Source of the DNA: a virus
Reading direction: 5' to 3' (one strand)
Virus record (IMG/VR): IMGVR_UViG_3300043399_000057
Span: 1 to 42,156 of that record
Length of the DNA stretch: 42,156 nt
Part shown: positions 1-42,156 of the stretch, in pieces
Position numbering within the stretch: the stretch's first letter is position 1
Layout of the letters: each line of letters opens with the position of its first letter
Translations under genes and position numbers: made by a program
Notes under the pieces: model-generated
The model's input: the letters and a program-made list of their open reading frames with translations, nothing else
Told to the model about the DNA's origin: nothing
Database searches by the model: none

Positions 1-211
1 TACCATTGATAGAGTTAATCAGTTGTCCCTTGTTGATATTACGAAATGGTTTACCAAACAAAGCAAAACACAAGGCATCTAGAACAGTGGATTTACCTTC
101 ACCGTTCTTGCCAATGATAAGAGTGGTTGTTGATTTGTTCAGTAAGATTTTGTTAGCAGAATTACCAGTTGATAGAAAATTCTTCCATTCAATACTTTCG
201 AAAACAATCAT
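1..211 (-). CDS. 46: Recombination endonuclease subunit gp46 (SbcC/Rad50-like), N-terminal fragment
   Basis: Partial gene: the start ATG is at 211 and the reading frame runs off the left edge after 70 codons. The visible residues begin MIVFESIEWKNFLSTGN and carry an ABC-type Walker A, GKNGEGKST, at about residues 35-43, followed by the VLDALCFALFGKPFRNI stretch typical of Rad50/SbcC/gp46 N-termini. With gp47, gp46 forms the Mre11/Rad50-like exonuclease that resects DNA ends for phage recombination-dependent replication. The ATG overlaps the gp47 stop (TAATG), so the two subunits are probably translationally coupled. The coiled coil and Walker B half lie outside the window. Confidence 0.93.
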   Translation of the reverse strand, partial: MIVFESIEWKNFLSTGNSANKILLNKSTTTLIIGKNGEGKSTVLDALCFALFGKPFRNINKGQLINSING

Positions 212-1269
212 TAAACAACCTCAATGTTAACTGCTTCAGTGTATAAACTGCGCATGTATGTTTTAATCTTTTCTTTATCCATATCAGTCTCGATAGAATC
301 AACGTAGTGACCAAGAACAGAAAGCGTATCTTCTAGATTGATATTTTCATCATCAAGTTCGCCGTCACTAAACTCAGACATATCTTCGACAACTTTGATA
401 TCTTGACATCCTTTATTATACAACTTTTGAATAAACTTATCAAACTTGTAATAGTCAGTTTTATTGACAACAACTAATCTAACATACTTGCCTGTTAGAT
501 CTGATTTGTCAAGGTCGAAGGGTTCTTTATCCTTGTCGTCGTACTCAATTCTCTCGAACATTCGATAAGGATTGCGAATGAAGTCGAGGTTTCTTGTGTC
601 GAGGTCAAACAAGTGAAATCCTCGGGGATCGTTATAGTCTTGCCATGTAAGCTCATATGGGTTTCCGAGGTAGTAGATCTGCTTATCATCAGACTTGTGA
701 TGATAATGCCCAGAAAAAACCATGTCAAACTTGTCGAATGTTTCTTTAGAAAGTCCATCATGTGATTCCATACCTCTGTACATAGCAAAGCCAGCAATTT
801 CAAAGTGACCCATACAAATTTCGGCTTTTGTACTTTTCATATGGTCAACGCATTCAGAGTAGTTATCTGTACAGATCCAAGGAATCATACAAATAGAAAC
901 ACCATCAATGACGATGGTTTCTGGTTTAGAGATAACATCTATGTTGGCATACTCGTTCAACAATAAGTCTGGTGAGTTGACATCATTGGTATTCTTGAAG
1001 TAAGTATCGTGATTACCTGCCAACATATGAACTCGAATTCCTCTACGCTCAAGTTCATCAAAGAACATTTTCTTGGCTCTATCAAGAGCGTAGAAGTTTA
1101 CGTACTTACGGCGATCAAAAGTATCACCAAGAATAAGAACAGTATTAATATTGTTTTTATCCAACGTAGGAAAAAATACATTTTGATAAAACTTCTCAAA
1201 GAAATCTAAGAATGTGATGCTGTCGTTGCGAGCACCAAAATGTTGATCAGTTATTAACGCTACCTTCAT
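211..1269 (-). CDS. 47: Recombination endonuclease subunit gp47 (SbcD/Mre11-like)
   Basis: 352-residue calcineurin-like metallophosphoesterase. The metal-binding motifs appear in order: ITDQHFG (residues 6-12), LGDTFDRR, GNHDTY, GHFE and SGHYHH. Length is close to T4 gp47 (about 340 aa). It is the nuclease partner of gp46 and acts in the host cytoplasm on DNA ends during recombination and repair. It lies directly upstream of gp46 with a 1-base TAATG overlap and downstream of the Acb2-like gene with 8 bases between them. No truncation or missing catalytic residue is visible. Confidence 0.96.
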   Translation of the reverse strand: MKVALITDQHFGARNDSITFLDFFEKFYQNVFFPTLDKNNINTVLILGDTFDRRKYVNFYALDRAKKMFFDELERRGIRVHMLAGNHDTYFKNTNDVNSPDLLLNEYANIDVISKPETIVIDGVSICMIPWICTDNYSECVDHMKSTKAEICMGHFEIAGFAMYRGMESHDGLSKETFDKFDMVFSGHYHHKSDDKQIYYLGNPYELTWQDYNDPRGFHLFDLDTRNLDFIRNPYRMFERIEYDDKDKEPFDLDKSDLTGKYVRLVVVNKTDYYKFDKFIQKLYNKGCQDIKVVEDMSEFSDGELDDENINLEDTLSVLGHYVDSIETDMDKEKIKTYMRSLYTEAVNIEVV

Positions 1270-1277
1270 GCAATTCC

Positions 1278-1502
1278 TCAGAATGATGTTGGTTGTGCTA
1301 CACCACGAACAAGAGCCATCAGACCAGTTTGTAAGTCTGTTGCACCGATACTAATCCAACGCTGATCCAGAGTAGGTTGTGAGCGTAGACGTTCAACCAA
1401 TTCTCCAAGTTCAGCACCTTTGGCTTTGATCTCATTCATAAGATTAATCTCATCTTGAGAAAGATCACGATAGCCTTTAATTTGTTTGTGTTGATTGTCC
1501 AT
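1278..1502 (-). CDS. acb2: Acb2/Vs.4-type anti-CBASS cyclic-nucleotide sponge
   Basis: 74 residues from the ATG at 1502, which has a strong AAGGAG ribosome site (1509-1514); the in-frame ATG at 1532 lacks one. The protein is a short helical polypeptide with KQIKGYRDLS near the start, NEIKAKGAELGELVERL in the middle and ATDLQTGLMALVRGVAQP at the end, the recognisable pattern of the Acb2/T4 Vs.4 family. From this start, Tyr11 and Lys26 fall on the positions I recall as cyclic-dinucleotide-binding residues of the Pseudomonas phage PaMx33 Acb2. Family members form hexamers that sequester the cyclic nucleotides that activate CBASS effectors. The first 26 bases overlap the end of the upstream 54-aa ORF. 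Family assignment is from memory of the sequence pattern; the activity here is inferred. Confidence 0.85.
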   Translation of the reverse strand: MDNQHKQIKGYRDLSQDEINLMNEIKAKGAELGELVERLRSQPTLDQRWISIGATDLQTGLMALVRGVAQPTSF

Positions 1503-1641
1503 CAGGAATCTCCTTGTATAATTTAATTTCAATGACGTCTCCAGTTCTAACAGTTAGTGAAAACTGACTAGCTTCACCAAACGTGTTAAACCACTTAAAA
1601 GCCACCATTGACCCAGATGTGTAGTATGTAACTTTATACAT
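1477..1641 (-). CDS. Small hypothetical protein (54 aa)
   Basis: A 54-codon ORF starting MYKVTYYTSGSMVAFKWF and ending DGQSTQTN. Its ATG (1641-1639) overlaps the TGA of the AAA ATPase (TGATG), and its 3' end overlaps the acb2 start by 26 bases. It fills what would otherwise be a gap of about 140 bases in a genome with almost no gaps, and the TGATG junction matches the coupling style seen elsewhere here, so it is probably translated. The sequence looks like a small beta-rich domain with many aromatic residues. I do not recognise a family. Its conserved neighbours (ATPase, acb2) give no firm function. Confidence 0.7.
   Translation of the reverse strand: MYKVTYYTSGSMVAFKWFNTFGEASQFSLTVRTGDVIEIKLYKEIPDGQSTQTN
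1509..1514 (-). promoter_or_regulatory. Ribosome binding site fixing the acb2 start
   Basis: AAGGAG on the minus strand ends 6 bases before the ATG at 1502. It lies inside the upstream 54-aa ORF, suggesting translation coupled to or competing with that ORF. It argues against the longer reading from 1532, which would add ten residues with no ribosome site. Confidence 0.75.
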
Positions 1642-2825
1642 CAATAAAAACCAACCTTTCTGGAATTCTTTGAATTCTTGACACCATCAGATTGCTTGTT
1701 GAAAATTTCAGCAATGCTGTACTTGCCAGTGGCACTGTCAGTTGGCGCAGCGACGCCAAGTTTGTCAGCCAATACTTTGGCTTGTGATGTATCCAACTGA
1801 TCAAAGGTAACGATGTCAAAACAACGACCTGGACGCACCAAGGCAGAATCAACATCGCGAATGCTTGGCAAATTTGTAGAGAAGATCATCTTCTTACCGC
1901 GAGTTGTAACCAAACCATCACCCACGTTCAAGAAGCGGTGCATCATTGTGTTACCGTCGCTACGAGACTTCAAGAATGCATCACTGTCTTCCAACACCAT
2001 GATTTCAGTGTCGTCTTCGATAAAGCGTGCAAAGAAACCATCCTTCTCAAGGATTTGAGAATCATAAGAAACGATGGCTGATGCGTTGCGGTGAGACAGC
2101 AAGCCACGGATGAATGTAGTCTTGCCAGTTCCAGGTGGACCAATCAACAGCAAGATGTTTGCTGAAGAATTCATATATCGATCGTAGTAGCTTTCCAGAG
2201 ATTCACCATTAAGGAATGGATACATCTCAGCAACTGGCAAACGATCACGGTTAAGAGGGACGCTCACAGAATGACCATCGCTGCCGTAAACCCACTCGAT
2301 GTGGGATGTGACAACAGAGAATGCGTCTTCAACCATCTCGATAATCTCAGTGACAAACTCTTGGCTACCATATGCACGAACATTAGTTGAGTTTGAACTA
2401 ACGCTGTATGTGATATATTCGTTGGTTGCTTCAATAACGATAAAACCAGAAGAAGAACCACCTTGAACAATCAAATCACCGTCAAAGTTTTGTTCAACCC
2501 AATTAGCCCATGTGCGACGATTGGCAAGCACAGTTGTATCACGGTGGAGTGTGCGTTGGTTTGCATCAACGCGACGCTTTAAAATTTCTGATGTGATTAG
2601 ATCATCAAAGTCGTTAACGCCAAGAAAGATTTTGTTGTCAGTTTGATTGTTCATATATGTATTCAAGTTCAAATAATTATCATCTGCAGAAATTGTTCTA
2701 CGCTTTAGAGTTCTACCACTTCTTGCTCTAATCGCTCTAGCCCTAGCGGGTCTGTATGCTATTGCTCGTTCAATACCGCCATTACTAAGGCTATTGATCA
2801 AGTCCCTCACGCTCTTTGACATCAT
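1641..2825 (-). CDS. AAA+ ATPase, BCS1-like
   Basis: 394 residues. A Walker A, IGPPGTGKTT, lies at about residues 228-237, a Walker B-like IMVLEDSDAF about 50 residues later, and the sensor/arginine-finger region FSTNLPSIRDVDSALVRPGR follows. This pattern (EDSD, then STN, then D.AL.RPGR) is that of the BCS1/FtsH-type AAA clade. The first 60 residues include an Arg-rich basic stretch (residues 28-45) before a region with no known motif. T4 has no counterpart at this position between gp55 and gp47. Two adjacent ATGs (2825, 2822) follow a GGAG; the gene overlaps the gp55 3' end by 35 bases. Substrate and role are unknown; a DNA- or protein-remodelling job is plausible. Confidence 0.85.
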   Translation of the reverse strand: MMSKSVRDLINSLSNGGIERAIAYRPARARAIRARSGRTLKRRTISADDNYLNLNTYMNNQTDNKIFLGVNDFDDLITSEILKRRVDANQRTLHRDTTVLANRRTWANWVEQNFDGDLIVQGGSSSGFIVIEATNEYITYSVSSNSTNVRAYGSQEFVTEIIEMVEDAFSVVTSHIEWVYGSDGHSVSVPLNRDRLPVAEMYPFLNGESLESYYDRYMNSSANILLLIGPPGTGKTTFIRGLLSHRNASAIVSYDSQILEKDGFFARFIEDDTEIMVLEDSDAFLKSRSDGNTMMHRFLNVGDGLVTTRGKKMIFSTNLPSIRDVDSALVRPGRCFDIVTFDQLDTSQAKVLADKLGVAAPTDSATGKYSIAEIFNKQSDGVKNSKNSRKVGFY

Positions 2826-3357
2826 CTACTCCATCATCAATAAATTCATCTAAGTTTGGTTGCTTTTTCTTTTTCTTTTCTTTTTTGCGTTCAATAAACG
2901 TATCGTCAAACGTCTGATTGGCTTGCATAAATTCAAGATAAGCATTGTGGTATCCTGTACCTTCGTCTTGCTCTTGAAGTTCAAACATCTCAAAGGGCAT
3001 GTCTTGTATCAACTTGCCTTTGATGTATGATTGTTTCTTTTCTTTTGCTATCCTACGCAAGAATGCATAGTAAATAATTTGGGTGAAGTATGCAAAAGGA
3101 TTGCTGGACTTGTCTGGGTTAAAGTTATCAATGTACTGAATGCAGTTCTCGATACCGTCGAGAATCATATCATCGCGATATGAGTAGTTGATAAAGTTTG
3201 GCTTGTACGAAAGGTGATTGGCGATCTTTAAGATGCATTCACCGATGTAGTTGCTAATGATTGGCTTGGGTCTGCCTTCTTGTTTAGCCAACTCCACAGA
3301 GTCTCTATACTTAATTAGTGCATCTAAAAAATCTTTGTTATTTACGTAGTGAGCCAT
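2791..3357 (-). CDS. 55: Late-transcription sigma factor gp55
   Basis: 188 residues, matching the size of T4 gp55 (185). It contains the sigma region-2-like segment RDDMILDGIENCIQYIDNF followed by NPFAYFTQIIYYAFLRRIAKEK, the hallmark of T4-type gp55, then a Lys-rich acidic tail. gp55 directs host RNA polymerase to the short late promoters (TATAAATA type) and, in T4, works with the sliding clamp. Its presence fits the (C/A)TAAATAA boxes seen before structural genes here. A sigma70-type promoter lies just upstream (3394-3422), so gp55 itself is likely made by host holoenzyme before late genes. Confidence 0.93.
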   Translation of the reverse strand: MAHYVNNKDFLDALIKYRDSVELAKQEGRPKPIISNYIGECILKIANHLSYKPNFINYSYRDDMILDGIENCIQYIDNFNPDKSSNPFAYFTQIIYYAFLRRIAKEKKQSYIKGKLIQDMPFEMFELQEQDEGTGYHNAYLEFMQANQTFDDTFIERKKEKKKKKQPNLDEFIDDGVDDVKEREGLDQ

Positions 3358-3393
3358 ACATGGGCGTTCCTCTTGTAGTTCAAGTTATCAAGT

Positions 3394-3422
3394 ATTATAC
3401 AGCAACAAGTGTGAAAAGACAA
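3394..3422 (-). promoter_or_regulatory. Sigma70-type promoter for gp55
   Basis: On the minus strand, TTGTCT (3417-3422) and a perfect TATAAT (3394-3399) are separated by exactly 17 bases. It sits in the largest intergenic space of the window (3358-3516), about 35 bases before the gp55 ATG, with AGAGGAA as ribosome site. The rest of that gap shows only a weak AT-rich stem and no gene. Confidence 0.75.
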
Positions 3423-3516
3423 ACTTTCTTTTGTAGCCAAAGCATTGCAAAATACATTTGCTTTTTTATTTGACTTGAGGCATAATTCAGGGTGTTAGGG
3501 TTGATAAAGATATAGA

Positions 3517-3870
3517 TCAATTAATCGTATCGTTACCGTCCATTATGAATCTGTAGGATCCGTCATCCTCTGCTTCTCTCTCAGGACGTTCATCTTCTTC
3601 TGACTCTGTCAGCCTGATGTATGTTTTTATAAATGGCTCAGCCAGATTTTTGATAAACATTACATCTCTCTTGTCCAAGATGAATTCAGAATCTTCAGTA
3701 AACGGGCAGAATGGAGCAGCTGCAAGATGTTCTCTACCATCTGCAAGAGATGGCACAGACTTGATCACAAGAGGATTATTCAGCTGAACAAAATTTTCAT
3801 CCTCAGCCCCTAAGACAGACATCAACGTCTCTCCAGAAACAAGTTTCAACACAACATAGACATCATTCAT
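3517..3870 (-). CDS. Small protein with possible Sm/Hfq-like fold
   Basis: 117 residues beginning MNDVYVVLKLVSGETLMSVL, with a beta-rich first 80 residues and a very acidic tail (EEDERPEREAEDD). The opening 'VLKLVSGE.L...L' pattern and the following strands resemble the Sm/Hfq-like small proteins encoded beside uvsW or gp55 in marine T4-like phages. The resemblance is from memory and weak; no RNA-binding motif can be proven. The start ATG overlaps the uvsW stop by four bases. The role could be RNA binding or a DNA-metabolism accessory; treat as hypothetical. Confidence 0.75.
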   Translation of the reverse strand: MNDVYVVLKLVSGETLMSVLGAEDENFVQLNNPLVIKSVPSLADGREHLAAAPFCPFTEDSEFILDKRDVMFIKNLAEPFIKTYIRLTESEEDERPEREAEDDGSYRFIMDGNDTIN

Positions 3871-5354
3871 TGTAAGTCAACTTCCACAAGTTTTAGTTTA
3901 AATTGTTCTTCAGCGTATGTCTTGTAACGCTCAGCAGCATGATTTAGTGTATGATTCTTCCAAGACTTCCAATGCAAGTCATCTGCAATGTCGTAAAGTT
4001 TACAAGAAACCTTACCGTCCTTTAAACGCAAACCACGACCAATGGATTGTAAATTTCTAATTTTTGATTTTGATGGCGACGCAAAGATAACATTCTCGAT
4101 GGATGGTATGTTGATACCAGTGGAGAACGTGCCATAAGATGCGATGATAATTGCATCGTCTTCACCTTCTGTGATGTGACGAACTGCTTCTCTATCAGCT
4201 GTGTCTGTTCCACCATACACAAAAAAGACTTTTCTGTCATCGTGTACTTTATCTTTTATAAGATCGTAGAGAACTTTACCGTGTTTTTCAACGTATTGAA
4301 AAAGAACGAGCGTATTACCTTTAGAATTTACTGCCAGATTTCTGATGAACTTGTTACGCTTTTCGTTCGTAACTAGCCAATCCATTTCTTCTTGGTACGT
4401 GTTTTTATTACGTTCTTTACGAATCAACTCACTATATTTTAATATAAGACACGTTATATTTAGTTGAGTCAATTTTCCAGAATCCATCAACGCTTTGGTA
4501 GTTGTCACGCGATGTACTGGACCAAAGATACCTTCAAGAACTAACTGATGAATCTTTTTATTGTCTAGTGTACCAGTTGTGCCAATGCGATATTGAATGG
4601 TGTCCATCTTTTCCATAACACCAGTTAGTGACTTGGCTTTAAAATTATGAGCCTCATCTCCAAACATAACATGGAACTGCTTGAACCATGACTTTGGTTG
4701 CAAGTAGATAGATTGCCAAGTTGTGATCAACACATGCTTGGTAAATTCTTTTGGAAACCCGCTGTATAACTTTTGACAGTGGGTGCCAACATCAAAGCCA
4801 TTTGCTGATGAATAGTCTTCAAAGTCAGCGTACATCTGTTCAACTAGCGAAGTTGTTGGAACAATAAGAATACACTTACGTCCTTCATTCAAATGCCAAC
4901 GCATTGTTGTGTAGATGATGAACGACTTACCTGATGCAGTTGGTGATAGTAGTAATACACGCTCTTTGTTAAGAGCAGTCTGTACAGCTTCTACTTGATA
5001 ATCTCTAATCTCAATTGGTTTGCCACGTCCATGTGGATTTAACCATTTGGCAAACTCTTCAACAAGTTCTGTTGTTATATTGTTGTTTGGAGCAAAGTTG
5101 TCTTTTAGTTCTACTTTGTATTGATTGCGTTCAGCAAACTTGACAACATAATCCAACAATCCAATGTACAGAGTTTTTCTTACTTGATCATATAGACGCA
5201 CCTTACCGTCCCACAATCTTGCTCTGTATTGAGGAGTGTATTTTGCACCTGGATATTCATATGTGAAGAAATCAGCGATCTCCTGTTCAACAGAAGGGTC
5301 ACTGAATACTCTGACGTAAACTTCGTCTAGCTTTTCTACTTTTATTACATTCAT
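3867..5354 (-). CDS. uvsW: UvsW-type DNA/RNA helicase
   Basis: 495 residues from the ATG at 5354, which overlaps the uvsY stop as TAATG and aligns with the usual UvsW N-terminus (NVIKVEKLDEVYVRVF). An upstream in-frame ATG at 5381 would add nine residues. An N-terminal accessory domain (WDGKVRLYD) is followed by RDYQVEAVQ, Walker A SPTASGKS (about 137-144), the DEAH box (about 233-236), GTTGT and a C-terminal helicase half with QSIGRGLRLKDGK (motif VI). UvsW is a superfamily-2 helicase that unwinds R-loops and branched recombination intermediates, helping the shift from origin- to recombination-dependent replication. It is paired with uvsY as in other T4-like phages. Confidence 0.95.
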   Translation of the reverse strand: MNVIKVEKLDEVYVRVFSDPSVEQEIADFFTYEYPGAKYTPQYRARLWDGKVRLYDQVRKTLYIGLLDYVVKFAERNQYKVELKDNFAPNNNITTELVEEFAKWLNPHGRGKPIEIRDYQVEAVQTALNKERVLLLSPTASGKSFIIYTTMRWHLNEGRKCILIVPTTSLVEQMYADFEDYSSANGFDVGTHCQKLYSGFPKEFTKHVLITTWQSIYLQPKSWFKQFHVMFGDEAHNFKAKSLTGVMEKMDTIQYRIGTTGTLDNKKIHQLVLEGIFGPVHRVTTTKALMDSGKLTQLNITCLILKYSELIRKERNKNTYQEEMDWLVTNEKRNKFIRNLAVNSKGNTLVLFQYVEKHGKVLYDLIKDKVHDDRKVFFVYGGTDTADREAVRHITEGEDDAIIIASYGTFSTGINIPSIENVIFASPSKSKIRNLQSIGRGLRLKDGKVSCKLYDIADDLHWKSWKNHTLNHAAERYKTYAEEQFKLKLVEVDLQ

Positions 5355-5791
5355 TACATTCCAGCTAGGAACTTTTTCCATTCCACGTGTGTTTTAATCT
5401 GCCAATCTCTGGCTTTGATTTGACTTAATATAGACTCAAGAAGGTATATCATTGTTTCAAGATACTCAATCTTGACTCTCATTGTATTTAGATCTGAGTC
5501 CCCTTGAAGGAATTCGTCCATCTCATTCTTTAGTGGCTTAATACCTTGCCACTGTACCCAGCCGAGTTCATTCAATTCATCGCGGCTGAGTTCACCCCTG
5601 TAGTACCTAAACTTATTCTTGCGAAGTTGGTTATGGTCTGATGAAAGTTTTGTGTGTTTGAGTTTAACCCCTACGAGTAATCGTAGATATTTTGCGTGTA
5701 GCTTTGGGGTTGCTGTGGCTTGTTCGCCGAGAAAGTTATCATTAATGGAACAGTCTTTGTCCCATTCATCTTGTAGCTGTTCAATATTCAT
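5354..5791 (-). CDS. uvsY: Recombination mediator UvsY
   Basis: 145 residues, close to T4 UvsY (137). The N-terminus reads MNIEQLQDEWDKDCSIND, the middle has the Tyr-Arg-rich KNKFRYYRGELSRDELNELGW segment, and the C-terminus has LLESILSQIKARDWQIKTHVEW, all matching the UvsY layout. UvsY loads the UvsX recombinase onto single-stranded DNA covered by gp32. It lies immediately upstream of uvsW with a TAATG junction and is preceded by a strong promoter with an inverted repeat (5805-5844) and a GAGGA ribosome site. Identification rests on pattern and position; UvsX is not in this window. Confidence 0.9.
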   Translation of the reverse strand: MNIEQLQDEWDKDCSINDNFLGEQATATPKLHAKYLRLLVGVKLKHTKLSSDHNQLRKNKFRYYRGELSRDELNELGWVQWQGIKPLKNEMDEFLQGDSDLNTMRVKIEYLETMIYLLESILSQIKARDWQIKTHVEWKKFLAGM

Positions 5792-5803
5792 AATATCCTC
5801 AAA

Positions 5804-5831
5804 AATTATGTAGACATTATACTACATAATT
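5804..5831. promoter_or_regulatory. Perfect inverted repeat (possible operator) over the uvsY promoter
   Basis: Ten-base arms (5804-5813 and 5822-5831; AATTATGTAG and CTACATAATT) flank an 8-base centre that contains the -10 TATAAT. The dyad covers the -10 and the expected transcription start, the classic place for a repressor operator. It lacks a T-run and is AT-rich, so it is unlikely to be a terminator. Confidence 0.6.
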
Positions 5832-5844
5832 GTAATAATTTCAA
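5816..5844 (-). promoter_or_regulatory. Sigma70-type promoter for uvsY-uvsW
   Basis: TTGAAA (5839-5844) and a perfect TATAAT (5816-5821), 17 bases apart on the minus strand. The -35 box overlaps the stop codon of the upstream gp3-like gene. The ATG of uvsY is about 25 bases below the -10. Confidence 0.8.
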
Positions 5845-6374
5845 TTAAATTTGTAATAACTGTATCTGAATGTAGCGTTACCTACTAGGTATTGCACGTC
5901 TTGATTTGTTGATTGGAAGTTAAGAGATTCCAAAGAAATTGGAAATAGATCAATAAAACTAACTGTTTGAATAGCTTTATTGTTAGACCCTAAGATTTCT
6001 AGAGTTGCATCAGAATAGTTTTTAGCTAATTCAGAAACAACACCACGTTGGTCTTCATTGATAAAATTAACGTACTGATTGTAGTCATTAGGAAATCCCA
6101 ATGCAATAATCCAGTTGTATATGGATTTGTAGTTCTCCATACTTTCGTCTACCAAAAACTGAACATTCAAAGTATCGTAAGTAAGAGACTCACCTGGAAT
6201 TGGTGTTGTGTGGAATGGGTTTCCAAACTCTGGTGAACCAATCAAAATCCCTGGAAGGTTTACTTGCTGACAGAAGAATGATACGCTTGGTAATTTTTGA
6301 ATGGCAAAATTGAACCCATTTGGTGACAATGGATTTAAGTTTGCTGGAAGAGGACAGGTAAGTGTTGTAGCCAT
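5841..6374 (-). CDS. 3: Tail completion protein, gp3-like (tail-tube fold)
   Basis: 177 residues starting MATTLTCPLPANLNPLSPNG and ending ATFRYSYYKFN. The opening 'FNFAIQKLPSVSFFCQQVNLPGI' pattern and the closing 'ATFRYSYY' strand are those of the tail-tube (gp19/gp54/gp3) fold. Length equals T4 gp3 (176), and its place between gp23 and uvsY matches gene 3 in cyanophage genomes. gp3 caps the finished tail tube so that the sheath and neck can attach. No ribosome site is visible; a CTAAATAA box ends only four bases before the ATG. It could instead be another tube-fold virion protein such as gp54. Confidence 0.65.
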   Translation of the reverse strand: MATTLTCPLPANLNPLSPNGFNFAIQKLPSVSFFCQQVNLPGILIGSPEFGNPFHTTPIPGESLTYDTLNVQFLVDESMENYKSIYNWIIALGFPNDYNQYVNFINEDQRGVVSELAKNYSDATLEILGSNNKAIQTVSFIDLFPISLESLNFQSTNQDVQYLVGNATFRYSYYKFN

Positions 6375-6378
6375 AAAA

Positions 6379-6386
6379 TTATTTAG
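6379..6386 (-). promoter_or_regulatory. Candidate late promoter before the gp3-like gene
   Basis: CTAAATAA on the minus strand, similar to the T4 late box TATAAATA, directly after the gp23 terminator and four bases before the ATG at 6374. If initiation is 6-7 bases downstream as in T4, the transcript would start at or near the ATG (leaderless). Confidence 0.4.
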
Positions 6387-6391
6387 GAATT

Positions 6392-6416
6392 AAAAAAGGC
6401 TCCCGAAGGAGCCTTT
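6392..6416 (-). terminator. Intrinsic terminator after gp23
   Basis: A 9-bp perfect stem (6395-6403 with 6408-6416) with a UUCG tetraloop on the minus-strand RNA, followed by a run of six U. It lies 35 bases after the major capsid gene stop, ending the head-gene transcript. Confidence 0.9.
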
Positions 6417-6451
6417 GAGTACCTATCTTACGTAGGTTCTATCTTACTTGA

Positions 6452-7729
6452 TTACATCAAGTTTGTAACTTTAACCTTGCGGTAGTATACGTTTTGGCCA
6501 GAAGCCATGCTAGTGAATGGGTTTGCAACCATACCGTAGCGAGTCTTGAAACCAATCTTTGGTTGGAAAGTGTTTGGATCAACTGCACGAACCATTTGTA
6601 GAGGAACGTATGGGCAGTAGAACAAACCAGCGTCAAAGGCAGAAGTACCTTTGTAACCAACAACGAAGAACTGGCTAGCAGAAACGTTTGCAGAGTATGG
6701 ATCAACATACACTTTGTACTTGCCGTTTAGAACACCAGCGAAAGTAGTAGAAGTGTCGTCAACATTTAGACCATTGTTACCAGCCAAAGCAGGAGTGTAG
6801 TCTAGAACACCAGCCATCGCCAATGCAGAAGCAACGTCTGCAGAAGTGATGATGAAGTTACCACGACCACGACGAGTTTGTTGACCGATAGCGTTTGCTT
6901 CACGTTCGATTTGGAACATCAAGCCCTTGAACTTTTCAACAGACCAGCGACCGTTAGAGTCAACGTCCAAGTCGAAAGTACCAGCAGTAGCAGTACCAAC
7001 TTGGGCACCAGCCTTAGCAGCAGAGTAAACAGTACGAACAACTTCGCGGTTGATTTCTGCAGTGATTTCAGAAGACAAGATGTTAGACAATTCGCCTTCA
7101 GCATCCAAACCATGAACTGCCTTCAAGTCTTGAGCCAATTCAATAGTGTATTCTGCTTTCAAAGCACGAGTTTGTGCAGTAACAGTAGTCTTCTCGATAG
7201 AGAATGCCATTTGGTTGAACGCTGTTGCGCCACCTAGATCTTCAGCAGTAGCTGTAGAAACTGGAGTACCAGTAGTGTAAGTACCGTCAACTGGGTTAGA
7301 ACCAGCGTGAGTACCAGCACCAGAGAAGTCAGTGTCTGCTTCGTTGAATAGAGCTTCAGCGCCAGCTTGGTTAGTGTACTTGCTCTTCATAGCGAAGATC
7401 AAACCAGTTGGTTGAGTCATTGGCTGAACACCAGCGATGTCATAAGCGATCATCTGTGGAGCAGCACGGCGAACCAAGCTGATTAGAACTGGATCGTAAC
7501 CAGCCATGTTTGCGTTAGTACCAGCACCACCCAAAGCGATACCGTCGCCACCAGCGTTAGCTGGAGTAGCTTCGAACAATGCTTGAGCTTGCTTTGCCAT
7601 TTCGCGTTCTTGGTTTTCCAAAAGAACAGCAGTAACTTCCTTACGGTAGTTGTCTTTGATAGATGGAGCAGATTCTGCGTTTAGAATCGGTGCCCATTTT
7701 TCCATTAGTTGTTGACGTGATGCAGTCAT
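6452..7729 (-). CDS. 23: Major capsid protein gp23
   Basis: 425 residues. The N-terminal quarter holds the LVRRAAPQMIAYDIAGVQPM motif with MTQPTGLIFAMKSKY, diagnostic of the gp23 HK97-fold capsid, and later ADVASALAMAGVLDYTPAL and DPYSANVSASQFFVVGYKG. It is shorter than T4 gp23 (521). The first 65 residues probably form the delta segment removed by gp21 protease; a Glu-containing cleavage site is not assigned. gp23 hexamers form the head shell. The order gp20-21-22-23 is kept and a terminator follows. No gp24 vertex paralogue lies next to it; in relatives without gp24, gp23 itself may fill the vertices. Confidence 0.97.
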   Translation of the reverse strand: MTASRQQLMEKWAPILNAESAPSIKDNYRKEVTAVLLENQEREMAKQAQALFEATPANAGGDGIALGGAGTNANMAGYDPVLISLVRRAAPQMIAYDIAGVQPMTQPTGLIFAMKSKYTNQAGAEALFNEADTDFSGAGTHAGSNPVDGTYTTGTPVSTATAEDLGGATAFNQMAFSIEKTTVTAQTRALKAEYTIELAQDLKAVHGLDAEGELSNILSSEITAEINREVVRTVYSAAKAGAQVGTATAGTFDLDVDSNGRWSVEKFKGLMFQIEREANAIGQQTRRGRGNFIITSADVASALAMAGVLDYTPALAGNNGLNVDDTSTTFAGVLNGKYKVYVDPYSANVSASQFFVVGYKGTSAFDAGLFYCPYVPLQMVRAVDPNTFQPKIGFKTRYGMVANPFTSMASGQNVYYRKVKVTNLM

Positions 7730-7755
7730 TTTATTTTCCTTTTAAATTGTTGAGA

Positions 7756-8739
7756 TTATTTGCGGTTTAGTGCTTGTAGATACTTTGCCATTGTTGGGTC
7801 AACTTTCTTTTCCTCGAACAATGCTTCTACTGGAGCGTCTGATACAACAGAAGATACTTCTGCTGCTGGTTTTGCGACGAAATAATTTTCGCGGATTGTT
7901 TGAACTTTACCTTTGAAAGATTCAGAATCTTCAAAGACTAATTCTTCTGCTAGACCTTTCAACTTCTCGACTTCAGTTGCCGCCAAACCTTCGCATGCCA
8001 TTGTAACGATTTCGTTACGAGTCATTTCGCTGACAGTTTTTGTCAACTCAACGTTGGCTGCTACTTGTTCGTCCAACTTAGCGCTTAGTTGTTCAATCTG
8101 TTCTTCTAAAGAACCTAGTACATCAAACTTCTCTTCTGGAACTTCGATATAGTGTTCTTCGAATAAACCTTTTAGTCCAGCAACAAATCCTTCTAGGATT
8201 TCCGCCTTCATACCACGCTCAAGGGCTAATTCATTCTGTGCCATCCACTGCTCGGCAATATAGCCAAGATATCCATCAACTTGTTCAACAATTCCCTCGA
8301 TATTCTGTGCTAGTTGTTCATCCAACTTAGCTTCGAATGCTTCTTCTAGTTTAGCAACTTCTTGCTTAACTCTAGATACTACAGCTGCTTCAAAAATAGT
8401 TGCAGCTTTAGTTTTAAATTCTTCTGACAATTCTTCGCCGTTGATTAGAGCAGCAACATCAGCAGAAACGTCTACAGACAATTCTTCTTTAACTGTTGGC
8501 TTTGCGTCTTGTGCAGATGCGTTTGCTGTTACTTTGTTAGCCTTCTTAGAAGTACCACCTTCAGCAGACTTTTCATCTTCAACATCATTACGTGCGTTGT
8601 CTGGGTTCTGTGCAGCAGACGGAGCTTTTAGAGCTTCTTCGTCTAACTCATCTTCTACTAGATCTTCGGACAATTGCTCTTCAATTTGAGCTTCCTTAGA
8701 TTCAGCTAGAAGTTTAGCGATTTTTTGTTCGATTGACAT
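7756..8739 (-). CDS. 22: Prohead core scaffolding protein gp22
   Basis: 327 residues, strongly acidic and predicted largely helical (EEQLSEDLVEDELDEEALKAP, later LEEQIEQLSAKLDEQVAANVEL as a coiled coil). It ends MAKYLQALNRK, a closing seen in gp22 proteins. gp22 forms the internal core on which gp23 assembles and is degraded by gp21. It sits between gp21 and gp23 in T4 order with a CAGGAGA ribosome site before the ATG. Tandem ATAAATAA boxes upstream may be its late promoter. T4 gp22 is of similar size (269). Confidence 0.9.
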   Translation of the reverse strand: MSIEQKIAKLLAESKEAQIEEQLSEDLVEDELDEEALKAPSAAQNPDNARNDVEDEKSAEGGTSKKANKVTANASAQDAKPTVKEELSVDVSADVAALINGEELSEEFKTKAATIFEAAVVSRVKQEVAKLEEAFEAKLDEQLAQNIEGIVEQVDGYLGYIAEQWMAQNELALERGMKAEILEGFVAGLKGLFEEHYIEVPEEKFDVLGSLEEQIEQLSAKLDEQVAANVELTKTVSEMTRNEIVTMACEGLAATEVEKLKGLAEELVFEDSESFKGKVQTIRENYFVAKPAAEVSSVVSDAPVEALFEEKKVDPTMAKYLQALNRK

Positions 8740-8773
8740 CGTGTTCTCCTGTAACTGGAATAGTTCTATTAAA

Positions 8774-8788
8774 TTATTTATTATTTAT
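8774..8788 (-). promoter_or_regulatory. Candidate tandem late promoter before gp22-gp23
   Basis: Two overlapping ATAAATAA boxes (8774-8781 and 8781-8788) on the minus strand, reaching into the gp21 stop codon, 35-50 bases before the gp22 ATG. They resemble the gp55-dependent TATAAATA element of T4. Confidence 0.5.
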
Positions 8789-9438
8789 CTGATTTCACTC
8801 AGAAATTTCTTGAAAGCGTAAGCCTTTGCTTCTTCTAAATTCTTTGATGAAGTTTTCTTAATTAAAGACTTGACAGCATCAATATGTTTTTCCACAAACT
8901 TTCCATCAACAAATACCCACTCTTTAGATTCCATAATGCCTCTAACGAAAGCATCTGGAGCAGATGGGTCGGCAACGATATCAGCGGCTGTTGAAAGCAT
9001 AAAATCGTCTTGTACAACTTGAACACCTTCTTTGTTCATCTGTAGAGAACCAAGAGCACGACTAGAAACGCCAAGGTTTGCTCCACCGTCTAATAGACCA
9101 CGTGCAATATTACCCATTGGTGTTTCAAGAATCTTTGCTCTACCGATATAGTTGGTACCTTCTTTACGAAGATCAACAATAAGATGAGACACTCTGTCTA
9201 AGTTAATAGATGGTGTGTCTGGGTGGCCAAGTTCACCGTAAGCGCGATTTGCTTTAACATATGATTCCATATATCTTGCAACTTCTTTATCCATGATTTG
9301 CTCTGGATAAGATCTACCATTACGGTTTATTAGTTCTGATTGAAGAAAAATACCTTCGATAAAATATTGTTTACTTTTACCTAGTTTTTCTTCAACGATA
9401 AATTTTGTGTCTAGAACTTCTTCTCTGATAAGTTTCAT
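8785..9438 (-). CDS. 21: Prohead maturation protease gp21
   Basis: 217 residues, equal in size to T4 gp21 (212). The catalytic His lies in AYGELGHPDTP (about residues 67-77) and the nucleophile Ser in NLGVSSRALGS (about 121-131), as in the gp21/herpesvirus-type assemblin fold. It cleaves the core and capsid delta regions during head maturation. It starts one base after the stop of the 143-aa gene and precedes gp22. FLQSELINRNGRSYP near residue 32 is also a strongly conserved gp21 segment. Confidence 0.96.
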   Translation of the reverse strand: MKLIREEVLDTKFIVEEKLGKSKQYFIEGIFLQSELINRNGRSYPEQIMDKEVARYMESYVKANRAYGELGHPDTPSINLDRVSHLIVDLRKEGTNYIGRAKILETPMGNIARGLLDGGANLGVSSRALGSLQMNKEGVQVVQDDFMLSTAADIVADPSAPDAFVRGIMESKEWVFVDGKFVEKHIDAVKSLIKKTSSKNLEEAKAYAFKKFLSEIR

Positions 9439-9439
9439 T

Positions 9440-9871
9440 TTAGCTTCCTACTGTAGTTGTGTTGTCGTAAGAACCGAATTCTGCGTCTTCTACTTTAGGT
9501 GCATATCCAGAAACTTTACGTAGTTTTAAATATAACTCTACATAACCAGTACCAGTTTGCGCGACTTCAATGTCGAATGTGTTCGCTGTATTCTCTGATG
9601 GCAACTCTTGACCATCAAAAGAAATCATATCAGCTTGTTCAGTTGGTAGTGTCAAAACTCTTGTTGAGTTTCTAGAAACTGCAATAACATTGGCATTCTC
9701 ACCACCCCAACGAACACCAGTAATATTAACTGTTTGTGTTGCGCCAGAGATAGCTTGGTTGCTGTCTAAAATGTCTGCTTGAATATCAATAGTAGCAGTG
9801 CCGCCATTACCTGCGACTTTAACAACAGCTTCTGTTTCTGTTAGTTTTAAAATGCTTTTAGTTAGTGCCAT
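9440..9871 (-). CDS. Beta-rich hypothetical protein, possibly virion (head) component
   Basis: 143 residues starting MALTKSILKLTETEAVVKVAG and ending SYDNTTTVGS, rich in Thr/Val with alternating strands and no Cys or enzymatic motif. It sits between the gp67/68-like core genes and gp21, inside the head-assembly operon, where T4 has no extra gene. The AGAGGAA ribosome site and the 14-base overlap with the upstream gene support translation. A decoration or outer-capsid role would fit composition and place, but I recognise no family. Confidence 0.75.
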   Translation of the reverse strand: MALTKSILKLTETEAVVKVAGNGGTATIDIQADILDSNQAISGATQTVNITGVRWGGENANVIAVSRNSTRVLTLPTEQADMISFDGQELPSENTANTFDIEVAQTGTGYVELYLKLRKVSGYAPKVEDAEFGSYDNTTTVGS

Positions 9872-10307
9872 TTTGTTCCTCTAATTTATCGAGCACATAC
9901 AGAAAGTTTTCTTTTGACTCTCTCATATACTCAATAATATCTTTTTGATTCTGTAACAAATTATTTAGGCGTTCTTGAGTTTGTTCTGAAATTGCTACAA
10001 TTGTTTTGTCTGACAGAACATAATGTATCTTGTTCTCAACTAATCTATCAATTTTGTTGTATTTACGCAGTTCACAGATAACAGGGTCTACTGAAAAAAT
10101 ATTAGAAGCAGCTAACTCAACATATGACTCTATCAGAGTATCTGTTACTCTAACATCATGATGTTCTTTGATTATTTCTGCTACCTTTGAAGATGGAATT
10201 TCTTCGTAGGCTTCTTTAACTACTTCTTCTACAACATGATCAGTTGATGGCTTACCCACAGACTTGCTGTGTATATTCATTGAACCAACAAACTGTTTAT
10301 AATTCAT
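9858..10307 (-). CDS. Hypothetical protein at the prohead-core gp68 position
   Basis: 149 residues starting MNYKQFVGSMNIHSK. The middle has DVRVTDTLIESYVELAASNIFSVDPVICELRKYNK and the last 45 residues form a probable coiled coil (TQERLNNLLQNQKDIIEYM). It lies between the 60-aa core protein and the beta-rich protein, so by order it replaces T4 gp68, but sequence similarity to gp68 is not evident. The TAATG overlap with the upstream gene suggests coupled translation. Relatives of this protein seem present in marine T4-like phages near gp20; the function is unknown. Confidence 0.75.
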   Translation of the reverse strand: MNYKQFVGSMNIHSKSVGKPSTDHVVEEVVKEAYEEIPSSKVAEIIKEHHDVRVTDTLIESYVELAASNIFSVDPVICELRKYNKIDRLVENKIHYVLSDKTIVAISEQTQERLNNLLQNQKDIIEYMRESKENFLYVLDKLEEQNGTN

Positions 10308-10489
10308 TACTCAGCTTCTGCCTCTGTTTCTGTCTGTTGGACATTGAACATATTTTGAGCAACTTGTACTCTCATATCATCTAGCTTCACAGATAATTTT
10401 TCTGCCATAGCGGCATTGAATGCAGATTCTGTATCAACAGCATTACCTGTAACAATAGCAGAAATAAGATCTTTCACAGTATCAGTCAT
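10307..10489 (-). CDS. 67: Small prohead core protein, gp67/gp68-like
   Basis: 60 residues: MTDTVKDLISAIVTGNAVDTE then FNAAMAEKLSVKLDDMRVQVAQNMF and an acidic tail ending EAEAE. This 'AMAEKL..KLDDMR..VAQ.MF' pattern is the small prohead core protein found directly after gp20 in T4-like phages. It would be packed in the prohead core and cleaved by gp21. A GAGGAG ribosome site precedes the ATG, and the stop overlaps the next start (TAATG). Whether it corresponds to gp67 or gp68 of T4 is unsure. Confidence 0.8.
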   Translation of the reverse strand: MTDTVKDLISAIVTGNAVDTESAFNAAMAEKLSVKLDDMRVQVAQNMFNVQQTETEAEAE

Positions 10490-10499
10490 TTAGTTCTCC

Positions 10500-12173
10500 T
10501 CAATTTGGCCATTTGCCTTTAGTCGGCTGTTTATTTGTTTGTTGTGTTTGGTCGTCTGCTGGTTGCTCATCTTGCGGAGCAGCATCGGCACCTTGGTCAC
10601 CACCATCTTGTCCTTCAGGATGAACCATGTTCTGCGCCATAAAGTTTTGTGCAGCTGTTTGTTGAGCGCCATCTAGTGTGCCCAATTGTTCAGCGTGTGA
10701 TAGTTGGTCAGCTTGTTCAGATTCGATTTGGTTTTCGATTTCTTCAATCTCATCATCTTTCAATTGAAGAACATTCTTGCGAACCCATTCTTTTGAATAG
10801 TACTTGCCAACGAATGGATCTAACTGAGCTAACATGTTAACACGTTGTAACAATACTTCTGAATCTTTTAGTTCTGAGTAGTGATTGTCTTCAACAAAAT
10901 CGTAACGAATGTCTTGCTTGATATCATCCCACTCTTCTGGGCGAATGATATTCTTTGCAATTAACTGAATACGTAGCGCATCAGTAAACATTGTAGAGAA
11001 TTTTCTACGCAGTCTAACGATAAACTTATTAAACTTGATTTCTTCTCTACTGATTTCAGTTGAACGACCAATAGAAAAACCTTGCTGTTCTTGCAAACGG
11101 CTAATTGGCACGTTTAGTGAGTGGTACAACTTGGATTGGAAGTATTCAATATCTTGAATCTCGCCAAGGTTTTGACCACCTGGAAGTGTAGTAATTTCTG
11201 TACCTTTACCACCTTCACGACGTGGCATCCAGAAGTCTTCCATCATTGAAAGATGTTTACGATCGTCACGTGTTTCACCAGTAGTTGCGTCATAAACAAT
11301 CTTGTTACGGAACTTGTTCATGATGTCGTTAACATACTGTTCAGCTTTTAGCTTTGGTAAGTTACCAACGTCAACGTAGAAAATTCTACGCTCTGGAGCA
11401 CGTGAAATACGATAGATGACTAGGGCATCTTCGATAAGTTTTAGTTGGTTTACTGGTTTGATTGCCTTGTGTAGATAAGACATCATCATGCCAGTGTTCT
11501 GGTCAATGTAACCAGATGGTACATACAACACAGAATCAAGGGACATCTTTACCCCTTGTGTAGCTGAGTCAGTGATACCTTTATCATTGTAAAGATAAAA
11601 CTCTTCGACTGTCTTTACAACTTCTAGTCCTTGAGCGTTCTTTTCTTTTACAATGTTTTTAATTCTACGAATTTTACGAGGATCAATGTATCTAAGTTCT
11701 ACGATACCTTGCTTGACATTCTTTTCGTCAATCAAGATATGGAAATACAATCTTCCGTCAATGTACCAATTACGGAATAACTCGTGTGCACGATCGTTGA
11801 ATTTTAAAATCTTTAAGACTTTTGCAAATTCTTCTGAGATCTTTTTCTTGATTGCAGAAGAAACATTAACATCGTCTAATACAATACTGACTGGTGGATG
11901 CACTCCATCAGCCACTATAGATTCATTAACAATATCATCAATAGCACCATCACAATCGCTGTACTGCGCAGTTTCGCGATAACGACGAATTAAATCATTC
12001 TCGTTTTTTACGATGCTATCTAAGTCGATGACCATGCCATAATAACCACCAGAATTGACTCCAAAACTGGTGTTTACTACAGTTGCGCCATCACCATCAG
12101 CTGCGCTCGGAGCAACAATACTCAGAGGCGCAGCTTGGTCTTTACGTTTTATCTCGAACCCAAAAATATTCAT
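10500..12173 (-). CDS. 20: Portal vertex protein gp20
   Basis: 557 residues (T4 gp20 524). It contains the conserved RYRETAQYSDCDGAIDDIVNE near residue 65, FRNWYIDGRLYFHILID, RRIKNIVKEK, APERRIFYVDVGNLPK and PRREGGKGTEITTLPGG, all gp20 hallmarks. Twelve copies form the DNA channel and packaging-motor dock, and gp20 starts prohead assembly. The C-terminal 50 residues are Gln/Asp-rich (a likely disordered tail). No clear ribosome site precedes the ATG at 12173, unlike most neighbours. Confidence 0.97.
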   Translation of the reverse strand: MNIFGFEIKRKDQAAPLSIVAPSAADGDGATVVNTSFGVNSGGYYGMVIDLDSIVKNENDLIRRYRETAQYSDCDGAIDDIVNESIVADGVHPPVSIVLDDVNVSSAIKKKISEEFAKVLKILKFNDRAHELFRNWYIDGRLYFHILIDEKNVKQGIVELRYIDPRKIRRIKNIVKEKNAQGLEVVKTVEEFYLYNDKGITDSATQGVKMSLDSVLYVPSGYIDQNTGMMMSYLHKAIKPVNQLKLIEDALVIYRISRAPERRIFYVDVGNLPKLKAEQYVNDIMNKFRNKIVYDATTGETRDDRKHLSMMEDFWMPRREGGKGTEITTLPGGQNLGEIQDIEYFQSKLYHSLNVPISRLQEQQGFSIGRSTEISREEIKFNKFIVRLRRKFSTMFTDALRIQLIAKNIIRPEEWDDIKQDIRYDFVEDNHYSELKDSEVLLQRVNMLAQLDPFVGKYYSKEWVRKNVLQLKDDEIEEIENQIESEQADQLSHAEQLGTLDGAQQTAAQNFMAQNMVHPEGQDGGDQGADAAPQDEQPADDQTQQTNKQPTKGKWPN

Positions 12174-12193
12174 AATTAAGTTTTTAGTTTATC

Positions 12194-12781
12194 TTAGATA
12201 GGTAGAGAACCAACTGGTGTATCAATAGAAACATTGACACCAAAGCCAGAAGTCGCACCAGTGTTAGAAGTGAAGAAGTTGTATTGGAATTCAACATCAA
12301 ACTGCTCGATGGCATTTTGTTGTTCATAATCCAAGCCAATAGCTCCAATTACAGTTGGGAATGCGTCTACAAACTTATAAGTCTTGACAGTTGCACCATT
12401 ACGATCTAGTTGGTGAACAGCTAGGTCAACTTGGTAATCAGCTGGGTTAACACGTCCGCTAGTAGTGTCGTAGTTCTGGATACCAGACTGCCATTGTTCT
12501 AGAGCATTACGAATACCGAATGTAGTATCGTTATACACAGTGACTGACCATGGTTGGAAAGTGCGTTCACCAGCGAAGTTTACTGGACGACCACGATACA
12601 AAACTGGAATAGTTTCGATAGTAGAAGCTGGTAGCGTTGCTGCCTTACATAAGAATTGAGCACGTTGTCCCGCAACTGCACCCAGTGTTACAAACGCTGG
12701 GAATGTTAGTTCAACACGGAATTGATTAGGGCGAGCACCGCCCCCAATCATTTGTGCCTTAAAATCAGCGATATTTGCCAT
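12194..12781 (-). CDS. 19: Tail tube protein gp19
   Basis: 195 residues (T4 gp19 163). The start MANIADFKAQMIGGGARPNQ, the middle GRPVNFAGERTFQPWSVTVYND and the end QFDVEFQYNFFTS are typical of T4-like tube subunits. Stacked hexamers form the inner tube of the contractile tail. It follows gp18 and precedes gp20 as in T4, with an AAGGAG ribosome site and an ATAAATAA box upstream. Confidence 0.96.
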   Translation of the reverse strand: MANIADFKAQMIGGGARPNQFRVELTFPAFVTLGAVAGQRAQFLCKAATLPASTIETIPVLYRGRPVNFAGERTFQPWSVTVYNDTTFGIRNALEQWQSGIQNYDTTSGRVNPADYQVDLAVHQLDRNGATVKTYKFVDAFPTVIGAIGLDYEQQNAIEQFDVEFQYNFFTSNTGATSGFGVNVSIDTPVGSLPI

Positions 12782-12799
12782 TTAAATCTCCTTGTTCCT

Positions 12800-12807
12800 T
12801 TATTTAT
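12800..12807 (-). promoter_or_regulatory. Candidate late promoter before gp19
   Basis: ATAAATAA on the minus strand in the gp18-gp19 gap, about 20 bases before the gp19 ATG, allowing a short leader that still carries the AAGGAG site. Confidence 0.5.
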
Positions 12808-12817
12808 CTCTTACTTC

Positions 12818-14977
12818 TTAAGCGCCGATTTCGCTGAAGTTGATACCAGAGCGAGCAGCCACGAAGTTCAAGCTGATAAAGTTGATAGAACGGTTTGGTT
12901 TAACGAAGATATCGGCAACGAATTCGTTACGGTCAATAACCTCACCAGTGTTGTTAGATTCGTCGCACTTAACAACGAAGTCTGTGATACCACGGCGACC
13001 TTGTACGTCACGTAGGAATGGTTCAACCATGTTCTTGAATTGAGCGCGAGTGAAACCATCGTTGAATTCAAACAACTGATACTTAGAAGCAGTAGCGATT
13101 GCTTTCTCAAGAACGATAAACAAACGACGAACGTTGATGCGATCAAACGCACTTGGCTTGCTCAACAATGTCTTGTCGCCGAACAGAACAGTACCTTCGC
13201 CTGGGAAAGTAACAACTGGGTTGATGCCTTTCTTGTACAACAAGTCACGTTCAGTCTTGTGTAGGTGAACGGCTAATTTAACTACGTTCTTGATTTGACC
13301 ACGGTTTAGACCACCTGGAGAGAACCAAGCGTCGTTAGTGTAATCAGTGCGTGCGCACAAACCAGCGATATCACCGTTTAGTGGAACCCAACGATATTTG
13401 TCGTTATAACGGTCATATTGGTATTTGAAACCAGAGTCCATCACAGCATAAGAAGTAGATGGCAAAGCATCGCGATAATCAATGATGTCGTCTATGGCAG
13501 TGCCGTTACCGATGATGATAGCACCAGTGCTTACATTTTCTGGAGAAACGAAAACCACGCAATCTTTACGAACCTCAGCAACATTGTTGATAACGTAAGT
13601 TGCAACAGTTGCAGATGCTTTACCTAGTGGAATCAAGCTGATGTCATAAGAAGTGTCATCAGATAACAATTCCCATGCTGTCATTAAATTACCATCAGTA
13701 GAGGCATAATCATCTAGACCGCCAGACAAACGATAGTCATGGTATCCAACGTTATTGAACGCAGTGTTTGCTGCAGCATTACCCCAATTTTGGGCTTCAG
13801 CTGGGTGATCTGCCCACCATACATACTGAGAACGAGAGTTGATAACGTCTTTGTAATAGTTGTTAGTGCCATCTGATTTCTTGGCATCAGAAGCCTTTGA
13901 AACGAATGGGAACTTTTCTAGAATAGCACCTGGAGTTCCAGTCCAACGACCATCGGCATCGATAATGATGATATGTAGTTCATCATTAGAGCCAGAAACA
14001 GAAGCAGCGTAATCAGAAGTTGCTGGAGCAGAATCAAATTCGTCAGAGTGATCCCATGTTGCCCACTCACCTGCGTCACAAACGCCAACGTAGATAGAGT
14101 TTCCTAGAGAACCTGGATATTTTGCAATCCAAGTGCCAACAACAGCGGCACCGCCGATATAGTTTTGTAGGTAATCTTCTGAATTCTTAACTTTGATACC
14201 GCTAGTGATAATTGTAGCAGTTGCAGTAGCACCCAAACCAGTAGTTGGTGGAGTGATAGTGATAGTTGGAGCAGCAGTATAACCAGTGCCAGTCTGTGTC
14301 ATTGTAATACCAATAACACTAGAAGCAGATAGTGTAACAGTACCAGCTTGGGCGTTGATACCGTCACCAGAGAAAGTGATAGTTGGTGGGTTTAGATAAC
14401 CACTACCAGCGTTAGTGATAACAATTCCAGTAACAGCCCCGTTTGCAACAGTAACAGTACCAGTTGCTCTGTTGTTACCTCTTTCTGGAATACTGAATAC
14501 GCAAGTTGCTGCTGTATAACCAGTGCCACCTTCAGCGATAGTAACAGCAGTAACGCCACCGCCAGAAAGCTGGGCAGTACCTGCAGCATTGATACCACCA
14601 GACACTTGTGGTGCAGAGAATGTTACAATAGGAGCAGTTGTATAACCGTTACCTTGGTTAGTCATTGTAATTGCATTTACAAAGCCAGTTTTAATTGTAA
14701 CAGCGTTGCGAGCATTAACAGCGTCAGCGCGAACAGCGATTAGATTGTTTGTGTAAGACAGGAAGTTTGCAGCGGTAAAGAAATCAGCAGCGTTCTCTTC
14801 TACAGGCTTACCAAAAATACGAACTAATTCGTTTTCTGAAGACACTGTTGTAGGAGCCAATACTGGACCCCATTGAAATCTTCCAGCAAAACCGCCAGCA
14901 GAGCTAGATACCGCTGGAACGATTGAAGAAAAATCTTTTTCTGTGACTGCAACGCCTGGAGATAGTTGGAACGGCAT
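12818..14977 (-). CDS. 18: Contractile tail sheath protein gp18 with inserted repeats
   Basis: 719 residues. N-terminal LSPGVAVTEKDFSSIVPAVSSS and C-terminal EPFLRDVQGRRGITDFVVKCDE with NRSINFISLNFVAARSG are standard gp18. Near residues 100-260 the sheath fold is interrupted by four Gly/Thr-rich repeats around a G.GYT.APT.T core; the same repeat type appears in the gp8-like wedge. This insertion probably sits on the outer surface of the sheath. gp18 forms the helical sheath whose contraction drives injection. An AAGGAGA ribosome site precedes the ATG. Confidence 0.96.
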   Translation of the reverse strand: MPFQLSPGVAVTEKDFSSIVPAVSSSAGGFAGRFQWGPVLAPTTVSSENELVRIFGKPVEENAADFFTAANFLSYTNNLIAVRADAVNARNAVTIKTGFVNAITMTNQGNGYTTAPIVTFSAPQVSGGINAAGTAQLSGGGVTAVTIAEGGTGYTAATCVFSIPERGNNRATGTVTVANGAVTGIVITNAGSGYLNPPTITFSGDGINAQAGTVTLSASSVIGITMTQTGTGYTAAPTITITPPTTGLGATATATIITSGIKVKNSEDYLQNYIGGAAVVGTWIAKYPGSLGNSIYVGVCDAGEWATWDHSDEFDSAPATSDYAASVSGSNDELHIIIIDADGRWTGTPGAILEKFPFVSKASDAKKSDGTNNYYKDVINSRSQYVWWADHPAEAQNWGNAAANTAFNNVGYHDYRLSGGLDDYASTDGNLMTAWELLSDDTSYDISLIPLGKASATVATYVINNVAEVRKDCVVFVSPENVSTGAIIIGNGTAIDDIIDYRDALPSTSYAVMDSGFKYQYDRYNDKYRWVPLNGDIAGLCARTDYTNDAWFSPGGLNRGQIKNVVKLAVHLHKTERDLLYKKGINPVVTFPGEGTVLFGDKTLLSKPSAFDRINVRRLFIVLEKAIATASKYQLFEFNDGFTRAQFKNMVEPFLRDVQGRRGITDFVVKCDESNNTGEVIDRNEFVADIFVKPNRSINFISLNFVAARSGINFSEIGA
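14198..14680 (-). repeat. Four-copy G.GYT.AP repeat insertion in the tail sheath
   Basis: Protein-level repeats of about 40 residues. The anchors are QGNGYTTAPIVTF, GGTGYTAATCVF, AGSGYLNPPTITF and TGTGYTAAPTITI, each followed by an Ala/Thr-rich strand. They interrupt the gp18 sequence at about residue 100 and end at about 260. Confidence 0.8.
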
Positions 14978-15029
14978 TGTTGTTCTCCTTGTTTAATAGT
15001 TTTACTCTAGACAATTTTATGTCTACATT

Positions 15030-15037
15030 TTATTTAG
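15030..15037 (-). promoter_or_regulatory. Candidate late promoter before gp18
   Basis: CTAAATAA on the minus strand, about 53 bases before the gp18 ATG, in the 75-base gap after gp17. The leader also contains a small TAGACA/TGTCTA inverted repeat (15008-15025). Confidence 0.5.
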
Positions 15038-15052
15038 TTTTTACAGGATTTC

Positions 15053-16630
15053 TCAAAAGTCTAAGGGGTCTGATTCTGGCTGTCCATCATCATAGAAACC
15101 GAATGGAGTCAATTCCTCTTCAATTGCCTGAATTTGCTTCTTATACATAATTTCTCTTAGGTTTATGTTATTTAGGTCTTTAAAATAACTGTTTGTAGAC
15201 AACCAGCTAAACAAGACTAAAGGCATAACCAAATCATCATGATAACCTTCATCTGCTTCATACGAACCTTTCTTTTCGATAAATGTCGAGATTTCAGATA
15301 TCGTGTCTGCGTCATTAATAATAAGTTTATTTTCTTCTACCATAGCTTTGAAGTTATGGCATCCGATTCGCTTGATTTTCTTGTCAGTGACAACACCAAG
15401 TTGTGTTTTACCGCCACCAAATCCACCAGAAACAACCTGTCCACCATTTGTTCTGGTAACCATCAAAATATTCTCATACTCTAATTCTTGATACAAAATA
15501 TGCGCCACCTGCTCAGAGATGTTAATCTCTAATAACACAAACGCTTCGTTGTAATCTTTACCAACTTTGTAGATTACGTTTGGATACAGCAGTGGACTGA
15601 TTTCGTTATTTCTGTACTTTGCAACAATTCTGTAAGGTGTTTCTGTTATGTCAATAACTTGGAAAGCTGAGTAGTCGCCACCAACACCTTTGGCAACGTC
15701 GGCTATCATACAGTAAGTGTGTCCAGCTTGTGGTTTCACATAGACATCTAGACCATCTTTACTATACTGAATAGTATCTACTGACATTCTAGCAATAACA
15801 TCGGCATTGACTAGGGTTAAACTAGAACCCAAGAATTTACACAAAACCTCTTGGTTATACTTGAGGTCGCCAAGCATGGCTTTTTGTTCGTTCGCCCATG
15901 CTTCATCTCGACCTGGAATTTCCCAGTAAGGAATGAATAGTGGGACAAAACCATTACGACCATTTTCTGCATCATTCCAAAACTTCCAAAAGTGGTTATA
16001 ACCTAGTGGAGTTGAACTCAATAGAATCTTGGTAGTTTGACCAGCAGAAATAGTTGGATATACTGATGTGAAGAATTCTTCAGCAACGTTGTTTGGAATA
16101 ATCGCAGCTTCGTCAACGTAAAGCATGTTAACAGACTTACCACGAATACCAGACTTACCAGTGGCAGCAGTGAATACCTTTGAACCGTTTTCTAGTTCAA
16201 TGTCACCTTTGTTCCAAGTAGTAACACCTTGTTGCATCCACTTTGGTAGTAACTCATACATTGTTTGGTAACGATCCAAAACTTCACGGGCAGCAGTAGC
16301 CTTGTTGGCTAGAATAGCAACAGTTTTGTTTGCTTGGAATAAGGTGTACCAAAGGATGTAAGCAGCAGAAGTAGTAGTTTTACCTTGCTGTCGCCCTTCC
16401 ATAAGAATAACGCGACGGTTATTGTGAATGATGTTTACTTTATTTTTCTGACAGTCGTACAGTTTGAATAACTTTAGACCGTGATCTAGAGTAACGATCT
16501 GGCAGTAGTTTTCAATAAAGTAAATCGGATCCTGAGAACACTTAATGTACTCTTGGATATTCTGTGGTGTAAACTCAACTGTAACGCCAGCCGCTTTAAG
16601 GTTAGCGTTACTATTATAAATCTCAGCCAT
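15053..16630 (-). CDS. 17: Large terminase subunit gp17
   Basis: 525 residues. The ATPase domain has Walker A EGRQQGKTTT (about 78-87) and Walker B MLYVDEAA (about 169-176), and a SSTPLG coupling motif follows. The nuclease domain has MIADVAKGVGGDYSAF and, near the end, GYHDDLVMPLVLF with its metal-binding Asp pair. gp17 pumps DNA into the prohead and cuts concatemers. It starts three bases after gp15 stops; the small terminase gene (gp16), which usually lies just before it, is absent there. Confidence 0.97.
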   Translation of the reverse strand: MAEIYNSNANLKAAGVTVEFTPQNIQEYIKCSQDPIYFIENYCQIVTLDHGLKLFKLYDCQKNKVNIIHNNRRVILMEGRQQGKTTTSAAYILWYTLFQANKTVAILANKATAAREVLDRYQTMYELLPKWMQQGVTTWNKGDIELENGSKVFTAATGKSGIRGKSVNMLYVDEAAIIPNNVAEEFFTSVYPTISAGQTTKILLSSTPLGYNHFWKFWNDAENGRNGFVPLFIPYWEIPGRDEAWANEQKAMLGDLKYNQEVLCKFLGSSLTLVNADVIARMSVDTIQYSKDGLDVYVKPQAGHTYCMIADVAKGVGGDYSAFQVIDITETPYRIVAKYRNNEISPLLYPNVIYKVGKDYNEAFVLLEINISEQVAHILYQELEYENILMVTRTNGGQVVSGGFGGGKTQLGVVTDKKIKRIGCHNFKAMVEENKLIINDADTISEISTFIEKKGSYEADEGYHDDLVMPLVLFSWLSTNSYFKDLNNINLREIMYKKQIQAIEEELTPFGFYDDGQPESDPLDF

Positions 16631-16633
16631 ATT

Positions 16634-17380
16634 TTAGAATGTGTCTTCCCAACTCTCGCTAGTTACTTGTGCTGTAGCTGGATCGCCAGTTGCAGTATAT
16701 GTTTGATTTGGATTAGTCAAGTCAGCATTATTACCGACATTCGCGTTGACTGTTTGAATAACTTCTTTGCTGCCAATTCCACCAAATATGTTGGTTTTCA
16801 TTTGGAATTGTAGAGTGTGTGTTACGAATCTACGTGTTTGAAAGTCACCATCATACTCATCGGATACGCTTACACTATTCAATATGATAGGAACATCTAA
16901 TTTAACGTTCATGTCTGGTACAGCATTGATAGTTAGTGTGTACTCTGGAGTGAATGTTGGGAGAATTTGTTCTAATATCTGTAGACCATCTTCTTGAGTC
17001 TTTGTCAAGATATACAAAGAAATATCAATGTTGTATGGCACTGGAGTATACAGAGTTGGTACTGAACCCAAACCACCACCACACTTGATTTGTTGCATAC
17101 GATTCATCTTACGAGTTGGATCATAAGAGTATCCATTGATCTCAAAAGACATCCTTGGTAGAGAAACGTATGTGTTGTTGTCTAGGTTTGGATCTGAATC
17201 TATTCTAACCAACCACTTTTCTTTTGGTGCATATGCAAGAGGAACTTGTAATCTTTGCACAGTCGCGCCAGTCACAGAGTCGCCTTGCTTTCTGTCGATA
17301 TAGATGTCACTGAACAGTCTACCGAATGCTACGATAGACTTTCTAATTATTCCGTGATAAAAAACATTACCGTTTAACAT
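16634..17380 (-). CDS. 15: Tail sheath stabiliser / tail completion protein gp15
   Basis: 248 residues (T4 gp15 272). The N-terminus reads MLNGNVFYHGIIRKSIVAFG, then FSDIYIDRK, VPLAYAPKEKWLVRI and LPRMSFEINGYSYDPTRKMN, all gp15 landmarks. It forms the ring ending the tail that binds the neck (gp13/14). The ATG overlaps the gp14 stop (TAATG). Confidence 0.94.
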   Translation of the reverse strand: MLNGNVFYHGIIRKSIVAFGRLFSDIYIDRKQGDSVTGATVQRLQVPLAYAPKEKWLVRIDSDPNLDNNTYVSLPRMSFEINGYSYDPTRKMNRMQQIKCGGGLGSVPTLYTPVPYNIDISLYILTKTQEDGLQILEQILPTFTPEYTLTINAVPDMNVKLDVPIILNSVSVSDEYDGDFQTRRFVTHTLQFQMKTNIFGGIGSKEVIQTVNANVGNNADLTNPNQTYTATGDPATAQVTSESWEDTF

Positions 17381-18036
17381 TAGGCAACCTCACCGAATGG
17401 GTTTGATTCATTGAACAATACATCAGCTGCTTGAGTTTTATATGCATTGTTATCGCCGTATGATTCTTGTACATCGATATCTGGTGCTTTGTCTACATCA
17501 AATGTTTTTAGATTTTCAAAGGCATCAACTTCAGCAACACCAGTATTAATAATCTCTGATGAGTACTGGAATAGTTCTACTTGCAATTTGTACACGTACA
17601 ACTTTCCTATTTGATAGAATGGATCTTGGTGTTTGACAAACTTGATCTCAAACAATCCCTTTGTCAGAGGAAAGAATATCAAATCACCTTCAGCTGGGCG
17701 ATTAGGTAGTATAGAAATGTTTTGTGACCCAACGACTTGCTCCCATCTACGGCGAGAGACTACAAGCGTTGCAGACTGTTCCATCATAAGACCAAACTTT
17801 TGAACGAATGCGCCTTGTCCATCAAAGTTGTCGATGTTTTCAAAATACATCTCTAGCGGAACAGCGTGTTCAAATTTACTTAATCTGTCTTCGCCAAGAA
17901 TTTCATCTTTTGATACCAGAGATCTTGGAATGTAAAGAACATCATTACCATACATCTTCAACGATTCGATGATGATATCCTCAATGAGATTTCTCTCATT
18001 GGTAGTGCCGTGTGAAAAGTATGGATTTGTTGCCAT
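17380..18036 (-). CDS. 14: Neck protein gp14
   Basis: 218 residues. MATNPYFSHGTTNERNLIED and IKMYG-like ESLKMYGNDVLYIPR at the start, then EHAVPLEMYFENIDNFDG and DLIFFPLTKGLFEIKFV, identify gp14, a head-completion/neck component joining head to tail. It is placed between gp13 and gp15 as in T4 (256 aa). It is coupled to gp15 by TAATG. Confidence 0.94.
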   Translation of the reverse strand: MATNPYFSHGTTNERNLIEDIIIESLKMYGNDVLYIPRSLVSKDEILGEDRLSKFEHAVPLEMYFENIDNFDGQGAFVQKFGLMMEQSATLVVSRRRWEQVVGSQNISILPNRPAEGDLIFFPLTKGLFEIKFVKHQDPFYQIGKLYVYKLQVELFQYSSEIINTGVAEVDAFENLKTFDVDKAPDIDVQESYGDNNAYKTQAADVLFNESNPFGEVA

Positions 18037-18038
18037 TA

Positions 18039-18776
18039 TTATCCCAAGAAAAAGTCTAGTGGAGCAGACTTGTTCATCAGATCGTCTTCTAAATCTTTGA
18101 TCTCTGTAACGGCTTCGTCGTACAACTTATCGCCGTCCAAGATAACACCGCCTGGAAGTTGAATTCCAGAAAACTTCTTAATGTTTATAGCCCACTGCTT
18201 TTTGAATAGTGCAGTTACGTAATGTTTTAACCAAGATTCATTCCACATCTTAGTGTATGTTGTTGGGTCTAGAGCGCGATAACATTCTACTACCACGTAT
18301 TGCCCTTCTTGCACATCTGATTCCCAATTCACATCCAACATCAATCTGCCTTGGATTCTATTGAAGCGATAAAGCGTTGCGCCATTCAGCTCCATATCCA
18401 ACAAAGACAAGTGACTCATAATAGTCTTGTAGTAGATGATAGAAGTTGATGTCAAGTCATATAAGTCGTGCAATCTCAGTTGGTACTGAACGTCGAATAG
18501 ACTCTTAGAAGAAGATGAGTGTGAGAAAGGAATAACACGAGTAACGCCATAAACTAAGTCTGGCATTGGAAGATATTGATTTGCGATATCTTCTGCAGTC
18601 ACTTGGTGTTTTAAATAAACCTTCTCAGAACCATCCCAGTGGTATTGTCTCCAGTGTTCGATAGCTTCGTCTATTCTGTCTTCTAACTGGACATTATCTA
18701 CGTTAATTTCGACAACAGGTGCACCCAGCGCTCTAAGCGCATATTCTTTTAGTTGTTCTCTAGTGCTTACCGCCAT
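18039..18776 (-). CDS. 13: Neck protein gp13
   Basis: 245 residues. MAVSTREQLKEYALRALGAP and IEINVDNVQLEDRIDEA-like segments, then HWRQYHWDGSEKVYLKH and PGGVILDGDKLYDEA, are gp13 signatures. gp13 binds the portal side of the neck and prevents DNA loss. First gene of the gp13-gp15 operon, with late boxes just upstream (18793-18807) and a CAGGAA ribosome site. Confidence 0.94.
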   Translation of the reverse strand: MAVSTREQLKEYALRALGAPVVEINVDNVQLEDRIDEAIEHWRQYHWDGSEKVYLKHQVTAEDIANQYLPMPDLVYGVTRVIPFSHSSSSKSLFDVQYQLRLHDLYDLTSTSIIYYKTIMSHLSLLDMELNGATLYRFNRIQGRLMLDVNWESDVQEGQYVVVECYRALDPTTYTKMWNESWLKHYVTALFKKQWAINIKKFSGIQLPGGVILDGDKLYDEAVTEIKDLEDDLMNKSAPLDFFLG

Positions 18777-18792
18777 GTTATTTTCCTGAGTG

Positions 18793-18807
18793 TTATTTAT
18801 TATTTAG
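18793..18807 (-). promoter_or_regulatory. Candidate tandem late promoter before gp13
   Basis: CTAAATAA (18800-18807) overlapping ATAAATAA (18793-18800) on the minus strand, reaching into the stop codon of the PP-loop gene, 17-31 bases before the gp13 ATG. Same tandem layout as before gp22. Confidence 0.5.
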
Positions 18808-19844
18808 TCATCAAGAACATTGTAGAAATCGTTTAGCAAGAACAGCCACTGTGGTCTATAGACGTTGAAGTTTGATATTTTCTTTTCTTTATTCCAAGCA
18901 TAGTGAGCTTCATCAAAATGCTCATCTAAAATCTGCCTCATCTGCCATCTATGAGTATTAGGGTTACCTTTGAATTTAGTGAATGGTTCTTTGGTTGTTA
19001 TAGCCCACTGTTGAAACTCATTCGTGTCGAAGAAAGGAACGACTCGTTTAGCGCGACTTTGCTCTGCCAGTATTCTATGTTCGTACACAGCGGTATACCA
19101 GTCTAAGTTAAAAATACAATACCATCTTAGGTCATTGACGGTTTCTAACTTTCTTGGAGAGTTCTTAATCATAGGTTCTAAGAAGTCTAACAACTCTTGA
19201 TCTATGTTACCTTGGATTCCCTCGTAGATAGTCTCTGGAGTACCCAGTGTGTGGTGAAACATAGCGTTAGGAACATTAGAAAAGAAATCATCTGTTGGAC
19301 CAAACAATTGATTGCCACACATACCACTAACAAAAATACAATCTGTTTGTTTATATGCAAATTGGCTATCTGTTGGGGTTTCTATATCATATTCAAATTC
19401 ATGTCGTAACCTTCTATCAAACAAGTCACCAGACTCGATTATAGAATTGTAAGTACCGTAGATTTTAACTTGACCCCTTGCAGCATACTTGTTTAACAAA
19501 AATAAAATAAAGGTGCTGTCGATTCCACCAGACCACATAACATAAATGTTTTTGTTTCTATCAACAAGTTCTTTCGCTCTTCGTTCGCAAACCTCGAAAA
19601 ATGACATAGAGAAATTGTCATCTCTCGCCAGCATCGGATGTGCCGATGCCTTTATGTTAAGATAGTGTGGAATACTCTGAGATCTATCATAGATCATATT
19701 GTGCTTGTTAAGCCCATGTTTATTGTAAGCGTTTAACAAGTCATCTGAATAATTATTGGCTAGAAATGGTAGAATCTTTTGTTTAGACTCTAGAATAATT
19801 CTAGGCACTTCGTGTGTGTTATAGTATAGAATCTCTGGTTTCAT
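18804..19844 (-). CDS. PP-loop ATPase, asparagine-synthase-like (no glutaminase domain)
   Basis: 346 residues from the ATG at 19844, which has an AGGA ribosome site. An in-frame ATG at 19892 would lie upstream of a terminator hairpin and is rejected. The PP-loop SGGIDST (about residues 105-111) is the AMP-forming N-type ATP-pyrophosphatase motif. FVSGMCGNQLFGP (about 171-183) matches the asparagine synthase SGEGADELFGG segment, but with Cys/Asn replacing the acidic pair. There is no Cys2 glutaminase domain. Such enzymes adenylate a carboxylate, as in asparagine synthase, lasso-peptide cyclase or beta-lactam synthetase. The substrate here is unknown. It sits between a TRAP-like binding protein and gp13 and has its own leader, so it may be a separate late unit. 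Confidence 0.8.
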   Translation of the reverse strand: MKPEILYYNTHEVPRIILESKQKILPFLANNYSDDLLNAYNKHGLNKHNMIYDRSQSIPHYLNIKASAHPMLARDDNFSMSFFEVCERRAKELVDRNKNIYVMWSGGIDSTFILFLLNKYAARGQVKIYGTYNSIIESGDLFDRRLRHEFEYDIETPTDSQFAYKQTDCIFVSGMCGNQLFGPTDDFFSNVPNAMFHHTLGTPETIYEGIQGNIDQELLDFLEPMIKNSPRKLETVNDLRWYCIFNLDWYTAVYEHRILAEQSRAKRVVPFFDTNEFQQWAITTKEPFTKFKGNPNTHRWQMRQILDEHFDEAHYAWNKEKKISNFNVYRPQWLFLLNDFYNVLDD

Positions 19845-19858
19845 AATATTCCTAAACG

Positions 19859-19881
19859 AAAAAGGGAGCCGAAGCTCCCTT
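19859..19881 (-). terminator. Intrinsic terminator after the TRAP-like gene
   Basis: An 8-bp perfect stem (19862-19869 with 19874-19881), UUCG tetraloop in the minus-strand RNA and a run of five U. It lies 18 bases after the TRAP-like stop and before the PP-loop gene start, so it ends the radical SAM operon. Confidence 0.88.
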
Positions 19882-19882
19882 G

Positions 19883-19890
19883 TATTTATC
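19883..19890 (-). promoter_or_regulatory. Candidate late promoter overlapping the terminator
   Basis: GATAAATA on the minus strand matches the T4 late box TATAAATA at seven of eight positions. A start six bases downstream would fall inside the first arm of the terminator, so transcripts from here could not form the full hairpin and would read on into the PP-loop gene. Confidence 0.4.
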
Positions 19891-19898
19891 ACTTCAGA

Positions 19899-20843
19899 TT
19901 AATGTAGTTGAATCTTTTCAACTAGACCTGTAGTAAAGTAGTCTGCAAACTTATCATAGACTGGTGCAGTAACTTGTTTAAAACGTGCTTCTTGTTCAAC
20001 AGTCATCTTAACAACTTCAACACCCTCAGCTTTACATTGAGCCAAGATGTTTGGGATGTCTGCAACAGATTCGCGACGTTCAGCGCGAGCAGCATTGAAC
20101 GCAGCAGTAGACAAGATCTCTTGAGTTTCAGCATCGAACTGTTTAAAGAAGTCTTGGTTGACGATGATAGATGTCAAGAACAAGCTGTGTGCTGTATCGT
20201 TAACAACTTTGAAAGACTTGTGTTGATCTAGTGGGAACACGCGAACGTAAGTGGATTCACCAGCTTCGATCAAACCTGCATCTGCTGCAGCGTTCATTTC
20301 TTCTAGAGCAATGTGTTCTTTTGGTTCAGCGCCTAACAACTTAAAAGTCTCTACAGCAACTGGAGAACGGCTAGTACGAACAGTACGACCTTGCCATGCT
20401 TCTACAGTATCAGCCTTAAAGTTAGCTGGAACAACACGGTATCCACCAGAGTAAGTGAAAGACATAGCGTGTGTGTTAGAATTCTTGGCAACACCAGCCA
20501 ATAGTTCAGTGCCAATCTCACCTTCTAGAACAGCATCCGCATGGGCGTGATCGCGGAACAAGAATGGTAGATCTAGAGCATGTAAGTCTTTGTTGTAGTC
20601 AGCTAACCAAGTAGTGTAGATATGGCTCATTTCGATAGTGCCATTATCGACCAACTTCATTAACGCATCTTTGGTGATCTTTTGACCGCCATTATACTTG
20701 TTTGTGTAGTCAGTCAAAGAAAGAACTTCGATGTCAAATGCACCGTTTGTTTTCTCGTTTACTTCTTTAGCGAAACGCTCTGCTACTTTTAAGAATAAGC
20801 CAATAGGCTCGTGAGCGATAACCCATTTTACGTGCTTAGTCAT
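19899..20843 (-). CDS. TRAP transporter DctP-type solute-binding protein without signal peptide
   Basis: 314 residues spanning the whole DctP-type fold. The N-terminus KWVIAHEPIGLFLKVAERFA is the first strand/helix of the mature domain; LDLPFLFRDHAHADAVLEG and WQGRTVRTSRSPVAVETFKL follow, then the family's Asn/Gly segment and a helical C-terminus. The Arg in RTSRSPV corresponds to the carboxylate-binding Arg of TRAP binding proteins. No signal peptide or lipobox is present, so the protein should stay in the cytoplasm or enter the virion. No TRAP membrane subunits are nearby. It overlaps the 103-aa gene by eight bases (AGGAGA ribosome site inside that gene), and a terminator follows. The ligand is unknown. 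Confidence 0.85.
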   Translation of the reverse strand: MTKHVKWVIAHEPIGLFLKVAERFAKEVNEKTNGAFDIEVLSLTDYTNKYNGGQKITKDALMKLVDNGTIEMSHIYTTWLADYNKDLHALDLPFLFRDHAHADAVLEGEIGTELLAGVAKNSNTHAMSFTYSGGYRVVPANFKADTVEAWQGRTVRTSRSPVAVETFKLLGAEPKEHIALEEMNAAADAGLIEAGESTYVRVFPLDQHKSFKVVNDTAHSLFLTSIIVNQDFFKQFDAETQEILSTAAFNAARAERRESVADIPNILAQCKAEGVEVVKMTVEQEARFKQVTAPVYDKFADYFTTGLVEKIQLH

Positions 20844-21147
20844 TTTTGCTTTCTCCTAGCTTTGTTGTGTCAAAGACCCACTTTTGCGTGTAGTCTTGGA
20901 AATTCATTATTCGTTTTATAACATAAACCTTTTTATTTATAAGTTCTTTCATAAATTCAGGTTCTGGTATCTCTTCTTTATTTATAAAAGAAGAAACTGG
21001 TATAACCGTATCTCGGTGCCCATATTTTTTGGTATTCGAGTCGTAGAAAAAGTAGTCTTTCATATAAAACCACTCTTCTCTACCGTCCCTGCCCATCTCT
21101 CTTGGGTATTGAGATATTTCAATCAGGTGTTGTTTTATAAAGCTCAT
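20836..21147 (-). CDS. Hypothetical 103-aa protein coupled to the radical SAM gene
   Basis: 103 residues, MSFIKQHLIEISQYPREMGR to KLGESKND, rich in Tyr, Phe, Lys and acidic residues and free of Cys. Its ATG overlaps the radical SAM stop (ATGA) and its stop region overlaps the start of the TRAP-like gene, so all three are coupled. It could be a helper or recognition subunit of the radical SAM enzyme, or a small virion protein; no motif settles this. It is not Cys-rich, so it does not look like a classical thioether precursor peptide. Confidence 0.75.
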   Translation of the reverse strand: MSFIKQHLIEISQYPREMGRDGREEWFYMKDYFFYDSNTKKYGHRDTVIPVSSFINKEEIPEPEFMKELINKKVYVIKRIMNFQDYTQKWVFDTTKLGESKND

Positions 21148-22526
21148 GCTGCAAGAATTGGAATAACTTTATTCTTTCTTTTAGTTTCTGGCTTACCATG
21201 AGTCCACCAATAGATATCTTTTCGGTCTTGTCTCAATGGACCATCGATGTACTCTGGGATACATCCTGTCATCTGCTCAAATGCAACGCTGAATGCCACG
21301 ATGTTATCGCTAAATGCGTTATTACAAGAGATCTCCCACAAGTCGCCAGTCAAGAACATACAAGCACCTTTACAGATATGAACTACTGGGCACTTTGGAC
21401 ACTCTTCGCGTTCACTTAGATGCGTAGAAGTTTTTAGGTTGACATTGTTAAGATCTGATACATTACCAACTAGATGAGAAATACCAGATGGGTTTGTAGA
21501 AACAGCGCTGACATTCTGGCAGGTCAAAACATTACCATTTAAGTCTACTGCGATATTTTCTTTCTTGTCCATACCACACTTTTGTGTGACTGAGTCTAGT
21601 CTAACACCTGTAGCAACGGACTTGATAAAATCAGTCACTTTGTCGTGAGAAGTGATAAACTTGGTTACTTTACCCGTGCGATACTCACTCAATGAAAGGT
21701 TTCTAAACTGAACTTCTTGTTCTTCATCCAACAAGGAATTTTGAGCACCACCTTCATCGTATGCATCTACGAACGTGCCTTCTCCGATAACCAAGTGTTG
21801 TGTATACTCATGACTAATATTTTCAGAAATAAATTTAATGAAATATTCTTCAATAGAAGCTCGGCTAATGTTCTTAGCATTGATCATTGCATTGAAGCTA
21901 AACTTACCTTTGGGAGCAAACTTTTTGTAAGTTTGAATAATAGCTTCTTTAGATTCTGGGTCTTGTAGTGGGTCTGGACCTCTGACAAACTGCCCTGGAC
22001 CATCGTGTGAAACTGAAATAGAAAAGTTATACTTGTCTAACCATAAAATCTTTTCTTGGTCCAACAAACTGCCGTTAGTTATAACTGAAAATTCAACTTC
22101 AGGGTATTTTTTGAAAATCTCTTCAACCAGTGGTTTCATAGTTTTCCAATACACAAATGGCTCACCACCCCACAACTCTATTCTAGTGCCTTTACCAGAA
22201 CCATCTGGTCCACCATCGAACCATGTCTTCATGTTATTGACAAATGGAGATACGTCTTCTGGGTTTGTTGAATCTGCATGAGGTACAAATCTTTGATTGC
22301 AGTATTCGCATGAAAAGTTGCAAGAAAGACCAAGTTGGATTTTGATGATCTTTAGATCACCTTTACCTGACACGATTTTAGCAACTTGTTTGGTTGGTGT
22401 GGTAACAGAGTCTAGAAAAATATTCTCACCGCTGTGATCAGAGATAATGTTTACCTCAGTATCGTATGAGAACTTTTTGTGTTTTTGATCGCTGGGATCC
22501 CATGCTTTAATTTCAAATATAGCCAT
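21144..22526 (-). CDS. Radical SAM enzyme with SPASM-type C-terminus
   Basis: 460 residues. The 4Fe-4S motif CNFSCEYC (Cys69, Cys73, Cys76) follows QLGLS, and ELWGGEP (117-123) is the SAM-binding glycine motif. The C-terminal third has Cys317, then AVDLNGNVLTC (Cys336), and a cluster CPKC...C...C (Cys376, 379, 385, 389) plus Cys401, the SPASM auxiliary-cluster arrangement found in peptide- and protein-modifying enzymes such as anSME, PqqE and RiPP maturases. It would act in the cytoplasm on a peptide or protein side chain. It lies behind a fibre gene whose C-terminus is Cys-rich, which suggests but does not prove the substrate. A hairpin separates it from the upstream gene; a GGAA ribosome site is present. 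Confidence 0.9.
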   Translation of the reverse strand: MAIFEIKAWDPSDQKHKKFSYDTEVNIISDHSGENIFLDSVTTPTKQVAKIVSGKGDLKIIKIQLGLSCNFSCEYCNQRFVPHADSTNPEDVSPFVNNMKTWFDGGPDGSGKGTRIELWGGEPFVYWKTMKPLVEEIFKKYPEVEFSVITNGSLLDQEKILWLDKYNFSISVSHDGPGQFVRGPDPLQDPESKEAIIQTYKKFAPKGKFSFNAMINAKNISRASIEEYFIKFISENISHEYTQHLVIGEGTFVDAYDEGGAQNSLLDEEQEVQFRNLSLSEYRTGKVTKFITSHDKVTDFIKSVATGVRLDSVTQKCGMDKKENIAVDLNGNVLTCQNVSAVSTNPSGISHLVGNVSDLNNVNLKTSTHLSEREECPKCPVVHICKGACMFLTGDLWEISCNNAFSDNIVAFSVAFEQMTGCIPEYIDGPLRQDRKDIYWWTHGKPETKRKNKVIPILAA

Positions 22527-22542
22527 ATCTATTCCATGTTAT

Positions 22543-22562
22543 AAGGGGTCATAAGACCCCTT
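22543..22562 (-). terminator. Hairpin between the 325-aa gene and the radical SAM gene
   Basis: A perfect 8-bp stem (22543-22550 with 22555-22562, arms AAGGGGTC and GACCCCTT in the minus strand) with a TTAT loop, three bases after the upstream stop. It lacks a U-tract, so it may be a weak terminator, an attenuator or an mRNA-stabilising hairpin that lowers radical SAM expression relative to the fibre. Confidence 0.6.
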
Positions 22563-22564
22563 GT

Positions 22565-23542
22565 TCAAACTAATGTATAAGTTAATGTTCGGTGGTTAGA
22601 CCAATATTTATAACCGATCTTTGTGACGATCTCATCTCCAGCATCTAGACCAATAGTTGACACTTTGAATTCAGCAGTGCCGTTCACTACAGGAATCTTA
22701 GTTTTTGCCAAGAAACCAGAGACTTGTTCTAGGTAGATATAATCAACATCAGCTGCTTGAACAGTTACGGTGACTGCTGTTTCTGATTGAGTTACGTTCA
22801 AGATATCAATAGCGTCCATTAGGCTTTCGTGCAGTTTGCCTACAACTCCACCAAATTCTAGTTCTGTATCAACATCTACACTGTGTGTTGCCCAACCAGT
22901 TGTATCAACACCAGCGTATGGATTACCGTTTAGATCATCATATGGAAGATCTTCGCTTATATTTTCAATTTCTTGAGGAACAATCAAAACCAAAACTATA
23001 TCTTCTGGAGTTGGGTTGTCTTTGGTCACAAAGAAAGAAAACACGTTTTCAGGAGCATACATTACCTTAGACTTTGTTGCCAAAGTAGAACCATATGCAT
23101 TGATGATATCAACTTTATTGATATTTTCTGGTTCTTTCGGTAAGAATGGTGTTTCTATTTCAGTAGAAATAGATGTCATCCATTCACTACGATTTTCTTC
23201 TATATTTTTCTTTAGCGTAGTAGGATTGATAGTATAAACACATTGCCCAGCTAGATTAGCAAAATTGTTTAGATCAATACTAATATCAACAAGCTGTCTA
23301 TTTTCAGTTTCATTTCTTAAGATGATAGTCAATACACTATCATCTTTTGTGATGTTATATTTGAAATTTACTGGTGCGCCCTCGTGCGCAGCGAACAATG
23401 TCTGGCTATTTTCAATGACTGAGTAATCAACACCTTCAATTTTAGCGGCTTCGACATGAGCTAGAACCCAAGCATCATCTATAAATTTCATCGCTGGATC
23501 AGCGTATCTTCTAATATGTTGTTTATGTTTTACATATTTCAT
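22565..23542 (-). CDS. Unknown beta-rich protein next to the tail fibre
   Basis: 325 residues, MKYVKHKQHIRRYADPAMKF to HRTLTYTLV, with AGGAATC ribosome site. The first 60 residues look helical, the middle holds extended strands (TIILRNETENRQLVDISIDL), and the last 90 resemble an Ig-like strand sandwich (SETAVTVTVQAADVDYIYL). No catalytic or metal motif and no signal peptide are seen. It starts 13 bases after the fibre gene stops and is closely coupled to it. It could be a second adhesin, a fibre chaperone or a scaffold for the radical SAM enzyme. I do not recognise the family. Confidence 0.75.
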   Translation of the reverse strand: MKYVKHKQHIRRYADPAMKFIDDAWVLAHVEAAKIEGVDYSVIENSQTLFAAHEGAPVNFKYNITKDDSVLTIILRNETENRQLVDISIDLNNFANLAGQCVYTINPTTLKKNIEENRSEWMTSISTEIETPFLPKEPENINKVDIINAYGSTLATKSKVMYAPENVFSFFVTKDNPTPEDIVLVLIVPQEIENISEDLPYDDLNGNPYAGVDTTGWATHSVDVDTELEFGGVVGKLHESLMDAIDILNVTQSETAVTVTVQAADVDYIYLEQVSGFLAKTKIPVVNGTAEFKVSTIGLDAGDEIVTKIGYKYWSNHRTLTYTLV

Positions 23543-23554
23543 TTCTGATTCCTA

Positions 23555-24742
23555 TTAGCAGTTACAGTTACAGTTTCTGCAGTTAGTAAAATGGTGGTGT
23601 GGATCCATATAACTACCAGTATCTAAGTGTAATCTAGACCAACAGTTGTTTGAATGGTGGTTTCCAGGTTGGTGTGCGTGGTTACCAGCGCCACCTGAGC
23701 GACCCCATGTCCATCCTTGGTCGTTGTGTTTAGTATTATGCGGAACCCAAGCACCATAGTTACCCAAGTCGTTGGTAAACTGAGAAAGGTGTCCAGGGCG
23801 ACCTGACACGTTACCCCATGCAACGCTAGAAGCAGAACCAGCGTTACCGCCGATGTTAGTAACAGTTAGAGCACCTGTCATACCTTGAACAGATGTTACA
23901 GGTACGTTAACAGTAACAGCGCCTGTCATACCTTGAACAGATGTTACGTTTGCATTGATTGTTGGGTTACCAGAAACACCATCACCGTTTGATATAGAAA
24001 TACCACTACCTGCAACTACAGATCTAACTGTGGCAGCGCCATCTGATGTTCTAACTACGATACCAGTCCCTGGAAGAGATGATAGCGCAGATAAATCAGA
24101 GTCGTACGGTTGAACGTGCGTACCGATTGTTAGACCAAGAGTGGCACGCGCAGTAGTTGCATCACCATCGTCTAACAAAGTTCTGGCATATGGTGTCAAG
24201 CTAGTAGTATCAGCAGTACCAAGACCTGTATAGTAAGGTAATGTATTGGCTGCAGATGTTGTAGAAGCTAGGGCATCTAACTCTAGATTCCATGCTTGCA
24301 CATCAGAACCAATGGCTAGACCCAAGTTAGTTCTAGCGCCAGCTGATGTAGATGAGCCAGTACCACCATCTGCGATTGCCAAGTCTGTGATACCTTGGAT
24401 CAAACCGCTGGTGATAGCTGCTTCGCCAGAAAACTTACCTGAGAAATTAGCAGCTGTGATTACGTTGGCTTCAAAGTTACCTGAAGCATCACGAACTACT
24501 GCAGAGCTTTTATCAGCACCAGCTGGTAGCAATACAGACGCGCTATAACCATCTAGTAAGTCGGCATCTAAACCAGAACCGCTACCGTCAACTGTTTTAA
24601 GTTTAGTTAAGATATCAGCTGCATTATAATCAACAGCTGTTAATTTTGTGGCTAATTCGTTGTTCAGGTTACTAAAGTTTGCATCGACTTCAGCGTTAGT
24701 CAGCGGACTTCCTTTAGTACCTCTTAATGTAATAACTGCCAT
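23555..24742 (-). CDS. Tail fibre protein with His-rich and alternating-Cys C-terminus
   Basis: 395 residues. The start [20 protein letters not shown] and following [13 protein letters not shown] are common to T4-like fibre proteins; the middle has tandem A-x-L-G-L-T/A-I-G and [13 protein letters not shown] repeats typical of trimeric fibre shafts. The last 60 residues change character: Gly/His-rich ([21 protein letters not shown]), ending NCRNCNCNC with Cys at 388, 391, 393 and 395. His and Cys could bind metal as T4 gp37 HxH motifs do, or be modified by the nearby radical SAM enzyme. It is at the T4 short-fibre/whisker position, upstream of the radical SAM cluster. GGAT is the only ribosome-site-like motif. 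Confidence 0.88.
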
Positions 24743-24753
24743 TTAAGGATCCT

Positions 24754-24993
24754 TTATTTTTGCAAAATTTGGAGAATCAAAGATTTTATCTCTTGCAATT
24801 CATTCTTTATATTATTTATCTCTTTGGTATTATGAGAAATTTGATCCATCTTTTCCTTTTGGATTCTGGCTTCTTCTCTTCTCTGTAGATACCTTTGAAC
24901 TTCGGTCTTATCAGTATTTATGATAGCCCCGTTAGAGACATCCCTAACTAGGCTATCATGACCAGCAACCTTCAGTCTATCACGCACAAGCAA
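24754..24993 (-). CDS. Small coiled-coil protein upstream of the fibre
   Basis: 79 residues, MLVRDRLKVAGHDSLVRDVS followed by NGAIINTDKTEVQRYLQRRE and a heptad-like tail (NTKEINNIKNELQEIKSLIL). The opening 'LVRD..VAGH..L.RD...GAI.NTD' pattern is seen in small phage proteins encoded beside baseplate/tail genes. The start overlaps the end of the 2093-aa gene by 14 bases. It may be a structural connector or assembly factor. The function is unknown. Confidence 0.75.
   Translation of the reverse strand: MLVRDRLKVAGHDSLVRDVSNGAIINTDKTEVQRYLQRREEARIQKEKMDQISHNTKEINNIKNELQEIKSLILQILQK
24813..24820 (-). promoter_or_regulatory. Candidate late promoter for the fibre gene
   Basis: ATAAATAA on the minus strand, inside the 79-aa gene, 71 bases before the fibre ATG. 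Same box as before other structural genes, but intragenic copies occur elsewhere, so support is weak. Confidence 0.3.
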
Positions 24994-27900
24994 TAACTCT
25001 TAAATCTTTAATTCTAGGAACGGCTGAACTATTTGTTGACTTCATTACAATCTTAACAACGATATTGTCGAATGGAGCCATGTTATCGATAGTGTAATCA
25101 CAGTCGTAGAACGATTCATTTCCATTCTGAACTTTAACTAAATTGGAATCTGGTGTTGCCAGTGTATATTTAGTTGTTGTTAATTTAGTCTTGTCGCCAA
25201 CACAAGTCTTGTAGTATACAAGTACATCTGAAGAGTTAGGGATATTTGCAGCAAACTTAACTCTAACATTAGTAGATACGTTTTCCAACTTGACTGCAGA
25301 AGTAACGTACTTGCTTAGAGATGAGCTGCCGTTAGGTGAAATATCATCCAAGAACAGTTCTCTGATTGAAACAGTTGTACCGCTAACAGAACTCTCAGCA
25401 GTGAAAGTTGTGTCTAGAGTCAAGGTGCCAGTTGTGCCATCGTCTGCGTAACCAGTGATTAGAACAGTCTTGTTGTTAGCACCAGTTGTAGCGCCAGCAA
25501 TAGTGATGTACTTGCCGATAGAAGCAATAGCCATTGCAGTTCTAACTTCAGCGTCTGTAGATGTTATAGTACCACCAGCGGTAAAGTTAAACACACCGTC
25601 TGTGTGAGAGAAAATCTGCTTAACGTCTAACGCTGATACGTTGACATTAGACTCTGATGGGCTATTGATCTTGTTAGAGATAGCAATCAAACTTGTACGA
25701 GCAGTATCAATAACTGGTGACACTGCATCGTTAGAAGTTTGCAAACGAGCAGAGAATGTCAATGACTTGTTACCAGACATCAAGCTGTTTTCGTTTGGTT
25801 CAGAAGAAATAACTCTTGGAGTGTAGAAGTAGTTATTGTCCTTAACCAAGCAAGGAGAGAATCCTGTATCAATCACATAAGGAGTTTCGCCACCATCAAC
25901 AGACTTACCTGATGTAGTCTTCACTGAGAATGAAGCGTTTGTATCAGAGAATGTTTGCATCTGAACAGATGGAACCAATACGTCGTATTGAATGTTTGCA
26001 GTGGCTCTAACACCCAGACCACCAGCATATCCAGTAGATGTAGCTGCAGTAGTAGTTGCGATAGTATAAGAATTCATATCAACGTTTGAAATCAAGTGTT
26101 CTTTGTTGAACTCTGATGCTGGAATACCGTTGATTGCAGAAGCAACGCTGTCGATAACAACTCTAGAGCTAACAGTCATACCGTGGTCTTTGTGCCATAC
26201 ACGAACTGTTGTAGAACCTACAACAGTCTGGAATGGATCGTTTTCGATCTCAACGTATGGTAGAACGTCGTTAACAAACTCTACGTTACCGATAACGCTA
26301 GTGTCAAATTGTGCTCTGTAAATAGAGAACTTGATATCTTGGTTCTGATCAGCTGTCCATGTAGAAGCGTTTTGTGATTTAAACATAACACCAGCATAAG
26401 GCTGCTCAGAAATAGTTCTGCTAGTTCCAGGAATCGTATCACCTACGTTAGAGATCCAAACCTTGTAGTTGTTTGAATCAGACAGTAGAACAAAACAGTA
26501 TTCAGCGTTGTCTTGAACGTAAACAGGAGTTTCGAATGTAAACGATGTTGCTGTATTGTAGTCAGCGTATGATACATTGTCTAGAGTAACAGCAGTGTAA
26601 CCAGCAGCAACTGGGTCTTCGCCAGCAACTGGAGCGTTAACAACTTCTGGCTTTAGAGTAACTCTAGAGAATGGAAGAATATTCTTACCTGGATATCCAT
26701 TTACCATCTCTCTGATTTCAAGAGAAACTGGCACTGCAACATCTTTAGTTGCAAAGAACACATCAATCTTTGTCAAGAAAGCACCACCCTTTTGCTGAAC
26801 CAAGAATGATTGAGCAAGTGGATCGTACCAACCTGTGTCTGAAACAACGCGCTCAGATGTTTGGTAGATTGTTTGTCTAGCTTCTGGATCGTCGTTTGGA
26901 CCAATAACTTCTTTAACCAACTCTGCGTTACGAACAGCGTTGATGATAGATTGTTTAGTCTCTAGAACACCTTGTGCTCTGTACATACCACGACCACGAG
27001 ATGTGAATTGTCCGTTAACAGTTGGAGTGTCTACCAACTTCAATTCTCTAGAACCAGTGCGGAATCTAACTGAATCTGTGTTAGGGATATTGAACAAGAA
27101 GTTAACTTCACCGTTCTTGTTAGAAACCAGAGTAGTTGGAGTTGATACAGAAACAACAGTACCTGTTGCTCCAGAAACAGAACCAGAGAATGACTGCCCA
27201 ACTGCAAATGTACCTTTAACGTTAGCCAATTCTAGAGTTAATGTATCTGTTTCTGGATCGATAGACTTGCTAATAACTACGGCAGAAGCAGTTTCTAGAG
27301 AGTTGGTAATAACATCACCACGGTTCAAGCAAACTTGAGAATCACCGTTAATTCTACGCTTTGTTTCAGAAGAAGCGCCACCAACGTTTGTGTCAGTGTC
27401 AAATACACCAACTCCAGCTGTGTACACCATTTTAATAGATGGTGTAACAAAAGAAGAAATGTCGATGTCATCAAAGAATGGATAGAAACGTGTTTCTGGC
27501 TTCATACCCTTTACCTGAACTAGAATATTTCTAGAACGGATGTAAGGAATTGTTGCAGTAGAAACAACACGTTCACCAACTTGTTGATAATCAGTCTTTG
27601 TCGCTAACTTAGTTCTGATGCCAGTTCTTGATTGACCAACTGGTGTAGCCAAAACTTCACTTACAACTTGACGGATAGCCCAGCCACCTGCTTCTGGACC
27701 AACACCGAATTTTGCATCAAGGGCAGCACCGCCATCGCCACTACGACGATCAGCAGAGTAGCTACGTGTACCTTGAGAAATTGGTTGACCAATCCACTCA
27801 TCTTTCCAAGCACCCCAAACAGTACCATAACCGTTTTCTTGGATAGTGCCAGACTTGATTGCCAACTCGCGAATCAAGTTGTAGTTACCTTCTACATTAA

Positions 27901-30900
27901 TGATGTCTGGAGCAACTTTGTTAGTTTCAAACCAATCATCAGAAGGTGGGTTGATGCTAACGTTACCCAAGAATGTAAAGATTGCAAATGGGTTAATGTT
28001 TTCTAGTCTAGAAGCATATTCTTGCTTGACCAAAACTTTGTTTGCAATGATAGGCAATGTGATAACATCACCATTGATCTGGTAGTTAGAACTATCGCGT
28101 TGGATATCAGTAGAGTTCTTTTCCAACAGATTAACGTTTTTCATAGTGTAGAATGGACGCAACTCACCATTGTTCATGTCAATAGAACAGTAGTAGTCAG
28201 GAGAGCCGACGTTACCGATATTGTTACCAGTAAAGTTATCTACAATGAAACCATTCTTTGTTCTGTCTAGACCGTACTCGTCTGTTATCTTAAGAGACTG
28301 AGTTTCTTGCTCTAGTAGAGAAAGAGAAGTGTAGTATTCTAAGTTGTTGATTCTAGTTTCTAGCTTACCAATGTCGCGCATTGTGTAACGCTTGTTTTCT
28401 AGTTTCTGAACATTAACGTTGTTTGACTTAGTGCCAAATGTGTATGGTTCTAGTGTGATGTTATACAACACCATACCCAAAGCTGGATCTTGAGGGTCAC
28501 CTGGATTTAGAGATGATACGCCAGCAACAGAGAAGAATTTACCGTTGAAGTCGATAGCAATCTTATCTTTTCTAGCAAGGTAGTAGCTAAAGTCTGCTAG
28601 GATGTCAATACCACGTTTTGGAATTGATGTTAGAGAAGAACCTGTGCCAATAAAGTTTCTAGTAGAACCAGCGCTCTTGTTGGCTACACGTGGTCTAAAG
28701 TCAATTGCATCGCGGCAGTTAGCGGGGATTGACTTGTAATCAATGTTTGTGTAAGAGTTAACATCAAAGTAGTCACCAACACCATGTTCGAAATATTCGT
28801 ACTGGATTCTGATTGGGCTGTTTGGAGCGCTATAAGACGCTTTAAGAATTAGTCTACCTAGATCATAGTGTGTTGTGCGTTGACCATCATCAAACTCGTA
28901 GAAGTCTGTGATGTCTGTTGTGTAATCTTCTGGCGCTGGAGTTGAACCAAACGCAAAACCACTAGCCATTTTAACACTAATCAATCTAAACACGTCAGCG
29001 TGTTCTAGCAAGATAGTAGATGCTTTGGCGTCAGAAGCGCTAGTCAAAGTCATTGGTGTTGCTGTTGTTAGAGTCTTTGTTTTCTCGAAAGAAGAACCAG
29101 AACGAACAACAGCTGCAATAACAGAGATAGAACGGTTTGCTCTGCCAGATGGAACCAATACAGTCAAGTTAGAACCAGATGGAGTCACAGAGTCTGGTGT
29201 GAATACTTCACCGCCTGCAGTGGCATCGTTATCAATAAAGATATAGTTGTCTGTTTCTGCGTAAGAAGCAAATGTACCAGAGATAGAGAATGTAACTGAT
29301 GTGCCAGTTGCAGTCTGGGTAATCTTTTGGTAGCATGTATAGCTAGTGTCGTTGATACCACCAGTACCAGCTTGACGCATAGATCTAACAGCGTAGTATG
29401 GTAGTGGGAACAACAGAGAGTTATTTCCTGGTTCTACAATTTCTGTTGTTGCCAAGCTATATGCTTTGCCTGTGAACGAGAATGTAGATGGAACAGTCGC
29501 TGCTTCTTGGCTAGATGGATTAGCAGTAATACGAACCATCTGTCCGTCGACTACGATGTAATCACCTGCAGAAAGATCTGTCTGGAATGATGTTCCAACA
29601 CCAGTTAGTGTACCGCCAGAAGCGCTAACAGAACCAGAAAGAGTAGATGTTACTGGATCAATATCAGCAGAGAAGCTCAACTGAGGATCTCCAGAAACGC
29701 TGTAGTAGAATGATTTTACATCGCGGTTGAAGTCAAACCCGTTGTTCATTTGAACATCGAATAGACCAAGTTTATAAACAGAAGATGTGTTAAACGGCAA
29801 GCCAGTGTGCCATTCAATAAAGCGAATACGGGCAGTACCAATATTGTTACCAACTGCAGTACCGCGACCGCTAGATCCTGTTATTTGATCATACAAACGA
29901 ATTGTGTCATATGAGTCAACTGGTGGCAAGTTGTTCACGTTCTTAACAAGAACATAATTACCAACAGTGGCTGGAATAATAGCGTCAACGGCTTGAGCGT
30001 ATTCTCTGGACTTTGATACTGGAAGATATGTTGTTGAGTCTTTTTCGATCTCATAACCGCGAACATATGCCTTACCAGCTTCTAGTCCGATAGCTAGTTT
30101 TGTTTCATCGCCATTCAAGTAGATACCACGGTTGTAAGCTGGAGCTTCTGTGTATTCCCAGTTGATACCTGTAGAACCTGGACCGTCATATGCAGTTCCA
30201 GTTGTATGAGTTGGAGCAGTTGTTACAGATGAGCCGCTGTTTTTCGCAACGTATAAGTTACCGCCGTGTGCAACAATATCACCAATCAAATAGCTAGTGT
30301 TCTGAGCCCAAGCGCCACGATCGTTGTTACGGTGTTCTCTGATATCGATTGCAAATTCTTTTACAGTGTAGTCACCAGATTCGTCGTAAGTTCTACGAGC
30401 CAATTCTTTGCCAATCAAAGAATACTCTGTTGTCTTAACGATTGTGTCTACAGTACCATTGTTAACACGAATCAATTCTACAAAGTCTTGATCGTCTGTA
30501 TCATCAAGTGCTTTCTTAATAAGAATCAACTCAATGTAGTAACGGTGAGCGCCTGGAGCAGCAAAGTTGTAGCTGTTTTGTGCATTGTCCAAAAGAGTTT
30601 CGTCTTCTTCTGGAGTAATAACTTTCTCACTAACATCCAAACCAACTCTGTATGTTGGGCTATTTGAATATTTTTCTAGAATAATTGTTTGTTCTTCAAC
30701 TAAACAGAAGTGACCATTGATGTAGTAGACACCTTCTTTAACTGTGGCCAAAGAACCTTTACCGACTGCTCCAGTAGAAGCAGCTTGGAAAGAGTAAGCA
30801 CCGTCTTCAGTCTGAATAACTTCAGAGTTTGAGAATGTTTTTGTTTGTCCATCATTACCTGAGTTTAGATAACGGACATACAATGTTGTTGGATCAGATT

Positions 30901-31261
30901 CTTCAGCGCTTTGAGTTTTGATAACTTGCGCCTTCACGCCGCTAGAACCAATGATAATCTGATCTTTAAGGCTAGTCAAAAATGTTTCGACTGCAACGCC
31001 AGAGTACAAGGAAACTAATTTAACGTAATCAGAACCTTGGTTTTGTTGTGTTACAGTTTCAACAGACGCTTGACCTGGAATGACCATAGCACCTTGCTTA
31101 AAGATAGCATCGCCATGTCTCTTAATTTGATTCTGCAGAATAGTCTGCATTTGAGTAAGTTCACGTGCTTGAACTGCAAATGAAGGGCGATACAAGATTC
31201 GGTAAAACTTTTTACCTTCTTCAAAGTCATCATTATACGGTTCTGTGTTGAAATCTATCAT
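24980..31261 (-). CDS. 10: Giant DUF4815 virion protein, gp10-like baseplate/fibre connector
   Basis: 2093 residues. The N-terminus IDFNTEPYNDDFEEGKKFYR then RPSFAVQARELTQMQTILQ and the KQGAMVIPG segment are the DUF4815 signature found in large structural proteins at the gp9/gp10 position of cyanophage-type genomes. A carbohydrate-binding-like module lies at about residues 318-372 (WAQNTSYLIGDIVAHGGNLY, TAPTHTTG). The long remainder is beta-rich. It probably forms the baseplate periphery to which fibres attach, a role split over gp9, gp10, gp11 and gp12 in T4. An ATAAATAA box lies 34 bases upstream of the ATG. The symbol 10 is by position and cyanophage usage, not proven. Confidence 0.8.
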   Translation of the reverse strand: MIDFNTEPYNDDFEEGKKFYRILYRPSFAVQARELTQMQTILQNQIKRHGDAIFKQGAMVIPGQASVETVTQQNQGSDYVKLVSLYSGVAVETFLTSLKDQIIIGSSGVKAQVIKTQSAEESDPTTLYVRYLNSGNDGQTKTFSNSEVIQTEDGAYSFQAASTGAVGKGSLATVKEGVYYINGHFCLVEEQTIILEKYSNSPTYRVGLDVSEKVITPEEDETLLDNAQNSYNFAAPGAHRYYIELILIKKALDDTDDQDFVELIRVNNGTVDTIVKTTEYSLIGKELARRTYDESGDYTVKEFAIDIREHRNNDRGAWAQNTSYLIGDIVAHGGNLYVAKNSGSSVTTAPTHTTGTAYDGPGSTGINWEYTEAPAYNRGIYLNGDETKLAIGLEAGKAYVRGYEIEKDSTTYLPVSKSREYAQAVDAIIPATVGNYVLVKNVNNLPPVDSYDTIRLYDQITGSSGRGTAVGNNIGTARIRFIEWHTGLPFNTSSVYKLGLFDVQMNNGFDFNRDVKSFYYSVSGDPQLSFSADIDPVTSTLSGSVSASGGTLTGVGTSFQTDLSAGDYIVVDGQMVRITANPSSQEAATVPSTFSFTGKAYSLATTEIVEPGNNSLLFPLPYYAVRSMRQAGTGGINDTSYTCYQKITQTATGTSVTFSISGTFASYAETDNYIFIDNDATAGGEVFTPDSVTPSGSNLTVLVPSGRANRSISVIAAVVRSGSSFEKTKTLTTATPMTLTSASDAKASTILLEHADVFRLISVKMASGFAFGSTPAPEDYTTDITDFYEFDDGQRTTHYDLGRLILKASYSAPNSPIRIQYEYFEHGVGDYFDVNSYTNIDYKSIPANCRDAIDFRPRVANKSAGSTRNFIGTGSSLTSIPKRGIDILADFSYYLARKDKIAIDFNGKFFSVAGVSSLNPGDPQDPALGMVLYNITLEPYTFGTKSNNVNVQKLENKRYTMRDIGKLETRINNLEYYTSLSLLEQETQSLKITDEYGLDRTKNGFIVDNFTGNNIGNVGSPDYYCSIDMNNGELRPFYTMKNVNLLEKNSTDIQRDSSNYQINGDVITLPIIANKVLVKQEYASRLENINPFAIFTFLGNVSINPPSDDWFETNKVAPDIINVEGNYNLIRELAIKSGTIQENGYGTVWGAWKDEWIGQPISQGTRSYSADRRSGDGGAALDAKFGVGPEAGGWAIRQVVSEVLATPVGQSRTGIRTKLATKTDYQQVGERVVSTATIPYIRSRNILVQVKGMKPETRFYPFFDDIDISSFVTPSIKMVYTAGVGVFDTDTNVGGASSETKRRINGDSQVCLNRGDVITNSLETASAVVISKSIDPETDTLTLELANVKGTFAVGQSFSGSVSGATGTVVSVSTPTTLVSNKNGEVNFLFNIPNTDSVRFRTGSRELKLVDTPTVNGQFTSRGRGMYRAQGVLETKQSIINAVRNAELVKEVIGPNDDPEARQTIYQTSERVVSDTGWYDPLAQSFLVQQKGGAFLTKIDVFFATKDVAVPVSLEIREMVNGYPGKNILPFSRVTLKPEVVNAPVAGEDPVAAGYTAVTLDNVSYADYNTATSFTFETPVYVQDNAEYCFVLLSDSNNYKVWISNVGDTIPGTSRTISEQPYAGVMFKSQNASTWTADQNQDIKFSIYRAQFDTSVIGNVEFVNDVLPYVEIENDPFQTVVGSTTVRVWHKDHGMTVSSRVVIDSVASAINGIPASEFNKEHLISNVDMNSYTIATTTAATSTGYAGGLGVRATANIQYDVLVPSVQMQTFSDTNASFSVKTTSGKSVDGGETPYVIDTGFSPCLVKDNNYFYTPRVISSEPNENSLMSGNKSLTFSARLQTSNDAVSPVIDTARTSLIAISNKINSPSESNVNVSALDVKQIFSHTDGVFNFTAGGTITSTDAEVRTAMAIASIGKYITIAGATTGANNKTVLITGYADDGTTGTLTLDTTFTAESSVSGTTVSIRELFLDDISPNGSSSLSKYVTSAVKLENVSTNVRVKFAANIPNSSDVLVYYKTCVGDKTKLTTTKYTLATPDSNLVKVQNGNESFYDCDYTIDNMAPFDNIVVKIVMKSTNSSAVPRIKDLRVIACA
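30146..30310 (-). other. Carbohydrate-binding-like module in the gp10-like protein
   Basis: Residues about 318-372: aromatic W...Y..G..V...G.LY spacing followed by TAPTHTTG and INWEY, like small ChiC-type carbohydrate-binding modules. The same pattern recurs twice in the gp8-like wedge. Confidence 0.6.
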
Positions 31262-31294
31262 TCTTTTTACTCTCGAAAAATTATTTGTTATACA

Positions 31295-31302
31295 TTATTT
31301 AT
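31295..31302 (-). promoter_or_regulatory. Candidate late promoter before the 2093-aa gene
   Basis: ATAAATAA on the minus strand, overlapping the stop of the gp8-like gene and 34 bases before the ATG at 31261. Confidence 0.45.
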
Positions 31303-33884
31303 TAGAATCTGATAACAGTTCTTAATGTAACAGTTTGGTCTGCAGTTGGAGTGAATGCTTGTTTGTTGTCAATGAATAGCAAGTCACCAGAGTATTTGTC
31401 TACTGTTGGGTTGCTAACACCAGAAGCAGCAAACGCTTCTGCTTCTTCGTTCTGGAATACAGAACCAACTTGAGGTACAGCGTTGTCTAAAGATTGTAAC
31501 AAAGCGCCAGTAGAAGTCAACGCAACAATTCTAAATCTTGGACCACTAGCAGAACCCATAGTTACTAGCATATCTTGGCTAAAGTTGTTAACATCAACAT
31601 ATCCAGAAATAACATAACATCCTGAACCCAATGATGTTTTTAATAGCGCTGTTTTACCGTACTGTCTTGGGTTTTTAATAATACCCAATTGACGGAAGTC
31701 GTTATTAACTTCAAAACCTTGGTTCTTGTCCTTGGAAATATTTGAGTAGAACATCAGTGTTCTGGCAAACATACCATTAATAGGATCTTTACCATGTCCA
31801 CCGAATGGAGCCATAACAGCGCGAGCAGTAGCACCTTCACCAGCACCAGTAATAGTTACTTTAGCCCAACGATATCCAATACCGTATTGTGTTGGTGTTA
31901 TCTTGATAACTTTACCAGCTTCTACTTGAGCAACAGCCTCAGCACCTTCACCATCACCTTCAATAGTGATTGTTGGTGGTGTGCCGTATCCAAAGCCACC
32001 AGAAATAACTGGATATGCCATGATACGACCATCTGTTGTCAACAATTCAGTGTTTGCTTGTAGTGTATTAATATCGCCTGGAGATAAGTCAGAAGTTATA
32101 ATCGCGCCTGTGCCATCACCAGCAATAGAGATGTTGGCGTATGTATAACCAATACCACCTTCAACAATAGAAACACCAACGATTTGTCCAGCATCTAAAA
32201 TTGGAATTAACTTGGCAGATGATTTAACACCTTGACAGTAAGCAGTAGCACCACTACCACCAGAAACTGGTTGAATAGAAACACCTGGAAGAGATGAGTA
32301 TCCAGAACCGTACTTAAGTGAGATAGTACCAGTTGCTGGACTACCAACATACTGTAAAACTACAGTTCCATTTGAATCAGAACCAGATGTATGAGTTGGA
32401 GCAGTAGTACCTGAAGTTCCAGCAGATGTTACTGTGTACAATCTGTTAGAATAGAAAATTTGTTGGTTAACTGCGTAAGCTGTGGCAGCTTCCCATTCAG
32501 TACCAAATACAATGTCTGGCGCAGATGTGTAATTATCACCAGAGTCTTGAACAACAACATACGCAACGCTAGTGCCTTGCATAACAGCTTGACCTAGAGC
32601 ACCAGTACCACCACCGCCAGAGATTGTAACGTCTGGGACAGCTGTATAACCAGATCCGCCGTCAATAATGTTCACGTCATAAACAGAACCATTTAAGATA
32701 ATTCCAGTAACATGACCACCAGAAACTGTTACTTGACCAGTCACAGTAGAACCGATGTACTTAAGAACAGCAGTACCATTTTTAACTTCACCACTCTTAT
32801 GTGTTGGAGCAGGAGAAGCTAATGAGCCAGATAGAGTTGCTTCGTAGATATTACCTTCGTGTTCAATCTTTTGACCAAGCAATACGCCAATGTCTTCAAC
32901 CCATGGGTTCGCACCTGCAAATGGCGGTTCAAAGGCTACTGTCGCGCCAGATGTATAATCAGCGCCACCACTAGATATCGCTACGTTTTGCAGCAACAGA
33001 GGATCAGATGCTCTATAACCGTCACCTTGAACAACTATAGAAGCGAAAGTATAGTTCTCTCCACCAGATTCAATAATTGTGTTTTGAATCTCACCGTTAG
33101 AATAAAACTGTGAACGTAGAGAGTTAACGACTGGCATATAAGCATCAGTCAAAAACTTGTTACGTAAGGCAATTGGAATACTATACAAGTACTTCCACAT
33201 GTAACCATCTGGCATAATAACAGGATCAACGACAGTACCGATAGGTTTATATGTCGAAGCAGCACCATTGTTATTATCAAGGCACTTGTATACGTTAAAT
33301 TCGTCTGTGATAACGTAGTTATTTGTGTCTTCTAGAAGTTGAGTTCCAGAATATCCTTTTACAACCACCGCCGCTGCAGCACATCCTTCACCACCACCGC
33401 CAGCAATTTCTACTGTTGGGCTAGATGTATATCCACGACCACGTGTTAGTAAATCAATAGCAACAACAACGCCATCTAATACAATAGCTTCTGCTGTAGC
33501 TCCAGATCCACCACCGCCAGTAATTGTGATTGTAGGAGGATCTGAATATCCAAAACCACCAGAAATTACGTCAATACCTTGCACTTCATCGCTATATTGA
33601 TCGTCATACATATCATAAACAGTGCCAGTTACCCAGTCAACACGTGGCACAACGAAAGCTACGTCTGTAGACTTAATTTCTTTCATTGTGATAATTTCAG
33701 AACGAGTTTTTAATTCGTAATCAAAACTGTCGACTGGAAATGGCGGCACTGTGTCATCACCAGTCCACTGAATTGTTCTACCTAGAAAATAGTAGTAACG
33801 AGCGGTACGGTTTTGAATTTCATTATATAAACCCTCTGCGATAGAGTTATGTAATGCAGATTTCAATAGAGATGAAGTCGCCAT
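31302..33884 (-). CDS. 8: Baseplate wedge protein gp8-like with inserted modules
   Basis: 860 residues (T4 gp8 334). The N-terminus MATSSLLKSALHNSIAEGLY then RTARYYYFLGRTIQW and VPRVDWVTGTVYDMYDD, with MPDGYMWKYLYSIPIALRNK near 225, match gp8 wedge subunits in cyanophage-type phages. The C-terminus returns to wedge-like sequence (MFYSNISKDKNQGFEVNNDF). Between them lie Gly-rich repeats of the ISGGFGYSDPPTITITGGG type (about 104-176, 270-320, 388-460, 518-690) and two carbohydrate-binding-like modules (about 328-380 and 463-516). gp8 links wedge arms to the gp10 unit. The extra modules may bind host surface glycans. Confidence 0.8.
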   Translation of the reverse strand: MATSSLLKSALHNSIAEGLYNEIQNRTARYYYFLGRTIQWTGDDTVPPFPVDSFDYELKTRSEIITMKEIKSTDVAFVVPRVDWVTGTVYDMYDDQYSDEVQGIDVISGGFGYSDPPTITITGGGGSGATAEAIVLDGVVVAIDLLTRGRGYTSSPTVEIAGGGGEGCAAAAVVVKGYSGTQLLEDTNNYVITDEFNVYKCLDNNNGAASTYKPIGTVVDPVIMPDGYMWKYLYSIPIALRNKFLTDAYMPVVNSLRSQFYSNGEIQNTIIESGGENYTFASIVVQGDGYRASDPLLLQNVAISSGGADYTSGATVAFEPPFAGANPWVEDIGVLLGQKIEHEGNIYEATLSGSLASPAPTHKSGEVKNGTAVLKYIGSTVTGQVTVSGGHVTGIILNGSVYDVNIIDGGSGYTAVPDVTISGGGGTGALGQAVMQGTSVAYVVVQDSGDNYTSAPDIVFGTEWEAATAYAVNQQIFYSNRLYTVTSAGTSGTTAPTHTSGSDSNGTVVLQYVGSPATGTISLKYGSGYSSLPGVSIQPVSGGSGATAYCQGVKSSAKLIPILDAGQIVGVSIVEGGIGYTYANISIAGDGTGAIITSDLSPGDINTLQANTELLTTDGRIMAYPVISGGFGYGTPPTITIEGDGEGAEAVAQVEAGKVIKITPTQYGIGYRWAKVTITGAGEGATARAVMAPFGGHGKDPINGMFARTLMFYSNISKDKNQGFEVNNDFRQLGIIKNPRQYGKTALLKTSLGSGCYVISGYVDVNNFSQDMLVTMGSASGPRFRIVALTSTGALLQSLDNAVPQVGSVFQNEEAEAFAASGVSNPTVDKYSGDLLFIDNKQAFTPTADQTVTLRTVIRF
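32337..32498 (-). other. Carbohydrate-binding-like module 2 in gp8-like protein
   Basis: Residues about 463-516: WEAATAYAVNQQIFYSNRLY then TTAPTHTSG and VVLQYVG. The W...Y...Q.....N.LY then PTHTSG then aromatic-Gly order matches small ChiC-type modules and its two copies elsewhere in this window. Confidence 0.6.
32745..32903 (-). other. Carbohydrate-binding-like module 1 in gp8-like protein
   Basis: Residues about 328-380: WVEDIGVLLGQKIEHEGNIY then PAPTHKSG and AVLKYIG, aligning with module 2 by eye over its whole length. Confidence 0.55.
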
Positions 33885-33898
33885 TTATAAATTCCTGA

Positions 33899-34348
33899 TT
33901 AGCTTACTGTAACAACCCAAGTGATAGCAATAGAGTCACCAGCAGCTTTGTTAACAACTGGGAAAGTTGTACGGCATAGCATGATACCACCAGTAGTGTT
34001 ATTGAAAACACCAGCTTCAGTGATGGCACCAGTACCAGTACCAGCTGGGAAAGTGGCAGTGTAAGTAACTTGGTTGTTTGCAGCAGAAGCAGAAGCCAAT
34101 GTAACACGACCAGCTTCAGTGCCTAATGTAGTGTTTGCCACGGCTGGAGTTGCAGTACCAGTACCAATAGCCATGTGTGACATGATGTCGTTTGCAACAC
34201 CAACAATACGTGAAGCAATGTAGTTCTTACCAACAGTAACAACTAAGTTCTTGATATCACGTTCGTCTTTAATATTACCGAATGCATCCTTTAGAACGAC
34301 TTTAAGTTCGCCCTTCATTGTTAGCATTTCTTGTTCTTGTAGATTCAT
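33899..34348 (-). CDS. Small virion-associated protein between gp7 and gp8
   Basis: 149 residues from the ATG at 34348, chosen because AAAGGAG lies six bases before it; an in-frame ATG at 34399 would add 17 residues and overlap gp7 by 41 bases. The protein runs MNLQEQEMLTMKGELKVVLK, then KNLVVTVGKNYIASRIVG, then Thr/Ala/Gly-rich beta strands to SIAITWVVTVS. This 'NLVVT.GK..IA.R' opening with a following beta domain occurs in many phage tail or capsid-fibre accessory proteins. It lacks Cys and enzymatic motifs. A baseplate-associated fibre or decoration role is likely. Confidence 0.75.
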   Translation of the reverse strand: MNLQEQEMLTMKGELKVVLKDAFGNIKDERDIKNLVVTVGKNYIASRIVGVANDIMSHMAIGTGTATPAVANTTLGTEAGRVTLASASAANNQVTYTATFPAGTGTGAITEAGVFNNTTGGIMLCRTTFPVVNKAAGDSIAITWVVTVS

Positions 34349-34358
34349 ATAATCTCCT

Positions 34359-36509
34359 TTAGAATAAAATTTCTGTTCCGACGTACAATCCACTATCATT
34401 TAAGAAAAAGCCAGCTTCACCGTAAGGGTTAAACTCGATAATACCACCTGAGTCTACAACTTCACTGATATCAATACCAGAAATTGTAGGGTCAATAATC
34501 TTCTCTAATATGAATGCGGGGACTGTTCTATTTAGGTCGGATCCCGTTACATCTTCCATAACTACGTGTTCGTAGTTAGTTCCACCGTCATAAAGAATAT
34601 GAGCGTCTAATAATTTTTCCATATCAATGATAGCTAAACCAGTTCTGGTTCCATCTAACATTGGATATTCTGGTTCGATCATGACAACAGATTGTGGGTC
34701 ATAAACCCCATCATAGTTCGCTACAGTTTCATCAACTAATTTATTAAATGTCATGTACGGATAAGTTCTTTCCATACCGTACCCAGTTTCATCAACTGGC
34801 ATAACATTTTCTTGATCTAAATCACCATCATAATTTAGCGTTGTTATCGTGATAGTCTTATGAGAATCAAAGAATGGACCAGTACGATCTAGACCTTCAC
34901 CAACTTCAGAAGACATAAACACTTCATGACCTTCGACCAAACCATCGTAGTTTGGTGTAGTGTTTATAATGTTCTTTCCAACTAACAAGTATGGATAAGT
35001 TCTGTCCATACCAGTACCAATTTCGTCGAATGGGATAACTACATGCCCTTCTAGAGCATTATTGTAGTTTCTCACATAATCGTCTAGATACTTGCTAAAG
35101 TGTTTTATCTCAATTAAGTTTTCAGCAGTAACTTCTTCACTCTTAGAAAGAGTCAAGATTCTGATTAGAGATTCTAGTTCTAAGCTGATGTCGAATTCGT
35201 TACGAATATCGTATTCACCAAACATAGCCATACCAGCTGGGTGAATCAAGTTCTTGACTGCAGTCTTATAACGATCTAGAGTCTCGTCGATCTTAATAAC
35301 GTAAGAAAACGCTTGATAGTATCTAGAGTCTTGGATATAAATCGCGTCATCCAAGAAACCATCGTTGTTAATATAGTAACCTGGATACTTTGCAAGAGCA
35401 CCAAGTTTAACTTTAATGATAGCTGGGTTGCTGTCTGTTACTTTAGAGTCGATAGTAGAAATACCGAATTCTCTAAGCACGTTACCTGCATAAGTACCGT
35501 CAATGGCAGGGGCAGTTGGGTTCGCTGGATCGAATGCGTAGTCAAACGTGTTGATTGTACCGCTTTCAGAATAACCATCCAAACCTTCTGAAATATTAAG
35601 ATTAGAACCAATACGCTGAATAACAGTACCAGATGTACCAGAAACATCCTGACCAGACTGAGCAGAAATTGTAGTTGTAAAGTCTGTGCTGTAACCTATA
35701 CCGTATTTAATGAATTGAGCTAGTTCAATACCACCAGTAGAGTTAACTTTAGAAACTTTTAGAATAGAACCATAACCGTTAAAGTTACGGATATTATACA
35801 GCTGACCAACTTTAAATCCAGAACCTGCTTGTTGAACTTCTAGAGCAGTTGTTGTTGCTAAAATCTCAGCAGTAAAGTAAACACCCTCTGCATCATTTCT
35901 GTAACGTAGTCTGTCGCCAACTGAAACATTACCAAAGAATCGACGATCGATTAGAAATTCATAAACAGTATCAGACAAACGAATTGTTCGTTCAACTTCA
36001 ACTTCAACGTCTTGTCTTCTATCAACTAGAACACGAATAATTTTATTTGGTGTGATAACATCAACTAATTTACCAACAACATCGTTTGGTGTACCAGTCA
36101 ATATCTTGGCAAAAACAGAAACGTCTTGGTTCCATTTACCGTCAGATGCGCGAAGCATTTGTTTAGAAGGATAGTCAATAGACACTTCCTTGTTAAACAA
36201 AATTCTGAATAGCAACTTAAATGATGCTTCAGAACCCTTTGCTTTGTACTGATCTTTAATATGCTGTAGTAAGAATCTTTCACTAACAGTAGAATATGGA
36301 ATGTTTGACCCATATTCATTTCTAAAGTGTTTGATGAAACTGTCTAGTGTACTATCTAAATCTCTCAGAGTCTTTAAGTCGACTTGTGTAGATTCTAGAT
36401 ACGTGTAATACGCTTCTAAGAACGAAACGAATGTATCGTATTCTTCTCGTACAAACTCTGGTAGCTGATTTGCTACCAGAGTTGAAATCTTAGGTTTTGT
36501 TAATGCCAT
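34359..36509 (-). CDS. 7: Baseplate wedge protein gp7-like, with C-terminal tandem repeats
   Basis: 716 residues. The start MALTKPKISTLVANQLPEFV, then REEYDTFVSFLEAYYTYLES and QYKAKGSEASFKLLFRILFN, is the family seen between gp6 and gp8 in cyanophage-type genomes. Position gives gp7, though T4 gp7 (1032 aa) is longer. The last third carries five repeats of about 39 residues (34480-35071) with NYDG, an acidic E.G.G.DRT.P segment and aromatic ends. The ATG overlaps the gp6 stop (TAATG). It would form part of the wedge around the hub. Confidence 0.75.
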   Translation of the reverse strand: MALTKPKISTLVANQLPEFVREEYDTFVSFLEAYYTYLESTQVDLKTLRDLDSTLDSFIKHFRNEYGSNIPYSTVSERFLLQHIKDQYKAKGSEASFKLLFRILFNKEVSIDYPSKQMLRASDGKWNQDVSVFAKILTGTPNDVVGKLVDVITPNKIIRVLVDRRQDVEVEVERTIRLSDTVYEFLIDRRFFGNVSVGDRLRYRNDAEGVYFTAEILATTTALEVQQAGSGFKVGQLYNIRNFNGYGSILKVSKVNSTGGIELAQFIKYGIGYSTDFTTTISAQSGQDVSGTSGTVIQRIGSNLNISEGLDGYSESGTINTFDYAFDPANPTAPAIDGTYAGNVLREFGISTIDSKVTDSNPAIIKVKLGALAKYPGYYINNDGFLDDAIYIQDSRYYQAFSYVIKIDETLDRYKTAVKNLIHPAGMAMFGEYDIRNEFDISLELESLIRILTLSKSEEVTAENLIEIKHFSKYLDDYVRNYNNALEGHVVIPFDEIGTGMDRTYPYLLVGKNIINTTPNYDGLVEGHEVFMSSEVGEGLDRTGPFFDSHKTITITTLNYDGDLDQENVMPVDETGYGMERTYPYMTFNKLVDETVANYDGVYDPQSVVMIEPEYPMLDGTRTGLAIIDMEKLLDAHILYDGGTNYEHVVMEDVTGSDLNRTVPAFILEKIIDPTISGIDISEVVDSGGIIEFNPYGEAGFFLNDSGLYVGTEILF
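34480..35071 (-). repeat. Five-copy 39-residue repeat in the gp7-like C-terminus
   Basis: Copies begin NYNNALEGHVV, NYDGLVEGHEV, NYDGDLDQENV, NYDGVYDPQSV and LYDGGTNYEHV, each followed by an acidic segment ending in (M/L)(D/E/N)RT.P in four copies and a closing amphipathic stretch. Confidence 0.8.
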
Positions 36510-38341
36510 TATGATCTGCTTGTGCTAAAGACGTAATTGTATCCGCCACGAAGATCTCCAGTAGCTGCCTTATCAGAAATTGCTTTAATTGTCAAGTGAT
36601 CTCTGGCAATTTCAGCGATTTGGGTTAGAGCGGAGACCACATCATTAGATTGTGGTTTAATAGAAATCTCAAAGTCGATATCAGCCAATGCTGTGATGTG
36701 TAAGTTTCTAATGTCTACGATACCGTTAGCGTAGTCAATAGTACCGATTCTGTTATTTACATATTGTTTGATAGCGTTTGGACCATACTTAAACAGTCTA
36801 ACATATCCAACACCATCATCGTTCATATAGTGAACTTCATCGCTACCAGCAATAAAGAAACCAGTTGTTAAGAATGAACCAGATTCACCCTGTCCATCTG
36901 CGTAGATTGGGTTAATGATGTTCAAGATATATTGAGCGCTAACATTATAGCGAGGAATCAATCTTCTTCTTAATAGAACAGTAGTAATGTTGCTGACAAT
37001 AGATGGGTCTGCTGCGTCAATAATTCTACTTAGTTTAGAGAATCTAAACATACCATCGAATCTCTGCAAGTCATCATCATCGTATTTAAAGATTGCGTTT
37101 GTAACGATTGTTTCTATCTCAGAAGCAGTCTTTGTAGTTTCTTGCTCGTTGTAATAGATTGTAACATCTAGAGCGATGTTAATATATTCTGGATCTAAAA
37201 TTTCTGGAGTAACAGAAACAACGCTACGCTGAGACAACACGCTGGAAATAATAGATGCTTTTTGAACCGATGTCAACTTAGAAGCATTCTTTGGTTTGAC
37301 ACAGATAAAAGTTTTACCGTAAACTGGTGGGTTGTTATCTTCACCACCCCAAACAGAAACTGACTTGGCTTCTGGCACAGATGCATAGATAAGAGCCTTG
37401 TAATCATCTGGGGTAACAGCACGGTTTTGTGCTGAGTACATTTTTGGAGCATTGAATCGAATACTCTCTATGTCTTCTCTATCAGATCCATTAGAAGCTG
37501 GAGAAGTAGTAGTAATAGTTATAGTAGAACCACTCAATAGAGTTGAACCATTATATGTGAATGCTCTAGCGCCATTGGCTATTTCTTTACTGGAAACAAA
37601 ATATTCGATGTGAATCACATTACCATTAGAAAGAGCCTTACCCAAATTACCATCACCGAATGTTAACTCATAAAGACTATCGTCGATCTCTTTGATCCAG
37701 TATAATTTAGAATCTGGTGTAGCTTTAACTAATGTATCTGCACGAGAATATGTCTCGTAGAAAGAAGATGTAGAACTTTCCTGAACTCTAACAGTTAATG
37801 TGTCTAAGTCAATATCAGCGTTTGGCACAATATATCTTGCACCGTTGCTAACTAAAAACTTATTAGATAGTGGTGCACCCTCGTGGATTTCAACACCAGT
37901 GAATGTATAAGTGTTTCCATTACGGTTAGTTGTAATAGAACCTCTGTTGAAAAATGTCAGAGATGTTCCATCAACAGTAGTATTAAATTGACTGAAGGCT
38001 GGAATTGTTAAGTTTGTCGGGCTAGAAGTACCGCCTGCAACTGTGATATTAACTGTAGCAGAAGCGCATTTGGCTGAACGTGGTGTGTAGCCAAGATGCT
38101 TGGCTAGAGAAACTACGCTGCTTCTTTTTCTGGCAGAGTCCAAGAACATTTCGTTAATCGTCATGTTATTGTACAATGCATTGTAGTGTGTGTTGTAGGC
38201 TAGTGTGTCCATCAGCACGGACATCGCAGAACCTTCAAAATCATAATCTTGAAATTGTTCTTGTCCGCTTAAAAATTCTTTGATGTTAGACTTGATTGCA
38301 TCAAAGTCTAATTCTGTTACATTAATCTTTTTGTTAGCCAT
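36509..38341 (-). CDS. 6: Baseplate wedge protein gp6 (baseplate J family)
   Basis: 610 residues (T4 gp6 660). MANKKINVTELDFDAIKSNI, then DYDFEGSAMSVLMDTLAYNTHY and LDSARKRSSVVSLAKHLGYTP, are gp6/GpJ hallmarks; DREDIESIRFNAPKMYSAQNRAVTPDDY is the later GpJ motif. gp6 dimers form the iris of the baseplate inner ring with gp7, gp25 and gp53. TAATG junctions link it to gp25 upstream and gp7 downstream. Confidence 0.96.
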   Translation of the reverse strand: MANKKINVTELDFDAIKSNIKEFLSGQEQFQDYDFEGSAMSVLMDTLAYNTHYNALYNNMTINEMFLDSARKRSSVVSLAKHLGYTPRSAKCASATVNITVAGGTSSPTNLTIPAFSQFNTTVDGTSLTFFNRGSITTNRNGNTYTFTGVEIHEGAPLSNKFLVSNGARYIVPNADIDLDTLTVRVQESSTSSFYETYSRADTLVKATPDSKLYWIKEIDDSLYELTFGDGNLGKALSNGNVIHIEYFVSSKEIANGARAFTYNGSTLLSGSTITITTTSPASNGSDREDIESIRFNAPKMYSAQNRAVTPDDYKALIYASVPEAKSVSVWGGEDNNPPVYGKTFICVKPKNASKLTSVQKASIISSVLSQRSVVSVTPEILDPEYINIALDVTIYYNEQETTKTASEIETIVTNAIFKYDDDDLQRFDGMFRFSKLSRIIDAADPSIVSNITTVLLRRRLIPRYNVSAQYILNIINPIYADGQGESGSFLTTGFFIAGSDEVHYMNDDGVGYVRLFKYGPNAIKQYVNNRIGTIDYANGIVDIRNLHITALADIDFEISIKPQSNDVVSALTQIAEIARDHLTIKAISDKAATGDLRGGYNYVFSTSRS

Positions 38342-38733
38342 TATCGTGTTCTCTCTAGAGTTATATCAAGAGTTAAAGGTCTCTCTGTATTAACGATCTT
38401 AAATTCTATGGTTATGTCAACAGAATTTTCGTCTTCTAATAATGAGACGATAACATCTATAACTTCAACTCTTGGTTCGTAGTTGTTTATGACATCAATA
38501 ATTGCTCTTCGTAAAGTCGCTTCCAACATTGGAGTGGCTGGTTCGAATAGCAAAGCCATAACGGGAGAACCAATTTCGCTGTGGAATGGTCTCTCATAGT
38601 TTTTAGTAAGTATCAAAGTTTTCAGCGCTGCCTTGATCGCATTATCATCATATCGGCGTGCAATATCTTTCGTCACTGGATGTGCAGTGAAGTTAAAGTC
38701 TAAATCAGAGAATATTCTTGTGTTTCTTGCCAT
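38341..38733 (-). CDS. 25: Baseplate wedge protein gp25
   Basis: 130 residues (T4 gp25 132). FSDLDFNFTAHPVTKDIARR, then NYERPFHSEIGSPVMALLFE and INNYEPRVEVIDVIV, contain the EPR motif and lysozyme-like-wedge (GPW/gp25) pattern. It clamps the sheath start to the wedge. A CTAAATAA box ends five bases before the ATG, and no ribosome site is visible, hinting at a leaderless late transcript. Confidence 0.96.
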   Translation of the reverse strand: MARNTRIFSDLDFNFTAHPVTKDIARRYDDNAIKAALKTLILTKNYERPFHSEIGSPVMALLFEPATPMLEATLRRAIIDVINNYEPRVEVIDVIVSLLEDENSVDITIEFKIVNTERPLTLDITLERTR

Positions 38734-38738
38734 AACTA

Positions 38739-38746
38739 TTATTTAG
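38739..38746 (-). promoter_or_regulatory. Candidate late promoter before gp25
   Basis: CTAAATAA on the minus strand, five bases before the gp25 ATG at 38733. Start of transcription would fall at or within a few bases of the ATG. Confidence 0.4.
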
Positions 38747-38747
38747 G

Positions 38748-39032
38748 TTATTCTATTATGGTTTTTGCATTGCCGTCTGCAACTTGGTCGCCATCAGCAA
38801 TTGGATCATTTACTCTCGCAGCTGCAAAACCTTCGAAGAAAGTCTTTGCAGCGCCAGCTGTTATTTGTCTCTGTGCTCCAATATGCCCTAGGTGTGGCGC
38901 AAACTGGTCACCAACTACGCCTACTAACACTCCACCAACATAAGTTTTAACACATTGGATTTTAGCAGTAAGGGCTGTTGGTGGACCATCCAAACCCTTA
39001 CTCATCGCGCCTTTATATGTTAAGTTTGGCAT
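38748..39032 (-). CDS. PAAR-domain tail spike tip protein
   Basis: 94 residues with MPNLTYKGAMSKGLDGPPTA, TYVGGVLVGVVGDQFAPHLG and AARVNDPIADGDQVADGNAK, the PAAR-like layout (short strands with Pro/Gly turns, His and Asp near the tip). It would cap the gp5 spike needle as T4 gp5.4 does, sharpening the membrane-piercing tip. Its start overlaps the gp5 stop by TAATG and gp25 follows. A metal site (His, Cys) cannot be resolved from sequence alone. Confidence 0.85.
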   Translation of the reverse strand: MPNLTYKGAMSKGLDGPPTALTAKIQCVKTYVGGVLVGVVGDQFAPHLGHIGAQRQITAGAAKTFFEGFAAARVNDPIADGDQVADGNAKTIIE

Positions 39033-42000
39033 TATGCTTTCTTAGCCTTTGGTGGAATAGTGTCGTGTAAGTAGAATCCTTCAGGAATTCCAGCAGAGTT
39101 TCTGTGGTAAATAGCATCATTAACCATAGTGAAAGCCATCTTTCTAGTACCTTTAGGTCTGTAAGATATGTGAATCCAAGTAGATTCTGGATAACGATAC
39201 TCTAGAATAATCTGATCATAAGGCATTAGTTTTTCAAACTTTTGAACAAGCTCATATGTCTTGTTAATCTTATCATTACCTAGAATACCAATATCAAACG
39301 CCAAACCTTTACAGTGGTCAGAATGAGGAGTAGAAATACCACCAACCTGTCTATAACCAGAGTTGATTCTCCATAGTTTGTTATATCCGCCGATACCACC
39401 TGGAAGTATTTCTAGTGCTGGCTCAAGAATATTTTGGCAAGCCTGAGCTAAGTTACAAACGATCTCTCCGACTGTATAAAGTCTTTCTGGACCAGTCTTA
39501 GATTCTCTTAGCATTTGGTCGACCAATTTATGTTTACCACCAACGCCACCATCAATGACCATACCTAGACTAAAGTTCTTAGATAAAACAAAGTCGTTAG
39601 TGAAGTTTGTAGTTGTGTAGATAACTTGACAATCAACTGGAATCTTAGTTGTGACGCCGCCACTAGGAATTGGCGCACTTTCAGAAGCAACTGGTGCTGG
39701 AGCATTAGGAACGCCTTGCAATGTTTCTTTATTCGACTGCTGACGCCCTTCTGGTGTATCCCATTCATCTGGTGTCTCAATAGAAGACTTGTCTTCAAAT
39801 TGTCTTTCTGGTGGGATTAGATATGGAACTACAGAATTTACTGGTATTCCAACAGCAGGTGGTGTTAGTTCTACATCAACAGCGCCACTCGCGCCATTAC
39901 CAAACTGCCCTTCAGCATAGTCAGCATGTAGTGTAGCACCAGCTAAAATATTCATATCTGCCGATGATTCTAAATTCATGTTCACAGACTTTTGGTTGAT
40001 ATTTGCAGCTTGTATATTAAAATCACCGCCAGCTTTAATCAGCACATCACCACCAGCTGCCATGTAAATATCATTCGCAGCGCCAACAGTTAGATTATTA
40101 CCAACAGTCAAATTCGCGTTTTGAGAAACTTCAATATTAGCGTCTGAGCGAGCAAAGATGTTTGTGGTTCCATCTACTGTTATGTTACACTCACCTGCAA
40201 CGTGTACGCATCCATTTCTTTCCATCAAGATAAAATTGTCGCCCACAATATAGTTTACTTGTGTGCCTTGAGAATCAATTTCAGTGAAAGTGCCAGAACG
40301 ATGGTATGTATGAATTCGCTCTTGACCTGGAGTGTCATCAAATTCTTGAATGTGACCAGACTCAGTTTCATAAACTTTATTGAATGGATACTTTGCGCCG
40401 AATGGTGCTTGTGGTTGATCCCAAATACTACCAGAAGCAGTTGGTACGCCTTGAACACGAGTAGCGTCTTTCTTATTGATAACTGTACCTTCTATAATAC
40501 CTCGAGCAAGACGGTTTGTGTCTGGTTCATTGATATAATCTGGTAGTGGATATTTGTTATTTGGATCTCTAAATCCTGTATTATCTGTACCACGTTTGAC
40601 AGACTCAGGAGAAGGTCCAGGCTTAACAACGCCATCTTCTGTTTGTGGTGGCACTGCTATCGGCGCACCAGCATCTTTTTCTACACCACCGTATGAATTC
40701 TCACCATAAAAGTATTCATAGAATTGTCTTTTTGCTGCAGCGATGTTTGGTACGTTAAAACCAACAGCTTTCTTTGCTGCTTCAAAATAACCAGGATGTG
40801 CACTAGGATTAACCTTAGGCGGAACCTTTATCTTAAAGTAGAGAGCAGCAACAACTGCTGACACATTAATGTCTGTATCTAAAGAATCTGGATTGTTAAC
40901 GAGATCAAGAGTTATACCAAATTCCTTAGCTTTTTGCTGGAATAGTGTATAGTTTTCTCTGCCAGTTAAACCAATAAATCCACGTCCGTAATATTTACCA
41001 CCGTCTTCATCTGTTTTGTTACCCAAAAAGTTTTTACCACGAGTAGTTGGTCCATACACCCATGAGAAGAATTCTTCTCTTGACATACCCTTTTTCTTGG
41101 CATTTGAGTACTTTTCTACTTGCTCTGGTGTTGCAAAAGAAAACACCTCTTTCAATCTAGCTGGAGAGTAATTATACGCTTCTTGTTGTGGAATCCAAGC
41201 ACTCTCGCCACCAGCAATACCAAGTAGAGCACACTTTTGTTCTTTTGTAGTAAGACCTACTTTATCACAAGCAGCAAGAAGTGCTTTGATACCTTCTTTT
41301 GCCTTTGCTTCGTTTGGAGTAGATCTCTTTGGTGGAATCGTTGGGATTGATTGATTAGTATCTGTTTGCTTAACTGGACTGTCTGATATAACGATAGGTT
41401 TACCGCTACCAGAAAGTACTGGTTCTCCAGTCGATGTAGTTAGAACTCCTTCGACTTTAGATTGTAGCACTGCGTCTAAGTTAGTTGGCGCTTCTTTAAA
41501 TGAGATTATGTTTTCGCCATAGCCAGTGACTGCAGAACTAATAGTTATCTCAGTGCCACTGTCAATACTAACGATGAATGTGTTTTCTGGAATACCAAAG
41601 CCAATAACTCGCATGTTGGCTTTTAGACTTCGAGTCAAGTCGACTCTACCCAACTCAGGATCTATGAATGTTAACTTCTTACCAGTAACTGGTCCAACTA
41701 TAGTTCTAAGTTGAATGTCTTTTATTTTCTCTGTGATTTCACCATCATCATCAGAACCAATAGCAGTTGGTGTTCTTGCAATACCACCAACAGTTCCAAG
41801 CATTATAGGATACTGCTGGTCTTCATCGGCATAAGTGATAATAACTGTTGTACCTTCAACTGGACCAATTGGCGTTTGACCAATACCATTCATCGCAGCA
41901 GATGTTACTGGCTGTAATGGAATAGCCCATGGAAGATGGTTAGTTGGAAGTTGAGTTTTGTCATGGGTGTGTAACCCAACAACTCTAACTTGACAACGAC

Positions 42001-42049
42001 CAAGACTTAGTGGATCGTTTCTATTTTCTACAACGCCAGTATAAAACAT
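39032..42049 (-). CDS. 5: Baseplate hub/spike gp5 with GH19-like and M15-like domains
   Basis: 1005 residues (T4 gp5 575). Residues 1-95 form the OB-fold (NDPLSLGRCQVRVVG). Residues about 250-450 resemble a GH19 chitinase/lysozyme: GGESAW with Glu282 as candidate acid, and GRGFIGLTGRENY. Residues about 520-720 hold the spike beta-helix with short repeats (NLTVGNNLTVG, AGGDVLIKAGGDF). Residues about 805-975 resemble an M15 D,D-/L,D-peptidase: INSGYR, H..DHCKGLAFDI and STWIHIS give the zinc ligands His912, Asp919 and His960. T4 gp5 carries a different lysozyme domain. The protein would pierce the outer membrane and cut both glycan and peptide bonds. The start overlaps the upstream ORF by TAATG. 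Confidence 0.92.
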   Translation of the reverse strand: MFYTGVVENRNDPLSLGRCQVRVVGLHTHDKTQLPTNHLPWAIPLQPVTSAAMNGIGQTPIGPVEGTTVIITYADEDQQYPIMLGTVGGIARTPTAIGSDDDGEITEKIKDIQLRTIVGPVTGKKLTFIDPELGRVDLTRSLKANMRVIGFGIPENTFIVSIDSGTEITISSAVTGYGENIISFKEAPTNLDAVLQSKVEGVLTTSTGEPVLSGSGKPIVISDSPVKQTDTNQSIPTIPPKRSTPNEAKAKEGIKALLAACDKVGLTTKEQKCALLGIAGGESAWIPQQEAYNYSPARLKEVFSFATPEQVEKYSNAKKKGMSREEFFSWVYGPTTRGKNFLGNKTDEDGGKYYGRGFIGLTGRENYTLFQQKAKEFGITLDLVNNPDSLDTDINVSAVVAALYFKIKVPPKVNPSAHPGYFEAAKKAVGFNVPNIAAAKRQFYEYFYGENSYGGVEKDAGAPIAVPPQTEDGVVKPGPSPESVKRGTDNTGFRDPNNKYPLPDYINEPDTNRLARGIIEGTVINKKDATRVQGVPTASGSIWDQPQAPFGAKYPFNKVYETESGHIQEFDDTPGQERIHTYHRSGTFTEIDSQGTQVNYIVGDNFILMERNGCVHVAGECNITVDGTTNIFARSDANIEVSQNANLTVGNNLTVGAANDIYMAAGGDVLIKAGGDFNIQAANINQKSVNMNLESSADMNILAGATLHADYAEGQFGNGASGAVDVELTPPAVGIPVNSVVPYLIPPERQFEDKSSIETPDEWDTPEGRQQSNKETLQGVPNAPAPVASESAPIPSGGVTTKIPVDCQVIYTTTNFTNDFVLSKNFSLGMVIDGGVGGKHKLVDQMLRESKTGPERLYTVGEIVCNLAQACQNILEPALEILPGGIGGYNKLWRINSGYRQVGGISTPHSDHCKGLAFDIGILGNDKINKTYELVQKFEKLMPYDQIILEYRYPESTWIHISYRPKGTRKMAFTMVNDAIYHRNSAGIPEGFYLHDTIPPKAKKA

Positions 42050-42156
42050 TATTTTCTAACCTTATTCAAATCTAATTCCAAACTTTCTTTAATCAATTCC
42101 ATATGACACTCATGTTCTTTTTTAGTTATATGGTGATTGATAGCAGAAATCAAATA
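42049..42156 (-). CDS. C-terminal fragment of an unidentified upstream gene
   Basis: An open frame enters from the right edge and ends TAA at 42051-42049, overlapping the gp5 ATG (TAATG) exactly as other pairs here. The 35 visible residues end KESLELDLNKVRK and are helical, charged and His/Glu-rich (INHHITKKEHECHMELI). T4 has gp53 at this place, but the fragment is too short to identify. Confidence 0.6.
   Translation of the reverse strand, partial: YLISAINHHITKKEHECHMELIKESLELDLNKVRK

Follow-up and report, generated by a model that had tools for sequence, protein, structure and literature searches.

The question raised by this locus was why a phage with a T4-like backbone encodes a radical SAM/SPASM enzyme next to a tail fibre. 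The window, which is the whole 42,156-base virus record that was analysed, carried T4-like genes for portal, sheath, terminase, sheath stabiliser, head closure, head-tail adaptor and baseplate wedges. Six cluster genes were located between the gene for a 2093-aa protein (24980-31261) and the neck genes. They followed the order fibre, Ig-like accessory protein, radical SAM/SPASM enzyme, 103-aa protein, signal-less DctP-type protein, terminator and PP-loop protein (Table 1). A sequence-only reading of the window had listed these six open reading frames, and all of them were present on the minus strand at their coordinates. Its T4-like backbone was borne out by portal, sheath, terminase, neck and baseplate proteins. 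The gene coupling that it described was also present, with an ATGA overlap at 21144-21147 between the radical SAM/SPASM and 103-aa genes and an 8-base overlap at 20836-20843 between the 103-aa and DctP-type genes. The terminator was found as a hairpin on the minus strand (19881-19862). A near-identity search among phage records gave no match. The position of the six genes in the window resembled that of the pelagimyophage "host recognition cluster", which lies between VrlC and gp14 (PMC7029224). Radical SAM cassettes have been noted in that cluster with no function given (PMC7029224).

Table 1. Positions of the cluster genes and of features within them
Feature	Coordinates	Strand	Remarks
PP-loop ATPase-like protein, 346 aa	18804..19844	-	from ATG 19844; SGGIDST loop
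Intrinsic terminator-like hairpin	19862..19881	-	ends the radical SAM/103-aa/DctP run; sequence AAGGGAGCTTCGGCTCCCTTTTTC
DctP-type TRAP solute-binding protein	19899..20843	-	8-base overlap with the 103-aa gene
103-aa protein	20836..21147	-	ATGA-coupled to the radical SAM/SPASM gene; family in 28 viral loci
Radical SAM/SPASM enzyme, 460 aa	21144..22526	-	proposed fibre-tail maturase; PHROG 1802
SPASM domain	21324..21578	-	exactly seven invariant Cys: C317, C336, C376, C379, C385, C389, C401
Radical SAM cluster motif C69-x3-C73-x2-C76	22299..22322	-	invariant in 40 relatives
Accessory protein, 325 aa	22565..23542	-	Ig-like beta-sandwich C-terminus; model pLDDT 85.8
Tail-fibre gene, 395 aa	23555..24742	-	T4-like N-terminus; proposed substrate; PHROG tail fibre / structural protein matches
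C-terminal Cys tail, NCRNCNCNC then stop	23558..23584	-	proposed modification site
His-rich stretch preceding the Cys tail	23585..23683	-	similar in L009, L013, L022

Pairing of the enzyme with a terminal Cys tail

The alternating-Cys end reported earlier for the first gene was seen in the fibre, which terminated in NCRNCNCNC. A terminal CxCxC was found in 5 of 7512 other ORFs of the relatives' loci, and the Cys tail was far above chance. The Cys codons were a mixture of TGT and TGC in 79 of 136 tails. This mixture indicated that the tail was kept at the protein level, and it ruled out a DNA microsatellite as the source of the tail.

Relatives of the radical SAM/SPASM enzyme were collected by profile scans. 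At least 530 relatives were found among 599 stretches of viral contigs and 98 in bacterial genomes, and 80 were kept from each. Loci with at least 4 kb of upstream sequence were scored as paired when a same-strand ORF ending in CxCxC was located within 5 kb upstream of the enzyme gene. Among the kept relatives, the pairing was observed in 60 of 64 viral loci and 51 of 65 genome loci, which was the co-occurrence of radical SAM genes with NC-repeat fibres that the sequence-only reading had proposed to check. The pairing recurred in more than 100 related viral and prophage loci. Related phages almost never carried the enzyme without a nearby Cys-tailed protein, the case that had been named as speaking against a matured fibre.

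The exceptions were inspected individually. Of the four viral exceptions, L011 and L021 ended in FINCRNCNC, narrowly outside the CxCxC pattern, and in L076 the tailed ORF was slightly more than 5 kb from the enzyme gene. The genome exceptions L269, L274, L275, L277, L278 and L280 were of a more distant, apparently non-phage type. The L274 relative was located beside a YcaO/SagB fusion in a RiPP-like cluster, and this was counted for the maturase reading. L285 contained two radical SAM enzymes and Cys-rich proteins of a different pattern, one with an Mtd_N domain. No Cys tail was detectable for the relatives in L254, L255, L260, L268, L283 and the Variovorax/Ramlibacter clusters. The tail-less relatives were mostly in apparently non-phage clusters or in short, truncated or degraded loci. 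In the reciprocal search, which used DNA encoding the NCNCNC-stop end, the enzyme was present for most in-frame fibre-like matches with downstream room. NCNCNC-ending phage proteins without the enzyme were found in L101, L104, L149 and L159; they were unrelated and probably non-fibre. An NCNCNC tail can therefore occur where this enzyme is absent.

The association was also examined from the fibre side, using the first 109 residues of the window fibre as a query against viral contigs. With at least 4 kb of downstream sequence, 9 loci had the tail and the enzyme, 29 had neither, and 6 had the enzyme without a tail on that fibre. All six had another Cys-run ORF beside the enzyme gene, and three of them (L323, L324 and L353) carried distant relatives of the enzyme only. 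Where T4-like fibres with this type of N-terminus came without the enzyme, they had no tail either. When any tail was scored in this fibre-first sample, 15 loci had both, 21 had neither, and 1 was discordant owing to a 42-aa ORF that was probably spurious; the Fisher p value of 1.7e-9 was inflated by relatedness. In a larger T4-like set of 69 loci sharing the fibre N-terminus, 39 had the tail with a close relative of the enzyme, 30 had neither and 0 were mixed, where the set included loci added via the enzyme and many of the 39 double-positives were picked that way. The enzyme and the tail changed together only about three times on the T4-like fibre tree. The loci were not independent, so the statistical weight within this fibre family was small, and an independent-pairs test of the T4-like fibre set had too few contrasts for significance.

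The weight of the association comes from the breadth of the carriers. The Cys-tail carriers fell into about 31 N-terminal clusters, and by parsimony on the enzyme tree the carrier type changed at least 34 times; both numbers are rough, as the clusters were partly artefacts of miscalled starts. The comparative evidence for a link between the enzyme and the Cys tail was strong, and such a link is highly probable. The best explanation is that the enzyme (21144-22526) post-translationally modifies the Asn-Cys tail of the neighbouring fibre (23555-24742), and we consider this quite likely. The sequence-only reading was thus supported in part, its matured fibre tip gaining ground through the pairing. 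The terms "fibre" and "tip" come from homology and gene position, and the chemistry was judged from the enzyme class. The argument for fibre maturation is one of guilt by association.

The Cys run was the exact C-terminal end in 92 of the 136 tailed ORFs; for the remainder, the search accepted an end within nine residues of the run or a Hint start. In phages JWF and 2-1 and in L228, L249, L270-L272 and L279, CFPAG and a Hint-type domain came immediately after the tail. In L323, L324 and L353, which belong to the distant enzyme group, a (NYCTCNC)n run came before NYSDxRLK, with which an S74-type domain begins; in L323 and L324 this domain continued in an ORF of its own. Hint and S74 domains belong to families known for self-cleavage, by which the Cys run would again become the new C-terminus. 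Where these domains are present, cleavage by the Hint or split S74 domain would expose the tail at the end of the mature protein.

Alternatively, the tail and the His-rich stretch might together bind metal at the tip, as ions or as an Fe-S cluster, with the enzyme acting elsewhere or only helping to load the site. The fibre end is rich in Cys and His, the His-rich stretch is a possible metal site by analogy, and the few phage proteins that have NCNCNC without the enzyme also fit this role. However, many tailed carriers were without a His-rich stretch, and metal binding gave no account of a full radical SAM/SPASM enzyme accompanying the tail over many carriers. We regard it as unlikely.

Enzyme class and candidate chemistry

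The radical SAM/SPASM identity given by the sequence-only reading was confirmed by two domain models and by cluster and SPASM Cys residues that were invariant in 40 relatives. The enzyme scored 33.2 bits against a cut-off of 29.5 for Pfam Radical_SAM PF04055 and 33.7 bits against 27 for the SPASM model TIGR04085, and it matched PHROG 1802 with E 2.7e-68. The SPASM pattern CX9-15GX4C - CX2CX5CX3C - C was found as C317-G331-C336, C376-C379-C385-C389 and C401 across the 40 relatives. Seven SPASM Cys residues are too few to fully ligate two clusters, for which reason an open site was proposed for AlbA, and an open cluster site was seen in CteB (PMC6231123). By analogy, the Aux I cluster of the window enzyme may have an open site as well.

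The predicted model of the enzyme had a pLDDT of 88.7. The closest solved folds were anSME, ChlB, CteB, TigE, SuiB and SkfB, all of which are peptide- or protein-modifying enzymes. Further results counted against the maturase reading. The scores were far under the cut-offs of every named peptide-maturase family, with 64.3 bits against 340 for the PapB ranthipeptide maturase NF047865, 41.6 bits against 425 for the SCIFF maturase TIGR03974 and 42.1 bits against 349.45 for the anaerobic sulfatase maturase TIGR03942. In addition, residues 1-60 of the model formed a three-stranded sheet without RRE helices.

The nearest solved fold was anSME (E 1.8e-13), whose target is a protein and not a small peptide, and the JWF homologue is annotated as an anaerobic sulfatase-maturating enzyme. 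An anSME-like enzyme would turn the tail Cys residues into formylglycine and give reactive aldehydes at the tip. However, the catalytic base of anSME is Asp D277 (PC-D), after the second SPASM Cys, and this position was Gln337 in the window enzyme; anSME chemistry was set aside as the first choice on this ground. The anSME model was also far from reached (42 bits against 349), and the known CxPxR-type target was absent. Formylglycine formation is very doubtful.

The window enzyme was like CteB/SCIFF, AlbA, PapB, TigE and SuiB in its fold, its radical SAM motif and its two-cluster SPASM domain, and in having a Cys-rich partner encoded next door. In contrast to the partners of these maturases, the window partner was a large fibre protein of a phage, and its Cys run formed the extreme C-terminus. 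No leader or export genes were seen in the window locus, no complete RRE was present in the model, and the enzyme was far under all equivalog cut-offs. We propose that the enzyme acts on the fibre Cys tail, as its substrate, in the way that SPASM enzymes act on Cys-rich precursor peptides. The reaction would form a cross-link, either a thioether or a different carbon-sulfur or carbon-carbon bond, joining residues of one chain or of separate chains in a trimeric fibre. Catalysis might involve an open site on the Aux I cluster, of the kind suggested for AlbA and observed in CteB. Cross-linking was guessed from the enzyme class and has about an even chance of being the chemistry. The cross-linked product would stabilise or cap the distal tip, or form part of the host-contact surface.

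Neighbouring genes and a proposed small-ligand pathway

A homologue of the accessory protein adjoined the enzyme gene in 66 of the 81 viral loci and in 46 of the 73 genome loci. The fold search gave weak Ig/CBM56-like matches in the PDB and unnamed phage proteins in BFVD, and no match was obtained in named phages or plasmids. The probable role of this Ig-like protein is that of a tip adhesin, a chaperone or a presenter.

The signal-less TRAP-type protein noticed earlier was supported by 150.8 bits against 23.4 for PF03480 and 114.7 bits against 50 for NF037995. It kept the solute-binding fold. No signal peptide was seen by eye, and the ORF started directly in the mature domain, as in its relatives. 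Because the terminator lies between it and the DctP-type gene, the PP-loop gene probably forms a unit of its own. GTG 19892 was rejected as its start because translation would run through the terminator hairpin; ATG 19844 is more likely, and relatives start at about this place. The asparagine-synthase-like assignment of this ATPase was not sustained, since PF00733 matched 27 residues with 13.5 bits, below its cut-off of 21, and the resemblance rested only on the SGGxDST loop. Among solved chains, a nitrile synthetase (E 0.005) was nearest, followed by LarE (E 0.09), with matches covering about 33 residues, and the PP-loop protein had no match in named phages.

The six genes might constitute one pathway in which the PP-loop and DctP-type proteins make and hold a small carboxylate ligand for attachment to the fibre or for use during infection, an idea also raised by the sequence-only reading. 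The retained solute-binding fold and the coupling of the genes agreed with this, as did their joint recurrence in 21 of the 40 viral loci that had enough flank. However, the terminator splits the genes, and the DctP-type and PP-loop genes were absent from many loci with the enzyme and the Cys tail. In 12 of the 40 loci, 2OG oxygenases (PF13759 type) were present instead, and never together with the DctP-type and PP-loop genes. This exclusivity may reflect lineage: the latter pair was limited to part of the T4-like lineage, and 2OG-Fe(II) oxygenases took its place elsewhere. The asparagine synthase model failed as well. The ligand idea found no support, and such a pathway is very unlikely. The DctP-type, PP-loop and 103-aa genes are a lineage-specific add-on. 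L308 also carried a tryptophan-halogenase-like gene. Further fibre modification by the 2OG oxygenases and the halogenase-like gene is thinkable.

Named phages and wider meaning

Among named phages, Achromobacter phages JWF and 2-1 encode a PHROG 1802 enzyme with 42% identity over the full length, beside a Cys-run fibre, which is gp028 in JWF. They differ from the window in being siphoviruses, in the Hint domain after the Cys run and in having another accessory gene. For JWF and 2-1, no publication was found that connects the enzyme with the fibre. In Campylobacter phage CPt10, the radical SAM protein gp141 is encoded 2.3 kb from gp145, which contains (CNYCTCD)n, a repeat that it shares with L323, L324 and L353. 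However, gp141 belongs to a subfamily other than that of the window enzyme, the L324 type (32% identity to the L324 enzyme), and the Cys repeat is internal in gp145, whereas it is a terminal tail in the window fibre. CPt10 has about 11 radical SAM genes. Only gp145 was found in the search for CxC runs, and the radical SAM gene near position 17800 had no Cys-run neighbour; the pairing could explain only one of the about 11 genes.

Timms et al. described 21-bp repeats and an unusual number of radical SAM genes in CPt10 and proposed a role in host metabolism (PMC2853527). This proposal and the unexplained radical SAM cassettes of the pelagimyophage cluster (PMC7029224) speak for the window enzyme being likewise an auxiliary metabolic gene that lies by chance within a hypervariable host-recognition cluster. 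This is highly improbable, because the enzyme tracks one short feature over many carriers in T4-like, siphovirus and prophage loci.

In the open-access literature searched, no report of a link between a radical SAM enzyme and a fibre tail was found, and priority is uncertain. The chances are evenly balanced that many T4-like and siphovirus phages cross-link a fibre-tip Cys tail by a dedicated radical SAM enzyme, some exposing the tail by Hint or S74 cleavage, as an undescribed, virus-encoded and RiPP-like step that finishes a host-contact surface. If this is true, radical chemistry that has been known from peptide natural products and from a few enzymes also serves, in a widespread class of phages, to mature a structural protein of the virion. 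Many phage radical SAM genes that are so far unexplained (at least 530 relatives) would then have a function, and the finding would bear on the puzzle, standing since 2010, of the roughly one dozen radical SAM genes of CP220/CPt10 (PMC2853527). Achromobacter phages JWF and 2-1 are culturable, carry the pairing and could serve as laboratory models. The pairing points to a chemical finishing step, shared by many phages, at the tip of a fibre that may touch the host.

Companion enzymes of the radical SAM genes

Among the 40 viral loci with both flanks, two sets of companions of the radical SAM/SPASM enzyme were mutually exclusive: DctP-type/PP-loop proteins and 2OG oxygenases did not occur in one locus. 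In the T4-like contig L308, a halogenase-like gene and several oxygenase-like genes adjoined a Cys-tailed mini protein and the radical SAM gene. The contig L008 carried a signal-less DctP gene and also a second DctP-like gene with an apparent signal peptide. In the window (12818-14977, 31302-33884 and 34359-36509), the tail sheath held glycine-rich inserts of GGTGYT-type repeats, and the baseplate wedge proteins had structural-protein matches in common.

Features with coordinates
Feature	Position	Match
Tryptophan-halogenase-like gene	L308:15010-16131	PF04820, E 7.8e-95
CPt10 gp145, (CNYCTCD)n repeats	L363:5047-6651	
Second DctP-like gene	L008:18503-19471	

Distant relatives and NCNCNC ends

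Large maturase-like ORFs adjoined distant radical SAM relatives in Variovorax, Ramlibacter and similar genomes (L269, L274, L275, L277, L278 and L280), and L274 carried a YcaO/SagB fusion together with a 69-aa ORF. These loci may be unstudied RiPP clusters. Phage proteins with an NCNCNC end (L101, L104, L149, L159, L167 and L179) were found in loci without a radical SAM gene of the window-enzyme family, and these proteins are probably unrelated.

Cys-repeat proteins beside radical SAM genes

In L323, L324 and L353, a (NYCTCNC)n protein was adjoined by two to three radical SAM genes per locus, and the S74 domain appeared to be split over two ORFs. In Campylobacter phage CPt10, a radical SAM gene was located 2.3 kb from the repeat protein gp145. 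This proximity may bear on the many radical SAM genes of such Campylobacter phages.

Follow-up and report, generated by a model that had tools for sequence, protein, structure and literature searches.

Known modifying systems and phage fibre tips

Fibre tips decide which bacteria are infected by a phage, and they are usually viewed as plain folded protein with metal ions at most. The alternating residues of a strand face one side, which is the geometry of an HxH site. The SPASM domain has a pattern of seven cysteines (CX9-15GX4C, CX2CX5CX3C, and C), and in the enzyme anSME the residue Asp277 has a catalytic role. Of the known kinds, the system described here is nearest to the SCIFF/ranthipeptide maturases and to systems that modify repeats, such as His-Xaa-Ser. 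According to the available part of a review, a peptidyl Cys occupies an open cluster site in CteB, and the Aux I cluster of RumMC2 has three Cys (PMC8172795). HxH iron in T4 gp37 and HxH motifs in some marine phages have been reported (PMC11705849). Radical SAM genes are also on record in phages. For example, the pelagimyophages MAGV3 and MAGV16 carry radical SAM cassettes in their host-recognition cluster (PMC7029224), and the Campylobacter phage IBB_35 has a radical SAM gene (PMC3322345). In the available portions of these two phage reports, no fibre substrate is proposed and no Cys tail is mentioned. Likewise, no prior report of a Cys tail paired with a radical SAM enzyme was found in the portion of the open-licence PubMed Central literature covered.

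Here, a phage locus is described in which a tail fibre with a Cys tail is encoded upstream of a radical SAM/SPASM enzyme. On balance, we favour the reading that the Asn-Cys tail of the fibre is the substrate peptide of a phage radical SAM/SPASM maturase that forms thioethers, which would constitute a RiPP-like system acting on a virion protein.

The gene island and its fibre

The window, that is the whole stretch of DNA analysed, comprises 42,156 nucleotides of the IMG/VR virus record IMGVR_UViG_3300043399_000057. This 42-kb stretch is a fragment of a T4-like myovirus, with PHROG matches to the major head protein, portal, sheath, tail tube, large terminase, baseplate wedge and hub proteins, and late sigma factor. 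A minus-strand island is flanked by the neck gene region (~18.0 kb) on one side and by the gene of a large protein at 24980-31261 (PHROG 358, DUF4815) on the other. Its genes are, in order, those for the fibre, ORF325, the radical SAM/SPASM enzyme, ORF103, a DctP-type solute-binding protein, and a PP-loop-like protein.

The tail-fibre protein (23555-24742, minus strand, 395 aa) matches PHROG tail fibre families and consists of N-terminal fibre repeats, a His/Gly-rich tip, and the Cys tail; comparison of the whole fibre with the PDB by sequence returned nothing useful. A first, sequence-only reading had described a Gly/His-rich stretch followed by a terminal NCRNCNCNC, and both are borne out, as the His-rich tip (residues 353-384; 23591-23686, minus strand) holds GNHAHQ, GNHH, and DPHHH, and the tail forms residues 387-395 (23558-23584, minus strand). 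The extra upstream Cys is present at residue 367 (NNCW). As for the four alternating Cys of that reading, their number is right, but their spacing is C-x-x-C-x-C-x-C and only the last three strictly alternate. The downstream SPASM enzyme is real and lies two genes away (21144-22526, minus strand, 460 aa), with matches to Pfam Radical_SAM, PHROG 1802, and the SPASM domain model TIGR04085. Between the two is ORF325 (22565-23542, minus strand), a fast-evolving partner with a C-terminal Ig-like domain at residues 243-325.

The gene of the small protein ORF103 (20836-21147, minus strand) overlaps the end of the enzyme gene, and it is found at the same position and size in two fibre relatives, L002 and L003 (L numbers designate loci). 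Its neighbour family is a cluster of 23 loci in which the copy of the window is not listed. ORF103 is seen in the T4-like subgroup and is not core to the cassette. The DctP-type TRAP solute-binding protein that follows the enzyme at 19899-20843 (PF03480, 150.8 bits; neighbour family of 24 loci) is an odd cargo for a host-recognition island. The PP-loop ATPase-like protein at 18804-19892 has an SGGIDS motif and weak QueC/PAPS-reductase PHROG matches, with a neighbour family of 27 loci; by eye, it recalls the amide-forming enzymes of asparagine-synthetase type.

Linkage of the Cys tail and the enzyme

The forward set of loci was gathered with an alignment of four enzymes as the query and included 30 loci from bacterial genome contigs beside the viral relatives; the window, L002, and L003 entered via the fibre and not via the enzyme. 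From the 114 loci in total, the 99 with at least 4 kb upstream were counted and the 15 with less than 4 kb were set aside, 8 of which still show the tail. A tail was scored when a same-strand ORF no more than 6 kb upstream carried CxCxC in its last 16 residues, or the Hint form described below. An upstream ORF with an alternating-Cys tail is present in 90 of the 99 enzyme loci, the viral part of which is the best 80 of 455 relatives. When the loci are grouped into clusters of 80% identity the figure is 52 of 55 (54 of 55 by a looser pattern), and the other three clusters have near-forms; the cluster outside the looser pattern is L006/L012, ending NCRNCNC. The nine loci that miss the forward pattern include these two, L093 with its NC repeats further inside, L111 with NCNCDRNCGC, and L114 with the Hint form downstream, while in L075, L102, L108, and L113 no tail was seen upstream of the enzyme. 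Among the low-scoring enzymes (<400 bits) the tail is found in 12 of 17. Such tails are beyond chance, since among ORFs of at least 60 aa in the same loci CxCxC falls within the last 16 residues of 104 out of 1166 ORFs inside the upstream region of the enzyme and of only 5 out of 3983 outside it.

The reverse scan was blind to the enzyme, and viral contigs were searched for DNA encoding NCNCNC followed by a stop. At least 120 stretches were obtained; 35 were dropped because the pattern did not end an ORF of at least 60 aa, and 85 were kept. Among the matches listed, 51 stretches extend at least 3 kb past the tail, and 46 of these contain the enzyme, in 45 cases on the same strand as the tail and downstream of it; duplicates were not removed from this count, and some of its contigs are also in the forward set. 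The five stretches with at least 3 kb downstream in which the enzyme is absent encode small proteins of 184-202 aa ending NCNCNC. When ORF325 was used as a third entry point into 18 loci, the enzyme was found in 17 and the tail in 17, the two misses being at contig ends. Taken together, the tail-enzyme link is well supported. As a separate observation, proteins of ~184-202 aa that end in NCNCNC, with the enzyme absent from the DNA scanned, occur in L147, L169, L184, L196, and L213, in L144, L179, and L190, and in L175; here, such tails may have a separate and unrelated use.

A DNA repeat artefact is ruled out, as 70 distinct C-termini that finish with NCNCNC use 35 different DNA sequences for their last seven codons. 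The same conservation with synonymous change, together with the two-way linkage to the enzyme, makes it extremely improbable that the tail is a disordered terminus with free thiols or disulfides and no particular function.

Diversity and relatives of the tail

The C-terminal 100 residues of the fibre have two viral-contig relatives, with 58% and 53% identity, whose C-termini are HLDTNHNMDPHHHYYNCTNCNCNC and HLDTGTGLDPHHHYLNCINCNCNC. Both of these (L002, L003) keep the order of fibre, ORF325, enzyme, and ORF103. The Cys pattern, whose loss in close relatives had been named beforehand as a ground for refutation, is conserved. Across the wider set, 84 distinct linked tails have 3 to 8 Xaa-Cys units, and the residue before the Cys is Asn in 271 of 352 cases, Ala in 30, Asp in 23, and Arg in 12. 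The Xaa-Cys run forms the very end of the protein in 58 of the 84 tails. The tail Cys are kept while the surrounding residues vary and the fibre bodies differ. As single-linkage clustering of the fibre bodies merged 87 of 103 via shared repeats, no number of independent fibre folds is claimed. A further Cys lies upstream of the tail in 71 of 90 fibres, often as GNCGN.

The metal-threaded tip that the sequence-only reading had raised bears on this upstream element. Here, the tail and the His-rich tip would bind a column of Fe or Zn in the trimer core in the manner of the gp37 HxH sites, and the enzyme would do something else or prepare the site. By eye, NHxH in the window, L006, and L012 occupies a like place to the GNCGN of many relatives, which would be a His/Cys exchange of a kind compatible with metal ligands; the alternating residues of the tail also match the HxH geometry, and HxH iron or motifs are reported for T4 gp37 and some marine phages (PMC11705849). 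Yet HxH is found within the last 90 residues of just 11 of 90 distinct linked fibres, and DPHHH in 7 of 90, whereas the Cys tail is near universal. Moreover, no radical SAM enzyme is required to build a metal site, and the enzyme is nearly always there. The T4-like metal tip is rejected as the main explanation on the HxH count; the case for this reading is weak and it is unlikely overall, and a metal tip may occur in the His-rich subgroup.

In four fibres (L004, L064, L082, and L114), a match to a Hint-type (intein-like) domain starts at the Cys that follows the tail or adjacent to it; of these matches, one is above the Pfam cut-off and three are below. Cleavage at this domain would leave the tail exposed at the C-terminus. 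Other loci adjoin lambda J-like host-specificity proteins, tape measures, and fibres; hence, the cassette belongs to the tail modules of several phage types. Some loci depart from the simple arrangement. For example, L096 has two adjacent radical SAM genes (5666-6754 and 6758-8164) after a fibre with an extended NCNCNCACACACACNC tail, and in L049, L060, L078, and L250 a single enzyme gene is preceded by three short consecutive ORFs (~90-170 aa), each of which terminates in an Asn-Cys tail of its own. A related cassette, whose tails include FNCNCNCRC and FNCNCACRC, is found in the Rhodobacterales contigs L097, L099-L101, L103-L107, L109, and L110; in L100, the one locus checked, it is beside fibre genes. 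The cassette of these contigs may belong to a prophage or to a gene-transfer-agent-like tail module.

The search of annotated phages with the fibre C-terminus gave no convincing relative, so the named isolates were identified through the enzyme. These are the Achromobacter phages JWF and 2-1, the fibre having been examined for JWF alone. The JWF enzyme is the closest relative among annotated phages (42% identity over 99%) and lies downstream of a fibre with QNCNCDCNCNCSC and then a Hint domain. The comparison of JWF with the window is a first sign of the enzyme and the tail travelling together between quite different phages. The Xylophilus phage Lumi is described as JWF-like (PMC9959647), and the cassette genes go unmentioned in the available text of PMC7996906.

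The radical SAM/SPASM enzyme

Exactly ten Cys are invariant in 53 of 53 aligned enzymes, namely CxxxCxxC and those at 317, 336, 376, 379, 385, 389, and 401. Three of them are the SAM-cluster Cys and seven are those of a complete SPASM domain, the pattern of radical SAM/SPASM members, and the TIGR04085 SPASM model scores 33.7 bits against a cut-off of 27. In the HMMER alignment to anSME 4k37, C317 and C336 are aligned with C255 and C276, respectively. The anSME C261 has no partner in the enzyme, there is no other conserved Cys near C317 or C336 among the 53 enzymes, and where anSME has Asp277, all 53 have Gln. From the sequence, Aux I would have three ligands (C317, C336, and C389) and an open site, as in the thioether enzymes.

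None of the NCBIfam maturase cut-offs was reached among 25 of 38 families listed, in which PapB has the best score (64.3 against 340) and SCIFF reaches 41.6 against 425. As the scores are far under the cut-offs, the chemistry is not readable from the family, and the enzyme looks like a separate subfamily. Judged from these profiles and the Cys pattern, it is a member of the radical SAM/SPASM superfamily that is in none of the curated maturase families tested. Its AlphaFold2 model (pLDDT 91.7) has CteB as the best fold match (Z 24.6 over 357 residues), followed by ChlB (Z 21.7), anSME (Z 20.8), and TigE, with the epimerase EpeE at Z 13.1. On this model the lead of CteB is modest, ChlB and anSME being not far behind. 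Residues 1-55 form a short beta element within the range of the CteB alignment, and no full RiPP recognition element (RRE) was seen in them.

The enzyme might also turn the tail Cys into another product, such as formylglycine (with aldehydes binding host amines), D-residues, or other carbon changes, so that the tip would be reactive or reshaped and not stapled. The fold matches to anSME and EpeE agree with this, as does the record name of the JWF homologue, "anaerobic sulfatase-maturating enzyme." However, none of the 53 aligned enzymes has the fourth Aux I Cys or the Asp277 of anSME, and the sulfatase-maturase model scores 42.1 against a cut-off of 349.45. On these grounds the identity as an anaerobic sulfatase maturase is rejected, the name of the JWF copy is probably wrong, and the wider group of such products is considered improbable.

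Partner genes

Relatives of ORF325 are found in 85 of the 114 enzyme loci by profile match, some with weak scores, and they diverge fast. The AlphaFold2 model of ORF325 (pLDDT 86.8) has an Ig-like domain that resembles the Ig domain of intimin (Z 9.0 over 80 residues). Foldseek against the PDB gave nothing at E 0.001 or better, and the seven BFVD matches at that level are none of them functionally named. Assignment to a known fold was rejected on the empty PDB search, as only the Ig-like domain matches well. ORF325 likely has a virion or tip-binding role.

This partner offers another target, as it is itself closely linked to the enzyme in these 85 loci and in 17 of the 18 entered through it. 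The enzyme could act on ORF325 or on a surface molecule of the host, with the Cys tail being an independent feature of the fibre. Across 51 sequences, though, ORF325 has one invariant column, a Gly, and no conserved reactive residue, whereas the Cys of the tail are retained on fibre bodies that differ from one another. The enzyme gene moreover starts 12-19 bases after the tail gene in some loci, and we regard a target other than the tail as very unlikely.

Outside the close kin of the window, genes resembling 2OG-Fe(II) oxygenases lie between the tail and the enzyme in many loci, as expected of a peptide-modifying cassette. This cluster holds 54 proteins from 47 loci; out of seven representatives of the cluster and its neighbours, two pass the Pfam cut-off, three are below it, and two have no match. 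Examples are found at L039:5857-6480, L034:90-614, L046:6390-7001, and L097:5181-5924. The oxygenase-like proteins may hydroxylate the tail Asn.

Proposed mechanism and significance

The two-way linkage, the retention of the tail Cys, and the three-ligand Aux I fit a maturase that binds the Cys thiolates of the tail and forms thioether bridges. The early suggestion that the tail is a substrate of the downstream SPASM enzyme has thus gained strong support from the linkage, the Cys conservation, and the thioether-maturase-like Cys set-up, from which we infer the modification itself. Modification of fibre tips by a conserved phage cassette is very likely. We hold with good confidence that the enzyme has the tail as its substrate, and we slightly favour a thioether product. 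More tentatively than either, the modified tail would stiffen or protect the host-facing tip.

The proposed enzyme would act before or during fibre assembly. SAM would be cleaved, and hydrogen would be taken from a carbon of an Asn, Asp, or Ala residue near a Cys. The substrate thiolate would be held on the open Aux I cluster, and a bridge from the Cys sulfur to the carbon, that is a thioether, would be closed. Such steps, when repeated along the tail, would cap the distal, host-contacting tip of the fibre with a rigid, cross-linked C-terminus, with the Ig-like ORF325 probably being a tip partner or a substrate-presenting protein. Bridges between neighbouring or alternating residues of an extended strand would be strained, and we know of no natural product with exactly this bridging pattern. 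PapB joins Cys and Asp over spacings of 0-6 (PMC9413430), and short rings are therefore possible.

If the stapled tip is real, a RiPP-like modification would act on the host-recognition tip of the virion in T4-like, lambda-like, and other phages and prophages. A radical enzyme dedicated to a repeated Cys tail in many different phages would mean chemically altered host-recognition residues, which sequence-based prediction of tips would miss. It would also provide radical SAM chemistry with a system of C-terminal tags and give an assignable function to PHROG 1802, a phage family without one. A broader proposal is more speculative, and we put it forward as a possibility that falls short of an even chance. 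Here, a widespread phage system would combine thioether-stapled Cys tails within or between the trimer chains, oxygenases that hydroxylate Asn in many phages, and Hint domains that trim the fibre in some.

Comparison with known systems

The iron tip of T4 gp37 shares with the present tail the distal trimeric fibre tip and the alternation of ligand-type residues; it differs in having His in place of Cys, seven sites, and no modifying enzyme described in the available part of the source (PMC11705849). The window has one HAH and one HHH, and a gp37-type run of several conserved HxH motifs was not seen, HxH being confined to 11 of the 90 linked fibres. Among the repeat-modifying systems, TvgB, which acts on TVGG repeats to form cyclopropylglycine, likewise has a radical SAM enzyme that works repeatedly on a short repeat; it modifies Val and involves no Cys (PMC9062424). 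Similarly, the His-Xaa-Ser system (HxsB/HxsC) pairs radical SAM maturases with a short target motif (PMC9062424). It differs in its two enzymes and its His-Xaa-Ser motif, and the enzyme of the window scores 51.7 against the cut-off of 370 for HxsB, the one of the two that is among the 25 families listed.

The SCIFF/ranthipeptide maturases, such as CteB and PapB, share the radical SAM and full SPASM domains, the predicted three-Cys Aux I, and a Cys-rich substrate that is encoded nearby; CteB is the best fold match, and PapB has the best NCBIfam score among the families listed. The phage enzyme differs from them in being far below the family cut-offs and in having no evident full RRE. Their substrate is a small leader-core peptide, whereas that of the phage enzyme would be the C-terminus of a large fibre, in which Cys alternates with Asn.
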